Positions 1 through 64,000 of a stretch of DNA of 64,000 nucleotides are shown one piece after another. This DNA comes from Streptomyces sp. SS1-1. Its GTDB lineage: Bacteria; Actinomycetota; Actinomycetes; Streptomycetales; Streptomycetaceae. The translations under genes and the position numbers were made by a program. The stretch covers positions 5,248,501-5,312,500 of the forward strand of contig NZ_WBXN01000004.1 of assembly GCF_008973465.1 (NCBI RefSeq). Direction: 5' to 3'. Within the stretch, counting starts at the first letter, position 1; every line of letters begins with the position of its first letter. Under the pieces are notes generated by a model. The model was given only the letters and a program-made list of their open reading frames with translations, made no database searches and was not told where the DNA came from.

Positions 1-95
1 CGACGGCCGCGGCCCTCTCCTTCATCCTGATGGCCGCCATCCTCGTCATGGTCACCGTCTACATCCGCAGGTCCGGAACGGAGGATCTGGTCTGA
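1..95 (+). CDS. ABC transporter permease (PotB-like), C-terminal end only
   Basis: Only the last 30 codons are in the window (reading frame from base 3). They encode one hydrophobic segment followed by a short positively charged tail (YIRRSGTEDLV), the usual end of a PotB-type polyamine permease. The TGA at 93-95 overlaps the ATG of the next permease by one base, so the two are translationally coupled. That gene is clearly PotC-like, which is the basis for the PotB assignment. By analogy with other pot operons, the ATPase and binding protein should lie upstream, outside the window. Confidence 0.75.
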   Translation, partial: TAAALSFILMAAILVMVTVYIRRSGTEDLV

Positions 96-895
96 TGGCC
101 GTCGTCAACTGGCTCAAGCGGCACTTCGTCGTCATCGCGGGACTGGTCACGCTCGCCTACCTCCTGCTGCCGAACGTCGTCGTGACGGTGTTCTCCTTCA
201 ACCGCCCCAAGGGCCGGTTCAACTACGAGTGGCAGGAGTTCTCCACGGACGCCTGGCGCGACCCGTGCGGGGTCTCCGGCCTGTGCGGCTCGCTGTCGGT
301 CAGCCTCCAGATCGCCCTCTGGGCGACCCTCGGCGCCACCCTCCTCGGCACGCTGATCGCCTTCGCGCTGGTCCGCTACCGGTTCCGGGCGCGCGGCGCG
401 ATCAACTCGCTGATCTTCCTGCCGATGGCGATGCCCGAGGTCGTCATGGCGGCCTCGCTGCTCACCCTCTTCCTCAACATGGGCGCCCAGCTGGGCTTCT
501 GGACGATCCTCATCGCCCACATCATGTTCTGCCTCAGCTTCGTCGTGACGGCGGTCAAGGCGCGCGTGATGTCGATGGACCCGCGGCTGGAGCAGGCCGC
601 GCAGGACCTCTACGCCGGACCGGTGCAGACGTTCCTGCGGGTGACCCTGCCGATCGCGGCGCCGGGCATCGCGGCCGGCGCGCTGCTCGCCTTCGCGCTG
701 TCGTTCGACGACTTCATCATCACCAACTTCAACGCCGGCTCCACCGTCACCTTCCCGATGTTCGTCTGGGGCTCGGCACAGCGCGGAACGCCCGTTCAGA
801 TCAACGTCATCGGCACGGCCATGTTCGTCATCGCCGTACTGTTCGTCCTGGCCTCCATGGCCGTCGGGAACCGCCGCAAGAAGCAGAAGGCATAG
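95..895 (+). CDS. Polyamine ABC transporter permease (PotC-like)
   Basis: This 266-residue inner-membrane permease has about six transmembrane helices. The first is at residues 10-33, and an extracytoplasmic loop at 40-60 carries two cysteines. The EAA loop that docks on the ATPase is visible from E166 (EQAAQDLYAGP, then LRVTLP), typical of PotC/YdcV permeases. The family imports spermidine or putrescine. The start overlaps the preceding permease stop. A FAD oxidoreductase follows after 22 bases, suggesting an import-and-oxidise operon. The exact substrate cannot be read from the sequence. Confidence 0.88.
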   Translation: MAVVNWLKRHFVVIAGLVTLAYLLLPNVVVTVFSFNRPKGRFNYEWQEFSTDAWRDPCGVSGLCGSLSVSLQIALWATLGATLLGTLIAFALVRYRFRARGAINSLIFLPMAMPEVVMAASLLTLFLNMGAQLGFWTILIAHIMFCLSFVVTAVKARVMSMDPRLEQAAQDLYAGPVQTFLRVTLPIAAPGIAAGALLAFALSFDDFIITNFNAGSTVTFPMFVWGSAQRGTPVQINVIGTAMFVIAVLFVLASMAVGNRRKKQKA

Positions 896-917
896 ACCCC
901 TGTAGGGAGTTGACATC

Positions 918-2345
918 ATGGCCCCGAGCGCCATGAGTTCTGGCAGTCACTGGACGAGGTCCCTCTCCGACGCCCAGCCGGTCCCGTACTGGCTGGACGA
1001 CCCCGGCCGCCCCCGCCCCGAGCCCGCCCTCACCACCGCCGAGACCTGCGACCTGCTGGTCGTCGGCGGCGGGTACAGCGGGCTGTGGACCGCGCTGCTC
1101 GCCAAGGAGCGCGACCCCGGGCGGGACGTGGTCCTGGTCGAGGGCCGCGAGGTGGGCTGGGCCGCCTCCGGCCGCAACGGCGGCTTCTGCGCCGCCTCCC
1201 TCACCCACGGGACGGCCAACGGGCTCGCCCGCTGGCCGGGGGAGATCCACCGGCTGGAGCGGCTGGGCGCCCGCAACCTCGACGAGATCGAGCGCGCGGT
1301 CGCCCGCTACTCCCTGGACTGCGACTTCGAGCGCACCGGTGAGATCGACGTCGCCACCGAGGCGTACCAGGCGGAGGAACTGCGCGCCTGGTACGACGAG
1401 CTGCGCGACCGGGGCCTGGCCGAGGGCATCGAATTCCTCGACGCCGACGCGGTGCGGGCGCAGGTCGACTCGCCGACCTTCCGGGCCGGCCTGCACGACC
1501 GCCGGGGGGTCGCCATGCTCCACCCGGCCAAGCTGGTCTGGGGCCTGAAGCGGGCCTGCAAGGACCTCGGCGTCCGCGTCTACGAGCACACCCCGGCCCT
1601 GGACCTGAAGCCGTACGGCGCCGGCATGGCCGTCCGCACGCCCTACGGCCGGGTTCGCGCCCGCCGGGTCGCGCTCGGCACGAACATCTTCCCGAACCTG
1701 GTCCGCCGGGTCCGCTCCTACACCGTCCCGGTCTACGACTACGCCCTGATGACCGAGCCGCTCACCGAGGACCAGCTCGCGTCGATCGGCTGGAAGAACC
1801 GCCAGGGCCTCGGGGACTCGGCGAACCAGTTCCACTACTTCCGGCTCTCCGCCGACAACCGCGTCCTGTGGGGCGGCTACGACGCCGTCTACCCGTACGG
1901 CGGCCGGGTGCGCTCCGAGTACGACGACCGCCCGGAGACGTACGCCAAGCTGGCCGGGCACTTCTTCACCTGCTTCCCGCAGTTGGAGGGCCTGCGCTTC
2001 ACACACGCCTGGGGCGGCGCGATCGACACCTGCTCGCGCTTCTCGGCGTTCTTCGGCACCGCCCACCAGGGCAAGGTGGCGTACGCGGCGGGTTACACGG
2101 GCCTCGGGGTCGGCGCCACCCGGTTCGGCGCCGACGTGATGCTGGACCTGCTGGCGGGGGAGCGGACCGAGCGCACGGAACTGGAGATGGTGCGCAGGAA
2201 GCCGCTGCCGTTCCCGCCGGAGCCGTTCGCCTGGACCGGCATCGCGCTCACCAAGTGGTCGCTGGCCCGCGCGGACACGCACGGCGGCCGGCGCAACCTG
2301 TGGCTGCGGACGATGGACCGGCTGGGCCTCGGCTTCGACAGCTGA
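918..2345 (+). CDS. FAD-dependent oxidoreductase (PuuB-like, DAO family)
   Basis: The protein has 475 residues. An N-terminal Rossmann motif (VVGGGYSGLWTA, about residues 43-54) is followed by an acidic end of beta-2 (VLVEG) and the ASGRNGG signature of the DAO family (PF01266). The late motif YTGLGVG is the second FAD contact. In this family PuuB oxidises gamma-glutamylputrescine and relatives oxidise other primary amines, giving an aldehyde, ammonia and H2O2. The position directly behind polyamine permeases supports amine oxidation as first catabolic step. The SD is GGGAG at 905-909, 8 bases before ATG 918. An in-frame ATG at 933 is a weaker alternative. Confidence 0.85.
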   Translation: MAPSAMSSGSHWTRSLSDAQPVPYWLDDPGRPRPEPALTTAETCDLLVVGGGYSGLWTALLAKERDPGRDVVLVEGREVGWAASGRNGGFCAASLTHGTANGLARWPGEIHRLERLGARNLDEIERAVARYSLDCDFERTGEIDVATEAYQAEELRAWYDELRDRGLAEGIEFLDADAVRAQVDSPTFRAGLHDRRGVAMLHPAKLVWGLKRACKDLGVRVYEHTPALDLKPYGAGMAVRTPYGRVRARRVALGTNIFPNLVRRVRSYTVPVYDYALMTEPLTEDQLASIGWKNRQGLGDSANQFHYFRLSADNRVLWGGYDAVYPYGGRVRSEYDDRPETYAKLAGHFFTCFPQLEGLRFTHAWGGAIDTCSRFSAFFGTAHQGKVAYAAGYTGLGVGATRFGADVMLDLLAGERTERTELEMVRRKPLPFPPEPFAWTGIALTKWSLARADTHGGRRNLWLRTMDRLGLGFDS

Positions 2346-2412
2346 CACCCGACGACCCGGTGTGGGCCACATCACCCGAACGGGGTGCGGAAACCGCGTA
2401 ATGCCCGCCGAC

Positions 2413-2465
2413 GACCTCCCTCTCCCTCGTGACGCCATCGGGCGTCCACGACGAAGAGGGAGGTC
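2413..2465 (+). promoter_or_regulatory. Long hairpin enclosing the ribosome binding site of the next gene
   Basis: An 11-base perfect inverted repeat (GACCTCCCTCT at 2413-2423, AGAGGGAGGTC at 2455-2465) encloses a second stem (TCGTGACGCC at 2427-2436 against GGCGTCCACGA at 2441-2451, one bulged base, ATCG loop). The SD GGGAGG (2458-2463) of the gene starting at 2472 lies inside the outer 3' arm. The RNA would therefore hide its own ribosome binding site. There is no U-tract. Confidence 0.6.
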
Positions 2466-2471
2466 ATCGAC

Positions 2472-2933
2472 ATGACAGGGGCCAAGACGGCGGTGGAATG
2501 GCTGGCATCGGTCGCGCCGGACCCGGAGGGCTGCCGCTGGGAGTGGGAGCGCAACCCGCTCGGGGTGACGCTGCTGCCGGCCGGGCGGGCGTGGGACGTG
2601 CTCATCCTCCCGGCCGAGCTGGGCTATCCCACGCTGGACGTGCTCACCCGCATCCTCGACCGGCCGGGCCCGGTCCTGGTCGACTTCGGCGACGCGCGCA
2701 TGGGGTTCTTCGTGCCGCCGGGCACCGCCGCGCGCTGGCTCGGCACCGGCATCCGCACCGCCGGGGCGGGCACGTGGATCGTCGTGCCGTATCCGGGGCG
2801 GGCGTCGGGCGGGGTGCGCTGGCTGGTGCCGCCGGACGGCGGCGGCACCCTCACCGACCCGTCGCTGCTCGAACTGGCCATGCACGAGGCGGCGGCAGGG
2901 CTCGCCCGGCGCGACCGGGAGGAAGAGCGCTAA
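2472..2933 (+). CDS. Conserved hypothetical protein
   Basis: A 153-residue soluble protein with no signal peptide or membrane segment. It is rich in Trp, Gly and Pro, with alternating hydrophobic strands (DVLILPAEL, PVLVDFGDARMGFFVPPGTA, WIVVPYP) and a charged C-terminus ending RRDREEER. I do not recognise a catalytic motif. The fold pattern is faintly reminiscent of bifunctional primase/polymerase N-terminal relatives common in Streptomyces, but this is a weak impression. The ATG at 2472 follows an SD (2458-2463) held in a large hairpin, so translation may be regulated. Codon use is normal for the chromosome. Confidence 0.7.
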   Translation: MTGAKTAVEWLASVAPDPEGCRWEWERNPLGVTLLPAGRAWDVLILPAELGYPTLDVLTRILDRPGPVLVDFGDARMGFFVPPGTAARWLGTGIRTAGAGTWIVVPYPGRASGGVRWLVPPDGGGTLTDPSLLELAMHEAAAGLARRDREEER

Positions 2934-2957
2934 CCGCGGCACCCCTTGACACGGCGG

Positions 2958-2973
2958 ATTGGTCTGGACCAAG
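2958..2973 (+). promoter_or_regulatory. DasR-type operator (dre) in the chitinase promoter
   Basis: The core TGGTCTGGACCA (2960-2971) matches the known DasR responsive element (TGGTCTAGACCA type) with one central change. It lies just downstream of a -35-like TTGACA (2946-2951), where it would cover the -10 region, and 55 bases upstream of the chitinase start. DasR is the GlcNAc-responsive GntR repressor that controls chitin genes in streptomycetes, so induction by chitin breakdown products is expected. Confidence 0.75.
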
Positions 2974-3027
2974 TTGGAGGCGGCTCCTCCGCACCCTCCT
3001 CCAACTCCCCCCTGCCCGGAGGCACTT

Positions 3028-4821
3028 GTGGACCGCTCCAGACCCCTCGCCCTGCTCGCCGCCGCGGTACTGGCCCTGCCCGGCCTCACCGCGCTCTCGT
3101 CGGCCGCCCGTGCGGCCGACGCCGACCTCGTCCGCAACGGCGGCTTCGAGTCCGGCCTCGACGGCTGGACCTGCACGGCGGGCACGGCCGTCGACTCACC
3201 CGTGCGCAGCGGGAGTTCAGCCCTCCGGGCGACCCCGGCCGGCAACGACAACGCCCGCTGCGCGCAGACCGTGACGGTGAAGCCGGACTCCGCGTACACG
3301 CTGTCCGGCCACGTCCGCGGCGCCTACGTGTACCTCGGCGCCGACGGCACCGGCACCACCGACGTCTCCACCTGGACCCAGTCCGCCCCGGACTGGCAGC
3401 GGCTCACCACCGCCTTCCGCACCGGCCCCTCCACCACCCGCGTCACCCTCTACACCCACGGCTGGTACGGCACCGGCGCCTACCACGCCGACGACATCTC
3501 GCTGATCGGCCCGGGCGGCGACGCCACCCAGCCGCCGGCACCCCCGTCCGGCCTCACCGCCGGGACCGTCACCTCCACGAGCGTCGCCCTCACCTGGCCG
3601 GCCGTCCCCGGCGCCACGGGCTACGCCGTCTACCGCGACGGCGTCAAGGTCCGCACGGTGAACGGCACGTCGGCCACCGTCACCGGACTCTCACCCGCCA
3701 CCGCGTACGCCTTCCAGGTCACCGCGCTCAACGACGCCGGCGAGTCCGCGCGCTCCGCCACGGTGACGGCCACCACCACCGAACCGGCCGGCGGCGGGGA
3801 CAGCGGCCTCCCGGCGCACGCCCTCGTCGGCTACCTCCACGCGAGCTTCGCCAACGGCTCCGGCTACACCCGCATGGCCGACGTCCCCGACAGCTGGGAC
3901 GTCATCGACCTGGCCTTCGGTGAACCCACCTCGGTCACCTCCGGCGACATCCGCTTCGAGCGCTGTCCCGTCTCCGAGTGCCCGAACGTCGAGAGCGACG
4001 CCGAGTTCAAGGCGGCCATCAAGGCCAAGCAGGCGGCCGGCAAGAAGGTGCTCATCTCCATCGGCGGCCAGAACGGCCAGGTGCGGCTGACCACGGCGAC
4101 CGCACGCGACACCTTCGTCTCCTCCGTCTCGAGGATCATCGACGAGTACGGCCTGGACGGCCTCGACATCGACTTCGAGGGTCACTCCCTCTCCCTGGAC
4201 GCCGACGACACCGACTTCCGGAACCCGAAGACCCCGGTGATCGTGAACCTCATCTCGGCGCTGAAGACCCTGAAGGCGAAGTACGGCGACGACTTCGTGC
4301 TGACCATGGCCCCGGAGACCTTCTTCGTCCAGCTCGGGTACCAGTTCTACGGCACCGGCAAGTGGGGCGGCCAGGACCCCCGCGCCGGCGCCTACCTCCC
4401 CGTGATCCACGCCCTGCGCGACGACCTGACGCTGCTGCACGTCCAGGACTACAACTCGGGGCCGGTCATGGGCCTGGACAACCAGTACCACTCCATGGGC
4501 GGCGCCGACTTCCACATCGCCATGACCGACATGCTGCTCACCGGCTTCCCGGTCGCGGGCGACGCGGGCAACGTCTTCCCGCCGCTGCGCCCGGACCAGG
4601 TGGCGATCGGCATGCCGGCCACGCCGAACGCGGGCAACGGGCATGTGTCCCCGGCCGAGGTCACCAAGGCCCTCGACTGTCTGACGAAGCGGACGAACTG
4701 CGGGACGTACGCGACCCACGGCACCTGGCCCGGACTGCGCGGCCTGATGACCTGGTCGGTCAACTGGGACCGGTTCGGGGACTGGGAGTTCCAGCGGACG
4801 TTCGACGGCTACTTCGGCTGA
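3028..4821 (+). CDS. Secreted chitinase, GH18 family
   Basis: The protein has 597 residues. The chosen start is GTG 3028, with SD GGAGG at 3018-3022. It gives a clean Sec signal peptide (VDRSRPLALLAAAV..., AxA cleavage near residues 28-31). The domains in order are a carbohydrate-binding beta-sandwich (about 33-165, NGGFESGLDGW start), a fibronectin type III domain (about 170-255) and a GH18 TIM barrel (about 265-597). The catalytic DxxDxDxE signature is D377-G-L-D-I-D-F-E384. It hydrolyses chitin outside the cell. An operator matching DasR precedes it. The last 62 bases overlap the convergent PAP2 gene. Confidence 0.93.
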   Translation: MDRSRPLALLAAAVLALPGLTALSSAARAADADLVRNGGFESGLDGWTCTAGTAVDSPVRSGSSALRATPAGNDNARCAQTVTVKPDSAYTLSGHVRGAYVYLGADGTGTTDVSTWTQSAPDWQRLTTAFRTGPSTTRVTLYTHGWYGTGAYHADDISLIGPGGDATQPPAPPSGLTAGTVTSTSVALTWPAVPGATGYAVYRDGVKVRTVNGTSATVTGLSPATAYAFQVTALNDAGESARSATVTATTTEPAGGGDSGLPAHALVGYLHASFANGSGYTRMADVPDSWDVIDLAFGEPTSVTSGDIRFERCPVSECPNVESDAEFKAAIKAKQAAGKKVLISIGGQNGQVRLTTATARDTFVSSVSRIIDEYGLDGLDIDFEGHSLSLDADDTDFRNPKTPVIVNLISALKTLKAKYGDDFVLTMAPETFFVQLGYQFYGTGKWGGQDPRAGAYLPVIHALRDDLTLLHVQDYNSGPVMGLDNQYHSMGGADFHIAMTDMLLTGFPVAGDAGNVFPPLRPDQVAIGMPATPNAGNGHVSPAEVTKALDCLTKRTNCGTYATHGTWPGLRGLMTWSVNWDRFGDWEFQRTFDGYFG

Positions 4822-5623
4822 GGACCAGCCACAGCGAGCCGAGCAGGACCGTGCCCAGGCACCAGCTGGCCAGGACGTCCAGCGGCCAGTGGTAGCCCCG
4901 CCGGGTCAGCCCGAATCCGACGCCGAGGTTCAGCGCGGCGCACAGGACGAGGAGGGCCCGGCGGGCGCCGGCCGACCGCAGCAGCGGCAGCAGGAGCAGG
5001 GTCGCGGCCCCGTAGGCGACGGCGGCCGTGGCCGTGTGCCCCGACGGGTAGTAGCCGGTGGCGGGCGGCACGGCCGGGGTGCCCGGACGGCCGGTGAGCA
5101 CCTTGAGCGGGATCACCAGCACCGGCACCAGCGCCATCGGCAGGGCGGCCAGGACGCCGGGCAGCCACCAGTGGTCTGTACCGGCGCGGCGGTGCCGCCA
5201 GGTGACGTATCCGAGGGCGGCCAGCAGGACCGGCACGGCGACCTGGACGTTGCCGAGATCGGCCAGCAGTTCGGAGAGGCGCCCGGGACGCACGAGGGCC
5301 CGACTGGCGGCCTCGTCGAGACCGACCAGCGGGCCGTCCGTCACCACCTGCCAGGTGATGAGCGCGAAGAACAGGGCGGGAAGCCCGAGAAGGAGAAGGA
5401 GGGAGGTCGGCCGCCCCGGAACAGGGGGGGTGGTTCCGAGGCGGCCGTCCGGATCGGATGGCCGCGCGCCCCGGGGGGTTTGGGGCGGGCGACTGTCCGA
5501 TCGGTGAGGAGATCCGGAGCCGGAGGCGCCGGTTGTGTGCGCGAGGGCACGACCAGGTCGAAGCTGGGGAGGCCCCGTCCTGATGTCGCCCAGAGTCCCC
5601 TCCGGGCGGGGTGTATCTCTCAT
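4760..5623 (-). CDS. PAP2-family membrane phosphatase
   Basis: The protein has about 287 residues from ATG 5623. The reading frame stays open to a GTG at 5692 and the N-terminus is uncertain because no good SD is visible. A variable Pro/Arg-rich leader is followed by five to six transmembrane helices. The three phosphatase motifs are present: K-x6-RP (KVLTGRPG), PSGH (YPSGHT) and a R-x-x-H-x3-D motif (RRGYHWPLD). The family dephosphorylates lipid phosphates such as phosphatidate or undecaprenyl pyrophosphate on the outer membrane face. The 3' end overlaps the chitinase gene in antisense. Confidence 0.82.
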   Translation of the reverse strand: MRDTPRPEGTLGDIRTGPPQLRPGRALAHTTGASGSGSPHRSDSRPPQTPRGARPSDPDGRLGTTPPVPGRPTSLLLLLGLPALFFALITWQVVTDGPLVGLDEAASRALVRPGRLSELLADLGNVQVAVPVLLAALGYVTWRHRRAGTDHWWLPGVLAALPMALVPVLVIPLKVLTGRPGTPAVPPATGYYPSGHTATAAVAYGAATLLLLPLLRSAGARRALLVLCAALNLGVGFGLTRRGYHWPLDVLASWCLGTVLLGSLWLVLSRSSRRTSAGTPSPRTGPS

Positions 5624-5718
5624 CTGCTGAGAACCTACGACAGGGAGATGGGGTTGGACAGTCGGAAACGCGTCCTGCCATCCACCTCGCACACCTTCTT
5701 CACACGCTCTGACGGCGA

Positions 5719-5762
5719 CCGCCCCAGCGCCGGAACCGCGGACGGCGGCAGGGCTGGGGCGG
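5719..5762. terminator. GC hairpin between PAP2 gene and gabT
   Basis: A 10-base perfect inverted repeat (CCGCCCCAGC at 5719-5728, GCTGGGGCGG at 5753-5762) lies between the gabT stop and the PAP2 start region. It has a 24-base loop and no U-tract. It may act as a second terminator behind gabT or as a leader structure of the PAP2 gene. Confidence 0.4.
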
Positions 5763-5772
5763 GTGGGACGCG

Positions 5773-5794
5773 GGGGGCCGGCGCATCGGCCCCC
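5773..5794 (-). terminator. Terminator-like hairpin behind gabT
   Basis: An 8-base perfect GC stem (GGGGGCCG at 5773-5780, CGGCCCCC at 5787-5794) with a 6-base loop begins 22 bases beyond the gabT stop codon. Stable stems without U-tract are the usual terminators of streptomycetes. Confidence 0.55.
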
Positions 5795-5815
5795 ACCTGT
5801 GGTTTCGCCGTGACC

Positions 5816-7150
5816 TCAGATACGGGCGAACGCCTGCTCGATGATGTCGAGGCCCTCGTTCAGCAGGTCCTCGCCGATCACCAGCGGCGGCAGGAAGCGG
5901 AGCACGTTGCCGTAGGTGCCACAGGTCAGGACCAGCAGGCCCTCGGCGTGGCAGGCCTTGGCCAGCGCGGCGGTGGCCTCCGGGTTCGGCTCCTTGGTGG
6001 CGCGGTCCTTGACCAGCTCGATGGCGATCATGGCGCCGCGGCCCCGGACGTCGCCGATGACGTCGTACTTCTCGGCCATGGCGGTCAGGCGCGCCTTCAT
6101 GACGGCCTCGATGTCCTTCGCCTTGGCGTTGAGGTCGAGCTCCTTCATCGTCTCGATGGCGCCGAGCGCGCCGGCGCAGGCCACCGGGTTGCCGCCGTAG
6201 GTGCCGCCCAGGCCGCCCGCGTGCGCGGCGTCCATGATCTCGGCGCGGCCGGTCACGGCGGCGAGCGGCAGACCGCCCGCGATGCCCTTGGCGGTGGTGA
6301 TCAGGTCCGGGACGATGCCCTCGTCCTCGCACGCGAACCACTGGCCGGTGCGGCAGAAGCCCGACTGGATCTCGTCGGCGACGAACACGATGCCGTTGTC
6401 GTTGGCGAACTGCACGATCGCCGGCAGGAAGCCCTTGGCGGGCTCGATGAAGCCGCCCTCGCCGAGGACCGGCTCGATGATGATCGCGGCGACGTTGTCG
6501 GCCCCGACCTGCTTGGTGATCATGTCGATGGCCTGCTGCGCGGCCTCGGGACCGGCGTTCTCGGCACCGGTCGGCCAGCGGTAGCCGTAGGCCACCGGCA
6601 CCCGGTAGACCTCGGGCGCGAACGGGCCGAAGCCGTGCTTGTACGGCATGTTCTTCGCCGTCAGCGCCATCGTCAGGTTGGTCCGGCCGTGGTAGCCGTG
6701 GTCGAAGACGACGACGGCCTGGCGCTTGGTGTACGCGCGGGCGATCTTCACGGCGTTCTCGACGGCCTCGGCGCCCGAGTTGAACAGCGCGGACTTCTTG
6801 GCGTGGTCACCCGGCGTCAGTTCCGCCAGCGCCTCGGCGACGGCGACGTAGCCCTCGTACGGCGTGACCATGAAACAGGTGTGGGTGAAGTCGGCGAGCT
6901 GCGCGGACGCCTTGCGTACGACGGCCTCGGCGGAGGCGCCGACGGAGGTCACGGCGATGCCGGAGCCGAAGTCGATGAGGCGGTTGCCGTCGACGTCCTC
7001 GATGATGCCGCCGCCCGCGCGCGCGGTGAACACGGGCAGGACGGAGCCCACACCCTGCGCCACCGCGGCCGTACGGCGGGCCTGCAGCTCCTGCGACTTC
7101 GGGCCGGGGATGGCGGTGACGACGCGGCGCTCCTGGGGAAGTGCGCTCAT
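5816..7150 (-). CDS. gabT: 4-aminobutyrate aminotransferase
   Basis: This 444-residue PLP enzyme of aminotransferase class III moves the amino group of GABA to 2-oxoglutarate, giving succinic semialdehyde. The features seen are the phosphate-binding NSGAEAVENA segment, FDHGYHGR, IEPVLGEGG, the VADEIQSGFCRTG segment with the cofactor-contacting Asp, and the Schiff-base lysine K288 in TTAKGIAGG. Length is normal for GabT. The ATG at 7150 has SD AGGAG and follows an unusually purine-rich leader. A divergent intergenic region with repeated GTTGTCCG elements lies upstream. With the PucR gene and the dehydrogenase downstream it forms the GABA branch of the locus. Confidence 0.93.
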   Translation of the reverse strand: MSALPQERRVVTAIPGPKSQELQARRTAAVAQGVGSVLPVFTARAGGGIIEDVDGNRLIDFGSGIAVTSVGASAEAVVRKASAQLADFTHTCFMVTPYEGYVAVAEALAELTPGDHAKKSALFNSGAEAVENAVKIARAYTKRQAVVVFDHGYHGRTNLTMALTAKNMPYKHGFGPFAPEVYRVPVAYGYRWPTGAENAGPEAAQQAIDMITKQVGADNVAAIIIEPVLGEGGFIEPAKGFLPAIVQFANDNGIVFVADEIQSGFCRTGQWFACEDEGIVPDLITTAKGIAGGLPLAAVTGRAEIMDAAHAGGLGGTYGGNPVACAGALGAIETMKELDLNAKAKDIEAVMKARLTAMAEKYDVIGDVRGRGAMIAIELVKDRATKEPNPEATAALAKACHAEGLLVLTCGTYGNVLRFLPPLVIGEDLLNEGLDIIEQAFARI

Positions 7151-7240
7151 GAGGGGCTCCTGGGGTTCTGCGGACGTTTTGTCTTCTCTTTTCTCGCAGG
7201 CTAGGGCGGGGAGCGGGGGGTGGGCATGCTCCATGTGGGC

Positions 7241-7273
7241 GTTGTCCGGGGCGCCGGTTGTCCGTGGTGGACA
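7241..7273. promoter_or_regulatory. Candidate operator between gabT and the ATPase gene
   Basis: GTTGTCCG occurs twice (7241-7248 and 7257-7264), 16 bases apart, and the second copy overlaps an inverted repeat TGTCC-GTGGT-GGACA (7259-7273). It lies about 90-120 bases upstream of gabT, in the region shared with the divergent gene at 7414. It could bind the PucR-type regulator encoded nearby. That link is inference only. Confidence 0.35.
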
Positions 7274-7413
7274 TGGCGGGCCCCGCCCGCGCGGAGGCGA
7301 GCGGAACACTCGCGTCCGCCATGTCGGCCGCGCAATCGGTGGACTGGCGGGTGCCGGGCACTAGATTGACTCGCTGACGGTGGTAGGGAACGGCTGGTCA
7401 GGGGGCAACGGCG

Positions 7414-9795
7414 ATGGACGGCGACGGCACGCAGGAAGCACGGGGCACCCACGCGACCCCTGTCCCGCGATCACGCTCCGCCCTGCCCCCGATGCCGTCG
7501 GCCCCGCCCGGCCAGGCGCCCGGCGCCCCGGTGGCCGGCTGGCTGGACGAACCCCGGCCCGCGACCGGGCCCGGCATCTGGCGCCTCGGGTACCGGCCGC
7601 CGAAGGCGGCGAAGGCCGAACGGGTCAGCCCCACGACCGTCGTCGGCATGCTGATCCCGCTGGCCGCCGCGCTGCTGGTGTGGTCGTTCTGGCGGCGCGG
7701 GGCGCTGCCGTACGAGTTCACCCTGCTGCGGCTGTTCACGCCGCAGGACTGGTGGTGGGGCGGCACCACGGCCCGCCCCAAGCACCTGGAGGACCAGGCG
7801 CTGCAGTACCCGGGCGTGGAGGCCCTGGACGTCTACAACGGCCTCTTCTTCGCCCTCCTCCTCTACACCGTCGCCCGGCTCGGCAGCTGGCCCGCCGTCG
7901 TCCGGCACCTCCTGGACGGCAGGCCCCAGCCGGCCCGCGCCCTGTGGGCGGCGTTCGGCGCCCTGGCCGCCCTCACCCTGGTCTACCCGGCCACGTTCCC
8001 CGGCGTCGGCTGGGACCCGCTGCCCGTCGTCAGCCCGCTGTTCTCCCTGATCGTGCTGCTCAGCGACTCCTACGACGTCTACTCGGCCCCCTGGGAGACG
8101 ATCCTCCACCTGCTCGTCACCGCCCTCGTGGTGTGGCCGTTCGCCCGGGTGGGCGGCTGGTGGTCGCTGGCCCGCGACCGGCTCTCGGCACGCGGGGCGG
8201 CGCAGGGGGAGACCCCGGAGTCCGCCCCCGAGCCCCGCTCCCGCTTCCCCGAACTGCGCGAGGCCGGCCGGCACCAGGCCGCCGACGTCCTCGCCGCCGA
8301 GGTCCTCGCCGGGCGCATGACCGACGTCGACTGCGCCCGCGTCGCGCACCACTGGGAGCGCGCCCGGGGCCAGGGCCGCACCGCGGAGTTCACCGACACG
8401 GTCCTGCGGCAGGGCGGCGCCGCCTTCACGCACCCCTCCGGCGCCCGCGACCTGCCCGGCCGCACCGCACGGCACGACCTGCTCAGCGGGCAGGTGCGCA
8501 TCGGCCGGTGGGCCACCACCGAGCGCACCCCGGCCGCGTACGGCGGCGCCGGCGCGGCCCTCGAACCGGCGACGCTGGGCACCTCGCTGCTGGTCGTCGG
8601 GCCCTCCGGGTCGGGGAAGACCCGGCAGGTGATCGCCCCGCTCGCCGAGTCCCTCGCGCTGCAGGCCCTCACCGGGAGCTGCGCGGTCGTCGTGGTGTGC
8701 GGCGCGGGCGCCCCGGTGGGCCCGGACACCTCGTACGACGTCGTGGTGCGCATCGGCGACCCGGCCTCGACCCACGACCTCGACCCGTACGCGGGCAGCG
8801 ACGACCCCGACGAGGCCGCCGGCTTCCTCGCCGAGGCGCTCGCCGGTGACCTCGACGCCGTCGGCACCGAGCGGGCCACCACCACGCTCGCCCAACTGCT
8901 CGGCCCCTACCGGGCCGCCCACGGGCGCTTCCCCGCTTTGCCCGTCCTGCGGGACCTGCTGGAGGGCGACGAGCGGGCCCTCACCGATCTGCGCGAGCGG
9001 CTGGCCGGCGAGGCCCATACGCCGATGCGCCGCGAACTGGAGGCCCGCGTCCGGCTGACCGGCACCACCGGCGACCCCGGCCCGGCCCTCGCCGGCCGGC
9101 TCGCGCTGCTCGACCGGCCCGCCTTCGCCGACTTCCTCGGCGCCGGCGGCGAGGAACACCGCCCCTTCTCACTGCGGGCCGTCGCCCACCACCCGCTGCG
9201 GGTCCGGATCGACCTGCCCGAACGCACCCATGGGGAGGTCTCCCGGCTGATCGCCCGGCTGGTCCTCGCCCAGTTCACCGAGGTCGTCCAGGAGGGGTCC
9301 GGCGAGCACTTCGCCGCGCTGGTGCTCGACGACGCCACCGGCACCGTCACCCCCGAGTCCGTCCGGCGCGTCCAGCGGCTGCGCCCGCGCAACGCCGGGG
9401 TCGTGCTGGCGCTGCGCACGGTCTCCGACGTGCCGGAGGCCCTGCACGGGCCGCTGTACGGGGCCGTGGGCTGCCGGATGGCGCTGTCCGGTGTGACCAC
9501 CTGGGACGGCGGCCGCTTCGCCGAGGCCTGGGGCACCGAGTGGGTGGAGACCCGGGACGTCGCCCAGCACACCGTCTTCGCCGACCAGCCCATGACCCGC
9601 GCCCTGCACCGGCTGCGCAAGCTCGTCACCGGCAAGGCGGTCACCACCGAGGCGGTGACCGTGCGGCAGGTCGAGCGGGAGCGCTGGTCGGCCTCCGAGC
9701 TGGCGCACGGGGTGCCGCCGGGCCACGCGGTGCTGTCGGTGACCAGCGTCCGGGGCGAGCACGCCCCGCCGCTGCTGGTGGATCTGCGGGGCTGA
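7414..9795 (+). CDS. Membrane-anchored ATPase, conjugation/FtsK-like
   Basis: The protein has 793 residues. The N-terminal third has a Pro-rich start and about four transmembrane segments between residues 70 and 250. The C-terminal cytoplasmic half is a P-loop ATPase with Walker A G396-PSGSGK-T403 and a Walker B-like AALVLDDATG. The layout (membrane anchor, linker, RecA-like motor) resembles TraD/VirD4-type coupling ATPases and large actinobacterial chromosomal relatives. The substrate is unknown. It sits alone between gabT and the PucR gene with no relaxase or transfer genes in view. A role in translocating protein or DNA is possible but not shown. Confidence 0.75.
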   Translation: MDGDGTQEARGTHATPVPRSRSALPPMPSAPPGQAPGAPVAGWLDEPRPATGPGIWRLGYRPPKAAKAERVSPTTVVGMLIPLAAALLVWSFWRRGALPYEFTLLRLFTPQDWWWGGTTARPKHLEDQALQYPGVEALDVYNGLFFALLLYTVARLGSWPAVVRHLLDGRPQPARALWAAFGALAALTLVYPATFPGVGWDPLPVVSPLFSLIVLLSDSYDVYSAPWETILHLLVTALVVWPFARVGGWWSLARDRLSARGAAQGETPESAPEPRSRFPELREAGRHQAADVLAAEVLAGRMTDVDCARVAHHWERARGQGRTAEFTDTVLRQGGAAFTHPSGARDLPGRTARHDLLSGQVRIGRWATTERTPAAYGGAGAALEPATLGTSLLVVGPSGSGKTRQVIAPLAESLALQALTGSCAVVVVCGAGAPVGPDTSYDVVVRIGDPASTHDLDPYAGSDDPDEAAGFLAEALAGDLDAVGTERATTTLAQLLGPYRAAHGRFPALPVLRDLLEGDERALTDLRERLAGEAHTPMRRELEARVRLTGTTGDPGPALAGRLALLDRPAFADFLGAGGEEHRPFSLRAVAHHPLRVRIDLPERTHGEVSRLIARLVLAQFTEVVQEGSGEHFAALVLDDATGTVTPESVRRVQRLRPRNAGVVLALRTVSDVPEALHGPLYGAVGCRMALSGVTTWDGGRFAEAWGTEWVETRDVAQHTVFADQPMTRALHRLRKLVTGKAVTTEAVTVRQVERERWSASELAHGVPPGHAVLSVTSVRGEHAPPLLVDLRG

Positions 9796-9878
9796 GCGCG
9801 CGATCCGGGCACGGGGCCGCGCGACGACCGTACGGTGAGGCAGAATCGGCACAGGCCGTTCATACATGACGGCCAATT

Positions 9879-9921
9879 GATCACACGGATCACCGAAGAT
9901 CCGGTGATCGCACCCGATCAC
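9879..9921. promoter_or_regulatory. Cluster of GATCAC half-sites upstream of the PucR gene
   Basis: GATCAC occurs at 9879-9884, 9888-9893 and 9916-9921, and its complement GTGATC at 9904-9909. The middle pair forms a perfect inverted repeat GATCACCG/CGGTGATC (9888-9895, 9902-9909). The array ends 18 bases before the PucR start codon. It looks like an autoregulatory operator. Confidence 0.5.
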
Positions 9922-9938
9922 ACCGATGTGAAGGCCCC

Positions 9939-11603
9939 ATGCCCCCGACGCTTGCCTCGCTCGTCCACCACTCCGCGCTCAAGCTGACCGTGCGGGCGGG
10001 CGCGGACCGCCTGGATGTGCCCGTGCGCTGGGCGCACGTCAGCGAGCTCGCCGACCCCGTCCCCTACATGGAGGGCGGCGAGCTGCTGCTGGTCACCGCC
10101 CTCCAGCTGGACGCCGAGGACCCGGAGGCGATGCGGCGCTACGTCCGGCGGCTGGCCGGGGCCGGAGTGGTCGGGCTCGGCTTCGCGGTCGGCGTCAACT
10201 ACGAGGAGATCCCCGAGGCGCTGGTCGACGCCGCCGAGGAGGCGGACCTGCCGCTGCTGGAGGTACCCCGCCGCACCCCCTTCCTCGCCATCAGCAAGGC
10301 CGTCTCGGCGGCCATCGCGGCCGAGCAGTACCGGGCGGTGACCGCCGGCTTCGCCGCCCAGCGGGAACTGACCCGACAGGCACTGACCGCCGGCCCCGAG
10401 GGACTGCTGGCCGCGCTCGCCTCCCAGGTCGACGGCTGGGCCGCGCTGTACGACGCGTCCGGCGCCGTCGTCGCCACCGCCCCCGAGTGGGCCGGGCGCC
10501 GGGCGGCCCGGCTCACCCCGGACGTCGAGCGGCTGCGCGAGCGCCCGGCACCGGCGTCCTCCGTGGTCGGCGGGCCCGAGAACGAGGACCGGGTCGAGCT
10601 GCACACCCTCGGCACCGGGCGCCGCCCGCGCGCCGCGCTCGCCGTGGGAACCGCCGCCGCGCCGGGCACGGCCGAGCGGTACGCCGTCCACTCGGCGATC
10701 GCCCTGCTGACCCTCACCACCGAGCGGTCCCGCTCGCTTCAGGCCGCCGAACAGCGGGTCGGCGCCGCCGTCCTGCGCATGCTGCTGGCCGGGCAGCCCG
10801 ACCACGCCCGCGCGGTCGCCGGGGGCCTGTACGGCGACCTGCTGGACGCGCCGTTCCGGGTGATCGTCGCGGAGGCGGCGTCCGTCTCGGCGGCCCGGGT
10901 CGTGGACTCCGGCAGCCGCGTGGCGCTGACCAAGGCGTCCGCCGCCGCCCTCGTCGTCGCCGCCGACGCCGGCGACCCGCTCGGCGCGCTCACCGAGGTC
11001 GTCGAGTCGGCGGCGGCCCGTGCGGGGGAGGCCGTGCTGGTGGTGCCCGAGACGGAGACCGGGCGGCTCGTGGTCCTCGCCACCGACGGGGGAGCCGCCG
11101 TCACCGCGTGCGCCGAGTACGCGGCCGGACTGGAGGCGGCGCGCTCCGTACCGGACCAGCCGGGCGGCGACGCCGGTGAACTGGTCGTCGGGCTCTCCGC
11201 GCCCGCCGGGCCGATCGCCGCGGCCGCCGCCTACAAGCAGGCCGAGCAGGCGCTGTCGGTGGCCCGGCGGCGCGGACGGGTGTGCGTGGAGCACGAGCAG
11301 TTGGCGTCCGGTTCGGTGCTGCCGCTGCTCGCGGACGACGCGGTGCGCGCGTTCGCCGACGGGCTGCTGCGGGCCCTGCACGAGCACGACGCGACCGGCC
11401 GGGGCGACCTGGTGGCCTCGCTGCGGGCCTGGCTGTCCCGGCACGGCCAGTGGGACGCGGCCGCCGCCGACCTGGGCGTGCACCGGCACACCCTGCGCTA
11501 CCGGATGCGGCGCGTCGAGGAGATCCTCGGGCGCTCGCTGGACGACGCGGACGTGCGCATGGAGCTGTGGCTCGCCCTGAAGGCGACCTCCACCGAGGAG
11601 TAG
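9939..11603 (+). CDS. PucR-family transcriptional regulator
   Basis: The protein has 554 residues. The N-terminal PucR domain (about 5-125) contains LKLTVRAGADRLDVPVRWA and MEGGELLLVTALQL. A middle GGDEF-like sensing region follows, and then a C-terminal HTH (PF13556) with WDAAAADLGVHRHTLRYRM near residues 507-525. PucR-type proteins sense nitrogenous metabolites, and one is known to activate GABA genes in Corynebacterium glutamicum. It lies between gabT and an aldehyde dehydrogenase, so it probably controls this locus. The SD before ATG 9939 is weak (AAGG). Confidence 0.9.
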   Translation: MPPTLASLVHHSALKLTVRAGADRLDVPVRWAHVSELADPVPYMEGGELLLVTALQLDAEDPEAMRRYVRRLAGAGVVGLGFAVGVNYEEIPEALVDAAEEADLPLLEVPRRTPFLAISKAVSAAIAAEQYRAVTAGFAAQRELTRQALTAGPEGLLAALASQVDGWAALYDASGAVVATAPEWAGRRAARLTPDVERLRERPAPASSVVGGPENEDRVELHTLGTGRRPRAALAVGTAAAPGTAERYAVHSAIALLTLTTERSRSLQAAEQRVGAAVLRMLLAGQPDHARAVAGGLYGDLLDAPFRVIVAEAASVSAARVVDSGSRVALTKASAAALVVAADAGDPLGALTEVVESAAARAGEAVLVVPETETGRLVVLATDGGAAVTACAEYAAGLEAARSVPDQPGGDAGELVVGLSAPAGPIAAAAAYKQAEQALSVARRRGRVCVEHEQLASGSVLPLLADDAVRAFADGLLRALHEHDATGRGDLVASLRAWLSRHGQWDAAAADLGVHRHTLRYRMRRVEEILGRSLDDADVRMELWLALKATSTEE

Positions 11604-11765
11604 GCGCCCGACGAGGCACAGCGCGGGACCGGCCGGGCTGCGCCAATCCGTCGAAGCCCGGCACCCCACCAGTACACCCCGGCCAAACACCCGGACGCCC
11701 CGGCGCCCCTACCGTGGGTCTCGACAGACCAGGACACCCCCAACGCGGAAGGGCCGGGAACCCCA

Positions 11766-13211
11766 ATGACTTCCACCCACGCCTTCTGGCTCGCCGGCCG
11801 CCAGGTCAGCGGCGAGGACAGCTTCGACGTCACCTCGCCGTGGGACGGCCGTGTCGTCGGCACGGTGAGCGTGCCCACGGACGCGCAGACCGAGGAGGCC
11901 GTGGCCGCCGCCTACGCCGTCCGCGACGAGTTCGCCGCCACCCCGGCCCATGTGCGCGCCGCCGCCCTCGACCACGTCAGCAAGCGGCTCGTGGAGCGCA
12001 CGGCGGAGATCGCCCGGCTGATCTCCGCCGAGAACGGCAAGCCGATCAAGTGGGCCCGCGGCGAGGTCGGCCGTGCCGTGTCCGTGTTCCGCTTCGCGGC
12101 CGAGGAGGCCCGCCGGTTCAACGGCGGCGAGGCCCAGCGGCTCGACACCGACGCGGGCGGCCAGGGCCGGCTCGCCCTCACCCGGCGCTTCCCGAAGGGC
12201 GTCGTCCTCGGCATCGCGCCCTTCAACTTCCCGCTGAACCTGTGCGCCCACAAGATCGCCCCGGCCATCGCCGCCGGCGCCCCGATCATCCTCAAGCCGG
12301 CCCCGGCCACCCCGCTGTCCGGCCTGATCCTCGGTGAGCTGCTCGCCGAGACCGACCTCCCCGCGGGCTCCTGGAGCATCCTGCCGGTCCCGAACGAGAA
12401 GATGCCCGCCCTGGTGCAGGACGAGCGCCTGCCGGTCATCTCCTTCACCGGGTCCGAGAAGGTCGGCTACGCGATCATGGACTCGGTGCCGCGCAAGCAC
12501 TGCACCCTGGAGCTCGGCGGCAACGGCGCGGCGGTCGTCCTCGCCGACTTCGCGTCCGACGAGGACCTGGACTGGGCCGCGACCCGTATCGCCACCTTCT
12601 CCAACTACCAGGGCGGCCAGTCCTGCATCTCCGTGCAGCGGGTCATCGCGGACGCCTCCGTGTACGACCGGCTGCTGCCCCGCGTCGTCGCCGCCGTCGA
12701 GGCCCAGGTCACCGGTGACCCCGACGACGACGCCACCGACGTCGGCCCGCTGGTCAGCGAGGACGCCGCCAAGCGCGTCGAGACCTGGGTGGACGAGGCC
12801 GTCGCCGCCGGCGCCTCCCTGCTGACCGGCGGCAAGCGCGACGGCGCCTCCTACGCGCCGACCGTCCTCACCGACGTGCCCTCGGACGTCACCCTCGCCT
12901 GCGAGGAGGTCTTCGGACCGGTGCTCACGGTGCAGAAGGTGAACGGCGAGGCGGAGGCGTTCGCCGCCGTCAACGACTCCAAGTACGGCCTCCAGGCGGG
13001 CGTGTTCACCCACGACCTGCAGGCCGCCTTCCGCGCCCACCGCGCGCTGGAGGTCGGCGGTGTCGTCATCGGTGACGTCCCCTCCTACCGCGCCGACCAG
13101 ATGCCGTACGGCGGCGCCAAGCAGTCCGGCGTGGGCCGCGAGGGCGTGAAGTTCGCGATGGACGACTACACCTACGAGCGGGTCCTGGTCCTCACCGGCC
13201 TCGCTCTCTGA
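11766..13211 (+). CDS. NAD(P)-dependent aldehyde dehydrogenase
   Basis: This 481-residue ALDH-superfamily enzyme has all key residues: the Asn in APFNFPL, the cofactor-contacting lysine in ILKPAPATP, FTGSEKVG, the general base E249 in LELGGN and the nucleophile C287 in GGQSCIS. The C-terminal EEVFGPVL is also present. Neighbours suggest it oxidises an amine-derived aldehyde such as aminobutyraldehyde or succinic semialdehyde. The sequence alone cannot tell which. The gene stands alone, with 162 bases separating it from the regulator and a strong hairpin behind it. Confidence 0.88.
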   Translation: MTSTHAFWLAGRQVSGEDSFDVTSPWDGRVVGTVSVPTDAQTEEAVAAAYAVRDEFAATPAHVRAAALDHVSKRLVERTAEIARLISAENGKPIKWARGEVGRAVSVFRFAAEEARRFNGGEAQRLDTDAGGQGRLALTRRFPKGVVLGIAPFNFPLNLCAHKIAPAIAAGAPIILKPAPATPLSGLILGELLAETDLPAGSWSILPVPNEKMPALVQDERLPVISFTGSEKVGYAIMDSVPRKHCTLELGGNGAAVVLADFASDEDLDWAATRIATFSNYQGGQSCISVQRVIADASVYDRLLPRVVAAVEAQVTGDPDDDATDVGPLVSEDAAKRVETWVDEAVAAGASLLTGGKRDGASYAPTVLTDVPSDVTLACEEVFGPVLTVQKVNGEAEAFAAVNDSKYGLQAGVFTHDLQAAFRAHRALEVGGVVIGDVPSYRADQMPYGGAKQSGVGREGVKFAMDDYTYERVLVLTGLAL

Positions 13212-13224
13212 CGCCACCCTCGGT

Positions 13225-13265
13225 CCGACGGCCGGAGCCCGCTGTGCGGGGGCTCCGGCCGTCGG
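13225..13265 (+). terminator. Terminator of the aldehyde dehydrogenase gene
   Basis: A perfect 16-base stem (13225-13240 pairs with 13250-13265) with a 9-base loop begins 13 bases after the stop codon. It is one of the strongest hairpins in the window. No U-tract follows. Confidence 0.8.
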
Positions 13266-13403
13266 CGTCCACGGCCCGCCGGGCCACCCGTCCGGCGCAG
13301 ACGGCCCGCCGGACCGCGCCCAGGGGCCCACCGGCCCGGACGCCCGCCGCGGACCCGTGGAAGCCGGACAACGGCTGCGCGCGGGGTGGTGGCCGCGTCC
13401 GTA

Positions 13404-13448
13404 ATCGGGTAGATACGATCGGGTAGCACCCGTCGGTAGCCAATTGGC
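13404..13448 (+). promoter_or_regulatory. Candidate promoter/operator of the acyl-CoA dehydrogenase gene
   Basis: ATCGGGTAG is directly repeated at 13404-13412 and 13418-13426, with a -10-like TACGAT (13414-13419) between. A perfect 10-base palindrome GCCAATTGGC lies at 13439-13448. All three elements are within 80 bases of the start codon and are AT-richer than the surroundings. The binding factor is unknown. A TetR-type fatty-acid regulator is one possibility. Confidence 0.35.
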
Positions 13449-13480
13449 CCATGATCCCGATTCGCGGCGAGGTGAGCCTC

Positions 13481-15415
13481 ATGTCCGCAGCACCCCCCAA
13501 ACCCACCGTCACCGAACGTGAGGCACGGCAGGTGGCCGAGGCCGCCCGCCAGCAGGAGTGGCGCAAGCCCAGCTTCGCCAAGGAGCTGTTCCTCGGGCGG
13601 TTCCGCCTCGACCTCATCCACCCCCACCCGCTGCCCACGGACGAGGCCACCCAGCGCGGCGAGGAGTTCCTCGCCAAACTGCGCGACTTCGTCGAGACCA
13701 AGGTCGACGGCGCCCTCATCGAACGCGAGGCGCGCATCCCCGACGACGTGATCGACGGGCTCAAGGAGCTCGGCGCCTTCGGCATGAAGATCGACACCAA
13801 GTACGGCGGTCTCGGCCTCGGGCAGGTCTACTACAACAAGGCCCTCACCCTGGTCGGCTCGGCCTCCCCGGCGATCGGCGTGCTGCTGTCCGCCCACCAG
13901 TCGATCGGCGTACCGCAGCCGCTGAAGCTGTTCGGCAGCCCCGAGCAGAAGGAACGCTTCCTCCCGCGCTGCGCCCGCACCGACATCAGCGCCTTCCTGC
14001 TGACCGAGCCCGACGTCGGCTCCGACCCCGCGCGCCTCGCCACCACCGCCGTGCCCGATGGGGACGACTACGTCCTCGACGGCGTGAAGCTGTGGACCAC
14101 CAACGGCGTCGTCGCCGACCTCCTCGTCGTCATGGCCCGGGTGCCGAAGTCGGAGGGCCACAAGGGCGGCATCACCGCCTTCGTCGTCGAGACCAACTCG
14201 CCCGGCATCACCGTCGAGAACCGCAACGCGTTCATGGGCCTGCGCGGCATCGAGAACGGCGTCACCCGCTTCCACCAGGTGCGCGTCCCCGCCTCCCACC
14301 GCATCGGCCCCGAGGGCGCCGGCCTGAAGATCGCGCTGACCACGCTGAACACCGGCCGGCTCTCGCTGCCCGCGTCCTGCGTGGCCGCCGGCAAGTGGTG
14401 CCTGAAGATCGCCCGCGAGTGGTCGGCGGCCCGTGAGCAGTGGGGCAAGCCCATCGCCCACCACGAGGCCGTCGGCGCGAAGATCTCCTTCATCGCGGCC
14501 ACCACCTTCGCCCTGGAGGCCGTCACCGACCTCGCCTCCCAGATGGCCGACGAGGACCGCAACGACATCCGGATCGAAGGCGCCCTCGCCAAGCTGTTCG
14601 CCTCCGAGATGGGCTGGCTCATCGCCGACGAGCTCGTCCAGATCCGCGGCGGCCGCGGCTTCGAGACGGCCGACTCGCTCCGGGCGCGCGGCGAGCGCGG
14701 CGTCCCCGCCGAACAGGTCCTGCGCGACCTGCGCATCAACCGCATCTTCGAGGGCTCGACGGAGATCATGCACCTCCTGATCGCCCGCGAGGCCGTCGAC
14801 GCCCACCTCTCCGTCGCCGGGGACCTCATCGACCCCGACAAGTCCCTCCAGGACAAGGCGAAGGCGGGCGCGAACGCCGGTGTCTTCTACGCCAAGTGGC
14901 TGCCGAAGCTGGTCGCCGGACAGGGGCAACTGCCCTACACGTACAGCGAGTTCAAGCAGGGCGTCGACCTCTCCGGACATCTGCGGTACGTCGAGCGCAC
15001 CGCCCGCAAGCTCGCCCGCTCCACCTTCTACGGCATGTCCCGCTGGCAGGGCCGCATGGAGAGCAAGCAGGGCTTCCTCGGCCGGATCGTCGACATCGGC
15101 GCCGAGCTGTTCGCCATGAGCGCCGCCTGCGTCCGCGCCGAGCACCTGCGGGCCCGCGGCGAGCACGGCCGCGAGGCGTACCAACTCGCCGACGCGTTCT
15201 GCCGGCAGTCCCGGCTGCGCGTCGAGGAACTGTTCGGCCGGCTCTGGTCCAACACCGACGACCTGGACCGCAAGGTCGTCAAGGGCGTGATGTCCGGCAC
15301 GTACACGTGGCTGGAGCAGGGCATCGTCGACCCGTCCGACGACGGCGGCGTCTGGATCGCCGACGCCACCCCGGGCCCGAGCACGCACGAGAACGTCCAC
15401 CGCCCGATCCGCTGA
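13481..15415 (+). CDS. Acyl-CoA dehydrogenase (long, FadE-type)
   Basis: The protein has 644 residues, longer than the usual 380-400, because an extra C-terminal helical region follows the catalytic domain as in VLCAD/ACAD9-type enzymes. The features seen are the N-terminal helical domain, FLLTEPDVGSDPA (flavin and substrate contact), LWTTNGVVAD, the LRGIENG segment, and IFEGSTEIMHLL with the catalytic glutamate. It introduces the alpha-beta double bond in fatty acyl-CoA. An upstream ATG at 13451 is in frame, but the SD-like GAGGTGAG (13469-13475) points to ATG 13481. Confidence 0.9.
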   Translation: MSAAPPKPTVTEREARQVAEAARQQEWRKPSFAKELFLGRFRLDLIHPHPLPTDEATQRGEEFLAKLRDFVETKVDGALIEREARIPDDVIDGLKELGAFGMKIDTKYGGLGLGQVYYNKALTLVGSASPAIGVLLSAHQSIGVPQPLKLFGSPEQKERFLPRCARTDISAFLLTEPDVGSDPARLATTAVPDGDDYVLDGVKLWTTNGVVADLLVVMARVPKSEGHKGGITAFVVETNSPGITVENRNAFMGLRGIENGVTRFHQVRVPASHRIGPEGAGLKIALTTLNTGRLSLPASCVAAGKWCLKIAREWSAAREQWGKPIAHHEAVGAKISFIAATTFALEAVTDLASQMADEDRNDIRIEGALAKLFASEMGWLIADELVQIRGGRGFETADSLRARGERGVPAEQVLRDLRINRIFEGSTEIMHLLIAREAVDAHLSVAGDLIDPDKSLQDKAKAGANAGVFYAKWLPKLVAGQGQLPYTYSEFKQGVDLSGHLRYVERTARKLARSTFYGMSRWQGRMESKQGFLGRIVDIGAELFAMSAACVRAEHLRARGEHGREAYQLADAFCRQSRLRVEELFGRLWSNTDDLDRKVVKGVMSGTYTWLEQGIVDPSDDGGVWIADATPGPSTHENVHRPIR

Positions 15416-15521
15416 CCGTCCCGTGAGGGGTCACCGCCCGCGGCGGCCCCTCACCATCCTGTTACCCACCCGATGGGGACACGCGGTCCTGCCCGCCGAC
15501 CGCTGCGGCCACAATGGGGGG

Positions 15522-16781
15522 ATGAGCGACAGTCCAGCCTCCCCCCTCGCCGACCCGCACCTCGTCTACGACCCCGTGGCGGGCGGCGGTCCCAAGGACG
15601 TGGTGATCCTCGGCTCCACCGGCTCGATCGGCACCCAGGCCATCGACCTCGTGCTGCGCAACCCCGGCCGGTTCCGGGTCACGGCGCTGTCCGCGAACGG
15701 CGGCCGGGTCGCGCTCCTCGCCGAGCAGGCGCACCGGCTGAAGGTCCGGACCGTCGCCGTCGCCCGCGAGGACGCCGTCCCGGCCCTGCGCGACGCTCTG
15801 CGCGACCGGTACGGCGCGGGGGAGCCGCTGCCCGAGATCCTCGCGGGACCGGACGCGGCCACCCAGGTCGCCGCCTCCGACTGCCACACCGTCCTCAACG
15901 GCATCACCGGCTCCATCGGCCTGGCCCCCACGCTCGCCGCGCTGGAGGCCGGCCGCACCCTCGCCCTCGCCAACAAGGAGTCGCTGATCGTCGGCGGCCC
16001 CCTGGTCAAGGCGCTGGCCAAGCCCGGGCAGATCATCCCGGTCGACTCCGAGCACGCCGCCCTCTTCCAGGCGCTGGCGTCCGGCTCGCGCGCCGACGTG
16101 CGCAAGCTCGTCGTCACCGCGTCCGGCGGCCCCTTCCGCGGCCGGACCAAGGCCGAGCTGGCGCACGTCACCGTCGACGACGCCCTCGCGCACCCCACCT
16201 GGGCGATGGGCCCGGTCATCACGATCAACTCGGCGACCCTCGTCAACAAGGGGCTCGAGGTCATCGAGGCGCACCTGCTCTACGACATTTCCTTCGACCG
16301 CATTGAGGTGGTCGTGCATCCCCAGTCGTATGTCCACTCGATGGTCGAGTTCACCGACGGTTCCACGATCGCCCAGGCGACGCCGCCCGACATGCGCGGC
16401 CCGATCGCCATCGGACTGGGCTGGCCCGAGCGCGTCCCGGACGCCGCCCCCACCTTCGACTGGAGCAAGGCGTCGACGTGGGAGTTCTTCCCGCTCGACA
16501 ACGACGCCTTCCCGTCGGTGAACCTGGCGCGGCACGTCGGTGAGCTCGCGGGCACGGCCCCGGCGGTGTTCAATGCCGCCAACGAGGAGTGCGTCGAGGC
16601 GTTCCGGGCCGGCGCGCTGCCGTTCAACGGCATCATGGAGACCGTCACGCGGGTGGTGGAGGAGCACGGCACCCCGCGCTCGGGAACTTCGCTGACCGTC
16701 GCGGACGTCCTCGAAGCGGAGACCTGGGCCCGCGCACGCGCCCGGGAACTGGCGGCACACACGGCGGAGGCCCGTGCATGA
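15522..16781 (+). CDS. dxr: 1-deoxy-D-xylulose 5-phosphate reductoisomerase
   Basis: This 419-residue enzyme carries out the second step of the MEP isoprenoid pathway, converting DXP to MEP with NADPH and a divalent metal. The features seen are the NADPH-binding [31 protein letters not shown], the metal/substrate segment [10 protein letters not shown] and TASGGPFR. Length is normal. The ATG at 15522 follows a G-rich SD. The stop overlaps the rseP start (ATGA at 16778-16781), and ispG lies 1.5 kb downstream, an order common in actinobacteria. Confidence 0.97.
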
Positions 16782-18082
16782 CACTCCTGATGTTCATCCT
16801 CGGCATAGTGCTGTTCGCGGTCGGGCTGCTCTTCTCGATCGCCTGGCACGAGCTGGGGCACCTGTCCACGGCCAAGCTGTTCGGCATCCGTGTGCCGCAG
16901 TACATGGTCGGCTTCGGCCCGACCATCTGGTCGCGGAACAAGGGCGAGACCGAGTACGGCATCAAGGCGATCCCGTTCGGCGGCTACATCCGGATGATCG
17001 GCATGTTCCCGCCCGGCCCCGACGGCCGGCTGGAGGCCCGCTCCACCTCGCCGTGGCGCGGCATGATCGAGGACGCGCGCTCGGCGGCCTTCGAGGAGCT
17101 GAAGCCGGGCGACGAGAACCGCCTGTTCTACACGCGCAAGCCGTGGAAACGGGTCATCGTGATGTTCGCGGGCCCGTTCATGAACCTGATCCTCGCGGTC
17201 GTCCTGTTCCTCACCGTGCTGATGGGCTTCGGCATCCAGCAGCAGACCACCACGGTCAGCTCGGTCTCCCCGTGCGTCATCGCGCAGACCGAGAACCGCG
17301 ACACCTGCAAGGCGTCCGACCCGCGCTCCCCGGCCGCGGCCGCGGGCATGAAGGCCGGCGACAAGATCGTCGCCTTCGGCGGCGTGCGCACCGAGGACTG
17401 GAACACCCTCTCCGACCTCATCCGTGACAGCGCCGGCAAGCAGGTGCCGATCGTCGTCGACCGGGACGGCCGCGAGGTCACCCTCCAGGCGAAGATCGCC
17501 ACCAACCGGGTCGTCAAGAAGGACGCGAGCGGGGCGTACGTCGAGGGCGAGTACATCAAGGCCGGCTTCCTCGGCTTCAGCGCGGCCAACGGCGTCGTCA
17601 AGCAGGACTTCGGCGAGTCGGTGACCTGGATGTCGGACCGGGTCGGCGACGCCGTCGACTCCCTGGTGGCCCTGCCCTCCAAGGTCCCCGCCCTGTGGGA
17701 CGCGGCCTTCGGCGACGGCCCCCGCGAGCCGGACTCGCCGATGGGCATCGTCGGCGCGGCCCGGGTCAGCGGGGAGATCGCCACGCTCGACATCCCGGCG
17801 TCCCAGCAGCTGGCCACGTTCGTCTTCCTGCTGGCCGGGTTCAACCTCTCCCTGTTCCTGTTCAACATGCTCCCGCTGCTGCCGCTCGACGGCGGTCACA
17901 TCGCGGGCGCCCTGTGGGAGTCGCTGCGCCGGAACCTGGCGAGGGTGCTGCGCCGGCCGGACCCCGGCCCGTTCGACGTGGCCAAGCTCATGCCGGTGGC
18001 GTACGTCGTCGCCGGGGTCTTCGTCTGCTTCACGCTGCTGGTACTGGTCGCGGACGTCGTCAACCCCGTCCGAATCTCCTAG
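16778..18082 (+). CDS. rseP: Site-2 intramembrane metalloprotease (RseP family)
   Basis: This 434-residue M50 peptidase has its zinc motif H24-E-L-G-H28 in the first transmembrane helix, a PDZ domain around residues 175-270, and the third metal ligand in the [13 protein letters not shown] helix near residue 365. The family cuts membrane-bound anti-sigma factors or signal-peptide remnants after a first cleavage. Translation is coupled to dxr through ATGA. A perfect hairpin follows, so dxr and rseP form a two-gene unit. Confidence 0.93.
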
Positions 18083-18107
18083 CCGTACGGAAGTCGTACG
18101 GGCGTCG

Positions 18108-18140
18108 AGGCGGCCCGGGGCCCTGTGCCCCGGGCCGCCT
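18108..18140 (+). terminator. Terminator of the dxr-rseP unit
   Basis: A perfect 13-base stem (AGGCGGCCCGGGG at 18108-18120 pairs with 18128-18140) has a 7-base loop. It lies 26 bases after the rseP stop. Confidence 0.8.
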
Positions 18141-18262
18141 TCCATCGAGTGGGTTTACGGGGCGTGAGGTGAGGGGCTGAGCGTGCGTGCCGTAATCTCG
18201 AAGCCTGGAGCCCGCTGCTGACGGGACCGGACCTTGATCCACGACTTGGGGTTGCACAGCAG

Positions 18263-19420
<1,158 letters not shown>

Positions 19421-19539
19421 CCCGCCCGCACTCCGACCGCCCCCGGCCGGGACCACCGGTCACGACCGCGGGGCGGCACGCCCCGACTTCCGCGGGTACA
19501 GTGCGGGGACCAGCAGAACCCCAGCGTGAGGCCCCGCAC

Positions 19540-20388
19540 GTGTTGACCCAGACCACCTCACGGGTGCTCGAACCGAGTGACCTGGACGCCGCGCTCGCCG
19601 TCCTCGACCGCGAGCCGGTCGCCAACGCCTTCGTGACGTCCCGCGTCCAGGTCGCGGGCCTCGACCCCTGGCGCCTCGGCGGCGAGATGTGGGGCTGGTA
19701 CGAGGACGGCATGCTGACGTCCCTGTGCTACGCGGGCGCCAACCTCGTCCCCATCTGCGCCACCCCGCGCGCCGTGCGCGCCTTCGCGGACCGCGCCCGC
19801 CGGGCCGGCCGCCGCTGCTCCTCCATCGTCGGGCCCGCCGAGCCCACCGCCCAGCTGTGGCGGCTGCTCGAACCCACCTGGGGCCCGGCCCGCGAGGTCC
19901 GCGCCCACCAGCCGCTCATGGTCACCGACCACATGCCGGCCGACATCGCCCCCGACCCGTACGTCCGCCGCATCCGCAAGGACGAGATGGAGACGATCCT
20001 CCCGGCGTGCGTGGCCATGTTCACCGAGGAGGTCGGCGTCTCGCCGCTCGCCGGCGACGGCGGCCTCCTCTACCAGGCCCGGGTCGCGGAACTCGTCGGC
20101 TCCGGCCGCTCCTTCGCCCGCCTCGACCAGAACGGCAAGGTCGTCTTCAAGGCGGAGATCGGCGCCGCCACCGACCGCGCTTGTCAGATCCAGGGCGTCT
20201 GGGTGGCCCCCGAGTACCGCGGCCAGGGCCTCGCGGCGCCCGGGATGGCGGCGGTCCTGCGCTACGCCCTCGCGGACGTGGCCCCGGTCGCCAGCCTCTA
20301 CGTCAACGACTTCAACACCGCGGCCCGCAGGACCTACCGCAGGGTGGGCTTCCAGGAGGTCGGCGCCTTCATGAGCGTCCTGTTCTGA
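19540..20388 (+). CDS. GNAT-family acetyltransferase with N-terminal DUF4081-like domain
   Basis: The protein has 282 residues. The start is GTG 19540, with GTGAGG 8 bases upstream. The N-terminal half (about 1-130) is a degenerate GNAT-like domain of the DUF4081 type. The C-terminal half carries the acetyl-CoA motif VWVAPEYRGQGLAAPGM (Q/RxxGxG/A) and an NDFNTAARRTYRRVGF end. The acceptor is unknown. It follows ispG after 119 bases and may be cotranscribed. Confidence 0.82.
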   Translation: MLTQTTSRVLEPSDLDAALAVLDREPVANAFVTSRVQVAGLDPWRLGGEMWGWYEDGMLTSLCYAGANLVPICATPRAVRAFADRARRAGRRCSSIVGPAEPTAQLWRLLEPTWGPAREVRAHQPLMVTDHMPADIAPDPYVRRIRKDEMETILPACVAMFTEEVGVSPLAGDGGLLYQARVAELVGSGRSFARLDQNGKVVFKAEIGAATDRACQIQGVWVAPEYRGQGLAAPGMAAVLRYALADVAPVASLYVNDFNTAARRTYRRVGFQEVGAFMSVLF

Positions 20389-20472
20389 GGGCGGCCCGCC
20401 CGCGCGGGCGGGAAGGGTCCCCGCCAGGCCGTACCAGCACCTTCGCACGGCAATGCTTGTAGGCTCCCCACC

Positions 20473-21036
20473 ATGCGCCTTCCCGGTCACGCACACCGCC
20501 GCCACCCCGACGACATCGTGATCGGCCCGCTCGACCTGACGGCCCGGGTCGACGAGGCCCTCGCCGTCCAGGCGGTGGCGTTCGGACTCGGCCCCGACGA
20601 AGTCGCCGTCCGCCGCCAGATCGTCCTGCGGCACATGACCTACCCCGGCGCCCGCGCCCTCGGCGCCACCGACGGCGACCGCCTCGCCGGCTTCGTCTAC
20701 GGCATGCCCAACAGCCGCGGCCACTGGTGGTCCACGGTGGTGGAGCCGTACCTGCGCGCCCAGGGCCTCGACGACTGGCTCGACGACTCCTTCGTCATCA
20801 CCGAGCTGCACGTCCACCCCGCCTACCAGAACCGGGGCGTGGGCCGCGCCCTGATCACCACCATCACCGACAGCGCCGACGAGCCGCGCTCGATCCTCTC
20901 CGCGATCGACATGGACAGCCCGGCCCGCGGCCTCTACCACTCCCTCGGCTACCAGGACCTCGCACGCCGGGTCCTGTTCCCCAGCGCCCCGAAGCCGTAC
21001 GCCGTGATGGGCGCCCCGCTGCCGCTACGCCGCTAG
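20473..21036 (+). CDS. GNAT-family N-acetyltransferase
   Basis: The protein has 187 residues in one GNAT domain. The acetyl-CoA pyrophosphate loop is VHPAYQNRGVGRAL (R/QxxGxG/A) near residues 115-128, followed by LSAIDMDSPARGLYHSLGYQ, the conserved beta6-alpha4 segment. There is no membrane or export signal. The substrate cannot be inferred. It lies 84 bases behind another acetyltransferase and 132 bases before proS. Confidence 0.82.
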   Translation: MRLPGHAHRRHPDDIVIGPLDLTARVDEALAVQAVAFGLGPDEVAVRRQIVLRHMTYPGARALGATDGDRLAGFVYGMPNSRGHWWSTVVEPYLRAQGLDDWLDDSFVITELHVHPAYQNRGVGRALITTITDSADEPRSILSAIDMDSPARGLYHSLGYQDLARRVLFPSAPKPYAVMGAPLPLRR

Positions 21037-21129
21037 GCCCTTCGTCTCGATCAGACCCCGCTCCGTGATCCGGCCTGATCCAAGCGAAGGCCATAACCGA
21101 TTTCCACCGTCCCGTCCCGCCCGGCTAAC

Positions 21130-21158
21130 CTCCTGCCATCAACCACATCCGGCAGGAG
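21130..21158 (+). promoter_or_regulatory. Hairpin covering the proS ribosome binding site
   Basis: CTCCTGCC (21130-21137) is the exact complement of GGCAGGAG (21151-21158), with a 13-base loop. The second arm contains the proS SD (CAGGAG, 21153-21158), 10 bases before ATG 21169. Translation could be limited by this stem. Confidence 0.45.
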
Positions 21159-21168
21159 TACGAGAACC

Positions 21169-22872
21169 ATGGCGAAAGCACCGGTCCAGCGCATGTCCCA
21201 GTTGATGGCGAAGACGCTGCGCGACGACCCGGCGGACGCCGAGGTCCTCAGCCACAAGCTGCTGGTCCGCGCTGGATACGTCCGTCGCACGGCGGCCGGC
21301 ATCTGGTCCTGGCTGCCCCTCGGCAAGCGGGTCCTGGCCAACGTGGAGCGCATCGTCCGTGAGGAGATGGACGCCATCGGCGCCCAGGAGGTGCTGCTGC
21401 CCGCGCTGCTGCCGCGTGAGCCGTACGACGCCACGGGCCGCTGGGACGAGTACGGCCAGGAGCTGTTCCGGCTCAAGGACCGCAAGGGCGGCGACTACCT
21501 GCTCGGCCCGACCCACGAGGAGATCTTCACCCTGCTGGTGAAGGACCAGGCGTCCTCCTACAAGGACCTGCCGGTCATCCTCTACCAGATCCAGCACAAG
21601 TACCGCGACGAGGCCCGTCCCCGGGCCGGCATCCTGCGCGGCCGCGAGTTCCTGATGAAGGACTCCTACTCCTTCGACACGGACGACGAGGGCCTGGCCC
21701 AGTCGTACGCCCTGCACCGCCAGGCCTACCAGCGCGTCTTCGAGCGCCTCGGCCTGGACTACCGCATCTGCGCGGCGACCGCCGGCGCGATGGGCGGCTC
21801 GAAGTCCGAGGAGTTCCTGGCCCCCGCCGAGGCCGGCGAGGACACCTTCGCCGACTGCCCGAACTGCGACTTCGCGGCGAACACCGAGGCGATCACCTAC
21901 GAGCTGAAGCCGGTCGAGGCCGCGGACGTGCCCGCGCTCGAGGAGATCCCCACCCCGGACACCCCCACCATCGAGACCCTCGCCGCCCACCTCGGCGTCC
22001 CGGCCTCGGCCACCCTGAAGAACCTGCTGGTCAAGGTCGACGGCGAGATCGTCGCCGTCGGTGTCCCCGGCGACCGCGAGGTCGACATCGACAAGGTCGA
22101 GGCGCACTTCGCCCCGGCCGTCGTCGAGATGGTCACCGAGGCGGACTTCGCCGCACGCCCCGACCTGGTGCGCGGCTACGTCGGCCCGCAGGGCCTGGGC
22201 GAGAAGGTCACCTACCTCGCCGACCCGCGCGTGGCCCCCGGCACCTCCTGGATCACCGGCGCCAACAAGGAGGGCACGCACGCGAAGAACGTCGTCGCGG
22301 GCCGTGACTTCGAGGTCGACACCTACGTCGACGTCGTGGTCGTGCAGGAGGGCGACCCCTGCCCGAAGTGCGGCACCGGCCTCAAGCTCGACCGCGCCAT
22401 CGAGATCGGCCACATCTTCCAGCTCGGCCGCAAGTACGCCGACGCCCTCAAGCTCGACGTCCTCGGCCAGAACGGCAAGCCGGTCCGCGTCACCATGGGC
22501 TCCTACGGCATCGGCGTCTCCCGTGCGGTGGCCGCGCTCGCCGAGCAGACCGCCGACGACAAGGGGCTGTGCTGGCCCGCCGAGGTCGCCCCGGCCGACG
22601 TGCACGTGGTCGCCGCCGGCAAGGCCCTGCAGACCGAGCTGGCCCTCGACGTCTCCGAGAAGCTGTCCGCGGCCGGGCTGCGGGTGCTGTGCGACGACCG
22701 CGCCGGTGTCTCGCCGGGCGTGAAGTTCACGGACTCCGAGCTGATCGGCGTCCCGCGGATCCTGGTGGCCGGGCGCCGCTCGGCCGAGGGCGTCGTCGAG
22801 CTGAAGGACCGCAGGACCGGTGAGCGCGAGGAGCTGACGGTGGACGAGGCGATCGCCCGCCTGACCGCCTGA
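21169..22872 (+). CDS. proS: Prolyl-tRNA synthetase (bacterial type)
   Basis: This 567-residue class II synthetase charges tRNA-Pro. Motif 1 lies around residues 45-75. Motif 2 is seen as [24 protein letters not shown]-type sequence near 146-168, and motif 3 is GSYGIGVSR near 444. The editing (INS) domain typical of bacterial ProRS sits between motifs 2 and 3 (about 225-385) and starts near the zinc-like CPNC pair at about 226. The C-terminal anticodon domain is complete. SD CAGGAG lies in a hairpin. The last codons run into an 8-base tandem repeat. Confidence 0.97.
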
Positions 22873-22889
22873 CCGCCTGACCGCCTGAC
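22858..22889. repeat. Four 8-base tandem repeats across the proS stop codon
   Basis: CGCCTGAC is repeated four times without change (22858-22865, 22866-22873, 22874-22881, 22882-22889). The proS stop TGA is inside the second unit. Because each unit carries a TGA and the period is not a multiple of three, any frame meets a stop within 24 bases, so slippage cannot extend the protein much. Confidence 0.9.
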
Positions 22890-22902
22890 CGGCACACCTC
22901 TG

Positions 22903-22944
22903 CGACGTCCGGCCGTCCCTCGCAGGAGGGGCGGCCGGACGTCG
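22903..22944. terminator. Terminator between proS and the convergent small gene
   Basis: A 13-base perfect stem (CGACGTCCGGCCG at 22903-22915, complement at 22932-22944) continues inward with TCCCT/AGGGG pairs. It lies between convergent genes and probably works in both directions. Confidence 0.75.
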
Positions 22945-22964
22945 TCCGCGGTCCGGCGGCCGGG

Positions 22965-23210
22965 TCAGCCGGCCTCGGCCGCGTGCAGGCGGGGCAGCAG
23001 TTGCTGGGGGAGTTCGACGCCCATGCCGCAGAAGCAGCGCAGCGGTCCGCCCCGGGAAGCGGGAGCCCCCAGGTCGATGATGAGGATGTCCGCCACTTCT
23101 CTGAGCACGTCACCCGCCGGGGCACTGCGAGCCACCCTGATGCTGACTTCGTCGGGGTCCCAGACCGCGATGCTCGCCAGACCGTCCGTCACGGCAATGC
23201 GCACGCACAC
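22965..23210 (-). CDS. Small conserved hypothetical protein
   Basis: The protein has 81 residues from GTG 23210, with a very good SD (GGGGAGG) five bases away, which is the main reason to accept it. It contains two beta-rich segments (RIAVTDGLASIAVWDPDEVSIRVA), a helix and a CFCGMG pair of cysteines. There is no signal peptide. I do not recognise the family. The arrangement is convergent with proS, and the HTH gene at 23401-23826 lies upstream on the same strand. Confidence 0.65.
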   Translation of the reverse strand: MCVRIAVTDGLASIAVWDPDEVSIRVARSAPAGDVLREVADILIIDLGAPASRGGPLRCFCGMGVELPQQLLPRLHAAEAG

Positions 23211-23400
23211 AACTGCCTCCCCAGGAATGCCTACGGCACGAGCGTTCCGCTCCGGGAGGTCAGCGGCTGACTGATGGTACCGATGTGTGTGGGGTTCGTG
23301 AGGACTTTCGTCATATTCTCCCGGAGCGCGCCTTGTATACGTTAGGCACCGGGGATGACCGGCGGCCCGCTCCGCGCGTGACGCTCGCCCGCCGCTGACC

Positions 23401-23826
23401 TCAGACGATACGGCTGACCTGGAGCATCGCCTCGGCGTCCTTGAGCAGCGCGCGCTGCCGTGACTCCGGCAATTGCCGGTACAGCTTGAGGAGCCGGGCC
23501 TCGCGCTCGTCGCCGCTGGGTCCCGGCACCGGCCGGCCCACCGCCTCGAAGAACTCGCGCGGTGTGGTGCGCACGCCCCAGCGCCGGAACACGTCGACCA
23601 TGGCCCGCAGCTTCTCCGGGTCGATGCGCGAGGTGCCGCGCGTGCGGTTCATCCAGGCGTTGAGCGTCGGGTACGAGATGCCGGACTCCGCCGCCAGGTC
23701 CTTCTGGGTCCGGTCGGGCACCTGGGCCAGCAGGCGTTCGAGCAGGGCCGCCAGATCCTCGTCCCGCCGCTGGGCGTGCGGGGCGGCTTCGGGATCGGCT
23801 GGGGGATGGCTCCGCTGGTTCGTCAC
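23401..23826 (-). CDS. XRE/Cro-type helix-turn-helix regulator
   Basis: The protein has 141 residues from GTG 23826. The HTH lies at about residues 38-62 (TQKDLAAESGISYPTLNAWM, with the recognition helix around YPTLNAW). An Arg/Asp-rich start and a helical C-terminal region (LLKLYRQLPESRQRALLKDAEAM) that may dimerise flank it. It is divergent from an ECF sigma-factor gene. The shared 276-base region holds several ATCTAC boxes, so this protein is a good candidate for binding them and controlling both genes. Confidence 0.85.
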   Translation of the reverse strand: MTNQRSHPPADPEAAPHAQRRDEDLAALLERLLAQVPDRTQKDLAAESGISYPTLNAWMNRTRGTSRIDPEKLRAMVDVFRRWGVRTTPREFFEAVGRPVPGPSGDEREARLLKLYRQLPESRQRALLKDAEAMLQVSRIV

Positions 23827-23849
23827 GACTCAGAGGATCGGTCATCAAT

Positions 23850-24076
23850 ATCTACAAGCGCAAGTAGATCGCAGATCGGCGAACGGGCTTCGGGAGCACG
23901 CCGGAGCGTTCCGGGGGTGCCGATGCTCCTGTGCGCCCCGTCCGCGCCCTCAAGTCTCACGCTCCGTAGGCTTCTTGACACGATATGCATCTACATGAAG
24001 ACTGTAGGCGCCCTGGGAGGGGATCGCGGGTTTCCGCCGTGGCCTGCGCGCGTCCGTCCAAGGAATCTACATCTAC
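23850..24076. promoter_or_regulatory. ATCTAC-box operators and sigma-gene promoter
   Basis: The 276-base divergent region contains ATCTAC-N8-GTAGAT (23850-23869), an ATCTAC (23989-23994) with GTAG nine bases later (24004-24007), and two directly adjacent ATCTAC copies (24065-24076) just before the sigma-factor SD. A -35-like TTGACA (23975-23980) places the second box within the promoter spacer. The clustering in both promoters and the leader suggests one dedicated DNA-binding protein, probably the HTH product next door. Confidence 0.6.
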
Positions 24077-24102
24077 ATGCGTATTGCAGAGGAGGAGCCG
24101 TC

Positions 24103-24693
24103 GTGTCCCATCCGGACAACGTCACCACCGCCCCGGCCGGTCCGGAGCCCGAACTGGTCGCCCGGGCCCGCGCCGGCGACCGGGAGGCGTTCGCCGCCCT
24201 GTATTTCGAGCACTACCGCGTCGTCTACGCGTTCCTCCTGGTTCGCACCCGCAACAGACATCTCGCCGAGGACCTCACCCAGGAGGTGTTCGTCCGCGCC
24301 CTGCGCCGCATCGGCACCTTCCACTGGCAGGGCACCGCCTTCGCCGGCTGGCTCACCACGATCGCCAAGAACCTCTGGCTCGACGAACTCGGACGCGGCC
24401 GCACGCGATGGGAGACCCCCGTCGCCGAGTTCGACGACCCCCGGGACGCCCAGCGCGGCACCGAGGCGCTCGTCCTGCGCGAACTGGACGCCGTCGAGGC
24501 CCAGGAGACCGTCCACACCGCCCTGCACCGGCTCAACCCCCACCAACGGCACTGCCTGGAGCTGCGCTTCCTGGACGAACTGAGCGCGCAGGAGACCGCG
24601 TTGGCCATGGGACGCAGCGTCGGCGCGGTCAAGACGCTCACCTACCGGGCGCTGCGCAAACTGCGCTGGACGACGGAGGCGGTGTCCGCGTGA
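24103..24693 (+). CDS. ECF-type RNA polymerase sigma factor
   Basis: The protein has 196 residues. The start is GTG 24103, with SD GGAGGAG at 24090-24096. Region 2 is at about 20-90 (DLTQEVFVRALRRIGTF, then FAGWLTTIAKNLWLDEL), and region 4 is at about 135-190 (LELRFLDELSAQETALAMG, SVGAVKTLTYRALRKL). There is no region 3 and no extra C-terminal domain. No recognisable anti-sigma factor is adjacent. The next gene overlaps by GTGA and may have that role or act as its partner. Regulation by ATCTAC boxes upstream is likely. Confidence 0.9.
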   Translation: MSHPDNVTTAPAGPEPELVARARAGDREAFAALYFEHYRVVYAFLLVRTRNRHLAEDLTQEVFVRALRRIGTFHWQGTAFAGWLTTIAKNLWLDELGRGRTRWETPVAEFDDPRDAQRGTEALVLRELDAVEAQETVHTALHRLNPHQRHCLELRFLDELSAQETALAMGRSVGAVKTLTYRALRKLRWTTEAVSA

Positions 24694-25400
24694 ACGGCAA
24701 CAGCCCCGCCGCCGGGGGCGCGGTCCGCGCGGTCCTGCGGTCCGTGGACCCCGAACCCGTCGCCGTCGCCCTCCCCCTCGGCCCCGGCCGGCCCCCGGTC
24801 ACCGTGCTGCACCGCACCGCGGACGGGCGCTGGTCCCGCGGGCCCCGCCCGCTCACGGATCTGGAGCGCAGGGCCCTCGCCTGGGACGCCTCGTGCGCCC
24901 GCGCGCGCTCCGTCGCCCGCGCGGTCGAGCGCCACCTCGCCGGGCACGCCGGCCCCTCCGACGTCCGCGTCGACGGCGACCGGGTCCGGGTCGCGCTGCG
25001 CGTGGACGGCGCCGAGTGCTGGACCCGCTGGCGCGCCTACTTCCACATCACCGCCGTCGGGGAGGGAAGCCGCCCCCACACCCTCGTCGGCGACGGCGAG
25101 CGCGACGGCGTCCGCGTCACCGTGGTGGCCCACGGCGCCGCGCCCCGGCGGCGGGGGCGCCGCCCCTTCCGCGTCGGCGACGCCACCTACGACCTCGCGG
25201 CCCCGCTGCGCGACGCCCACGGCGACGTCTGGTACTTCCAGGGCTGCCGGCGGCCCGACGGGATGCCGCTGCTGTCCCTGGACGGGCGTCCCGAACGGTG
25301 CTCCCTGGCCAACGTGGCGGCTCATCTGGGCCCCCTGTCCCCGGTGTGCGACACCCGCCGCGCCGGGGACCGCACGTCCCCGCCCGAGCCGGCCGGATGA
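24690..25400 (+). CDS. Hypothetical protein coupled to the sigma-factor gene
   Basis: The protein has 236 residues. The GTG at 24690 overlaps the sigma stop (GTGA) and has SD GGAGG at 24675. It is soluble, Arg-rich and mainly beta in pattern (VRVALRVDGAECWTRW, YFHITAVGEG), ending with DVWYFQGCRRPDGMPLLSLDGRPERCSL. There is no membrane segment and no zinc anti-sigma HxxxCxxC motif. I do not recognise a family. The strict coupling to the sigma factor and to the WhiB-like gene behind it suggests a shared regulatory job. Confidence 0.65.
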   Translation: MNGNSPAAGGAVRAVLRSVDPEPVAVALPLGPGRPPVTVLHRTADGRWSRGPRPLTDLERRALAWDASCARARSVARAVERHLAGHAGPSDVRVDGDRVRVALRVDGAECWTRWRAYFHITAVGEGSRPHTLVGDGERDGVRVTVVAHGAAPRRRGRRPFRVGDATYDLAAPLRDAHGDVWYFQGCRRPDGMPLLSLDGRPERCSLANVAAHLGPLSPVCDTRRAGDRTSPPEPAG

Positions 25401-26155
25401 CCCCGGCGGTACCCGACGGCGGATCACGGATCTGGGAACTGCGCGCGGCCTGCCGGGAGTGGGACGCCGATCTGTGGTTCACCCGCCGCACGTGGCCCCT
25501 CGCGGTCGCGATCTGCGCGCTCTGCCCCGTGCTCGAACCATGCCGGGACGCCGTGCTGCGACGGGAGCGGGGCCTGCCCCGATGCCGCCGGCAGGGCGTC
25601 GTCGCGGGCCTCACGGGCCCCCAGCGGCACGCCCTGGAACAAGGCGGCCTGGCGGCACCCCCCACGCCGGCGCCCCGGCTCACACCGACCGCCCCACCCG
25701 AGCACGCGCCCTCGCGCCCGGGAGAGACGGCCTCGACCGAGCCTGCGGCGCCCCGGGTCGCGGACACCCAGCCCCACCCGGTGCCGTTCACCGCGGCGGG
25801 GGAGGAGACCCGGCCCGCCCCCGGCCGGCGTCCGTCCCCATCCGTGGCTCGGTCCGAGCCCACGCCGCCGCCGGCCTCGCGGGAGGAGACCCCGCCGGCC
25901 CCCGGCCGGTGCGCGACCGAGGCGTCGCACCCCAGGTCCGACGACACGGCCCCGCACGAGCGGCGGACGCCCGAGCGGGGCGACGCGCCCCCGCGCACCC
26001 GCCCGGCGCCCTGTGGCACGCGCGCCGCCTACCAGCGGCATCTGCGACGGGGCGAACCCGTCGACGCGGCATGCCGGGCCGCCAACACCTATGAGGCCGG
26101 CCGCTACCGCCGCACCGGCTCCACCCGCGCCCGCCCTCCGCGCCCACCCGACTGA
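25397..26155 (+). CDS. WhiB-like iron-sulfur protein with long C-terminal extension
   Basis: The protein has 252 residues, against about 80-130 for typical Wbl proteins. C19, C40, C43 and C49 form the C-xn-C-x2-C-x5-C set that binds a [4Fe-4S] cluster, and GVVAGLT stands for the usual G-V/I-W-G-G turn. Residues 85-200 are a Pro/Ala/Arg-rich linker. The last 45 residues hold a separate motif, CGTRAAYQRHLRRGEPVDAACRAAN, which I have seen as a short stand-alone unit in phage and plasmid proteins of actinobacteria. It overlaps the previous gene by ATGA. Wbl proteins often act with sigma factors. Confidence 0.78.
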   Translation: MTPAVPDGGSRIWELRAACREWDADLWFTRRTWPLAVAICALCPVLEPCRDAVLRRERGLPRCRRQGVVAGLTGPQRHALEQGGLAAPPTPAPRLTPTAPPEHAPSRPGETASTEPAAPRVADTQPHPVPFTAAGEETRPAPGRRPSPSVARSEPTPPPASREETPPAPGRCATEASHPRSDDTAPHERRTPERGDAPPRTRPAPCGTRAAYQRHLRRGEPVDAACRAANTYEAGRYRRTGSTRARPPRPPD

Positions 26156-26165
26156 CCCGCGCCGC

Positions 26166-26803
26166 CGCCCGTTCTTGGAGACCCGCATGTCCCGGCCTTC
26201 CGCGCCCCCTCCCGGCGCGCCCCTGCAGCGCCGTCGCGTTCCACGGTCCGCGTGCCGCGCCGGAGTGCCCGGTGGCCGGACCTGCCGTCCGTTCGCCGCC
26301 CGTTCTTGGAGACCCGCATGTTCCAGGCCCTGCGTGGGCCGTCCCCGCGCGCCCCTGCCGCATCGCGGCCTTCCACGGTCCGCGTGCCGCGCCGGCGTCG
26401 GCGGCCCGGCCGGCAGCCCGTTCGCCGCCCGTTCCGGGAGAACCGCATGCCCCCGCCCCGCGTGCCCCTGGTGCGCCGCCGTCTTCCTCGGTCCGCGTGC
26501 GGCGCCACGGTGCCCGGCGGCCCGGCCCGCCGCCCGTTCCCGGGGGCCCGCATGCCCAGGCCCCGCGTGCCCCGCCCCCCGCGCCCCTCCCGCGCCGTCT
26601 CCCTTCCCCGTCCGCCTCGCCCACCCGCCTGACCCGCACCACCCCCCGTTCACCGACCGTCTCCGAGGAACCGCATGTCCAGGCCCTCCCCGCCCCCGCC
26701 CCGCGCACCCCTTCCGCGCCGTCGCCTTCCCCCGGACGCGTGCCGCGCCACAGGGGCCGGCGGTTCGGGCCGCGGCCGTTCGTCCATCGTCACGGAGTAT
26801 CCG
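26166..26803 (+). repeat. Six degenerate ~105-131 base repeats, each with SD-like motif and ATG
   Basis: The 648 bases between two genes hold units starting at about 26166, 26297, 26426, 26531, 26643 and 26773. The first four share CGCCCGTTC, then a mostly GGAG-like stretch, then CCGCATG exactly 21 bases after the unit start. The last two have 10-11 extra bases. The ATGs are at 26187, 26318, 26447, 26552, 26675 and 26804. From the second on, all spacings are multiples of three, and the sixth is the start of the following gene. A shared peptide RRPFxxxRM is read across units 2-4. There is a stop at 26630 between units 4 and 5. Confidence 0.8.
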
Positions 26804-27322
26804 ATGATGCCCACGCCACCCTCTCCGCCCCCGCCGTCCGACGAGCTCGCGGAGGGCGATCCCCGGTCGCCGGGGCGTCTGCGCCGGGCGGTCGCCGTGG
26901 TGTGGCGGCGGCGCCGGCCGGACGGTTCGCCCCGGCGGCCGTGTGAGCGGGAGTTGGAGCTGTGCCGGCAGGAGCGGGACCGCTGGCAGCGGCACGCCGA
27001 CTCCTATGAGCGGGACCTGACCCGCGTACGGCTGGAACGCGCCCAACTGCTGGCCTGGCTGGCCGCCCTGCACCCGGCGAGCGCCGTCCTCACCCGGGGC
27101 GCCGACGGCATCCACCAGCTCGGTATCGAGGCGGGCGGCCGGCAGCTGTCCTGGCCCCTGCACCCGGCCGACCTGGCGCAGTTCGCGCACATCCCGTACG
27201 CCCCGCACACCGCGGGCACGCACGGCCGCGAGGGCGGGGACCAGGCGGCCCATCTACGGCGCCACACACGGCTGCTGGCCATGGAGGGCATGCTCTTCGC
27301 GACGGCCCCCGACGACCGCTGA
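26804..27322 (+). CDS. Hypothetical protein with charged helix and conserved-looking C-terminal domain
   Basis: The protein has 172 residues from ATG 26804 (SD CGGAG). In-frame ATGs at 26807 and, in the repeat array, 26675 are alternatives. A Pro-rich start is followed by an Arg-rich stretch, then a helix with coiled-coil character (CERELELCRQERDRWQRHAD region, about residues 48-80). A globular end (AQLLAWLAALHPASAVL, GIHQLGIEAGGRQLSWPLHP) follows. It resembles small proteins of integrative elements in style only. No function is assigned. It is the last gene of the suspected accessory segment. Confidence 0.7.
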   Translation: MMPTPPSPPPPSDELAEGDPRSPGRLRRAVAVVWRRRRPDGSPRRPCERELELCRQERDRWQRHADSYERDLTRVRLERAQLLAWLAALHPASAVLTRGADGIHQLGIEAGGRQLSWPLHPADLAQFAHIPYAPHTAGTHGREGGDQAAHLRRHTRLLAMEGMLFATAPDDR

Positions 27323-27376
27323 ACACCCCGCCGGACTCCGGCCGGCAGGCTCGGGAGGCACGTCGGCCGGACCCAC

Positions 27377-27413
27377 CGCGCCCCCCTGCGAGAGCTCCCC
27401 GCAGGGGGGCGCG
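27377..27413. terminator. Bidirectional terminator between convergent genes
   Basis: A perfect 13-base stem (CGCGCCCCCCTGC at 27377-27389, complement at 27401-27413) with an 11-base loop lies between the stops at 27322 and 27423. Confidence 0.8.
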
Positions 27414-27422
27414 GCTCCCGGC

Positions 27423-28322
27423 CTACAGCCAGCTCGCGAATTCCAGGAGCAGCTCGGCGTCCTGCGGCCGCCCCACCCGCAGCGCCCGCACCCCCGACTC
27501 CACGGCCCGGAACAGCGTCCACCCGCGCAGCCGTTCCTGGTCGACCTCCAGGGACTCCGCGAGGCGCTTGACCCTGCGGCGCGTCGTCGAGGCACCCGAC
27601 GGCGAGGCGATCAGGTCCTCCACCCGGTCCCGCACGAGCCGCGCCAGATCGAACGCGCACTCACCGACCACCGGGTCCGGGCCCACCGCCAGCCACGGCA
27701 TCCGCTCCCCGGCGAGCACCTTGCTCTGCCGGAACGTGCCGTGCAGCAGCTGCCGTTCCGGCGGGGCCGCCAGCAGCTCGTCCCGGGCCGCCAGCGCGGC
27801 GTCGACCAGCACCGCCACCTCGGTGTGCTCCGACGCGGTCGCCCGCATCGCCTCCGCCTGCCGCCCCGTCCGCTCCTCGACCGTCTCGAAGGGGTGCCCC
27901 TCCGGAGGCGCCACCCACAGCCGGCGCAGCGTCCCCGCCGCCTCCAGCAGCGCCTTCGCCTCCGGCAGCGACCGCACCGACCGGTCCGGGCGCAGCCGCT
28001 CCAGCAGCAGCACGCCCTCCGTCACGAACGGCTCGACCAGCTGGACGGCACCGGTGCCGCCCCAGTGCGCGAGCGCGGCCCGCTCGCTCTCCGGACGCGC
28101 ACGGGGCGGCGCCAGCTTCAGCACCGCCGGGGTGCCGTCGGCCCGCCGGACCAGCACCACGAGGCTGCTGCGGCCACCCGGCAGCTGCACCCGCTCCACC
28201 GTCAACTCGCGGGCCTCGACGGCCTGCCGGGCCGCCCGCGGCAGCTCCTCCAGCCAGGCGTCGCCTTCCGGCGCCGTCTCACCGAGCGCCCTGACCAGAC
28301 GCTGCGGCGGTTCGAAAGCCAT
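27423..28322 (-). CDS. Aminoglycoside phosphotransferase-family protein, probably inactive
   Basis: This 299-residue protein has the fold pattern of the streptomycin/hydroxyurea phosphotransferase family. The N-lobe has the nucleotide lysine in PAVLKLAPP and a Glu-bearing helix. The C-lobe has LLHG and PWLAVGPDPVVGECAFDLARLV. The catalytic loop, normally HGDxxxxN, reads H194-G-T196-F-R-Q-S-K201, and the metal aspartate of the usual IDP/IDG segment is G214. Three catalytic residues are therefore replaced, which points to a pseudokinase. The frame is intact over full length and has an SD (GGAAGGGA), so it is not a decaying gene. It is followed upstream by a ferritin-like gene. Confidence 0.78.
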   Translation of the reverse strand: MAFEPPQRLVRALGETAPEGDAWLEELPRAARQAVEARELTVERVQLPGGRSSLVVLVRRADGTPAVLKLAPPRARPESERAALAHWGGTGAVQLVEPFVTEGVLLLERLRPDRSVRSLPEAKALLEAAGTLRRLWVAPPEGHPFETVEERTGRQAEAMRATASEHTEVAVLVDAALAARDELLAAPPERQLLHGTFRQSKVLAGERMPWLAVGPDPVVGECAFDLARLVRDRVEDLIASPSGASTTRRRVKRLAESLEVDQERLRGWTLFRAVESGVRALRVGRPQDAELLLEFASWL

Positions 28323-28369
28323 GCGCGAGTCGTCCCTTCCGTCCTGCCGTCGGTGTCCTGCCGCCCGCG

Positions 28370-28852
28370 TCACGCGGTGGGCGCCCCCGGCGCGGACGAC
28401 GTGTCCGCCCGCTCGGCGAGCCCAGGGAAGGCTACGCTCTCGCCCCGCCAGCGCACCGCCCGGACCGCCGCCTCCCGCAGCGCCTCGGCGGCCGTGCCCC
28501 GCGTCTCGCCCCGGGCCGCGCGCACCAGGTCCGCGTACACCCCGGCCAGCCGGCTCTCCAGTTCGGCCGCGAACAGCACCGCCGTGGCCCGGTCCGTCAC
28601 CGGGAACGGCAGCGCGTACCCGGCGCTCGCGGCGACCGGGTCGGCGCCCAGGTCGCGCACCGCGCGCGCCAGCGCGTCCCGCCGCGCCCGGTGGGCGTCG
28701 TACGCGGCCCGCGCGTCGGAGCGCCGCTCCTCGCCGATCCGCCCGCCGACCACGCCGTACCCGTAGACCGCCGCGTGCTCGGCGGCCAGCGCCGCCTGAA
28801 GCGCCGTCACCGTCGCCTTGCCCGCCTCGTCCGCCTTGCCGGTGTCGCTCAC
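28370..28852 (-). CDS. Ferritin-like domain protein (DUF4439 type)
   Basis: The protein has 160 residues from GTG 28852, in GTGA overlap with the lipoprotein gene. It is an all-helical four-helix-bundle pattern with LAAEHAAVYGYGVVGGRI in helix 1, AYDAHRARRDAL in helix 2 and LFAAELESRLAGVYADLV in helix 3. The spaced Glu/His residues resemble ferritin-like metal ligands, though a full di-iron set is not obvious. The function in Streptomyces is unknown. The coupling to a Tat lipoprotein that is also helical suggests a partner at the membrane. Confidence 0.75.
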   Translation of the reverse strand: MSDTGKADEAGKATVTALQAALAAEHAAVYGYGVVGGRIGEERRSDARAAYDAHRARRDALARAVRDLGADPVAASAGYALPFPVTDRATAVLFAAELESRLAGVYADLVRAARGETRGTAAEALREAAVRAVRWRGESVAFPGLAERADTSSAPGAPTA

Positions 28853-29400
28853 TTCGCACCCTCCGTCAGCAGGAACGCGTGCGCGGCGCCGGCCGCCGCC
28901 ACCGAGGCGAGCAGCCGGGCCAGTTCACCGGGCATCTCCAGCAGGGTCTTGGCCCGCTGGTCCGCGAGCGTCCGTTCGACGGCCGCCAGTTCGGCCAGCG
29001 CGTCCCGCTCGTCCGCGGGCACCGCCGGGGCCGAGACCGAGGCCGAGGGCGACGGGGAGGCGGAGCCCGAGGGGGTGGGGGAGGGCGACGCCGACGAACC
29101 GGACGCGCCTCCGCCGAACGCCTCCCTGTGCCGTACGGCCTCCGCGCGCAGCGGGGTCAGCAGCGGCGCCAGCGCCGGATGCGCGGCGAGGACGGCGTCG
29201 TACCGTCCGACCAGGCCCTCGCTGTCCCGGGCCGCACGCGCGCGTGCCCGCTCGGCGAGCGACGGACTGCCGCCCGTACCGCCGTCCGGGTCACCGGGAG
29301 CGGAGGAGCAGCCCGCCAGCAGCGCGGCTCCCGCGGCCGACGCGAGCAGGGTTCTTCTGCGCGGTCCCGGGAGGACGCGCGGAGACGGGGGGTACGGCAC
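28849..29400 (-). CDS. Tat-type lipoprotein of unknown function
   Basis: The protein has 183 residues from GTG 29400 (AGGAAG upstream). Twin arginines (R14-R15-R16-T-L-L) are followed by a hydrophobic stretch and the lipobox L-A-G-C31, so it is exported by Tat and lipidated at C31. The mature part is helical, with a Ser/Pro-rich linker (ASPSPTPSGSASPSPS) at about residues 103-125 and an Ala/Leu-rich C-terminal bundle. Overlap with the ferritin-like gene indicates an operon. The role is unknown, perhaps a ferritin-like relative itself. Confidence 0.8.
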   Translation of the reverse strand: MPYPPSPRVLPGPRRRTLLASAAGAALLAGCSSAPGDPDGGTGGSPSLAERARARAARDSEGLVGRYDAVLAAHPALAPLLTPLRAEAVRHREAFGGGASGSSASPSPTPSGSASPSPSASVSAPAVPADERDALAELAAVERTLADQRAKTLLEMPGELARLLASVAAAGAAHAFLLTEGAK

Positions 29401-29621
29401 GGGCGACTTCCTCAGGGGAGTTCGTACGAAAGCACTTGCGACGGCGGCTGCCCGGTCAGCGGGCCGCGTGCCCGTGATCACCGTACCCGCGCCACACGAA
29501 CGTGCCAGTCATCGGCACCGGTCACACACAGGTGGACGGCAACACACCCTGCGACCGGATACCCTTTGACCTGACACGCGACCCATCCCACAACAGCACA
29601 CGCGGCCGAGGAGTCACCCGG

Positions 29622-30119
29622 ATGAGCACCACCCAGAGCGAGAGGCTGCGAGCACTCCTGGAACCCCTCGTCAGCTCCCAGGGACTGGACCTCGAAGAGA
29701 TCGAAGTGGACTCGGTCGGACGCAAGCGTGTGCTGCGCGTCGTCGTCGACTCCGACACCGGCGCCGACCTGGACCGGATCGCCGATGTGAGCCGCGCGCT
29801 CTCGGCGAAGCTGGACGAGACGGACGCGATGGGCGAGGGCGAGTACACCCTCGAGGTCGGCACCCCCGGCGCGGAACGCCTCCTCAAGGAGCACCGCCAC
29901 TACGTGCGTGCCGTCGACCGCCTGGTGAAGTTCCAGCTGGCCGAGGGCGGCGAACTGGTGGCCCGCATCCTCGAGGTCGACGACGACGGTCTCGACCTGG
30001 AAGTGCCCGGGGTCAAGGGCCGCAAGGCGACCAGCCGCAGACTCGCGTTCCCGGAGATCGAGAAGGCGCGCGTGCAGGTCGAGTTCAACCGCAAGGACAA
30101 GAAGGAAGAGGAGGCGTAG
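29622..30119 (+). CDS. rimP: Ribosome maturation factor RimP
   Basis: This 165-residue protein is needed for 30S subunit maturation. The N-terminal alpha/beta domain ([29 protein letters not shown]), the conserved [11 protein letters not shown] stretch in place of the usual E-x-S-S-P-G, and the C-terminal SH3-like domain all fit. The tail is acidic/basic (RKDKKEEEA). The start is ATG 29622, with SD GAGGAG at 29607. It begins the rimP-nusA-ylxR-infB operon and nusA starts two bases after its stop. Confidence 0.93.
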
Positions 30120-30121
30120 CC

Positions 30122-31108
30122 GTGGACATCGACATGAGTGCCCTGCGGGGCTTGGTTCGGGAGAAGGAGATCTCCTTCGACCTGCTGGTCGAGGCGATCG
30201 AGTCGGCCCTCCTCATCGCCTACCACCGCACCGAGGGAAGCCGCCGACACGCGCGCGTGGAGCTCAACCGGGAGACCGGGCATGTGACCGTGTGGGCGAA
30301 GGAGGACCCCGAGGACCTCGACGAGGGCCAGGAGGCCCGCGAGTTCGACGACACCCCGTCCGGGTTCGGCCGTATCGCCGCCACCACCGCCAAGCAGGTC
30401 ATCCTGCAGCGGCTGCGCGACGCCGAGGACGACGCGACGCTCGGCGAGTACGCCGGCCGCGAGGGCGACATCGTCACCGGCGTGGTCCAGCAGGGCCGCG
30501 ACCCGAAGAACGTGCTCGTGGACATCGGCAAGCTGGAGGCCATCCTGCCGGTGCAGGAGCAGGTCCCCGGCGAGACCTACCCGCACGGCATGCGGCTGCG
30601 GTCGTACGTGGTGCGGGTCGCCAAGGGGGTCCGCGGGCCCTCCGTGACCCTGTCGCGCACCCACCCGAACCTGGTGAAGAAGCTCTTCGCGCTGGAGGTG
30701 CCGGAGATCGCCGACGGATCCGTCGAGATCGCCGCCATCGCGCGTGAGGCCGGTCACCGCACCAAGATCGCCGTGCGCTCCACCCGCAGCGGCCTGAACG
30801 CCAAGGGCGCCTGCATCGGCCCCATGGGCGGCCGGGTGCGCAACGTCATGGGCGAGCTCAACGGTGAGAAGATCGACATCGTCGACTGGTCGGACGACCC
30901 GGCCGAGATGGTGGCGAACGCGCTCTCCCCGGCCCGTGTCTCCAAGGTGGAGGTCGTGGACATGGCGACCCGGTCGGCCCGGGTGACCGTGCCCGACTAC
31001 CAGCTGTCGCTGGCGATCGGCAAGGAAGGGCAGAACGCCCGGCTCGCCGCCCGGCTCACCGGCTGGCGCATCGACATCCGGCCGGACACCGAGCAGGCCG
31101 GGGAATAG
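30122..31108 (+). CDS. nusA: Transcription termination/antitermination factor NusA
   Basis: This 328-residue protein binds RNA polymerase and nascent RNA and controls pausing, termination and antitermination. It has an N-terminal polymerase-binding domain (about 1-100), S1 domain (about 105-180) and two KH domains (about 200-320; [36 protein letters not shown]). Like other actinobacterial NusA it lacks the C-terminal acidic repeats of E. coli. The start is GTG 30122, two bases behind rimP. Confidence 0.95.
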
Positions 31109-31210
31109 ATCCAGACCTCAGGTCGCTCAGATCACGTCAGGTTATCGCCCGGCAACTGTTCGAATCCTGCCCCAAAGGGGTGAGGTCGGTACGGGGAGGT
31201 AGACTTAACT

Positions 31211-31507
31211 GTGTCTGGCCGGACACGCGTCCGCGCATGCCCTGAGCGCACCTGTGTGGGGTGCCGGGAGCGAGCGGCCAAGGCTGATCTGCTGCGGATC
31301 GTGGCGATCGAGGACGAGTGCGTCCCCGATCCTCGCGGTACGCTGCCCGGCCGGGGTGCGTATGTACACCCCGCCCTGGTCTGTCTCGACCAGGCGGTAC
31401 GCCGCCGGGCGTTCACGAGGGCGTTGCGCGCCCCGGGAGCGCTCGACACAAAGGCGTTGCGCCGGTACGTCGAGCAGACGACAGTTGCCGAGCAGGCAAC
31501 ACCGTAA
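31211..31507 (+). CDS. ylxR: YlxR-family RNA-binding protein (DUF448)
   Basis: This 98-residue small basic protein has the signature RTCVGCRER near the start and GRGAYVHPALVC in the middle, which is diagnostic for YlxR. The start is GTG 31211. The family sits between nusA and infB in many bacteria and binds RNA. It has been linked to RNase P in some Firmicutes. The two cysteines of CVGC may bind metal. Confidence 0.92.
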   Translation: MSGRTRVRACPERTCVGCRERAAKADLLRIVAIEDECVPDPRGTLPGRGAYVHPALVCLDQAVRRRAFTRALRAPGALDTKALRRYVEQTTVAEQATP

Positions 31508-31571
31508 GAAGCGTCGCGCGGAACCCCGTGCGGCCCTGGTACCTCGCGAGTCGGAAGTAGGTCGAGATTGC

Positions 31572-31615
31572 GATGAGCACTCGATGAGTACGCGATGAGT
31601 ACGCCCATGAAGTAG
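31572..31615 (+). repeat. Three overlapping mini-ORFs in an 11-base repeat upstream of infB
   Basis: Units at 31572-31582, 31583-31593 and 31594-31604 are variants of GATGAGTACGC. They create three tiny ORFs: M-S-T-R-stop (31573-31587), M-S-T-R-stop (31584-31598) and M-S-T-P-M-K-stop (31595-31615). Each start overlaps the previous stop as ATGA. The last stop is 38 bases before infB GTG 31654. No strong SD precedes the first. Confidence 0.7.
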
Positions 31616-31653
31616 CGACGGTCCGGCCGCAACCCGGACCTAAAAGGAGCGAA

Positions 31654-34740
<3,087 letters not shown>

Positions 34741-34755
34741 TCCCAGCACGCGATC

Positions 34756-34805
34756 GGGGCCGGTCGGCGCGAGTTCCCGGAAGGGAAACTCCGTCGATCG
34801 GCCCC
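34756..34805 (+). terminator. Long hairpin just behind infB
   Basis: An 11-base outer stem (34756-34766 with 34795-34805, one G-U pair) encloses an inner stem GAGTT-CCC/GGG-AACTC with a GGAA loop and one bulge. It begins 16 bases after the infB stop and lies inside an operon that goes on to ylxP. It may therefore be a partial terminator or a processing site. Confidence 0.6.
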
Positions 34806-34883
34806 GGCCGTTGCGTGTACGGTTCCCGTATCGGCGCCGAGCCTGGCGCCCGTACCCCGAACCGGCGGGACATCCGGACACAT

Positions 34884-35177
34884 ATGTATGTGGGGACTCT
34901 GTCCTTCGACCTGCTCCTCGGCGACGTCCACTCGCTCAAGGAGAAACGCTCCCTCGTCCGTCCCATCGTGGCCGAGCTCCAGCGCAAGTACGCCGTGAGC
35001 GTGGCCGAGACGGACCACCAGAACCTCCACCGCCGGGCCGGGATCGGTCTCGCGGTGGTCTCCGGGGACATGGGACACCTCACCGGCGTACTGGACCGCT
35101 GCGAGCGGCTGGTCGCCGGACGCCCCGAGGTGGAACTGCTCTCGGTTCGACGCAGGCTCCACAGCGACGAAGACTGA
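34884..35177 (+). CDS. ylxP: YlxP-like protein (DUF503)
   Basis: The protein has 97 residues from ATG 34884. It is a ferredoxin-like alpha/beta pattern with MYVGTLSFDLLLGDVHSLKEKRS at the start, which is typical for DUF503 (LKxKRS), and VAETDHQNLHRRAGIGLAVVS in the middle. B. subtilis ylxP occupies the same place between infB and rbfA. The biochemical role is not settled. A longer frame begins at GTG 34815, but the conserved domain begins at 34884. Confidence 0.88.
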   Translation: MYVGTLSFDLLLGDVHSLKEKRSLVRPIVAELQRKYAVSVAETDHQNLHRRAGIGLAVVSGDMGHLTGVLDRCERLVAGRPEVELLSVRRRLHSDED

Positions 35178-35209
35178 AGCACAACGTAAGCACTTAAGGA
35201 GACGGACCA

Positions 35210-35665
35210 GTGGCCGACAACGCGCGTGCCAAGAGGCTGGCGGACCTCATCCGAGAGGTGGTGGCCCAGAAGCTGCAGCGCGGGATCAAGGACCCGCGGC
35301 TCGGCTCGCACGTCACCATCACGGACACCCGCGTCACGGGTGACCTGCGGGAGGCGACCGTCTTCTACACGGTGTACGGCGACGACGAGGAGCGGGCGGC
35401 CGCGGCGGCCGGCCTGGAGAGCGCCAAGGGCGTCCTGCGCTCCGAGGTCGGCCGGGCCGCCGGGGTGAAGTTCACCCCGACCCTCACCTTCGTCGCCGAC
35501 GCCCTGCCGGACACCGCCAAGACCATCGAGGACCTCCTCGACAAGGCGCGCCAGTCCGACGAGAAGGTCCGCGAGGCGTCAGCGGGCGCCCGCTACGCCG
35601 GTGAGGCCGACCCGTACCGCAAGCCGGGCACCGAGGACGAGACGGACGGCGACACCGCGGAATGA
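35210..35665 (+). CDS. rbfA: Ribosome-binding factor A
   Basis: This 151-residue KH-type protein binds the 30S subunit near 16S helix 1 during late maturation. It shows ARAKRLADLIREVVAQKLQRGIKDPRL at the start, followed by VTITDTRVTGDLREATVFYTVYG. The acidic, Glu/Asp-rich tail is common in actinobacteria. The start is GTG 35210, with SD AAGGAGA. The stop overlaps truB (ATGA at 35662-35665). Confidence 0.93.
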   Translation: MADNARAKRLADLIREVVAQKLQRGIKDPRLGSHVTITDTRVTGDLREATVFYTVYGDDEERAAAAAGLESAKGVLRSEVGRAAGVKFTPTLTFVADALPDTAKTIEDLLDKARQSDEKVREASAGARYAGEADPYRKPGTEDETDGDTAE

Positions 35666-36567
35666 CGCAGAAGAACACCACGCCCGACGGCCTTGTCATC
35701 GTCGACAAGCCGTCGGGCTTCACGTCGCACGACGTGGTCGCCAAGATGCGCGGCATCGCCCGCACCCGCCGGGTCGGGCACGCCGGCACCCTCGACCCGA
35801 TGGCCACGGGCGTGCTCGTCCTCGGCGTCGAGAAGGCGACCAAGCTGCTCGGTCATCTGGCCCTGACCGAGAAGGAGTACCTGGGCACGATCCGCCTGGG
35901 CCAGACCACGGTCACCGACGACGCCGAGGGCGAGATCACGGGGTCCACGGACGCCTCGAAGGTCACCCGCGACGCCGTCGACGCCGGGATCGCCAAGCTG
36001 ACCGGCGACATCATGCAGGTCCCGTCCAAGGTCAGCGCCATCAAGATCGACGGCGTGCGCTCCTACAAGCGGGCCCGCGAGGGCGAGGACTTCGAGATCC
36101 CGGCCCGCCCGGTCACCGTGTCGTCCTTCTCGGTGTACGACGTGCGCGACGCCGTCGCCGACGACGGCACCCCCGTCGTCGACCTCGTCGTCTCCGTCGT
36201 CTGCTCCTCCGGCACCTACATCCGGGCCCTCGCCCGCGACCTCGGTGCCGGCCTGGGCGTCGGCGGGCACCTCACGGCCCTGCGCCGCACCCGCGTCGGG
36301 CCGTACAAGCTGGACGCCGCGCGGACGCTCGACCAGCTCCAGCAGGAGCTCACGGTCATGCCGATCGCCGAGGCCGCCACGGCGGCCTTCCCCCGCTGGG
36401 AGATCGACGCCCGGCGCGCCCGGCTGCTCACGAACGGCGTGCGCCTCGACATGCCCGACGAGTACACCGGCGCCGGACCCGTCGGGGTCTTCGACACCGA
36501 CGGCCGCTTCCTCGCGCTCGTCGAGGAGCACAAGGGCAAGGCCAAGAGCCTCGCCGTGTTCGGCTGA
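35662..36567 (+). CDS. truB: tRNA pseudouridine-55 synthase
   Basis: This 301-residue enzyme makes the universal pseudouridine 55 in the T-loop of tRNAs. The catalytic motif is GHAGTLDPMATG, with nucleophile D45. KPSGFTSHDVV at the N-terminus and a C-terminal PUA-like domain (about 220-300) are present. Translation is coupled with rbfA through ATGA. A hairpin that includes the stop codon closes the operon. Confidence 0.96.
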   Translation: MTQKNTTPDGLVIVDKPSGFTSHDVVAKMRGIARTRRVGHAGTLDPMATGVLVLGVEKATKLLGHLALTEKEYLGTIRLGQTTVTDDAEGEITGSTDASKVTRDAVDAGIAKLTGDIMQVPSKVSAIKIDGVRSYKRAREGEDFEIPARPVTVSSFSVYDVRDAVADDGTPVVDLVVSVVCSSGTYIRALARDLGAGLGVGGHLTALRRTRVGPYKLDAARTLDQLQQELTVMPIAEAATAAFPRWEIDARRARLLTNGVRLDMPDEYTGAGPVGVFDTDGRFLALVEEHKGKAKSLAVFG

Positions 36568-36609
36568 CCGCCGTCACCGCACGGGTGCCTGCCCGTGGAG
36601 CGGCGGTCA
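36565..36609 (+). terminator. Terminator at the truB stop
   Basis: TGACCGCCG (36565-36573, includes the stop codon) pairs with CGGCGGTCA (36601-36609), with an inner stem ACGGG/CCCGT (36581-36585, 36592-36596). It ends the rimP-to-truB operon. The rest of the 270-base gap up to 36838 is GC-rich and I see no gene or clear operator in it. Confidence 0.65.
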
Positions 36610-36837
36610 CGGGGTCGTCCTCTGCCCGCCGCTCCACGGTCCCCCCTCGGTTCCCCCACCCCTAGGGTTATCCACCCACCCCCGTCTGTTCACCCGTCCG
36701 GGCAGGCGCTCGGAGTGAACCGAGGGGGTGCAAGGGGGCGCGTTCGGCACGAGGCCTGTCCCGCTGATCATGTGCCGCCTACCGTCGAGGCGACAGGGTG
36801 GGCGACGAGCGTGCGGGTGCGGGGCGGAGGTTCGACG

Positions 36838-39800
36838 ATGGCGGGACGGGGCCCGCGGGCGGCGGACACGGACGGGACACGGGGGACGGGCGCCGGCCCG
36901 GAGCAGCCCGACGGGGCCACCGCGTCCCACCGGGCGCGCCGCGCGCGTCCCCACGACGACGGCAGCCCCCGGCACGCACGCCGCCGCCCGGACGCGGAGC
37001 CCGACGTGCCGGGTCCCCTCCTCCGGGACGACGCCCTGGTCCGCGTCCACGACCCGGCCGGACGGCCCCGCGGCCTCGGCTTCCTCGCCGACCACCAGGG
37101 CACCGTCGTCACCGCGCACGAAGTCGTCGACGGGCTGTCCCGGCTCGTCGTGCACACCGCCGGGGGCAGCCGCAGCTGTGTGGTGACCGCCGACGCGGTG
37201 ACCCCGCTGCCCGAGCGCGGCCTCGCCCTCGTCCGCACCGAGGGGCTGGGCGTCGACCCCCTCCCGGTGACCGTGCGGGACCACTGCGGGACCGGCACCT
37301 ACGTGCACATCCCGGCCGGCGGCTGGCGGCAGGCCCGCGTGCTCGACGCCACTCCCGCCACCCGCCCGGCGACCGACCGCCACCCCGCCCTCGACGGCGT
37401 CCTGGAGCTCGCCATCGGCACCGCGGGCCGGGACGCCCTGCGGCTCGGCGGAGGCGCCGCCGGCGGACCCGTGCTCGACGCCGCGACCGGCGCCGTCCTC
37501 GGCGTCCTCGGCACCGCCCTGCGGTCCGCCCACAGCGACGCCGTGCTCGCCGCACCCCTGCGGCCCGCCCCGGACGGCCCGCTCGCCGCCCTCCTCGCCG
37601 GCAACGCCGCCACCGTGCCCGCCCACGGCGCCGACCTGAACCTCGCCGGAGTACTGGAGCTGACCGCCACCCAGGTCGCCCAGGACGCCCCGCCCTCCGG
37701 GACCCTGGCGCCTCCCGTCCAACGGGACGCCGTGACCGCCGAGTTGGACGCCTTCCTCGCGGGCCGGGCCCCGGTCCTCGGCCTCGTCGGACCGCCCGGC
37801 AGCGGCCGTACGACGGAACTCGCGGGGCTCGCCGCCCGGCGCACCCACGGACCCGACCCCGCGCCCACCCTGTGGCTGCGCGGCGCCGACCTCGCGAGCG
37901 GCGACACCTCCGTCGCCGACGCCGCCCGCCGGGCGCTCGACCGTGCCGCGCGCATCGTCGCCGCCTCCGCCGCCGGCGCCGACCTCGCCGCCGACCTCAC
38001 CCCCGAGCGCCTCGCCCGTCTCGCCCGCGACGCCGGGCGCCCCCTGCTGCTCCTGCTCGACGGGCCCGAGGAGACGCCGCCCGCCGCCGCGGACCACCTC
38101 GCCGACTGGACCGGCGCCACCGCCCGCTGGCTGCGCGACCACGGCGCCCGGCTGGTCGTGGCCTGCCGGACCGAGTACTGGGAGACCGCCGGCGCCGCCT
38201 TCCCCCAGGACCTGCTGCACACGCCCGCCGGTCACCCGCCCCATGCACCCGTCCCGCCCTGCCTCACCCTCGGCGACCTCACCCCGGAAGAGGCCCGGCA
38301 GGCCCGCGCCCGCCACGGCATCCCGGACGACGCCCTCACCGACGCCGACGCCCGCCACCCCCTGACCCTGCGCCTCCTCGCGGAGGTGAGCGCCGCCCTG
38401 CCCGGCGCGCCCACACCCCACCGGGCCGACCGGCACGACGTCCTCTCCGCCCACCTCGACCTGATGTGCCTGCGCGTCGCCGTCCGTCTCGCCGCCGAGA
38501 ACGGCCTGCGCGGCACCGCCGTCCGCCGGCTCGCCGCCCGGGTCGCCGGCCAGGTCCACGAAGCCGCCCGCCGCAGCCTCGGCACCGGCCACGGCGAACT
38601 GGACCGGCCCACCTTCGAGGCGATCTTCCCCTGGGGCCCCACGCCCAGCTGGCTCGGCGGCACCACCGGCTGGGCCGGCGCCGTCCTCACCGAAGGACTC
38701 CTCGTCCCCGCCGGCGACGGCTACCGCTTCGCCCACGAGGAACTCGCCGACTGGCTCCAGGGCCTCCACCTCGACCTCGACGACGCCCTGCGCACACTGC
38801 TCCGCCCCGGACCCGCCGGCACCACGGACCACCCCGCCCCGCCCGTACCGCACCACCGCATCGGCCCCGTCCTCCAGGCCCTCCTGCTCCTCCCACGCCT
38901 CCACGGCACCGACCGGCTCGGCGACCGGCTCGCGCGGCTCTCCGACGCCCTCGACACCGACCGCACCGACTGGTGGGCGGCCCGGCTGCTCACCGAGACC
39001 CTGCTGCGCGTCCCCGACGCCACGCCCTATCTGGACGTCCTGCGGCTGACCGCCGACCGGATCGTGGCCTGGCGACGGCAGGGCCACCCCGCGCCCGCCG
39101 ACCTCGGCCCCGCCTTCTGGACCGCGCTGCCCCTCCCCGACACCGAACGCCTCGACCTCCTGCGCCGCCTCGTCCCCGCCGACGGCCCCCTCGACGACAC
39201 CGAGGGACCCCGGCCGCCCCGCTACCTGGACGCCGTCGCCCGGCTCCTCGCCGCCGACCCCACCGCCGTACAGCCCCGGCTCACCCACTGGTTCGACGAC
39301 GACCGGCCGCTGCCCGCCACCCCGCACGCGACCGTCGCCCTCGCCGCCCAGGCCCTGCTCCACACCCACCGCCACCGCGCCCTCGACGACCTCACCGAGA
39401 CCCTCGTGGCCAGCGCCCACCCCCGCGCCGACGAACTCCTCGGCGCCCTCGCCGAGGAGGAGCCCTCCGCCGTCTGCCGGGCCGTGGACCGCTGGGCCCA
39501 CGACGAACGCCCCTCCCGGCGCGTCGCCGCCCTCGCCCACGGGCTGCGCGCCGCACCCCACGTCCGCACCGAGGCCGACCGTGCCCTGCTGCGCTACGCC
39601 GCCCTCGCGCTGCTCGCCCGCCCCGCCGACAGCGCCCTGCACGGCGGCGCCCTCGCCCTCCTCGTCCGCGACCCGCACACCCGCGCCCGCCATCTGCCGC
39701 AGGCCCTCGCGCACTTCACGTCCGCCGACCCGCAGTTCCCGCCCAGCGCCCTCGTCGCCGCCCTCGCCACCCACCCCGAACCGGTCCTGGAGGCGTTCCG

Positions 39801-40422
39801 CGCCCGCCTCGAACGGCCCGGCACCGGCGCCGTACTGCGCTCCCTCGCCGACGTCACCGCGCCCGGCCTCGCCCGCAAGGTCACCGGCCTCGTCCGCGAC
39901 GCGGTACAACGGCACCCCGAGACCGCCACCGACGTCGCCGCCTACATCGACCGGTCCCTCGACCAGGGACCCGGCGCCCGGGCCGTCCTCTTCCCGCTCG
40001 TCACCGGCCTCCTCGACGGCGGCCCCGAACAGGTGCGGGCCGCCCTCGCCACCGTGCTCGCCGCCCCCGGCACCCCCTCCTCCCGCGGACTGCGCCGGGA
40101 ACTCCTCGACTTCCTGCTCACCCGTGAACAGGCACCCACCGTCCTCGAAGCCCTGCTGCGGGCCGCCGTCCGCACCACGGGCACGGCGGCGGACGACACC
40201 CTGCGCGACCTCGTCCACCACACCGGGCTGCTGCTCGTCCGCACCCCGGACGGCGCCGCCCGCTTCGACCGGAGCCTGGTCGACCTCGCCCGGGAGGTCC
40301 CCGGCTTCGCCGCGCGGGTCGCCGGCTGGCTCACCGGCACCCCACGGGACTGGGCGGCCGTCGTCGGCCCCAGCACCCGCCGCATGATCGAGAACCTGGC
40401 GGGCGTCCGGGTCCCCGTCTGA
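36838..40422 (+). CDS. Very large NTPase with degenerate trypsin-like domain and helical repeats
   Basis: The protein has 1194 residues from ATG 36838 (SD GGAGG at 36826-36830). Residues 65-235 look like a trypsin-type fold. H94 in TAHEVV fits the catalytic His, but the Asp position reads GLALV (about 128-132) and the GxSGGP motif reads G206-A-A208-G-G-P, so it cannot be an active serine protease. Residues 300-560 are a STAND/AAA-like NTPase with Walker A G318-PPGSGR-T325 (Arg for the usual Lys) and Walker B LLLLLD408. The last 600 residues are Leu/Ala-rich helical repeats. The role is unknown. It stands between truB and ribF. Confidence 0.75.
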   Translation: MAGRGPRAADTDGTRGTGAGPEQPDGATASHRARRARPHDDGSPRHARRRPDAEPDVPGPLLRDDALVRVHDPAGRPRGLGFLADHQGTVVTAHEVVDGLSRLVVHTAGGSRSCVVTADAVTPLPERGLALVRTEGLGVDPLPVTVRDHCGTGTYVHIPAGGWRQARVLDATPATRPATDRHPALDGVLELAIGTAGRDALRLGGGAAGGPVLDAATGAVLGVLGTALRSAHSDAVLAAPLRPAPDGPLAALLAGNAATVPAHGADLNLAGVLELTATQVAQDAPPSGTLAPPVQRDAVTAELDAFLAGRAPVLGLVGPPGSGRTTELAGLAARRTHGPDPAPTLWLRGADLASGDTSVADAARRALDRAARIVAASAAGADLAADLTPERLARLARDAGRPLLLLLDGPEETPPAAADHLADWTGATARWLRDHGARLVVACRTEYWETAGAAFPQDLLHTPAGHPPHAPVPPCLTLGDLTPEEARQARARHGIPDDALTDADARHPLTLRLLAEVSAALPGAPTPHRADRHDVLSAHLDLMCLRVAVRLAAENGLRGTAVRRLAARVAGQVHEAARRSLGTGHGELDRPTFEAIFPWGPTPSWLGGTTGWAGAVLTEGLLVPAGDGYRFAHEELADWLQGLHLDLDDALRTLLRPGPAGTTDHPAPPVPHHRIGPVLQALLLLPRLHGTDRLGDRLARLSDALDTDRTDWWAARLLTETLLRVPDATPYLDVLRLTADRIVAWRRQGHPAPADLGPAFWTALPLPDTERLDLLRRLVPADGPLDDTEGPRPPRYLDAVARLLAADPTAVQPRLTHWFDDDRPLPATPHATVALAAQALLHTHRHRALDDLTETLVASAHPRADELLGALAEEEPSAVCRAVDRWAHDERPSRRVAALAHGLRAAPHVRTEADRALLRYAALALLARPADSALHGGALALLVRDPHTRARHLPQALAHFTSADPQFPPSALVAALATHPEPVLEAFRARLERPGTGAVLRSLADVTAPGLARKVTGLVRDAVQRHPETATDVAAYIDRSLDQGPGARAVLFPLVTGLLDGGPEQVRAALATVLAAPGTPSSRGLRRELLDFLLTREQAPTVLEALLRAAVRTTGTAADDTLRDLVHHTGLLLVRTPDGAARFDRSLVDLAREVPGFAARVAGWLTGTPRDWAAVVGPSTRRMIENLAGVRVPV

Positions 40423-40456
40423 GCCCGCCCCGGCACGTGCACCCCGTCACAGCGCC

Positions 40457-40488
40457 CATGCCGATGCGGGCCGGGGGCCGTCGGCATG
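40457..40488 (+). terminator. Hairpin behind the large NTPase gene
   Basis: CATGCCGA (40457-40464) pairs with TCGGCATG (40481-40488), and the stem extends with one bulge. It lies 35 bases after the stop codon and upstream of ribF. Confidence 0.5.
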
Positions 40489-40566
40489 GCACCCTTAGAC
40501 CTGCGTAAGACCGTTTGGGCAATGACGGACACCGGTTCGACGAGTTTGCGACAAGGAGCAGGCACA

Positions 40567-41523
40567 GTGCAGCGCTGGCGTGGCTTGGAGGACATCCCCC
40601 AGGACTGGGGGCGCAGCGTCGTCACCATCGGTTCCTACGACGGAGTCCACCGCGGACACCAGCTGATCATCCGGCACGCCGTGGACCGCGCCCGGGAGCT
40701 GGGCGTCCCGGCCGTCGTCGTCACCTTCGACCCGCACCCCAGCGAGGTCGTCCGCCCCGGCAGCCACCCGCCCCTGCTCGCCCCGCACCACCGGCGCGCC
40801 GAACTGATGGCCGAGCTGGGCGTCGACGCGGTGCTGGTCCTGCCGTTCACCACCGAGTTCTCGAAGCTGTCGCCGGCCGAGTTCGTCGTCAAGGTCCTCG
40901 TCGACAAGCTGCACGCCAAGGCGGTCGTCGAGGGCCCCAACTTCCGCTTCGGGCACCGCGCCGCCGGGAACGTCGAGTTCCTCGCCGAGCAGGGCAAGAT
41001 CTACGACTACGAGGTCGAGGTCGTCGACCTGTACGTCAGCGGCGAGGCGGGCGGCGGCGAGCCGTTCTCCTCGACCCTGACCCGCCGTCTGGTCGCCGAG
41101 GGCGACGTCGCCGGGGCCGCCGAGATCCTGGGACGCCCGCACCGGGTGGAGGGCGTCGTCGTGCGCGGCGCCCAGCGCGGCCGCGAGCTCGGCTTCCCCA
41201 CCGCCAACGTGGAGACCCTGCCGCACACCGCCATCCCCGCCGACGGCGTCTACGCCGGCTGGCTGCACGCACAGGGCGAGGTGATGCCGGCCGCCGTCTC
41301 CGTCGGCACCAACCCGCAGTTCGACGGCACCGAGCGCACGGTGGAGGCGTACGCCATCGACCGCGTCGGACTCGACCTGTACGGGCTGCACGTGGCCGTG
41401 GACTTCCTCGCCTTCGTGCGCGGCCAGGAGAAGTTCGACTCGCTGGACGCGCTCCTGGAGGCCATGGCCCGGGACGTGCAGCGCTGCCGTGAGCTGATCG
41501 CGGCGGCCGACGGACCGGCCTGA
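40567..41523 (+). CDS. ribF: Bifunctional riboflavin kinase / FAD synthetase
   Basis: This 318-residue enzyme makes FMN and FAD from riboflavin. The N-terminal nucleotidyl-transferase domain has IGSYDGVHRGHQ and GPNFRFGHRAAG. The C-terminal kinase domain has GRELGFPTANVE and VSVGTNPQFDGTERTVEAY. The start is GTG 40567, with SD AAGGAG at 40553-40558. Its place behind truB is typical in actinobacteria. A perfect 19-base terminator follows. Confidence 0.96.
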   Translation: MQRWRGLEDIPQDWGRSVVTIGSYDGVHRGHQLIIRHAVDRARELGVPAVVVTFDPHPSEVVRPGSHPPLLAPHHRRAELMAELGVDAVLVLPFTTEFSKLSPAEFVVKVLVDKLHAKAVVEGPNFRFGHRAAGNVEFLAEQGKIYDYEVEVVDLYVSGEAGGGEPFSSTLTRRLVAEGDVAGAAEILGRPHRVEGVVVRGAQRGRELGFPTANVETLPHTAIPADGVYAGWLHAQGEVMPAAVSVGTNPQFDGTERTVEAYAIDRVGLDLYGLHVAVDFLAFVRGQEKFDSLDALLEAMARDVQRCRELIAAADGPA

Positions 41524-41541
41524 CCCGGATCACCGCTTCCG

Positions 41542-41584
41542 ACGGCGGAGGGCCGGCACCCGTACGGTGCCGGCCCTCCGCCGT
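41542..41584. terminator. Bidirectional terminator between ribF and the secretion locus
   Basis: A perfect 19-base stem (41542-41560 with 41566-41584) and 5-base loop CGTAC lie between two convergent genes. It is the strongest hairpin in the window. Confidence 0.9.
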
Positions 41585-41599
41585 TCTCGCTCCCGCCCG

Positions 41600-44500
41600 C
41601 TACTGCTGGGTCCAGCCGGGCGGCACGACGCCCGGCTGCTGCCCCTGCTGCGGTTCCTGCGGCGGCGGCGGGGCCTGCTGCTGCCACTCCTGACCCGGTG
41701 CCGGCTGCTGCGGCGCCTGCTGCCAGCCCTGCCCGGGCTGCGGGGCGCCACCGGGCTGGGCGTACGGCTGCTGGGGCTGCGGCTGGCCGGGCTGCTGCGG
41801 GTAGCCCTGCTGCTGCGGGTGCTGGTACTGCAGATGCGGGTTGCCGAAGCCCTGCTGGGTGCGCGCGATGTCCTCGGCGATCAGGGCGGCGAGGTCGAAG
41901 TACGCCTCACGCGTCTTGGGACGCATCATGTCGAGGTCCACCTCGGCACCCGCGGAGAGGTGCTCGTCGAAGGGGATCACGACGACACCGCGGCAGCGCG
42001 TCTCGAAGTGCGCGACGATGTCGTCCACCTTGATCATCTTGCCCGTCTCACGGACACCCGAGATCACGGTGACCGACCGCTGCACGAGATCCGCGAAGCC
42101 GTTCGCCGACAGCCAGTCGAGCGTCGTCGAGGCGCTGCTCGCGCCGTCCACCGACGGGGTGGAGATGATGATCAGCTGGTCGGCGAGGTCGAGGACCCCG
42201 CGCATGGCGCTGTAGAGCAGACCGGTGCCCGAGTCCGTGAGGATGATCGGGTACTGCCGCCCCAGCACCTCCAGCGCGCTGCGGTAGTCCTGGTCGTTGA
42301 ACGTGGTGGAGACGGCCGGGTCCACGTCGTTGGCGATGATCTCCAGACCGGAGGGCGCCTGCGAGGTGAAGCGGCGGATGTCCATGTAGCTGTTGAGCTG
42401 CGGGATCGCCTGGACCAGGTCGCGGATCGTCGCACCCGTCTCGCGCCGCACCCGCCGGCCGAGCGTGCCGGCGTCCGGGTTGGCGTCGATCGCGAGGATC
42501 TTGTCCTGCCGCTCGGTGGCCAGCGTGGCGCCCAGCGACATGGTCGTCGTGGTCTTGCCGACACCGCCCTTGAGGCTGATGACCGCGATCCGGTAGCAGG
42601 ACATCACCGGCGTCCGGATCAGACCGAGCTTGCGCTCGCGCTCCGCCTGCTCCTTCTTGGCGCCGAGCTTGAACCGGGACGGGCCCTGGTTGTTCTTGCG
42701 GGCCTTCGGCTGGTTGCGCAGCAGACGGTCCGACGACAGCTCCACGGCGGCGTTGTAGCCGAGCGGGGTGCCGGGCGCGGCTTGCTGCTGCTGCGGAGCA
42801 CCCGGACCGGCCTGCGGACCGGGCGGCGCCGACCAGCCGCCCTGACTGCCGTACGCGGCGGGGGTCTGCGGAGCCTGCGGCTGGGGCTGCGGCTGGGCCG
42901 GGGGCTGCTGCGCGGCCGGCTGCTGGGGCTGCGCGGGCTGGCCGGGCTGGCCGGGCTGCTGGGGGTAGCCGTAGCCCGGCTGCTGCTGCGGGTAGCCGTA
43001 GCCGGGCTGCGGCTGGCCCGGCTGCTGCGGATAGCCGTAGGGCTGGGGCTGACCCGGCTGCGGTGCCTGCTGCTGGGGGTGGGGCTGCGGCTGTCCGGGC
43101 TGCTGCGGGTAGCCGTACGGCTGCTGCGGCTGGCCCGGCTGGTGCGCCTGGCGGGGGTCCACGGGCTGACCGGGCTGGCCCGGCTGCGGCTGGGCCGGGC
43201 CGAACCCGCCCTGCGGCGGGGCCTGCTGCGGCTGGGGCTGCGGCTGGCCGGGCTGCTGCGGATAGCCGTAGCCGGGGGCCGGCGGGGCGCCCTGGGCGGG
43301 CGGCTGCGGTACGCCCTGCTGCGGCGCGCCCGGCTGGGGGTGCGCGGGCACGAAACCCTGGGGCAGCGGCGGAAGCGGCTGGCCGGGCTGCTGCTGTCCG
43401 ACGGGCTGGGTGTGCGGCTGCTCACCCGGAGCCGCGGGCGGCTGCGCGGGAGCGCCGGGCTGGGCGTGCGGCGGCATCGGGGCCTGGCCGGGCGCCTGGG
43501 CCTGCGGCTGCTCGGGCGCGGGCGCGGCGGGCTGCGCTTCCGGCTCGGCGGCGGGCGCCGCCTCCGTGGTGGCCGACGCGGCCTCGGGCTGGACGTCGGT
43601 CTGGACCTCGGGCTCGGGCTGAGCCGGGGCGGCTTCGGGCTGCGGCTGCGGGGCGGGGTCGGCCTGGGCGGTGTCGTCGGCCGCGCCGGACGCGGTGGCG
43701 GGCTCCGGCTCGGCGTTCTGCTCCGGCTCCGGCTCGTCGTCGTCCCCGCCGAACAGGCGGGCCGCTTCGGCGTCGGCGGCGGCGTGGTTGAGCTCGGGCT
43801 CGGGCTCCGACCGCTCGGGCTCGGGCGCCTCCGCCACCGGGGGGACGGGGGCGGGCGGCTCGGGCGCGGCGGGGGCCTGGGCGCTCTCGTCGACCGGGCG
43901 CAGCACCGGGAAGCCGGGCGCGGCCGGGGGAACGGAGGGGGCGGCCGGGGGAACGGAGGGGGCGGCCGGGGGAGCGGCCGGTGCGGCGGGCGGAGTCGCG
44001 GGCGCGGCGGGCGTCGCCTGCTGGGGCGCCTGGAAACCGCCGGAGGTGTCCTGGGCCTGCTGGGGTGCGGGGGTGGTGGGCTGCTGGGGGTAGCCGTAGG
44101 CGCCGGGGGTGTTCGGCTGAGGCGTGCCGAATCCGCCGGAGGTGTCCTGGGCCTGCTGGGGTGCGGGGGTGGTGGGCTGCTGGGGGTAGCCGTAGGCGCC
44201 TGGGGTGTTCGGCTGAGGCGTGCCGAATCCGCCGGAGGTGTCCTGGGCCTGCTGGGGTGCGGGGGTGGTGGGCTGCTGGGGGTAGCCGTAGGCGCCCGGG
44301 GTGTTCGGCTGAGGCGTGCCGAAACCGCCGGAGGTGTCCTGGCTCTGCTGCTGCGGCGCCGCCGGACCGGGCTGCTGCTGCGGGTAGCCGTACGCGCCGG
44401 ACGCCGGGGCCGCGCCCGGGACGGACTGCTGCTGGGGGAAGCCGTAGCCACCCGCGGTCTGTCCCTGCTGCGGCGCGGCCGGGGTGCTCGGGGCCGGCGC

Positions 44501-44734
44501 CGGGACCGTGCCGGGGGGACCCGTGGGCGTCCCGACGGGCGGGCCGGTCGGCGGCGGCGGTGCCGCCCCCTCGGCCTCCTGCTGACCGCTCGGCGAGGAG
44601 CCACCCTGCGTGCTCTGGGCGTACCAGGCGGGAGGTGTGTAGACGATCTCGAACTCGCCCGTCAGATCCACCTCGTGATCGTCCCCGTCCGAGGAAGGGC
44701 TCCCGCCGTTGTACTCGGACCGATCCCTGTTCAC
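41600..44734 (-). CDS. EspI-like MinD/ParA-type ATPase with Pro/Gln repeat region
   Basis: The protein has 1044 residues from GTG 44734 (SD AGGAGG). About 690 residues of Pro/Gln/Ala-rich sequence include a 32-residue tandem repeat ([20 protein letters not shown]...) and many YGYPQQPG units. The MinD-type ATPase domain follows, with deviant Walker A K722-[24 protein letters not shown], and [10 protein letters not shown]. It ends in a second Pro/Gln-rich tail. Mycobacterial EspI has the same plan (Pro-rich region plus MinD-like ATPase) and serves ESX secretion. The genes next to it are EccE and EccB, so this is its likely role. Confidence 0.82.
44041..44340. repeat. 96-base tandem repeat in the EspI-like gene
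   Basis: Three nearly identical 96-base units start at 44041, 44137 and 44233, and a partial unit starts at 44329. The units encode 32 residues each, in frame. Copy number can therefore change without frameshift. Differences between copies are single bases, indicating recent expansion. Confidence 0.92.
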
Positions 44735-45057
44735 TGCTTGCCTCCTGGTCAGCCACTGCTGCTGAGCGTGTCGTCGTCGCGGCCGGGCGGACCCAGTGGC
44801 GAGTCCCCCGCGACTGCGATCGTCACCGCACCACCAGAAGCCTAATCACTCGCTCGGCGGGACGGAAAAGGCCCCATGTGCGCGGACGCTATAGCCCGGA
44901 CACCGTGGACGGAAGGGGTTTCCGGGCCCGGAGGGACGGGCAGCCGAGCCCCCGCGGGACGTGACCGCCGGACCCCGGAGCGCCCGGCCGGCGAGCCCCC
45001 GGCACAAGTCCCCCGCGCCTGAGCCCCGTTCACCCCCCGCCCGGCACCGACGACCGC
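44735..45057 (-). other. Intergenic region upstream of the EspI-like gene (no gene seen)
   Basis: These 323 bases separate two genes read on the minus strand. I see no coding sequence, tRNA or strong hairpin. The part nearest the downstream gene must hold its promoter, because the stop of the upstream gene is far away. A small AT-rich patch (ATAGC at 44889-44893, TAATCA at 44842-44847) is the only candidate for promoter elements. Confidence 0.4.
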
Positions 45058-45897
45058 TCAGTCCATCCGGCGGGCCACACCGAGCAGCCCCGTCTCCGCG
45101 TCGGTGGGCTCGGTCATCACGAACTTCTGGTGCTTGCGCGTACACCACAGCGCGACACCGTCGTGCAGCGTCGGAAGATGCTGGAGGTGCTCCTCCGGGA
45201 TGCCCAGCGTGTCCTTCACGGACTCCGTCTCGTACGGCGAGATGCGCTGGATGCCCACGAGGTGCGCCTGCGCCAGCCAGCGCGGCGCGTGCTCGCTGAC
45301 GAACGGCAGCACCGTCACCACGGACTGCCACGGCACCGACGTCACCCGCCCGCGCGGCGGACGGATACCGCAGTCCCGGATCAGCACGACCGGACTGGAC
45401 ACGGACGGGCCCTGCGCGGGCACCCGGCCCACCGGATACACCGTCACACACTGCTGACCGCCGCCGGCCGCCTGCGCCAACTGCTGCCACGCCTGCGGAC
45501 GTCCGGTCTCCACACCGACGCGCGCCCCGGTCGCGGCGGCCCGTAGCGCCAGCACCTGCGCCAGCCACAGACCGCCCACGAGCACGACGTCGAACGGAGT
45601 GGGACGGGCCAGACCGAGCACCGCCGGCTGCGACTCCGCGTCGGTGCCGATGAGTACGCCGTCGTCACCGATCGGCATGCTGATGGCCGCGAGCTCGTCG
45701 ACCGTCACCACATGACGGTTGCGGCGCGGGCCGCGCAGCCCGAACCCCGGGCTGAAGATGCGCCGTTGACGCTGCGGCGCCTCCGGCTGCCGGATGATCG
45801 GGATCATGCCGGTGTCGGTCGGGGAGGCCACATGGGCCGGGGTGCCGGGGGCGCGGCCCTGCTGTCCCGGGGGCATGGTCGGAGCGGGCTGGGACAT
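45058..45897 (-). CDS. Type VII secretion locus protein of unknown function
   Basis: The protein has 279 residues from ATG 45897, which overlaps the EccE stop (ATGA), so the two are translationally coupled. A Pro/Gln-rich start is followed by TVDELAAISMPIGDDGVLIGTD, a Rossmann-like strand-helix-strand (FDVVLVGGLWLAQVLALRAA), an EGVETGRPQAW-like region (VGVETGRPQAW), and strands VVLIRDCGIRP and VVTVLPF. A tail ends LGVARRMD. No membrane segment or P-loop is seen. It may be an adaptor that works with EccE. I do not know a named family. Confidence 0.7.
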   Translation of the reverse strand: MSQPAPTMPPGQQGRAPGTPAHVASPTDTGMIPIIRQPEAPQRQRRIFSPGFGLRGPRRNRHVVTVDELAAISMPIGDDGVLIGTDAESQPAVLGLARPTPFDVVLVGGLWLAQVLALRAAATGARVGVETGRPQAWQQLAQAAGGGQQCVTVYPVGRVPAQGPSVSSPVVLIRDCGIRPPRGRVTSVPWQSVVTVLPFVSEHAPRWLAQAHLVGIQRISPYETESVKDTLGIPEEHLQHLPTLHDGVALWCTRKHQKFVMTEPTDAETGLLGVARRMD

Positions 45898-47228
45898 CAG
45901 TACGTACCTCCGAGCGGCAGAGTGGCGAGGGCTCCGGGGACCTGCTCCCGGTCGAGGCGGACCAGGCCGACCTTCGCTGCGCTCGCGGTCCGCTCCAACT
46001 CCCGGCCCACCTGGCCGAGTTCGTCGTCACCGCGCGCGGTGACACGGATGTGCCCGGTGAGGGCGACACCCCGGTTGCCCGCCTTGCTCAGGGTCATGCT
46101 GAACGTCGTCGCCAGCACCGGCAGCGACGTGAACCGCGTCACCAGCTCCGGCAGCGCCACCCCGCCGGGGCCCAACTGCGGCCAGCGGGACACCCAGTAC
46201 GTCGTGTGCCACCGGTCGTCGACCCGCCAGGTCCGCACCGCCTCGACGGTACGGCGCTGGGTGCGCCCGTCCTGGCCGTGCTGCTGGTTGGCGCGCGGGT
46301 TCAGGCAGCTCGACGTCGCGAGCGCCTGGACCAGTTCGGTCTCGTCGAGGATCGTCGCCTTGAAGCCCGCGCCGGCCAGCCGGCTCGCCAGCTGGTCCGC
46401 CACCCGCAGCAGGGCGCGCTGCGTACCCGGGACACCGTCCCCGCGCGCCTTCACCGCCTCCGGGCACAGCTCCGGGTCCAGCTTGAGGGCCACCCAGGTC
46501 AGCCGCAGCGCCGGCGAACCGGACTGCGCCTGGAGCGGGCCGTAGGAGCGCGCGGCGAGCGACTGCGACGGAAGGTGCGGCGCGGGCGCCGGCTGGGTGT
46601 GCTGCACGACCTGCACGGAGGCCAGCCGGATCCCGTCGACCTCCAGGGCGTCCTGGATCAGCCTCAGCGGCAGCTGCCGTTCGCCCGCTCCGGGCCGCAG
46701 CGGCTGGTCGCCGGGCTGCACGAAGAGCACGGCCGTCAGGAACGTGCCGTCGCCGATCATCCCGATCGAGCGATCGTCACGGGAGACGAACGAGTAGGTC
46801 CGCAGGGCCGGGTCGCACTCGACCACCGGCACCAGCATGGCGTCCGTCCCCGGCGGCACGGGCAGTTTGGCGTCCCGCCGGCGCTGCCGCAGGGCGCGCG
46901 TCGTCTCGTACCACTCCGGCAGCGGACGGCGGCCGCGGCGCAGCACGGCGAGGAGCAGCAGCAGCGCGGCCACGGCACCGGCCGGGGCCAGCAGCCAGGA
47001 CGTCCCGACGGCCCAGGCGGCGACCATGACGGCCACGGCCAGCTCCACCAGGATCAGCTGCTGCAGACGGACCGGACCGAGCCCGCCCGGGCGGGGGAGC
47101 GTGCGCGGCGAGGCGGCGGAGGGAGCGGGGGACGGGGCGGGCGTACGTCTGCCGTCCGGGCCTCCCGGTTGCTGCGGTGCGCGGCGTCCGCGCCGAGTGC
47201 TCGTAGCGCTGCTCATCCCCCGGGACAT
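45897..47228 (-). CDS. eccE: Type VII secretion membrane protein EccE
   Basis: The protein has 443 residues from ATG 47228 (ATG 47216 is an alternative, and neither has a well-spaced SD). A basic Pro-rich start is followed by two transmembrane helices at about 55-105 (LILVELAVAVMVAAWAVG, LLAPAGAVAALLLLLAVL) and then a large soluble domain of the EccE type (PF11203; RRGRRPLPEWYET, DDRSIGMIGDGTFLTAVL, WHTTYWVSRWP). EccE is the peripheral subunit of the ESX core with EccB, EccC and EccD. It is divergent from eccB. Confidence 0.87.
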   Translation of the reverse strand: MSRGMSSATSTRRGRRAPQQPGGPDGRRTPAPSPAPSAASPRTLPRPGGLGPVRLQQLILVELAVAVMVAAWAVGTSWLLAPAGAVAALLLLLAVLRRGRRPLPEWYETTRALRQRRRDAKLPVPPGTDAMLVPVVECDPALRTYSFVSRDDRSIGMIGDGTFLTAVLFVQPGDQPLRPGAGERQLPLRLIQDALEVDGIRLASVQVVQHTQPAPAPHLPSQSLAARSYGPLQAQSGSPALRLTWVALKLDPELCPEAVKARGDGVPGTQRALLRVADQLASRLAGAGFKATILDETELVQALATSSCLNPRANQQHGQDGRTQRRTVEAVRTWRVDDRWHTTYWVSRWPQLGPGGVALPELVTRFTSLPVLATTFSMTLSKAGNRGVALTGHIRVTARGDDELGQVGRELERTASAAKVGLVRLDREQVPGALATLPLGGTY

Positions 47229-47589
47229 CCCTTTCGCGAAGTAGTGGCCGTCGGGCGGGCGGGAACCGCTGTCCCGGATCCCGGCGCCGGGCCAGGGGCT
47301 TCATCGGCCCACACCATCCATGCGGGTGGCTCACGGTACCCGCTGCGGCACCCCGGGCGACACAGGGGACACCCGGACCCACGGACGGCACCCCAGCCCC
47401 GGACGGCCAGCCTGCCATGGTCCGCGCCCGCGTGGTGGAGGGCTGTGGAGAAGCTCTGTGAAGATGCCGGGGCCTGTCCACACCTGAGGGATCGTCGGCA
47501 CGCGGCGCAAGGCATAGTAGGTCCCTGCACGGCCGTTGCGGCCTTTTCGAGCGCGATCGAAGCATCACCAAACGGGAGATACGGGGACC
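47229..47589. other. Divergent intergenic region between eccE and eccB
   Basis: These 361 bases must carry both promoters. No coding sequence is convincing. A CATAGT at 47513-47518, 72 bases before the eccB start, is a possible -10 but lacks a convincing -35 partner. There is no strong inverted repeat. The eccB SD is GGGAG (47574-47578). Confidence 0.45.
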
Positions 47590-49152
47590 ATGGCAAAGCG
47601 TCGGGACGAGCTCGCCGCCTACACGTTCGCTCGCAAGCGCACCGTCGCGGCCTTCCTGGCGCCGTCGCCGGGCGGCTCGGAGGAAGGCGCCCCGCGGCCC
47701 GTGCGCACGGTGATGCCGAGCCTCGCCGTCGGAGTGGTCCTGGTCATCGGCTTCATCGCCTGGGGCGTGATCAAGCCCACCGCTCCCAAGGGCTGGGACA
47801 CCCCCGGCGAGTACATCATCGTCGACAGCGACTCCACGACGCGCTACGTGGTCCTCGACCCGAACCCCAAGGACAGCAAGGTGGAGAAGGTCCTCCACCC
47901 GGTTCTCAACTACGCGTCCGCGAAGCTGCTGTTGGACAAGGGCAAGGGAAGCGTCCTCGAGGTCCCCGGCAAGGAGATCGACAAGAGCGGCATTCGCCAC
48001 GGCGCGACCATCGGCATCCCCTACGCGCCCGACCGCCTCCCCTCCAAGGAGGACGCCGAGAAGACCAAGACCTGGGCGGTGTGCGAGCGTCCGGCGCCTG
48101 GCTCCAAGGCGGCCATCGACCGCGCGGTGTTCGTCTTCGACGACAGCGACGCCAAGTCCCTGGAGGGCGCCGGGAAGGTCGACCCCCGCGAGGCCCTGTA
48201 CGTCACCGACAGCAGGACCAAGGCCGAGTACCTGGTCGACAGCAAGGGGAACCGCTTCCTGCTCGGCGGGAAGTCCGGCCTCGACGAGACCTCGATGGAG
48301 CAGCTGCGGTCCGCCGTCATCGGCAGCAGCGCCACCACCGACCCGCAGCCGGTGAGCCAGGAATGGCTCAACACCCTGAACGACGGCGGGGACATCACCT
48401 TCCCCGTCGTGCCCGGCGCCGGCGGGCGGACCGCCGTCCAGGGGCTCCCCGCCGAGGCGGGCACGATCGGCCAGGTGCTGCGGGCCCGGGACGCCCAGGG
48501 CGAGCAGTTCTACATCGTCCTGAAGGACAAGGTCGCCGCCGTCTCGCCGTTCGTCGCCGCCCTGCTCGTGGCCCGCGACGAGAACGGCGCCCTGAAGGTC
48601 GACACCCGCGTCGTCATCGAGGCCAACGGCGGCCGCGCCGACCGCTTCTACGCCGACAAGGGCTGGCCCGAGATCGTCCCCCGGCAGGCCAACAGCGCCA
48701 ACCCGGCGACCGGCGCGGCGGCCAGGACGTCCTGCAGCGTCTACAAGGGCGCCTTCGACGGCAGTACGCCCACTCTGGCGGCCTGGGCGGGGGCCGACTA
48801 CCCCAAGAAGGTCATCACCGACTCGCTGAGCGCGTACGTCTCCTCCGGCTCCGGCCTGCTGTTCCAGGAGGTCTCCGGTACGGCCGCGGGCGGCGGGGCG
48901 ACGTATCTGCTGACGGACACGGGTCTGCGGTACTCCCTGCCCAAGGGCAACGACAGCGAGGCGCAGAGCCCGGCCGCGGCGGCCGGCGGCGGCTCGTCCC
49001 AGGGTGAGGCGAGCGAGACCGACAAGGCCCGTACCCGGCTGGGGTACGAGGACCTCAACCAGCCCGCGGTCGTGCCGCAGACGTGGGCGACGTTCATCCC
49101 CAAGGGACCGACGCTCGACACGGCGGGCGCGGCGCAGCCGCAAAGCCAGTGA
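47590..49152 (+). CDS. eccB: Type VII secretion membrane protein EccB
   Basis: The protein has 520 residues. The N-terminal signature AKRRDELAAYTFARKRTVAAFL is typical of EccB. A single transmembrane helix lies at about 40-60 (SLAVGVVLVIGFIAWGVI). The large extracytoplasmic domain (about 75-450) is made of degenerate repeats, with one Cys pair position at ARTSCSVYKG. The C-terminus is Ala/Gly-rich. EccB is part of the membrane core. The esxB-like and esxA-like genes follow after 252 bases. Confidence 0.92.
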   Translation: MAKRRDELAAYTFARKRTVAAFLAPSPGGSEEGAPRPVRTVMPSLAVGVVLVIGFIAWGVIKPTAPKGWDTPGEYIIVDSDSTTRYVVLDPNPKDSKVEKVLHPVLNYASAKLLLDKGKGSVLEVPGKEIDKSGIRHGATIGIPYAPDRLPSKEDAEKTKTWAVCERPAPGSKAAIDRAVFVFDDSDAKSLEGAGKVDPREALYVTDSRTKAEYLVDSKGNRFLLGGKSGLDETSMEQLRSAVIGSSATTDPQPVSQEWLNTLNDGGDITFPVVPGAGGRTAVQGLPAEAGTIGQVLRARDAQGEQFYIVLKDKVAAVSPFVAALLVARDENGALKVDTRVVIEANGGRADRFYADKGWPEIVPRQANSANPATGAAARTSCSVYKGAFDGSTPTLAAWAGADYPKKVITDSLSAYVSSGSGLLFQEVSGTAAGGGATYLLTDTGLRYSLPKGNDSEAQSPAAAAGGGSSQGEASETDKARTRLGYEDLNQPAVVPQTWATFIPKGPTLDTAGAAQPQSQ

Positions 49153-49290
49153 CGAGGGACGGGGAATGGGAACGGGGGCCGGCCCGCCGGCTTCAACGAC
49201 CCGGTGTCGTACGCCATTTGAGCTAAGACGGCGCACGGGTCACAGCTTCGTCGCTCATGTGTGTGAGGCGTGTAACTGATTGGCCTCGCC

Positions 49291-49320
49291 TGTGGATGAG
49301 TGACAGGCTGACGATAGAGT
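49291..49320 (+). promoter_or_regulatory. Candidate promoter of the WXG100 gene pair
   Basis: TAGAGT (49315-49320) fits the -10 consensus of the main sigma factor and lies 85 bases before the start codon. A -35 is only weakly present (TGTGGA at 49291-49296, 18-base spacer). The 252-base gap after eccB makes an independent promoter likely. Confidence 0.4.
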
Positions 49321-49404
49321 GTTTGCAGCGCTCAAGCGTGCGAAGCAGCTCCGGGCAACGGCAACAGGGTTCCCGGACCAACGACGACATGGGGGAAGGT
49401 TCAC

Positions 49405-49716
49405 ATGGCCGGCCAGTTCCGGGTAACAGAGGACGAACTCACCAAGCTCTCCAGCGACATCAGCACCGCCAACGGTCAGCTGCAGGGCGAGATCCGCCGC
49501 CTCAACGGAGTGATCGACCAGATCGCGGGCGGCTGGAAGGGCCAGGCTGCCCAGTCCTACCGCCAGCTGCAGGAGCGCTGGAACGCGGACGCGAAGAAGA
49601 TGAGCGACATCCTCAACGACATCAAGGAAGCCGTGGACTCCACGCGGAGCAACTACTCCGCGTCCGAGGAGCAGCAGAACTCCGAGATCAGCAAGATCAT
49701 GTCGGACTTCGGCTGA
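49405..49716 (+). CDS. WXG100-family secreted protein (first of the Esx pair)
   Basis: The protein has 103 residues. It is a helical hairpin with W-K-G in the turn (AGGWKGQAAQSY, around residue 46) and the C-terminal export signal Y-S-A-S-E (YxxxD/E). It has no signal peptide, as expected for this route. Such proteins are exported as a heterodimer. The partner is the next gene. The SD is GGGGAAGG at 49392. I cannot tell with certainty which member is EsxA or EsxB. Confidence 0.93.
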   Translation: MAGQFRVTEDELTKLSSDISTANGQLQGEIRRLNGVIDQIAGGWKGQAAQSYRQLQERWNADAKKMSDILNDIKEAVDSTRSNYSASEEQQNSEISKIMSDFG

Positions 49717-49819
49717 TCGAGCCGACCGGTTCGCGTGTCGTGCCGTCCACCGGTATGACCCGTCCGCTCCTCCCTCTTTCCAGCGACTTTCCTCCGAATC
49801 TTCCTGAAAGGGAATGACG

Positions 49820-50104
49820 ATGTCGATCCTCGTCAATTACGCAACCATCACCAACGCGTCCACCGACGTGAAGTCGACGGCCGGCCGCATCAAGCAGCAG
49901 CTGGACGACCTCGAGGCCGCGGTCAAGCGTGTCGCCAACACCTGGGAAGGTGAGGCGCAGGAGGGTTACCAGCGCAAGCAGCGCGAGTGGGACCAGACCG
50001 CCGCCGACCTGCACGCCACCCTGCTGAAGATCTCCACCGCGCTGCAGAGCGCCGCCGAGAACTACCAGGCCACGGAGAAGAGCAACGCCTCCACCTGGGG
50101 CTGA
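49820..50104 (+). CDS. WXG100-family secreted protein (second of the Esx pair)
   Basis: The protein has 94 residues from ATG 49820. The ATG at 49814 is too near the SD GAAAGGG at 49806-49812. It has the turn motif W-E-G (NTWEGEAQEGY) and the tail motif Y-Q-A-T-E. It is the likely partner of the WXG100 protein 103 bases upstream. Both are cotranscribed and closed by the hairpin at 50143-50176. Confidence 0.93.
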   Translation: MSILVNYATITNASTDVKSTAGRIKQQLDDLEAAVKRVANTWEGEAQEGYQRKQREWDQTAADLHATLLKISTALQSAAENYQATEKSNASTWG

Positions 50105-50142
50105 GCCAGCCGGCGAGCCGGGGGACCTCGGATGAAGAGATG

Positions 50143-50176
50143 CGGCCCAGCCGACGCCAAGGCGTCCGCTGGGCCG
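50143..50176 (+). terminator. Terminator of the WXG100 pair
   Basis: CGGCCCAGC (50143-50151) pairs with GCTGGGCCG (50168-50176), and inside it GACGCC pairs with GGCGTC around an AA turn. This makes an almost continuous stem 39 bases after the stop. Confidence 0.75.
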
Positions 50177-50313
50177 ACCTCTGCTCCGGGGTCGTTCACA
50201 CCGTCTTACGGACTGCACACGGTAAATCCGCCGAATCTTCACATCGGCCGACGGAGCGGCGTACGCGCCGCCGGCCGGGACACCGTCGACAAGGAAGCCC
50301 TGGGGGCCTGGAC

Positions 50314-51600
50314 ATGAGGGGCCTGAACGTGGAGGGCCACAAGGCCGGTTCGCGTAGCGGCACGAGTGGCCGCACGAGTGGCCGCACGAGTGGAACCCGC
50401 GCACTGAAGCGGGTCCTCGGCGTGCTCGCGGTGACGGGTGTCTGCGTCACCGCGACACCGTTCGCCCCGACGGCGTCGGCGTCCGACGGCGGCGTCGACT
50501 TCGGTCTGTCGGCCAGCACCGAGTGCGTGTTCGGCGGCGACGTCATCAAGTCCACGCCCTGGTCGCTCCAGCGGATCCTCCTGGACCAGCTGTGGGAGCA
50601 CTCCACCGGCAAGGGCGTCAAGGTCGCCGTGATCGACACAGGCGTGGACAAGCGGAACCGTCAGCTGACGGCGGCCGTGACCGGTGGCAAGAGCTACGTC
50701 GACGGGGCCGCCGCCCGGGACATCGAGGGGCACGGGACACGCGTGGCGGGCATCATCGCCGCCCGCCCACTGAACGGCACCGGCTTCGTGGGCCTCGCCC
50801 CCGACGCCGACATCCTCTCCTTCCGCTACACGGGCGGACAGGAGAAGCAGGGCAACTCCCGCACGATGTCCCAGGCGATCGGCGCCGCGGTCGCCGCCGG
50901 GGCCGACGTCATCAACATCTCCTCGGACACCGCGAACCGGGAGGACAACGACCAGCTGCGCGCCGCCGTCGCCTCCGCCGTCCAGAAGGGCGCCCTCATC
51001 GTCGCGGCCGCCGGCAACGACGGGGCGGACGGCAAGTTCGCCGACACCTACCCGGCCGCGTACGACGGCGTCCTGGCCGTCGGCGCCTCCGACCGCAACG
51101 ACGAGCGGGCCTTCTTCTCACAGTCCGGCGACTTCGTGGACGTGGCCGCCCCCGGCGTCGGCATGGTCTCCACCGTCCCCGGCGGCGGCCAGTGCACCGC
51201 CGACGGCACGAGCTTCGCGGCGCCGTACGTCGCGGGCGTGGCGGCCCTGCTGAAGGAGAAGCACCCGGAGTGGAAGGCGGCCCAGATCGCCACCCGCATC
51301 GAGGAGACCGCCCAGCGCCCGGGCCGCGGCCCCAACGGCTTCATCGGCTGGGGCGTCGTCGACCCGGTGGCCGCCCTCTCGGACGACTCGACCCCGGGCA
51401 CCACACCGGAACCGGACCCACCGGTGAAGGCAGGGTCTGGCGGTGTCGTGCCCATGGCTGTGACGATGGGTGAGACCGAGGCAGAACGTGAACGCCGCAC
51501 CGCCGTCTACGTATTGGGCACAGGAGTGGCCCTGGCCCTCGTGATCGCGGGCAGCGGCGTGGCCGTCCGGGACTGGCGCACCCGACGGACCGGGCGATGA
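50314..51600 (+). CDS. mycP: Mycosin-type subtilisin protease (first of three)
   Basis: This 428-residue S8 peptidase of the MycP type is anchored to the outer membrane face. The Sec signal is at about 29-50 (after SGTSGRTSGRTSG, encoded by a 12-base tandem repeat). The triad is D108 (VIDTGVD), H140 (EGHGTRVAG) and S300 (GTSFAAPYVAG), with the oxyanion Asn in AAAGNDG. The single C-terminal transmembrane helix is at about 398-417. MycP processes or stabilises ESX components. Codon use is like the rest of the chromosome. The SD before ATG 50314 is weak. Confidence 0.92.
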   Translation: MRGLNVEGHKAGSRSGTSGRTSGRTSGTRALKRVLGVLAVTGVCVTATPFAPTASASDGGVDFGLSASTECVFGGDVIKSTPWSLQRILLDQLWEHSTGKGVKVAVIDTGVDKRNRQLTAAVTGGKSYVDGAAARDIEGHGTRVAGIIAARPLNGTGFVGLAPDADILSFRYTGGQEKQGNSRTMSQAIGAAVAAGADVINISSDTANREDNDQLRAAVASAVQKGALIVAAAGNDGADGKFADTYPAAYDGVLAVGASDRNDERAFFSQSGDFVDVAAPGVGMVSTVPGGGQCTADGTSFAAPYVAGVAALLKEKHPEWKAAQIATRIEETAQRPGRGPNGFIGWGVVDPVAALSDDSTPGTTPEPDPPVKAGSGGVVPMAVTMGETEAERERRTAVYVLGTGVALALVIAGSGVAVRDWRTRRTGR

Positions 51601-51654
51601 GCAGGCATCCGGGGATGCCGAGGACTTGGACAACAGGGGAGAGGACAACGGGGT

Positions 51655-52005
51655 ATGAGTAACGGAATGCGGGTCGATCTCAGCGCGCTGGATGAGGTCA
51701 TCCGGAAGCTGTGGACGCTGCTTGACGACATGGACAAGGCGGGGCAGACGTCGCGGTATAACACGGAGATCCCCGCGAGTGCTTTCGGCAACATTGCCAC
51801 GTTCAAAGAGGCGGGCGACCTCTTCGGTGCGCACAAGCAGGCCAAGGATGACCTCGAGCGCGCGATCAAGGGACTGCATGACCTGATCGACCGGTTCGGT
51901 AAGAGCACGTCCAAGGTAAAGGATAAATACACCGAGCAGGAATACGCGAACAAGCACCAAATGGGTGGTAACACAGGGGGCTCGGACGGCTCCTTCGCCA
52001 AGTAG
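51655..52005 (+). CDS. Small helical protein, probable type VII substrate or partner
   Basis: The protein has 116 residues from ATG 51655. Two long amphipathic helices (VDLSALDEVIRKLWTLLDDMD and FGAHKQAKDDLERAIKGLHDL) are separated by a loop containing Pro and Ala. There is no WxG turn. Near the C-terminus Y-T-E-Q-E fits the YxxxD/E export motif. It is followed by a Gly/Ser tail. Base composition drops here compared with the upstream genes. The long WXG protein gene starts 35 bases later, so the two probably form a pair. Confidence 0.75.
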   Translation: MSNGMRVDLSALDEVIRKLWTLLDDMDKAGQTSRYNTEIPASAFGNIATFKEAGDLFGAHKQAKDDLERAIKGLHDLIDRFGKSTSKVKDKYTEQEYANKHQMGGNTGGSDGSFAK

Positions 52006-52040
52006 TCCGATCGAGCATCACCTATTAAGGGAGAGTTCAA

Positions 52041-53492
52041 GTGGCCGGTGACAAAGAGCTGCCGAAGCCAGTAATCGAAAACGACGTCTGCGTCGCAAAC
52101 CCAGGTCGACCTGAGACCAAAACCTCATTCATCGACTACCCGCTCAAAGAACTCAAGAAGATGCTTGAGGGAACCAACCCCGGTCTGATCGAAGAGACGG
52201 GTCGGCACTGGGGCAAGGTTCAGGAACTCCTTGCGGGGGGCCAGGGAGGAGGCATCGCTGGCCTGCTCGACAAGTCGGTCGACAATGTGCTGGAGCACTG
52301 GGAAGGTGAGGCCGCCCGGGCCTTCGAAAAGGAGGCGCGCAAGATCTCGCAGAGCCTGCGTAACGCGGCTTGGCATGCGGAACTCAACAGTGGCCAGATG
52401 GCAGACGCTGGTTCGCAACTGCGCAGGTACAAGGCGCAGTTGGATGAGATCGAGGAGCCAAGCGGATGGGCGAAGGTTGGCGACGCCCTCAGCGACTGGC
52501 AGTGGGACAACGGCGAAGCTGTAGCTAGTGACCTTAAGGATCGCAAGCTGACAGCAGCGGAAGTCGCGCAGATCAACGAGGGCAAGATTGGTGCAAGTCG
52601 TGAGGCCCAGCTGAATGGCGTGAGCGTCATGGAAAGCCTCGGCGCTCAGTACATGCGGGTAACTCGGAACCTCAAGAACAACAACATTAGGGACTCGGGC
52701 GACGGCCACATCGGCGAGCCGAACCGTGATGTGGAGTACCCTCCACCCGTCACTCCGCCCAGCGGAGGTGCTTCGCGTCCTGGTACCGCTGGACCGGCTC
52801 CGAAACCTTGGAGCGCAGGACCGACCGCAAGCGTGAAACCAGCGCCCAGTGTGCCTCGCGACCAGGGGATCACGGGGGGTACGCAGCTTCCCGCAACCAG
52901 GACAAAGATCGACAGCATCACGCCTGGGTTGACTGGAAGCGGCCCTGCAACAAGCCCGGGCGCAGGCCCCGGTGGTGGCGGAGTAGGCACGGGCGGGGCG
53001 TCTGGCACGGGAATCGTTGCACCTGGTGGAGGGCCGGGCTTCGGTCGCGGATCCTCCATCGGACGAGGAGGCATCGGCGCAGTTGGCGGCCGCGGGGGTA
53101 TGACGGGCGGCGGCTCGGCCGCTGGCCGCGGCGCCGGAGGTCGAGCTGGCGTTGGCGGTATGGGCGGCGCTGGAGCTGGTGGCGCCGGCCGGGGCGCTGG
53201 TGCGGGAAGTGGTCGTGGATCCCTGGCGAAGGCTCGTGGCGGCGTCGTAGGGGCAGCAAAGGGGATCGCTGGTAAGGGCGCTGGCGGTGGCGCTGGCCTG
53301 CACGGGAGCCGTGGTGGCACTCAGCGCGGCGGTATGGCCGGTGGTATGGGTGGAGGTATGGGCGGTCGTAGCGGACGCCGGTCCGACAAGGAAAACAGCC
53401 AGGGTGACCGTCCCGACTACCTGGTCGAAGACGAGGAGACTTGGATCTCCGAAGAGGATCGCAACCGCAACGTGCCGCGGACCATCGAGTAG
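52041..53492 (+). CDS. Long WXG-domain protein with Gly-rich C-terminus
   Basis: The protein has 483 residues from GTG 52041 (SD AAGGGA). The N-terminal helical domain (about 1-215) contains LEHWEGEAARAFEKEARKI (W-E-G). The middle is Pro-rich, followed by about 150 residues of Gly/Ala/Arg sequence. It ends DYLVEDEETWISEEDRNRNV, which I associate with long WXG/PPE-like substrates of Streptomyces. It is likely secreted. Third codon positions contain far more A/T than usual here. A perfect 13-base hairpin follows. Confidence 0.8.
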   Translation: MAGDKELPKPVIENDVCVANPGRPETKTSFIDYPLKELKKMLEGTNPGLIEETGRHWGKVQELLAGGQGGGIAGLLDKSVDNVLEHWEGEAARAFEKEARKISQSLRNAAWHAELNSGQMADAGSQLRRYKAQLDEIEEPSGWAKVGDALSDWQWDNGEAVASDLKDRKLTAAEVAQINEGKIGASREAQLNGVSVMESLGAQYMRVTRNLKNNNIRDSGDGHIGEPNRDVEYPPPVTPPSGGASRPGTAGPAPKPWSAGPTASVKPAPSVPRDQGITGGTQLPATRTKIDSITPGLTGSGPATSPGAGPGGGGVGTGGASGTGIVAPGGGPGFGRGSSIGRGGIGAVGGRGGMTGGGSAAGRGAGGRAGVGGMGGAGAGGAGRGAGAGSGRGSLAKARGGVVGAAKGIAGKGAGGGAGLHGSRGGTQRGGMAGGMGGGMGGRSGRRSDKENSQGDRPDYLVEDEETWISEEDRNRNVPRTIE

Positions 53493-53499
53493 GTTCGAG

Positions 53500-53531
53500 C
53501 GGCGGCCGCACAGCGAGGTGTGCGGCCGCCG
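53500..53531 (+). terminator. Terminator behind the long WXG gene
   Basis: A perfect 13-base stem (53500-53512 with 53519-53531) with a 6-base loop lies 8 bases after the stop. Each arm contains a NotI site. Confidence 0.8.
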
Positions 53532-53571
53532 ACGGCTGTTGAGCCCGATTGGGTGAGTGAGGAGTGGAGTA

Positions 53572-54870
53572 GTGGTTTTCAAGCGAGTCTGGTCTGCGGC
53601 GGGAGTCCTGACGCTGACGGGAGGTCTACTCCTCACCACTGCCCACACGGCGTCTGCGGATTACATCAGAGACAAGCAATGGGCCCTGGGAGCTTTTGCT
53701 GCAGAGGATGTTTGGTCGGAGTCTCAGGGCGCGGGCGTCACTGTGGCTGTAGTTGACTCGGGCGTTGATGCGGCACACCCAGATCTCAGCGGTCAAGTAC
53801 TGGCGGGGAAGGACTTCACCGGTGGTGCAGACCCGCATGAGGACCTTGTGGGCCATGGCACAAAGATGGCTAGCATCATCGCCGGTCACGGGCATGGCCC
53901 CGGAGATGATTCCGGCGTTATCGGGTTGGCGCCAAAAGTGAAGATTCTTCCGCTGCGCACACTTCAGACCCGAAAAGACAGAAATCTTGAAGAAACCTGG
54001 GGGCCCGCTGTCCGGTATGCCGTGGATCACGGCGCCAAGGTGATCAATCTGTCGTTTGGTAGCGACGGAGGCAGTAAGACCTCGAGTGACGGTGTCGAGG
54101 CCATTGCGTATGCCCAGGCACATGACGTAGTCGTTGTCGCGGCGGCTGGTAACGAAGGGGCTGCCGTGATTGAGCCGGCAGCACTCCCGGGAGTCGTGTC
54201 TGTCGGCGCTGTGGATGAGAAGGCGAATCTCTGGGAGGATTCAAATACTGGAAAGGTATTGGCCCTGACGGCACCGGGAGTCGAAATTGTGGGCGCGAAC
54301 AACACCATGTCCAACGGATATGGTGTATCGAGTGGCACCTCTGAAGCAACCGCGTATGTGTCCGCCGCCGTCGCTTTGGTCCGATCCAAGTACCCTGATC
54401 TCACCGCAGGCCAGGTGATTAACCGCCTGATCAAGACGGCTACGTTCGCCCACCACAAGGGATTGAACGCGCCTGACGAGAAGTACGGCTACGGCATTGT
54501 TCGACCGTACTCTGCGCTTACGATGGACATTCCGGCCGGTTCGAAGAAGAACCCTCTGGGACAGCTAGAGGCAGCCTCTGTCTCTAACCAGTCGTCCCCG
54601 GGCAAGGACTCTGCGACTCAAGATGAGAAAGAGTCCTCCTCCAGCAACGTCGTCCTCATTGGCGGCATCGCCGCAGTAGTGGTGATCGGCGTGATTGTTG
54701 TCGTGGTGGTCCGCAGCCGTCGCAACGGTGGCAACAGCGGGGGCCCCAGCGCCGGCGGCGGCGCGCCCTCTCAGGGACCGGGATATCATGCGCATCCCAA
54801 CGCTGCCTCAGGGCAGGGATATGCATCCCATCCCGGCGAGAGCCCGCGGAACCCGAATCCGTACTCCTGA
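53572..54870 (+). CDS. Mycosin-type subtilisin protease (second)
   Basis: The protein has 432 residues from GTG 53572 (SD GAGGAG, 7 bases). The Sec signal is at residues 1-29 (ASA cleavage). The triad is D62 (VVDSGVD), H95 (VGHGTKMAS) and S257. The Ser motif is GTSEATAY, so the Pro of the classic GTSxAxP is missing. The oxyanion Asn is in AAAGNEG. A C-terminal transmembrane helix (NVVLIGGIAAVVVIGVIVVV) and a short Gly/His tail follow. It is closely related to the third mycosin, and both have lower GC than the first. Confidence 0.9.
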   Translation: MVFKRVWSAAGVLTLTGGLLLTTAHTASADYIRDKQWALGAFAAEDVWSESQGAGVTVAVVDSGVDAAHPDLSGQVLAGKDFTGGADPHEDLVGHGTKMASIIAGHGHGPGDDSGVIGLAPKVKILPLRTLQTRKDRNLEETWGPAVRYAVDHGAKVINLSFGSDGGSKTSSDGVEAIAYAQAHDVVVVAAAGNEGAAVIEPAALPGVVSVGAVDEKANLWEDSNTGKVLALTAPGVEIVGANNTMSNGYGVSSGTSEATAYVSAAVALVRSKYPDLTAGQVINRLIKTATFAHHKGLNAPDEKYGYGIVRPYSALTMDIPAGSKKNPLGQLEAASVSNQSSPGKDSATQDEKESSSSNVVLIGGIAAVVVIGVIVVVVVRSRRNGGNSGGPSAGGGAPSQGPGYHAHPNAASGQGYASHPGESPRNPNPYS

Positions 54871-54887
54871 CAGGAGTGCCTCGACTC

Positions 54888-54917
54888 GCGCCCCGGACAG
54901 AGTCACGCCCGGGGCGC
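54888..54917 (+). terminator. Terminator behind the second mycosin gene
   Basis: A perfect 9-base stem (GCGCCCCGG at 54888-54896, complement at 54909-54917) has a 12-base loop, 18 bases after the stop. Confidence 0.65.
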
Positions 54918-54960
54918 AGCCGTGTGCTCAACCGGCTGCGTGAAGGTGGCGGTGAGACTG

Positions 54961-55110
54961 ATGACGCGGCAGTGCGATTGGTGTGGCGGAGGTTGCAGGG
55001 CCGAAGCGCGACTGGCCGCTGCGGCGGAACCTAGCGGCGGTGTAGGGCCGGCAGCTACGGGCGGTCCGAGAGCGATGATCGAACACGTCGCGAGCGGAAT
55101 GGACGAGTAG
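54961..55110 (+). CDS. Possible small CxxC protein
   Basis: The protein has 49 residues from ATG 54961 (weak SD GGTGAG). It starts MTRQCDWCGGGC, a CxxC-type arrangement that could bind zinc, then turns Ala/Gly-rich. It lies in the 293-base gap between two mycosin genes. It could be a remnant of a longer zinc-binding protein or chance. No other coding signal is seen in this gap. Confidence 0.25.
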   Translation: MTRQCDWCGGGCRAEARLAAAAEPSGGVGPAATGGPRAMIEHVASGMDE

Positions 55111-55163
55111 CCGTCGTCCGCCGGTCCAAGCCGTACAGCTGAAGCTCAATAGGGAGCAAGGGA

Positions 55164-56459
55164 ATGGGTGTTGAACGAATCCGGTTCACCACTGGAGTCG
55201 TGGCGTTGACGGGTATCTTGCTCCTCACTTCGGCGCCGATCGCATCGGCTGATCAGGTGCGAGACGCTCAATGGCCTTTGACCGTTTATGACGCTGAGAA
55301 GGTGTGGAAGACGTCTCAGGGGGAGGGCGTCACGGTCGCGGTGATCGACTCGGGGGTTGATGCTAGCCACCCAGATCTCGCTGGTCAGGTCTTGCCTGGG
55401 AAGGACTTCACCAACGCCGACGACCCATACAAGGATGATGACGGGCATGGGACTGGCATGGCCAGTCTTATTGCCGGGCACGGACATGGAGCAAGGGGCT
55501 CATCGGGAGTCATGGGTCTTGCACCGAAGGCAAAAATTCTGCCGATTCGTACTGGCTCAAACGGCGACAAACTGAATACTGCGGATTGGGTCGCAGGAGT
55601 TCGCTACGCGGTGGACCACGGTGCCACCGTGATCAATTTGTCACTGGTTGACTCTGCCGCTTACCCCGGATCCAAGGCCGCTAAGGCGATCAAGTACGCG
55701 CAAGATCATGATGCAGTGGTAGTGGCTGGTGCCGGAAATGATGCCGGCACCGTCAACTATCCTGCTGCTCTCCCGGGTGTGGTCGCCGTATCCGCTGTAG
55801 ATCAGGGTCTCAATTTCTGGTCGAAATCAAACACCGGTGACGTAACGGTTGCAGCGCCTGGTGTCGAAACTCCTCAGGCTGACCCCACTAGTTCCAGTGG
55901 CTACGTAGTGGCAAACGGCACTTCGGGCTCCACCGCCTACGTATCAGCCATCGTCGCCCTCCTCCGCTCCAAGTATCCTGACCTGACCGCAGGCCAAATC
56001 ATCAATCGCCTGGTCAAGTCCGCGTCCTTCCTCCAGCATGAAGGTAAGAAGGCCCCGGACCGTGAACTCGGCTACGGCATCGCCCGTCCTGGCACCGCCC
56101 TGACCATGGATATCCCCAAGGGGCCCAAGCAGGGACCTCTTCTCAAGGGATCGTCGTCGACCTCGACGAATTCTGCGGCCGGGTCGGATGACAGCGACAG
56201 TTCGACTCATGCCAAGAAGGAGAAGAAGAAGTCCTCCTCGGGCAAGATTCTCCTCTTCGGCGGCATCGCCGCACTAGTGGTCATCGCCGGTATCCTCGTC
56301 GCCGTCCTCCGTAACCGCCGCAACAACGGCAACAACGGCGGGCCCGGCCCTGGCGGTGCTGCCCCAGGCGGCTACCCGTCGCAGCCCGGCACGTACCCGT
56401 CCGGCCAACAGCATTACCCGGGATCGGGTTCGCCGCAGCCACCGCAGTGGCGGCAGTAG
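55164..56459 (+). CDS. Mycosin-type subtilisin protease (third)
   Basis: The protein has 431 residues from ATG 55164 (SD AGGGAG, 7 bases). It is a tandem paralogue of the second mycosin, with the same Sec signal ending ASA-D, and D62 and H95 at identical positions. S254 is in GTSGSTAY, which like the second mycosin lacks the Pro of GTSxAxP. The oxyanion Asn is in AGAGNDA. The C-terminal transmembrane helix (ILLFGGIAALVVIAGILVAVL) is followed by a Pro/Gly/Gln tail. A short hairpin follows. Confidence 0.9.
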   Translation: MGVERIRFTTGVVALTGILLLTSAPIASADQVRDAQWPLTVYDAEKVWKTSQGEGVTVAVIDSGVDASHPDLAGQVLPGKDFTNADDPYKDDDGHGTGMASLIAGHGHGARGSSGVMGLAPKAKILPIRTGSNGDKLNTADWVAGVRYAVDHGATVINLSLVDSAAYPGSKAAKAIKYAQDHDAVVVAGAGNDAGTVNYPAALPGVVAVSAVDQGLNFWSKSNTGDVTVAAPGVETPQADPTSSSGYVVANGTSGSTAYVSAIVALLRSKYPDLTAGQIINRLVKSASFLQHEGKKAPDRELGYGIARPGTALTMDIPKGPKQGPLLKGSSSTSTNSAAGSDDSDSSTHAKKEKKKSSSGKILLFGGIAALVVIAGILVAVLRNRRNNGNNGGPGPGGAAPGGYPSQPGTYPSGQQHYPGSGSPQPPQWRQ

Positions 56460-56461
56460 AT

Positions 56462-56488
56462 GCTCAGCGCAGTCCTTCAGTGCTGAGC
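56462..56488 (+). terminator. Hairpin behind the third mycosin gene
   Basis: GCTCAGC (56462-56468) pairs with GCTGAGC (56482-56488), with a 13-base loop and a short TT behind it. It is only moderately stable. Confidence 0.45.
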
Positions 56489-56544
56489 TTGGCCGGCTCA
56501 TCCGCTGACGGTCTGTGTTCGCAGTTTCAGAATCGAGGTACTGG

Positions 56545-56871
56545 ATGACGTTCCACGTCACGCCGGACGACCTGGCTTCGTTCTCCAAGCAACTCGGTCG
56601 AGCAGCTGAGGATGTGAGCGCGGCCAAGTCCTATATGGAGCGCGAATGTTCCGTAGGCACTTTTGGCGCGGGGCCCGTCTCGGCCATCGCGAGCATGTTC
56701 GGGGGCGGGCAGGACGGCGTCATGGAAAACGTCCGGGCTGCCCTGGTTAAGATGAATGAGATTTTGAAGGCGTCGCAGGCCGAGATGTCGCGGTGTGCCG
56801 AGTACTACAGGGCGACCGACCGAGGAGAGGCGTCGAGGCTGGATGCGCAGTATCCGGAGTCGAAGCGCTGA
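56545..56871 (+). CDS. Small WXG100-like protein with YxxxD tail (split-module part 1)
   Basis: The protein has 108 residues from ATG 56545 (SD GAGG). Two helices are joined by a Gly-rich loop without a WxG (MFGGGQDGVMENVRAALVKM). The tail EYYRATDRGEASRLDAQYP carries Y-R-A-T-D. The whole protein is homologous to residues 1-108 of the gene at 62614, which continues into a second domain there. Here that second domain is a separate gene 25 bases downstream and in another frame. Confidence 0.8.
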   Translation: MTFHVTPDDLASFSKQLGRAAEDVSAAKSYMERECSVGTFGAGPVSAIASMFGGGQDGVMENVRAALVKMNEILKASQAEMSRCAEYYRATDRGEASRLDAQYPESKR

Positions 56872-56896
56872 CCTGGCCTTCACGGGGGAGATGACT

Positions 56897-57640
56897 GTGG
56901 TGTTCCACGACGTGGTTGATCCGGTAGAGCGTCTCAAGGCGCCGCAGTTGAACGGTGACAGCGACGAGCCGAGCATGCCGTACCGAGAGCTCACGTCGTA
57001 CGGCGATGTCTTCAGCCCGTCAGCCATCGCCAGCTGGGTGTTCGAAAAGTTCCTCGGCGTCAATCCCGTTGATGAGGCTAAGAACGCGCTGGGAGGAAAC
57101 TGGGAGGAATACGCCGAGTGCGCGAAAGCCTGGCAAGCCCTGGGTTCCTTCTGCGACGATCTCGCGCAGAACGTGAAGGCCGGTAACAAATCGCTGGACG
57201 CAACATGGTCCGGGAACGCCGCTGACGCCGCGTATGTCTACATGGAGACGTTGTCCAACGACATCGCGGCCATGAAGGACTCGTTCGAAGAGCTGGCGCG
57301 GCAGTATGAGATCGTCACGGACGGCGTGTGGAATGCGGCTGAAGCCAGCGGTGACCTCCTCGGCGGAATGCTGGATCTGGCCATCATCATCGGTATCACC
57401 ATGGCCGCCGGCGCCAGCACCAGCTGGACGGCGGTCGGACCGGTCATCGCAGCCGGCGCCGTCGCCGCTGAGGTCGTGGCGATGATCAATCTTTGGACGA
57501 GACTGACGACCGTGATCATGGAAGTGGGCACCACTGTGAGCGGTGCGACCGCGTTGGTCGAGCAGATCGGACATCTGCATCAGGCCAACATGGTCAAGTT
57601 CCCTCTGCCGGGCGCAGGTTATGACCACCCTGGTGTGTGA
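56897..57640 (+). CDS. WXG-containing protein with hydrophobic segment (split-module part 2)
   Basis: The protein has 247 residues from GTG 56897, chosen because the SD GGGGGAG (56884-56890) touches the upstream in-frame ATG 56891. Residues 85-160 contain the WXG turn (TWSGNAADAAYVYMETL) in a helical hairpin. A hydrophobic stretch (DLAIIIGITMAAGASTSW..., about 155-200) follows. The end is GAGYDHPGV, matching YDHAAV in the fused paralogue at 62614. It is a probable type VII substrate. In operon with its first half upstream and the charged helical gene downstream. Confidence 0.8.
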   Translation: MVFHDVVDPVERLKAPQLNGDSDEPSMPYRELTSYGDVFSPSAIASWVFEKFLGVNPVDEAKNALGGNWEEYAECAKAWQALGSFCDDLAQNVKAGNKSLDATWSGNAADAAYVYMETLSNDIAAMKDSFEELARQYEIVTDGVWNAAEASGDLLGGMLDLAIIIGITMAAGASTSWTAVGPVIAAGAVAAEVVAMINLWTRLTTVIMEVGTTVSGATALVEQIGHLHQANMVKFPLPGAGYDHPGV

Positions 57641-57678
57641 GGCAACTGTTTCACTTGATGATGGACGGTGAGCGCAAG

Positions 57679-58104
57679 ATGAGCGAAGACGGGACCACCC
57701 GTGACGGTGAACGTCGTGCTTGCGATGAGGAATTCATCAGTATGGGTCGAGACCCCGCCGTAGCTCGACTGCTCCGCAAGCAACTGGAAACCTTGGCAGA
57801 CGGGCGAGCAGGCGCTGTTCTCGCCGAGATGGCCAAAGAGGTCCTCTCCGGAAGGATCAGTCTGCGCGACGCGGTTCGCGTAGGCCCCTACGAGCACGAA
57901 CTGCTGGCAGCGGCGGACAGGTTCGGACGCCAGTGGGACGAGATGTCCGAGTCGGACAGGTCCCAGGCAGAGTCGGAAGGGGCGAGAGTCCTGAACCAGC
58001 AGCGAGAGGAGATCCAGGAGGAGGAGCGGAGGGGGCGTGCGGATGACCGGGCTGGGCGCGGGCCGTCGACCCGGCATAGTGCCCGCGGCTGGAGTGTCTA
58101 CTGA
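57679..58104 (+). CDS. Charged helical protein, module partner (paralogue of 62087)
   Basis: The protein has 141 residues from ATG 57679 (GGTGAG five bases away). Earlier in-frame starts back to 57637 exist. A helical core (RDPAVARLLRKQLETLADG, AEMAKEVLSGRISLRDAV, WDEMSESDRSQAESEG) is followed by a Glu/Arg-rich coiled-coil end and the terminal motif RGWSVY. The paralogue at 62087 ends RGWSLY. No export motif, membrane segment or known domain is seen. Both copies lie next to the same type of WXG gene, so it may be a dedicated chaperone or secretion partner. Confidence 0.75.
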   Translation: MSEDGTTRDGERRACDEEFISMGRDPAVARLLRKQLETLADGRAGAVLAEMAKEVLSGRISLRDAVRVGPYEHELLAAADRFGRQWDEMSESDRSQAESEGARVLNQQREEIQEEERRGRADDRAGRGPSTRHSARGWSVY

Positions 58105-58131
58105 CGTCGACGAATACGAACGGGAGAGCCT

Positions 58132-58440
58132 GTGAGCTCGGAACTGCCTGATCTGAACACGCAGTCCGCTACCGATGAGATGACAGCGCATACTGCGCGG
58201 TACTTCTCGAACATGATGCTCGGCATCGCAGTGGTGGCTCCCTGGTTGCTCCTCATCATGTCGATCATGTCCGGGAAGTTCCTGTGGCTCACGGTGCTGA
58301 CTTTCGTCTGTACACACGTGGGTCTGGCCCTCATGCTCGTCGGCTACCGCCGCGACAGCCGTTCGCTGAAGCGGTCCGGCGCCACGATTCACGTCGCCGC
58401 CCTGCTGTTGTGCCTTGTGACTCTCGCTGCGCTGCAATGA
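58132..58440 (+). CDS. Small membrane protein
   Basis: The protein has 102 residues from GTG 58132 (SD CGGGAGAG). A short polar start is followed by three hydrophobic segments (MMLGIAVVAPWLLLIMSIM, FLWLTVLTFVCTHVGLALML, IHVAALLLCLVTLAAL). I do not recognise the family. It follows the charged helical gene after 27 bases. In the second module a membrane-protein gene at 63802 occupies a similar place, although the sequences are not clearly alike. Confidence 0.75.
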   Translation: MSSELPDLNTQSATDEMTAHTARYFSNMMLGIAVVAPWLLLIMSIMSGKFLWLTVLTFVCTHVGLALMLVGYRRDSRSLKRSGATIHVAALLLCLVTLAALQ

Positions 58441-58531
58441 GAAAGTGCGGTGGTGCGCGGCAGCGCCCTGTGCCACCGGTCTGAGACGGCGGAGCGACCG
58501 GGATCAGTTCAATCAAGAAGGGAAACGTTCC

Positions 58532-58894
<363 letters not shown>

Positions 58895-58927
58895 GGTTTC
58901 TCCGGTGTGGGCGGAGCGGCACTCCGG

Positions 58928-59530
58928 CTACGCCAGGAAGGTCACCAGCAGGCTGAGGACGAAGCCGATCACGCCGACCGCGATCAGCGTGACGAACGTG
59001 TTGAGCAGGCCGTGTCCCATCGCCCGCTTGGCGCGGTTGAAGTCGGACGCGCCGCCGAAGGCGAAGCCTGTGGCGGTGCACAGGAGGCCCAGGGCGAGCG
59101 GGATCAGGGCGCCGAACCACCACGCGCAGCCGACCGCGATCGAGCCGACCCAGCCGCGGTCCTGCTGGTACGACGTCTCACCCGTCCTCAGGGCCTCGAT
59201 CACCTCGCCCCGCTGGTGCAGGGACTGGGTGCGCAGTTCGGCGTTGAGGTCCTTGACCGAGCCGTCGTTCGCCGTGAACGTGCCATAGCACCACCTGGTC
59301 TTGGTGCGCTTGCGCGAACTGCTGGACGAACTGCTGCGGTACTTGTAGTCGACCGTGCAGGTCTCGACCGTCAGCTTGCCGGGGGTGGACGTGGCGTACG
59401 CGTACGGCCCGAGATAGGCACCCAGGGCCAGGAGGACCACGCTCACCAGGAGCAGCCCGACGCCGATCAGCCGGCCGGGGCCGCCCGCGCTCGATCCCGA
59501 CGAGGTGGAGCTCGCTTGTGCTTGTGCCAT
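58928..59530 (-). CDS. Membrane protein with extracytoplasmic cysteine pair (paralogue of the next gene)
   Basis: The protein has 200 residues from ATG 59530 (SD GAGGAG). The N-terminal transmembrane helix begins GRLIGVGLLL. An outside domain of about 70 residues holds two cysteines (VETCTVDYKYRSSSS..., WCYGTFTANDGS), and two more helices follow. Its neighbour at 59640 has the same plan and the same C...C-x-G-T-F/W-T-A signature. The plan resembles DUF3592-type proteins. The function is unknown. Confidence 0.72.
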   Translation of the reverse strand: MAQAQASSTSSGSSAGGPGRLIGVGLLLVSVVLLALGAYLGPYAYATSTPGKLTVETCTVDYKYRSSSSSSSRKRTKTRWCYGTFTANDGSVKDLNAELRTQSLHQRGEVIEALRTGETSYQQDRGWVGSIAVGCAWWFGALIPLALGLLCTATGFAFGGASDFNRAKRAMGHGLLNTFVTLIAVGVIGFVLSLLVTFLA

Positions 59531-59639
59531 GGGGGTGCTCCTCACGGTGCGGTTACGGGGGTGGGGATGGCGGCGGGGGCGGCCACGGCCACGGGTTGAA
59601 GCCCTTGTGCGGGACGGGCCGCCCCGGAAGTGGACGTCG

Positions 59640-60224
59640 TCACAGGACCAGCGCGCAGACCAGTGCCGCCAGGAGACCTAGGCCGAAGAGGCCGCCCAGC
59701 AGCGGGCCGGTGATGGTGGCGGCCGGGAGGCGTTGCCAGGAGGCGGCGAAGCCGAGGCCGTTGCGGGCGCCGAAGCCGGTCAGCAGACAGTAGACGCCCG
59801 CGGCCAGCAGGGAGAGGCAGAGCGCGACCACGGCCGCGTCGTCCCCGGCGTCGCGGTCCTGGGGGAGTTCGAACGTGTCGCCGACCTGTACCACGGGGAT
59901 CTTCGAACCTGTCTCGAAACGCGAGGAAGTGTCCACTTTCACGTCTTCGTAAGAAAGGTCACTCTGCTGCGCGGTCCAGGTGCCCGCGCAGTTGAACCGG
60001 AGTTCGGTGGAACGCCTGTGCGCGCCGCCGTAACGGGTCTTCGTGTGTGCCTCGCATGAAGAAACCGTGAGGGTTCCCTCGGTTCCTTCTCCGGCGAGTT
60101 CACTCCGCAGTTCCGGAATCGCCACCGCGGCTATCACGATGGCCGCGAGGAGTGCTCCGAGCCCTATGAGCCGTCCCGTCCAGAGGCTGGCTGAGCTGGG
60201 GTGATGCGGCGGTGACGTCACCAC
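59640..60224 (-). CDS. Membrane protein with extracytoplasmic cysteine pair
   Basis: The protein has 194 residues from GTG 60224 (AAAGGA upstream). It has a transmembrane helix after TGRLIGLGALL. An outside domain has cysteines in VSSCEAHTKTRYGG and RFNCAGTWTAQQ, and two further helices lie near the C-terminus. It is a tandem paralogue of the 58928 gene (same strand, 109 bases apart). It is divergent from the small WXG-like gene at 60352. The AT content is higher in the second half of the upstream region. Confidence 0.72.
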   Translation of the reverse strand: MVTSPPHHPSSASLWTGRLIGLGALLAAIVIAAVAIPELRSELAGEGTEGTLTVSSCEAHTKTRYGGAHRRSTELRFNCAGTWTAQQSDLSYEDVKVDTSSRFETGSKIPVVQVGDTFELPQDRDAGDDAAVVALCLSLLAAGVYCLLTGFGARNGLGFAASWQRLPAATITGPLLGGLFGLGLLAALVCALVL

Positions 60225-60351
60225 TTGGGGGTCCTTTGGTCAACTTGACGATCTCTTGACCCATCGACTTTCCGGGTCGTGCGCGAGGAGTCTAAGCTAC
60301 CGGCCTGTCGTGCAATATGACGTGCCGGAGCGGGAGTTCGGGGGAGATGCG

Positions 60352-60678
60352 ATGACGTTCGGCGGATTTGACGTGGATACGGCTGTGCTGCGACAGCAGG
60401 GCCAGAATTTCACCGACCTCGGAGGCGATTTCGCCAAGGCGTCCAAACAACTGGCAAGTGCTCTGGAAGGGCTTGGAGAGCCCTGGTCGGACGCCGATTT
60501 CGGAGATGTCTTCGGTGAGATCTACACGCCGATCCGGGACGGAATCCTCGCCTCGCTGGACAGTCTCGCCGAGCGGATGCAGCAGATCGGGCACACACTT
60601 CAGGACAACGCCCGTACGTACGACGCCTCCGATACGTCGAACAGTGGGCTGTTGAGCGGCATCGCCGGTCAACTCTGA
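60352..60678 (+). CDS. Small WXG100-like protein, partner of the toxin-type module
   Basis: The protein has 108 residues from ATG 60352 (SD GGGGAG). It is a helical hairpin with W-S-D-A in the turn (LGEPWSDADFGDVF), so the WxG is degenerate. The tail is NARTYDASDTSNSG, with Y-D-A-S-D matching YxxxD/E. Proteins of this type are typically encoded just before a large WXG toxin and exported with it. The next gene, 20 bases downstream, has the toxin-type N-terminus. Confidence 0.85.
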   Translation: MTFGGFDVDTAVLRQQGQNFTDLGGDFAKASKQLASALEGLGEPWSDADFGDVFGEIYTPIRDGILASLDSLAERMQQIGHTLQDNARTYDASDTSNSGLLSGIAGQL

Positions 60679-60698
60679 GTCGGGCGGGGGTACTTCAC

Positions 60699-61796
60699 AT
60701 GTCGCTCACTCTGCCCGACGAGCTGGCCTGGGTGCTGGACCTGCTCGGTTACAGCTGGCCCGACGCCGACGAGGAGGCGCTCCACCAGGTCGCCGAGACC
60801 TGGCGCGGCTTCGGAGCCCAACTCGAGAAGATCGAGGCGCAGGGCGAAGGCTTCGCCCGCACGGTCGTCGCCGCCAACGTCGGTTCCGCCATCGAGGGCT
60901 TCAGCAAGGACTGGGGCGCCTACACCGGCGCGAACGGCGAGGACCGGTATCTGCCCGACGCGAAGCTCGCGTGCGAGGTGATCGCCCTCGCCTTCGACGC
61001 GGCCGCGATCGCCGTCCTCACGGCCAAACTGTCCGTCATCGCCCAGCTCATCGCCCTGGCCATCGAGATCATCGCGGCGCAGGCCGCGGCGCCCTTCACC
61101 TTCGGGCTGTCCGAACTCGGGGCGATGGGCGCGACGCAGGCCACCCGGCTGATCGTCCGTGAGCTGCTCGACCGCCTGAAGAAGGAGGTCCTGGAGGCCG
61201 CCGCGAAGGCCATGGAGCACGCCACCGTGGACGCCTTGAAGAAGGCCGCCAAGCGGGTCGTCAAGGACCAGGTCAAGCAGATCGTCCAGGAGAAGGTCGT
61301 CGACGCCGCCAAGGAGAAGGCCCGCGAGGCCGCCGTCGGCATGGCCCAGAACGTCGGCCAGCAGAGCATCGAGGCCTACTTCGACGCCCGCTCCGGCATC
61401 GACGTCGGGGAGACCGTCGACGTCGCCAAGAAGGCGGGCGGTGAGTACCTGGACGGCCTGAAGAAGGAGGTCACGGGAGGAGAGGGCTCGTCGGTCGCCG
61501 GTTACCTGGATCCGAACACGTACATCGACGCCGGGACCGAGGCGGTGACGGGCGCGGCCGGTGACCGCGTGCAGCGGGGAGTCGACGCGCTGAGCGGGCA
61601 AGGCGGGACGAGCGGGCAGGGCGAGGGGAGTGGGGGGTCCGGCGACTCGGCTTCTTCCGGCGACTCGAGTACAAGTACAAGTACGAGTGCGAGGACGGCA
61701 CCGGCGGGTGCGGCGTCCACGGCAGGCTCCCGTCCTTCCCGCCCCCCGGCCGCGTCGGGGGCCGGCGACGACTGGGCGCGGAACGAGTTCGGGTGA
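60699..61796 (+). CDS. Toxin-type WXG N-terminal module without recognisable effector
   Basis: The protein has 365 residues. The start LPDELAWVLDLLGYSWPDADEEAL is characteristic of long polymorphic-toxin proteins of actinobacteria (CpnT-like N-terminal part). A central hydrophobic region (about 100-145) is followed by a Lys-rich coiled coil. The last 80 residues are only Gly/Ser/Thr/Ala-rich and end GAGDDWARNEFG. No toxin domain is visible, and there is no immunity-like gene directly behind. It may be an effector-free relative or a truncated one. Confidence 0.8.
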   Translation: MSLTLPDELAWVLDLLGYSWPDADEEALHQVAETWRGFGAQLEKIEAQGEGFARTVVAANVGSAIEGFSKDWGAYTGANGEDRYLPDAKLACEVIALAFDAAAIAVLTAKLSVIAQLIALAIEIIAAQAAAPFTFGLSELGAMGATQATRLIVRELLDRLKKEVLEAAAKAMEHATVDALKKAAKRVVKDQVKQIVQEKVVDAAKEKAREAAVGMAQNVGQQSIEAYFDARSGIDVGETVDVAKKAGGEYLDGLKKEVTGGEGSSVAGYLDPNTYIDAGTEAVTGAAGDRVQRGVDALSGQGGTSGQGEGSGGSGDSASSGDSSTSTSTSARTAPAGAASTAGSRPSRPPAASGAGDDWARNEFG

Positions 61797-62009
61797 GCCG
61801 CTGACACCTGCGCGGGGCGCACTTCAAGAGCTTGTGGCGATTTCTCCCAGGAAAATTCACACGGGCTTCCCGCGCATGATCCCCGCACATGATCCGGGTC
61901 ACTTCAACTCCACGTCCGCCAGTAAGGGTTGTGTTCAGCGATCGGTGTCCGTCCGAATCCGCTCGGGGCACGTCCGTATGCGCGTGGGCTATGTCCCCGG
62001 GAACGTGTG

Positions 62010-62039
62010 TTGAAGCGTTCGCAGATGCGTTGGTAGGTT
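62010..62039 (+). promoter_or_regulatory. Candidate promoter upstream of the 62087 gene
   Basis: TTGAAG (62010-62015) and TAGGTT (62034-62039), separated by 18 bases, fit the main sigma-factor consensus. The remaining part of the 290-base gap (61797-62086) shows no gene, repeat or strong hairpin. Confidence 0.5.
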
Positions 62040-62086
62040 CACGCCGGTCGAGACCCGCCGACCCTCCCTCCCTGATGAGGTTTCCC

Positions 62087-62500
62087 TTGGACAGCGCCGA
62101 GAACAGTTCCGACAAACGCGTCGACGATTCCGAGTTTCTGGAGATGACCCAGCAGGACCCCGCTCAGGCCAGGATCCTGCGGCAGTCCCTGGAACACCTC
62201 GCCTCGGGACTGGGCGGTCCGGCCCTCAAGGAGATGGCCCAGGAGGTCCTGTCCGGGCGCATGGGGCTGCGTGAGGCCGCCGACGTCTCCGCGTACGCCG
62301 AGGAGGCCGTGCAGCGGTCGGCGCCGCTGGCGGAGAAGTGGGCCGCCATGTCCGACAGCGAGCGTGAGGCGCTCGCCGCGGAGGGAGAGCGCCGGCTGGA
62401 GGACGAGCGCCGGAAGCTCGAGGAGGAGCGGCGCGCGGAGTCGGAGAACCGTTCCAGCGGAAATCGGCGTCACGACGGGCGTGGCTGGTCGCTGTACTGA
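62087..62500 (+). CDS. Charged helical protein, module partner (paralogue of 57679)
   Basis: The protein has 137 residues if translation begins at TTG 62087 with SD TGAGG six bases upstream. The in-frame ATG 62075 has only pyrimidines in front of it and is less likely. It has the same pattern as the 57679 protein: RILRQSLEHLASGLGGPALKEMAQEVLSGRMGLREA, a Glu/Arg coiled coil (RRLEDERRKLEEERRAE) and the end RGWSLY. Here it stands before the substrate gene, while in the other module it stands behind it. Confidence 0.75.
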   Translation: MDSAENSSDKRVDDSEFLEMTQQDPAQARILRQSLEHLASGLGGPALKEMAQEVLSGRMGLREAADVSAYAEEAVQRSAPLAEKWAAMSDSEREALAAEGERRLEDERRKLEEERRAESENRSSGNRRHDGRGWSLY

Positions 62501-62505
62501 ACGCG

Positions 62506-62541
62506 ACTGGCCGGTCCCTGTAAGAGATGCGACCGGCCGGT
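62506..62541 (+). terminator. Hairpin behind the 62087 gene
   Basis: An 11-base stem with one G-T pair (62506-62516 with 62531-62541) has a 14-base loop. It begins 6 bases after the stop codon. Confidence 0.6.
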
Positions 62542-62613
62542 TCCCGTACTGAGCGGTGGCCGGCCCTGAACTGAGCGGCCGTACGCGGCTCTGATCCCGG
62601 CGATGGGGGAGTA

Positions 62614-63744
62614 GTGGACTTTCGGGTGGAACCCGGTGCGATCGACGGCTTCTCGAAGCTCGTCGGCCGTGCCGCGGACGGCGGCGCGCAGGCGGTCTCG
62701 TTCGTCGGCAACAACGCGAAGATCGACAAGACGATCGGTGGGGCGGCCTTCGACCTCGTCGCGGGTGAGCACGACCGGTACGTCAGCGAAGCCAAGAAGG
62801 CACTGGAGAAGGTCAAGAGCCTGCTGGAGGCGTCCGAGAAGGAGCTGACGGGCACGGCGAAGTACTACAGGACCACCGACACGGACGAGGCGGCCAAGCT
62901 CGACGCCACCTACCCGGGTTCCAAGGTCTCGGGCGGGGACTCGGGCGGCGACCCGCACGACTTCTCCGACGCCAGCGACGCCGTGGACCGGCTGAAGGCG
63001 CCCGGGGACCCCAGCAACCCCCTCGTCAAATACCTGTCCGGGCACGCGGACGACTACAAGATGAGCCCGGTGCAGAAGACACTGGGCAGCTTCCTGGACC
63101 TGGGCAGCCCTTCGGCGATGGCCGTGGAGGCGTCCAAGCTGCTCTTCGACTTCGACCCCTTCGCCGAAGTGACGAACTGGGTGTTCGGGGACTGGAACGG
63201 CTACAACGACTGCTCTGACGTCTGGGGCAGCCTCGCGTCCTTCTGCGACGCGGTGGCCGCCAATGTGCGCAAGGGCACGCAGAACGTCGGTCTGACCTGG
63301 GACGGCAACGCGGCGAATGCGGCGACCGTGTACTTCGACGAGTTCACCAAGAAGCTCGAGGAGATCAAGGAGACGTTCACGTCCCTGCAGCGCTGCTATG
63401 CGCAGGCCGCGCAGATGGCGTTCCAGTTCGCGGAGTTCCTGAAGTCGTTCCTCGTGATGTTCAGCGACCTGCTCGTCATCTGGCTGGTCAACCTGCTCGC
63501 GGCGGAGGCCGTCAACCTCATCCCGGTCGGCGGGCAGGTCGCCTCCGCGGCCATGTTCGCACTGGCGGCGGCCGAGGCCATCAGGCTCATGCAGCTGTGG
63601 GCCGAGGCGTCGAAGGCGTTCGACACGTTCGCGTCGGCGCTGAGTGCGCTCGGTCTGGTCATGTCGACGGCCGTGAACGGCTTCGCCGCCGCGGACGGAT
63701 TCCCGCAGGTGGGTACCGGCGGCTATGACCACGCGGCTGTCTAG
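62614..63744 (+). CDS. Fused WXG-module protein, probable type VII substrate
   Basis: The protein has 376 residues from GTG 62614. Residues 1-108 match the small protein at 56545 (ending YYRTTDTDEAAKLDATYPGSK). After a Gly/Asp linker, residues 118-376 match the 56897 protein (DRLKAP..., VTNWVFGDWNGY, LTWDGNAANAATVYFDEF, hydrophobic segment, end GGYDHAAV). It carries W-D-G in the second domain. The first SD (GGGGAG) is only two bases from GTG 62614, so the start is slightly uncertain. High GC, unlike the region around the split copy. Confidence 0.82.
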   Translation: MDFRVEPGAIDGFSKLVGRAADGGAQAVSFVGNNAKIDKTIGGAAFDLVAGEHDRYVSEAKKALEKVKSLLEASEKELTGTAKYYRTTDTDEAAKLDATYPGSKVSGGDSGGDPHDFSDASDAVDRLKAPGDPSNPLVKYLSGHADDYKMSPVQKTLGSFLDLGSPSAMAVEASKLLFDFDPFAEVTNWVFGDWNGYNDCSDVWGSLASFCDAVAANVRKGTQNVGLTWDGNAANAATVYFDEFTKKLEEIKETFTSLQRCYAQAAQMAFQFAEFLKSFLVMFSDLLVIWLVNLLAAEAVNLIPVGGQVASAAMFALAAAEAIRLMQLWAEASKAFDTFASALSALGLVMSTAVNGFAAADGFPQVGTGGYDHAAV

Positions 63745-63801
63745 ATCAAGGGCACTGGCCGGCTGTCGGCTGCGGATTTTTCACGGAACTGGACGGGCGG
63801 A

Positions 63802-64000
63802 ATGAGTTTCTTCAACGGCACCGGGGGCCTCGATCTCTTCCTCGGGCGTGCCCGGATCATGAGTATCGGTCTGGTCCCGGTGTGCGTCGTACTCATGATC
63901 TTCTTCATCCGTGAAGAGGGGTGGCACTTCAGCCTGTTGCTCTGCTGCATCCTGCCGCCGATCGGCGCCTACCTGGCGTTCCGGGGCCACCGGGAGATCC
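63802..64000 (+). CDS. Membrane protein, 3' end outside the window
   Basis: The frame is open from ATG 63802 to the window end (66 codons). It starts MSFFNGTGGLDLFLGRARI, then two hydrophobic segments (SIGLVPVCVVLMIFFI and LLLCCILPPIGAYLAF). No family is recognised from this part. It lies 57 bases behind the fused substrate gene and is probably in its operon. Confidence 0.65.
   Translation, partial: MSFFNGTGGLDLFLGRARIMSIGLVPVCVVLMIFFIREEGWHFSLLLCCILPPIGAYLAFRGHREI

Follow-up and report, generated by a model that had tools for sequence, protein, structure and literature searches.

The window, a stretch of 64,000 nucleotides from Streptomyces sp. SS1-1, carries between truB and ribF a gene, here called gene X, whose product is, judged from its sequence and predicted structure, an NLR-like STAND protein in which both the protease-like domain and the P-loop depart from the canonical residues. 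The predicted model shows, from the N-terminus, a pseudo-HtrA domain, a NACHT-like NTPase with a winged helix, and a HEAT/ARM superhelix. Our best explanation, to which we assign a probability of roughly 0.45, casts X as a domesticated, nucleotide-gated STAND switch of NLR type, peculiar to the family and passed on mainly by vertical descent, with a pseudoprotease that holds its partners and leaves them uncut. We found no described function for X in the literature, in searches that included SCO5710, which we take to be the name of the gene in S. coelicolor. The coordinates of the gene, its parts and its neighbours are collected in Table 1.

Table 1. Gene X, its domains and diagnostic residues, and the adjoining genes; positions are those of the window, and counts refer to the 170-row orthologue alignment.
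Feature	Position	Strand	Remarks
truB, upstream neighbour	35662..36567	+	Pfam
Ribosome-binding site GGAGG of gene X	36826..36830	+	7 nt before ATG, read directly
Gene X, pseudo-HtrA / NACHT-like STAND / HEAT-superhelix protein (predicted domains)	36838..40422	+	1194 aa plus stop
Low-complexity N-terminal extension, residues 1-57	36838..37008	+	Poorly conserved; many relatives' matches begin near residue 63
HtrA-like (Trypsin_2) domain, residues 64-250	37027..37587	+	Pfam PF13365 and VIA; catalytic residues lost
His94, kept catalytic-site histidine	37117..37119	+	166/170 rows
Gly128 at catalytic Asp position	37219..37221	+	G 87, D 64, N 17, A 1, S 1 of 170
Ala208 at catalytic Ser position	37459..37461	+	A 116, S 32, T 12, V 6, I 2, C 1, one other, of 170
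Predicted NTPase core, residues 311-450	37768..38187	+	Bounds set by us; VIA match to NLRP3
Arg324 in place of Walker A lysine (GPPGSGRT)	37807..37809	+	170/170 rows; one, L172, frameshifted there
Walker B LLLLLDGPEE, residues 403-412	38044..38073	+	D408 169, E411 168, E412 164 of 170
Predicted helical domain and winged helix, residues 451-655	38188..38802	+	HP at 507-508, His633; AlphaFold2 model
Predicted HEAT/ARM-type alpha superhelix, residues 656-1194	38803..40419	+	Separate model, pLDDT 83.8
ribF, downstream neighbour	40486..41523	+	Pfam

The open reading frame is a real gene. Its GC content at codon positions 1, 2 and 3 is 0.85, 0.58 and 0.95, and the long overlapping frames fit this coding pattern less well. 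When the two halves of the gene are compared with six relatives, dN/dS falls between 0.24 and 0.44, about twice the values for truB and ribF; an arms race would give the same elevation. The signs of decay that would accompany a functionless pseudogene are few: matches occur in more than one frame at 6 of 110 loci, and in-frame stops appear in a small number of relatives. Such a reading is barely conceivable, since purifying selection already contradicts it, the frames are long and open in most of the listed matches, and the NTPase residues are nearly invariant. A BLAST search of the window's own genome returned no paralogue at E 0.001.

The conservation counts given below come from an orthologue set of 170 rows and nine genera, 115 rows being from the window's genus. 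Within the genus, 86 rows were taken from 110 loci after frameshifted or N-terminally partial rows had been excluded; 45 of 50 later loci were aligned, and loci L111-L140 were left out of the alignment. The rows are partly non-independent, as some species appear twice, once under a named contig and once under a genome handle; in the kept columns, 169 of the rows differ.

The AlphaFold2 model of the full protein has a mean pLDDT of 84.7. In it, a beta domain resembling HtrA precedes an NTPase core that includes a winged-helix region, followed by about 540 residues of purely helical superhelix. The preliminary description had announced about 600 residues of helical repeats; their helical nature is borne out by the model, while the length was a slight overcount given the extent of the modelled superhelix. 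Superstructure-forming repeats are thus predicted to follow the NTPase, as residues 656-1194, and in Foldseek and VIA comparisons they match karyopherins and the PP2A scaffold (Z up to 10.4, rmsd 12.7).

The N-terminal domain retains the HtrA/trypsin fold. Pfam PF13365 matches residues 79-223 (E 3.7e-6; 28.2 bits against a cut-off of 27.6), the predicted domain superposes on Deg1 (3qo6) with VIA Z 19.6 and rmsd 2.7 over 175 aligned residues. A Trypsin_2 search of the window's own genome gave 15 matches, one of them X. The catalytic triad is nevertheless broken, and the domain was rightly called a dead protease at the outset: the window protein combines His94 with Gly128 and Ala208 where His, Asp and Ser would be expected. 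Gly128 lies in the context 'LPERGLALVR', at what we take to be the position of the DegP motif 'SDIALI'. The earlier statement that the Asp is absent thus holds for the window protein, but not for the 64 orthologue rows that keep it. The residues first noticed at positions 94, 208 and 324 were confirmed, and prove to be traits of the family as well.

The triad is broken differently in different genera. The window's genus and g27 have lost the Ser, which is kept in 2 of 115 and 0 of 17 rows, respectively, while g20, g21, g26 and g29 have lost the Asp and kept the Ser, all 26 of their rows reading H-G-S. It might be supposed that the domain is still a protease, by way of another nucleophile or in some lineages only, given that His94 is conserved and that the full triad is found in 4 of the 170 rows (0 of 115 in the window's genus). 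We consider this very unlikely: no alternative nucleophile is conserved at position 208 (Table 1), and 28 of the 32 rows bearing Ser there have Gly at the Asp site. Both His94 and the sequence of the pseudoprotease fold remain conserved.

The presence of an NTPase core, and its likeness to STAND proteins and NLRs, are upheld by the predicted structure. Residues 201-717 of the model match NLRP3 (8sxn) with VIA Z 18.6 and rmsd 4.2 over 393 aligned residues; the model also matches NLRC4 (4kxf), with Z 18.3 and rmsd 4.9 over 396. It points to a NACHT/NOD core with a winged helix. The NACHT likeness is one of fold only, as Pfam gives no NACHT match for X at E values up to 1. A comparison of the NTPase part with PDB sequences returned nothing useful. 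The 50 VIA rows shown include no Avs or bacterial NACHT chain, an observation that excludes nothing. The Walker B motif is intact, as had been noted from the sequence, with acidic residues at D408, E411 and E412. Three further residues are well kept among the 170 rows: H507 in 165, P508 in 166, and H633, presumably at a sensor 2-like position, in 141 (with 13 gaps).

The Walker A pattern GxxxxGK[ST], by contrast with Walker B, is altered throughout the family: Arg replaces Lys in every row, counting that of L172, which carries a frameshift and is garbled past the protease domain. Because this Arg is invariant and purifying selection acts on the gene, X represents a stable variant and not decay, and the label 'degenerate' given to it initially is misleading. 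A passage in a study of NLRP3 (PMC9633759) reports that the K232A mutant hydrolyses at a threefold lower rate and no longer forms specks; a change in Walker A may thus also leave a protein weakened, which counts against the switch. A NACHT search of the window's own genome gave nine weak matches, X not among them; two of the nine have a P-loop by our pattern, both with Lys, which is too few to serve as a control.

Gene X is present in 260 of 297 genomes of the Streptomyces family. Beyond the family, a class-wide sample of 394 genomes yielded matches in only five, at E 7.3e-6 or weaker, none of them convincing. The order truB-X-ribF is the same wherever the neighbours are visible: of 128 loci with X, 104 show a same-strand truB upstream and 120 a ribF downstream, with no contradicting case; at L075 about 2.8 kb separates X from the downstream ribF. 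The housekeeping neighbourhood described earlier is confirmed. This conserved, same-strand place in the string rbfA-truB-X-ribF would also suit a protein that serves translation or ribosome maturation, like its neighbours rbfA, truB and infB. We judge such a role improbable: 37 of the 297 genomes lack X, and truB was detected in 36 of these 37; ribF is itself not a translation gene; and Pfam finds no RNA-binding domain in X. At truB, 30 of the 37 X-negative genomes were examined, and ribF lies downstream in 27; where X is missing, truB and ribF usually adjoin. Two of the others, L186 and L195, end near truB, and L190 must hold other content at the site, since its full flank contains neither ribF nor X. 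Such clean absences show that X is dispensable, and with 37 genomes lacking it X is no essential core gene. Strict conservation pointing to a housekeeping role had been named as evidence against the first interpretation; it is seen by half, since X is widely conserved but clean absences occur.

Beyond ribF lies a type VII (ESX) secretion locus with EccE, EccB, WXG100 and S8 subtilase genes, and X might be an accessory of it. This too is highly improbable, as ribF sits between the two and their occurrence is not linked: by a hand tally in which genomes missing from the listings were placed by elimination, X and EccB occur together in 235 of the 297 genomes, X alone in 25, EccB alone in 34, and neither in 3. 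On this absence of co-occurrence we rejected X as a type VII secretion partner.

The divergence of X follows that of its neighbours. Distances between X sequences track those of truB and ribF combined (Mantel r = 0.736, n = 66; 0 of 999 permutations as high), and the nine genus labels require 8 changes on the X gene tree, the least possible. Phage records contain no match to X and plasmid records one 9% fragment, and we rejected X as a mobile gene on this basis. Mainly vertical, family-specific inheritance forms part of our joint best explanation and shares its tentative standing.

These observations bear on the rival view that X is an anti-phage STAND sensor of the Avs/bNACHT kind, now fixed in the chromosome, and that its pseudoprotease serves to recruit or control a killer protein whose gene lies elsewhere. 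Its architecture is NLR-like, its dN/dS exceeds that of its neighbours, and a passage concerning another STAND system suggests that a trypsin-like protease is brought in by an adapter (PMC10907252). We nevertheless hold the defence view to be unlikely, and weaker than the domesticated switch discussed below. X occupies a conserved place, unlike a typical island gene, and its divergence and the phage and plasmid records argue against such a sensor. Its repeat region is somewhat less conserved, yet not hypervariable: in 73 complete rows, columns with 95% identity make up 27-36% of this region versus 33-42% elsewhere. No model of a known defence family fitted X, the best PADLOC match being OloA at E 0.013, and ten selected neighbours gave one weak match (E 0.00025), on a ParA/AAA-type protein. 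With nothing convincing from PADLOC on X and these ten, we rejected the assignment to defence, and the defence link first suggested is not sustained. Proteins built like NLRs frequently have links to defence, a point that speaks against the switch.

If X is the NLR-like switch that we favour, its superhelix would sense an endogenous or stress-related ligand, while a nucleotide held at the Arg-type P-loop might fix X in a single conformational state, hydrolysis being slow or absent. Upon ligand binding X would open and may oligomerise. Its output would be non-catalytic: the pseudoprotease groove would hold a peptide or protein partner instead of cutting it, perhaps a genuine protease, or a substrate that it shields, and X would regulate a non-essential trait of bacteria in the Streptomyces family. 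A bolder idea, possible though doubtful, is that in a multicellular bacterial lineage an NLR-like sensor was tamed into a regulator encoded in the chromosome, in which two chemistries are disabled, and which controls a decision in development or stress and not phage defence. If this were true, the Arg-type P-loop would be a structural nucleotide latch, and the HtrA pseudoprotease, disabled at residues that differ between genera, a peptide-binding output. X lends itself naturally to asking whether an Arg P-loop can sustain a STAND switch, and how HtrA domains come to be repurposed as non-catalytic readers; it may also show that some bacterial NLR-like proteins are not phage sensors.

Several known systems resemble X in part. 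A description of the VMAP/iSTAND ternary conflict systems (PMC7159879) includes, as in X, trypsin domains that are inactive, placed there as effectors, along with a STAND component that is inactive too. MoxR and vWA genes are the partners that define these systems, and neither of the two appeared among the neighbouring open reading frames scanned with Pfam in part of the window. In the CARD-NLR/LypABC system, an excerpt from PMC13236601 likewise places trypsin-like and STAND-like ATPase domains together, and describes the LypA ATPase as without conserved Walker residues, possibly ATP-binding, and needed for lysis. That system, however, is spread over three proteins and includes a CARD-like domain, a Ser-dependent peptidase and a nuclease partner, whereas X is a single protein with a dead protease; LypABC-like partners (protease, NLR, nuclease) were not found among ten scanned neighbours, namely nusA, infB, DUF503, rbfA, truB, ribF, a ParA-like protein, one unidentified open reading frame, EccE and EccB. 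With the animal NLRs NLRP3 and NLRC4, X shares, besides the fold, a DGxEE-type Walker B. It differs in its Walker A, for which the NLRP3 study cited above (PMC9633759) gives, in one passage, GxxGxGKT for all 14 human NLRPs; in bearing a pseudoprotease in place of PYD or CARD; in its HEAT/ARM-type repeats; and in lacking a Pfam NACHT match. Finally, X also matches MamO (5hm9; VIA Z 18.3, rmsd 2.8, 175 aligned), which PMC4794232 portrays as likewise inactive despite its HtrA fold and as having non-catalytic functions. The likeness of X to HtrA/Deg proteases, MamO included, is one of fold: X differs in its broken triad, in having no PDZ domain by Pfam, and in the fusion of the domain to an NTPase and a superhelix.

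The gene between truB and ribF, which we call X, encodes a product of 1194 residues. GGAGG stands 7 nt ahead of its start ATG, its GC content at codon positions 1, 2 and 3 is 0.85, 0.58 and 0.95, and dN/dS for its two halves, computed against six relatives, is 0.24-0.44 (truB, 0.15-0.22; ribF, 0.10-0.25). We therefore regard X as a real gene, and the preliminary description of a 1194-residue protein is confirmed overall. In this genome of 7.8 Mb the gene order is nusA, infB, DUF503, rbfA, truB, X, ribF, then a ParA-like gene, and then a type VII secretion locus. The related loci on named contigs are all from Streptomyces (80 of 80), the closest at 92% identity. An ORF of 1092 residues on the plus strand overlaps the 1044-residue frame listed below, and fits the coding GC pattern less well than that frame does.

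Positions of X and of neighbouring features in the window
Feature	Position	Strand	Remarks
X	36838-40422	+	
1044-residue protein	41600-44734	-	ParA/CbiA-type P-loop domain at 716-860; edge of type VII secretion locus
ESX/type VII locus	45897-63744		three S8 subtilase ORFs, several WXG100-type ORFs, EccE, EccB
EccE	45897-47228	-	in ESX/type VII locus
EccB	47536-49152	+	in ESX/type VII locus

Pfam finds in X only Trypsin_2 (residues 79-223), barely above the cut-off, and a profile built from 36 relatives retrieves HtrA-like proteases among PDB sequences. In an AlphaFold2 model of residues 58-1194 (mean pLDDT 84.7, pTM 0.63), the first 198 model residues resemble Deg1 (VIA Z 19.6, rmsd 2.7, 175 aligned), and model residues 201-717 resemble NLRP3 (8sxn; VIA Z 18.6, rmsd 4.2, 393 aligned). 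Residues 655-1194, modelled separately (pLDDT 83.8), form an all-helical superhelix. It resembles the PP2A scaffold and karyopherins (highest Z 10.4, at rmsd 12.7), a likeness that may reflect nothing more than a common arrangement of helical repeats. As predicted, then, the layout is that of an NLR, with a pseudo-HtrA domain occupying the place of the effector. Two separate ORFs elsewhere in the same genome (contig C4, 4894946-4896755) carry a Trypsin_2 match and a weak NACHT-like match, with about 1 kb between the matches; they are possibly a second protease-NTPase pair.

We aligned 170 orthologues from nine genera. The Walker A arginine (Arg324) is present in all 170, a count that includes one row (L172) whose frameshift in the NTPase part makes it uninformative there; in Walker B, D408 is kept in 169 and E411 in 168. 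The protease-site His94 is kept in 166 rows, and the full triad in four, namely L147 (from genus g22) and L250, L252 and L259 (from g16). Within Streptomyces the triad is complete in 0 of 115 rows, and its Ser is kept in two. Among other genera of the family, Ser is kept in 0 of 17 rows of g27; g20, g26, g21 and g29 have His-Gly-Ser throughout (26/26); g16 has seven His-Gly-Ala rows beside its three complete ones (n=10); and the single g17 row retains none of the three residues. Since the patterns differ by genus, the same triad was broken at different residues in different genera. On a FastTree tree computed without the triad columns, which has some long branches, at least 5 changes are needed for Ser, at least 24 for Asp and at least 2 for the intact or broken state, counts that do not tell gain from loss. 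In 73 complete Streptomyces rows, 39% of the protease-domain columns reach ≥95% identity (other parts, 27-42%). From the loss of the triad together with the conservation of the domain, we infer that catalysis was lost and a binding role kept. X thus pairs a constant Walker A arginine with a protease triad that was broken in more than one way.

By profile search, X occurs in 260 of the 297 family genomes and in 9 of 17 genera; in 394 genomes of the class, five matches fall outside the family, over short stretches and at E 7.3e-6 or weaker. truB was found in 36 of the 37 X-negative genomes. Among 30 X-negative truB loci, none holds a remnant of X at E 0.001, and in 27 a match to ribF starts at most 0.9 kb past the end of truB (at most 0.45 kb in 26 of these). 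Two of the other three stop near truB; the third, L190 in genome G305, has a 1.5 kb flank with neither ribF nor X, so a different insert may occupy the same site. Of the loci in which X is present (128, many of them cut), 104 have truB upstream on the same strand and 120 have ribF downstream, and no locus contradicts this order. The median gap between X and ribF is about 69 nt (107 loci), as against about 2.8 kb in Streptomyces sp. VRA16 Mangrove soil (L075:9471-12311). Distances between X sequences track those of truB+ribF (Mantel r 0.736, n=66; none of 999 permutations reached this value). On the gene tree, 8 changes suffice for the nine genus labels, which is the minimum. This pattern fits vertical descent, either with losses or with a single acquisition inside the family, seeing that no X turned up in 8 of the 17 genera. 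In Streptomyces sp. SA15 (L109:4185-5912) the frame is only about 576 residues long and both its ends still match, so that X there seems internally shortened. At six loci (L010, L020, L061, L094, L099 and L106) the matches spread over more than one reading frame, through sequencing errors or broken genes.

A role in defence is possible but unsupported: PADLOC gives no convincing match to X, and for ten neighbouring genes it returned a single weak one. No match was seen in phage records. In plasmid records there is one, a short fragment (9% of X; NZ_CP081497.1:1449945-1450274) on a replicon of 2.8 Mb in Streptomyces sp. BHT-5-2, at a position where no gene is listed. The presence of X is independent of that of EccB in the 297 family genomes (both, 235; X alone, 25; EccB alone, 34; neither, 3; tallied by hand, with unlisted genomes assigned by elimination). 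On these grounds we favour the view that X is a domesticated regulatory switch. In such a switch the arginine-type P-loop would hold nucleotide, the superhelix would read a ligand, and the output would be protein binding by the pseudoprotease. This role is testable in laboratory strains.

Among the papers listed by a literature search, none deals, by its title, with arginine in the Walker A motif of STAND proteins. The K232A substitution in NLRP3 reduces hydrolysis about threefold, and specks no longer form (PMC9633759). The LypA ATPase, which is required for lysis even without conserved Walker residues, offers one precedent for such a switch (PMC13236601). Two others are the inactive trypsin domains of VMAP systems, proposed to be dominant-negative regulators or peptide binders (PMC7159879), and MamO, an inactive, metal-binding protein of HtrA fold that activates MamE-dependent proteolysis (PMC4794232).
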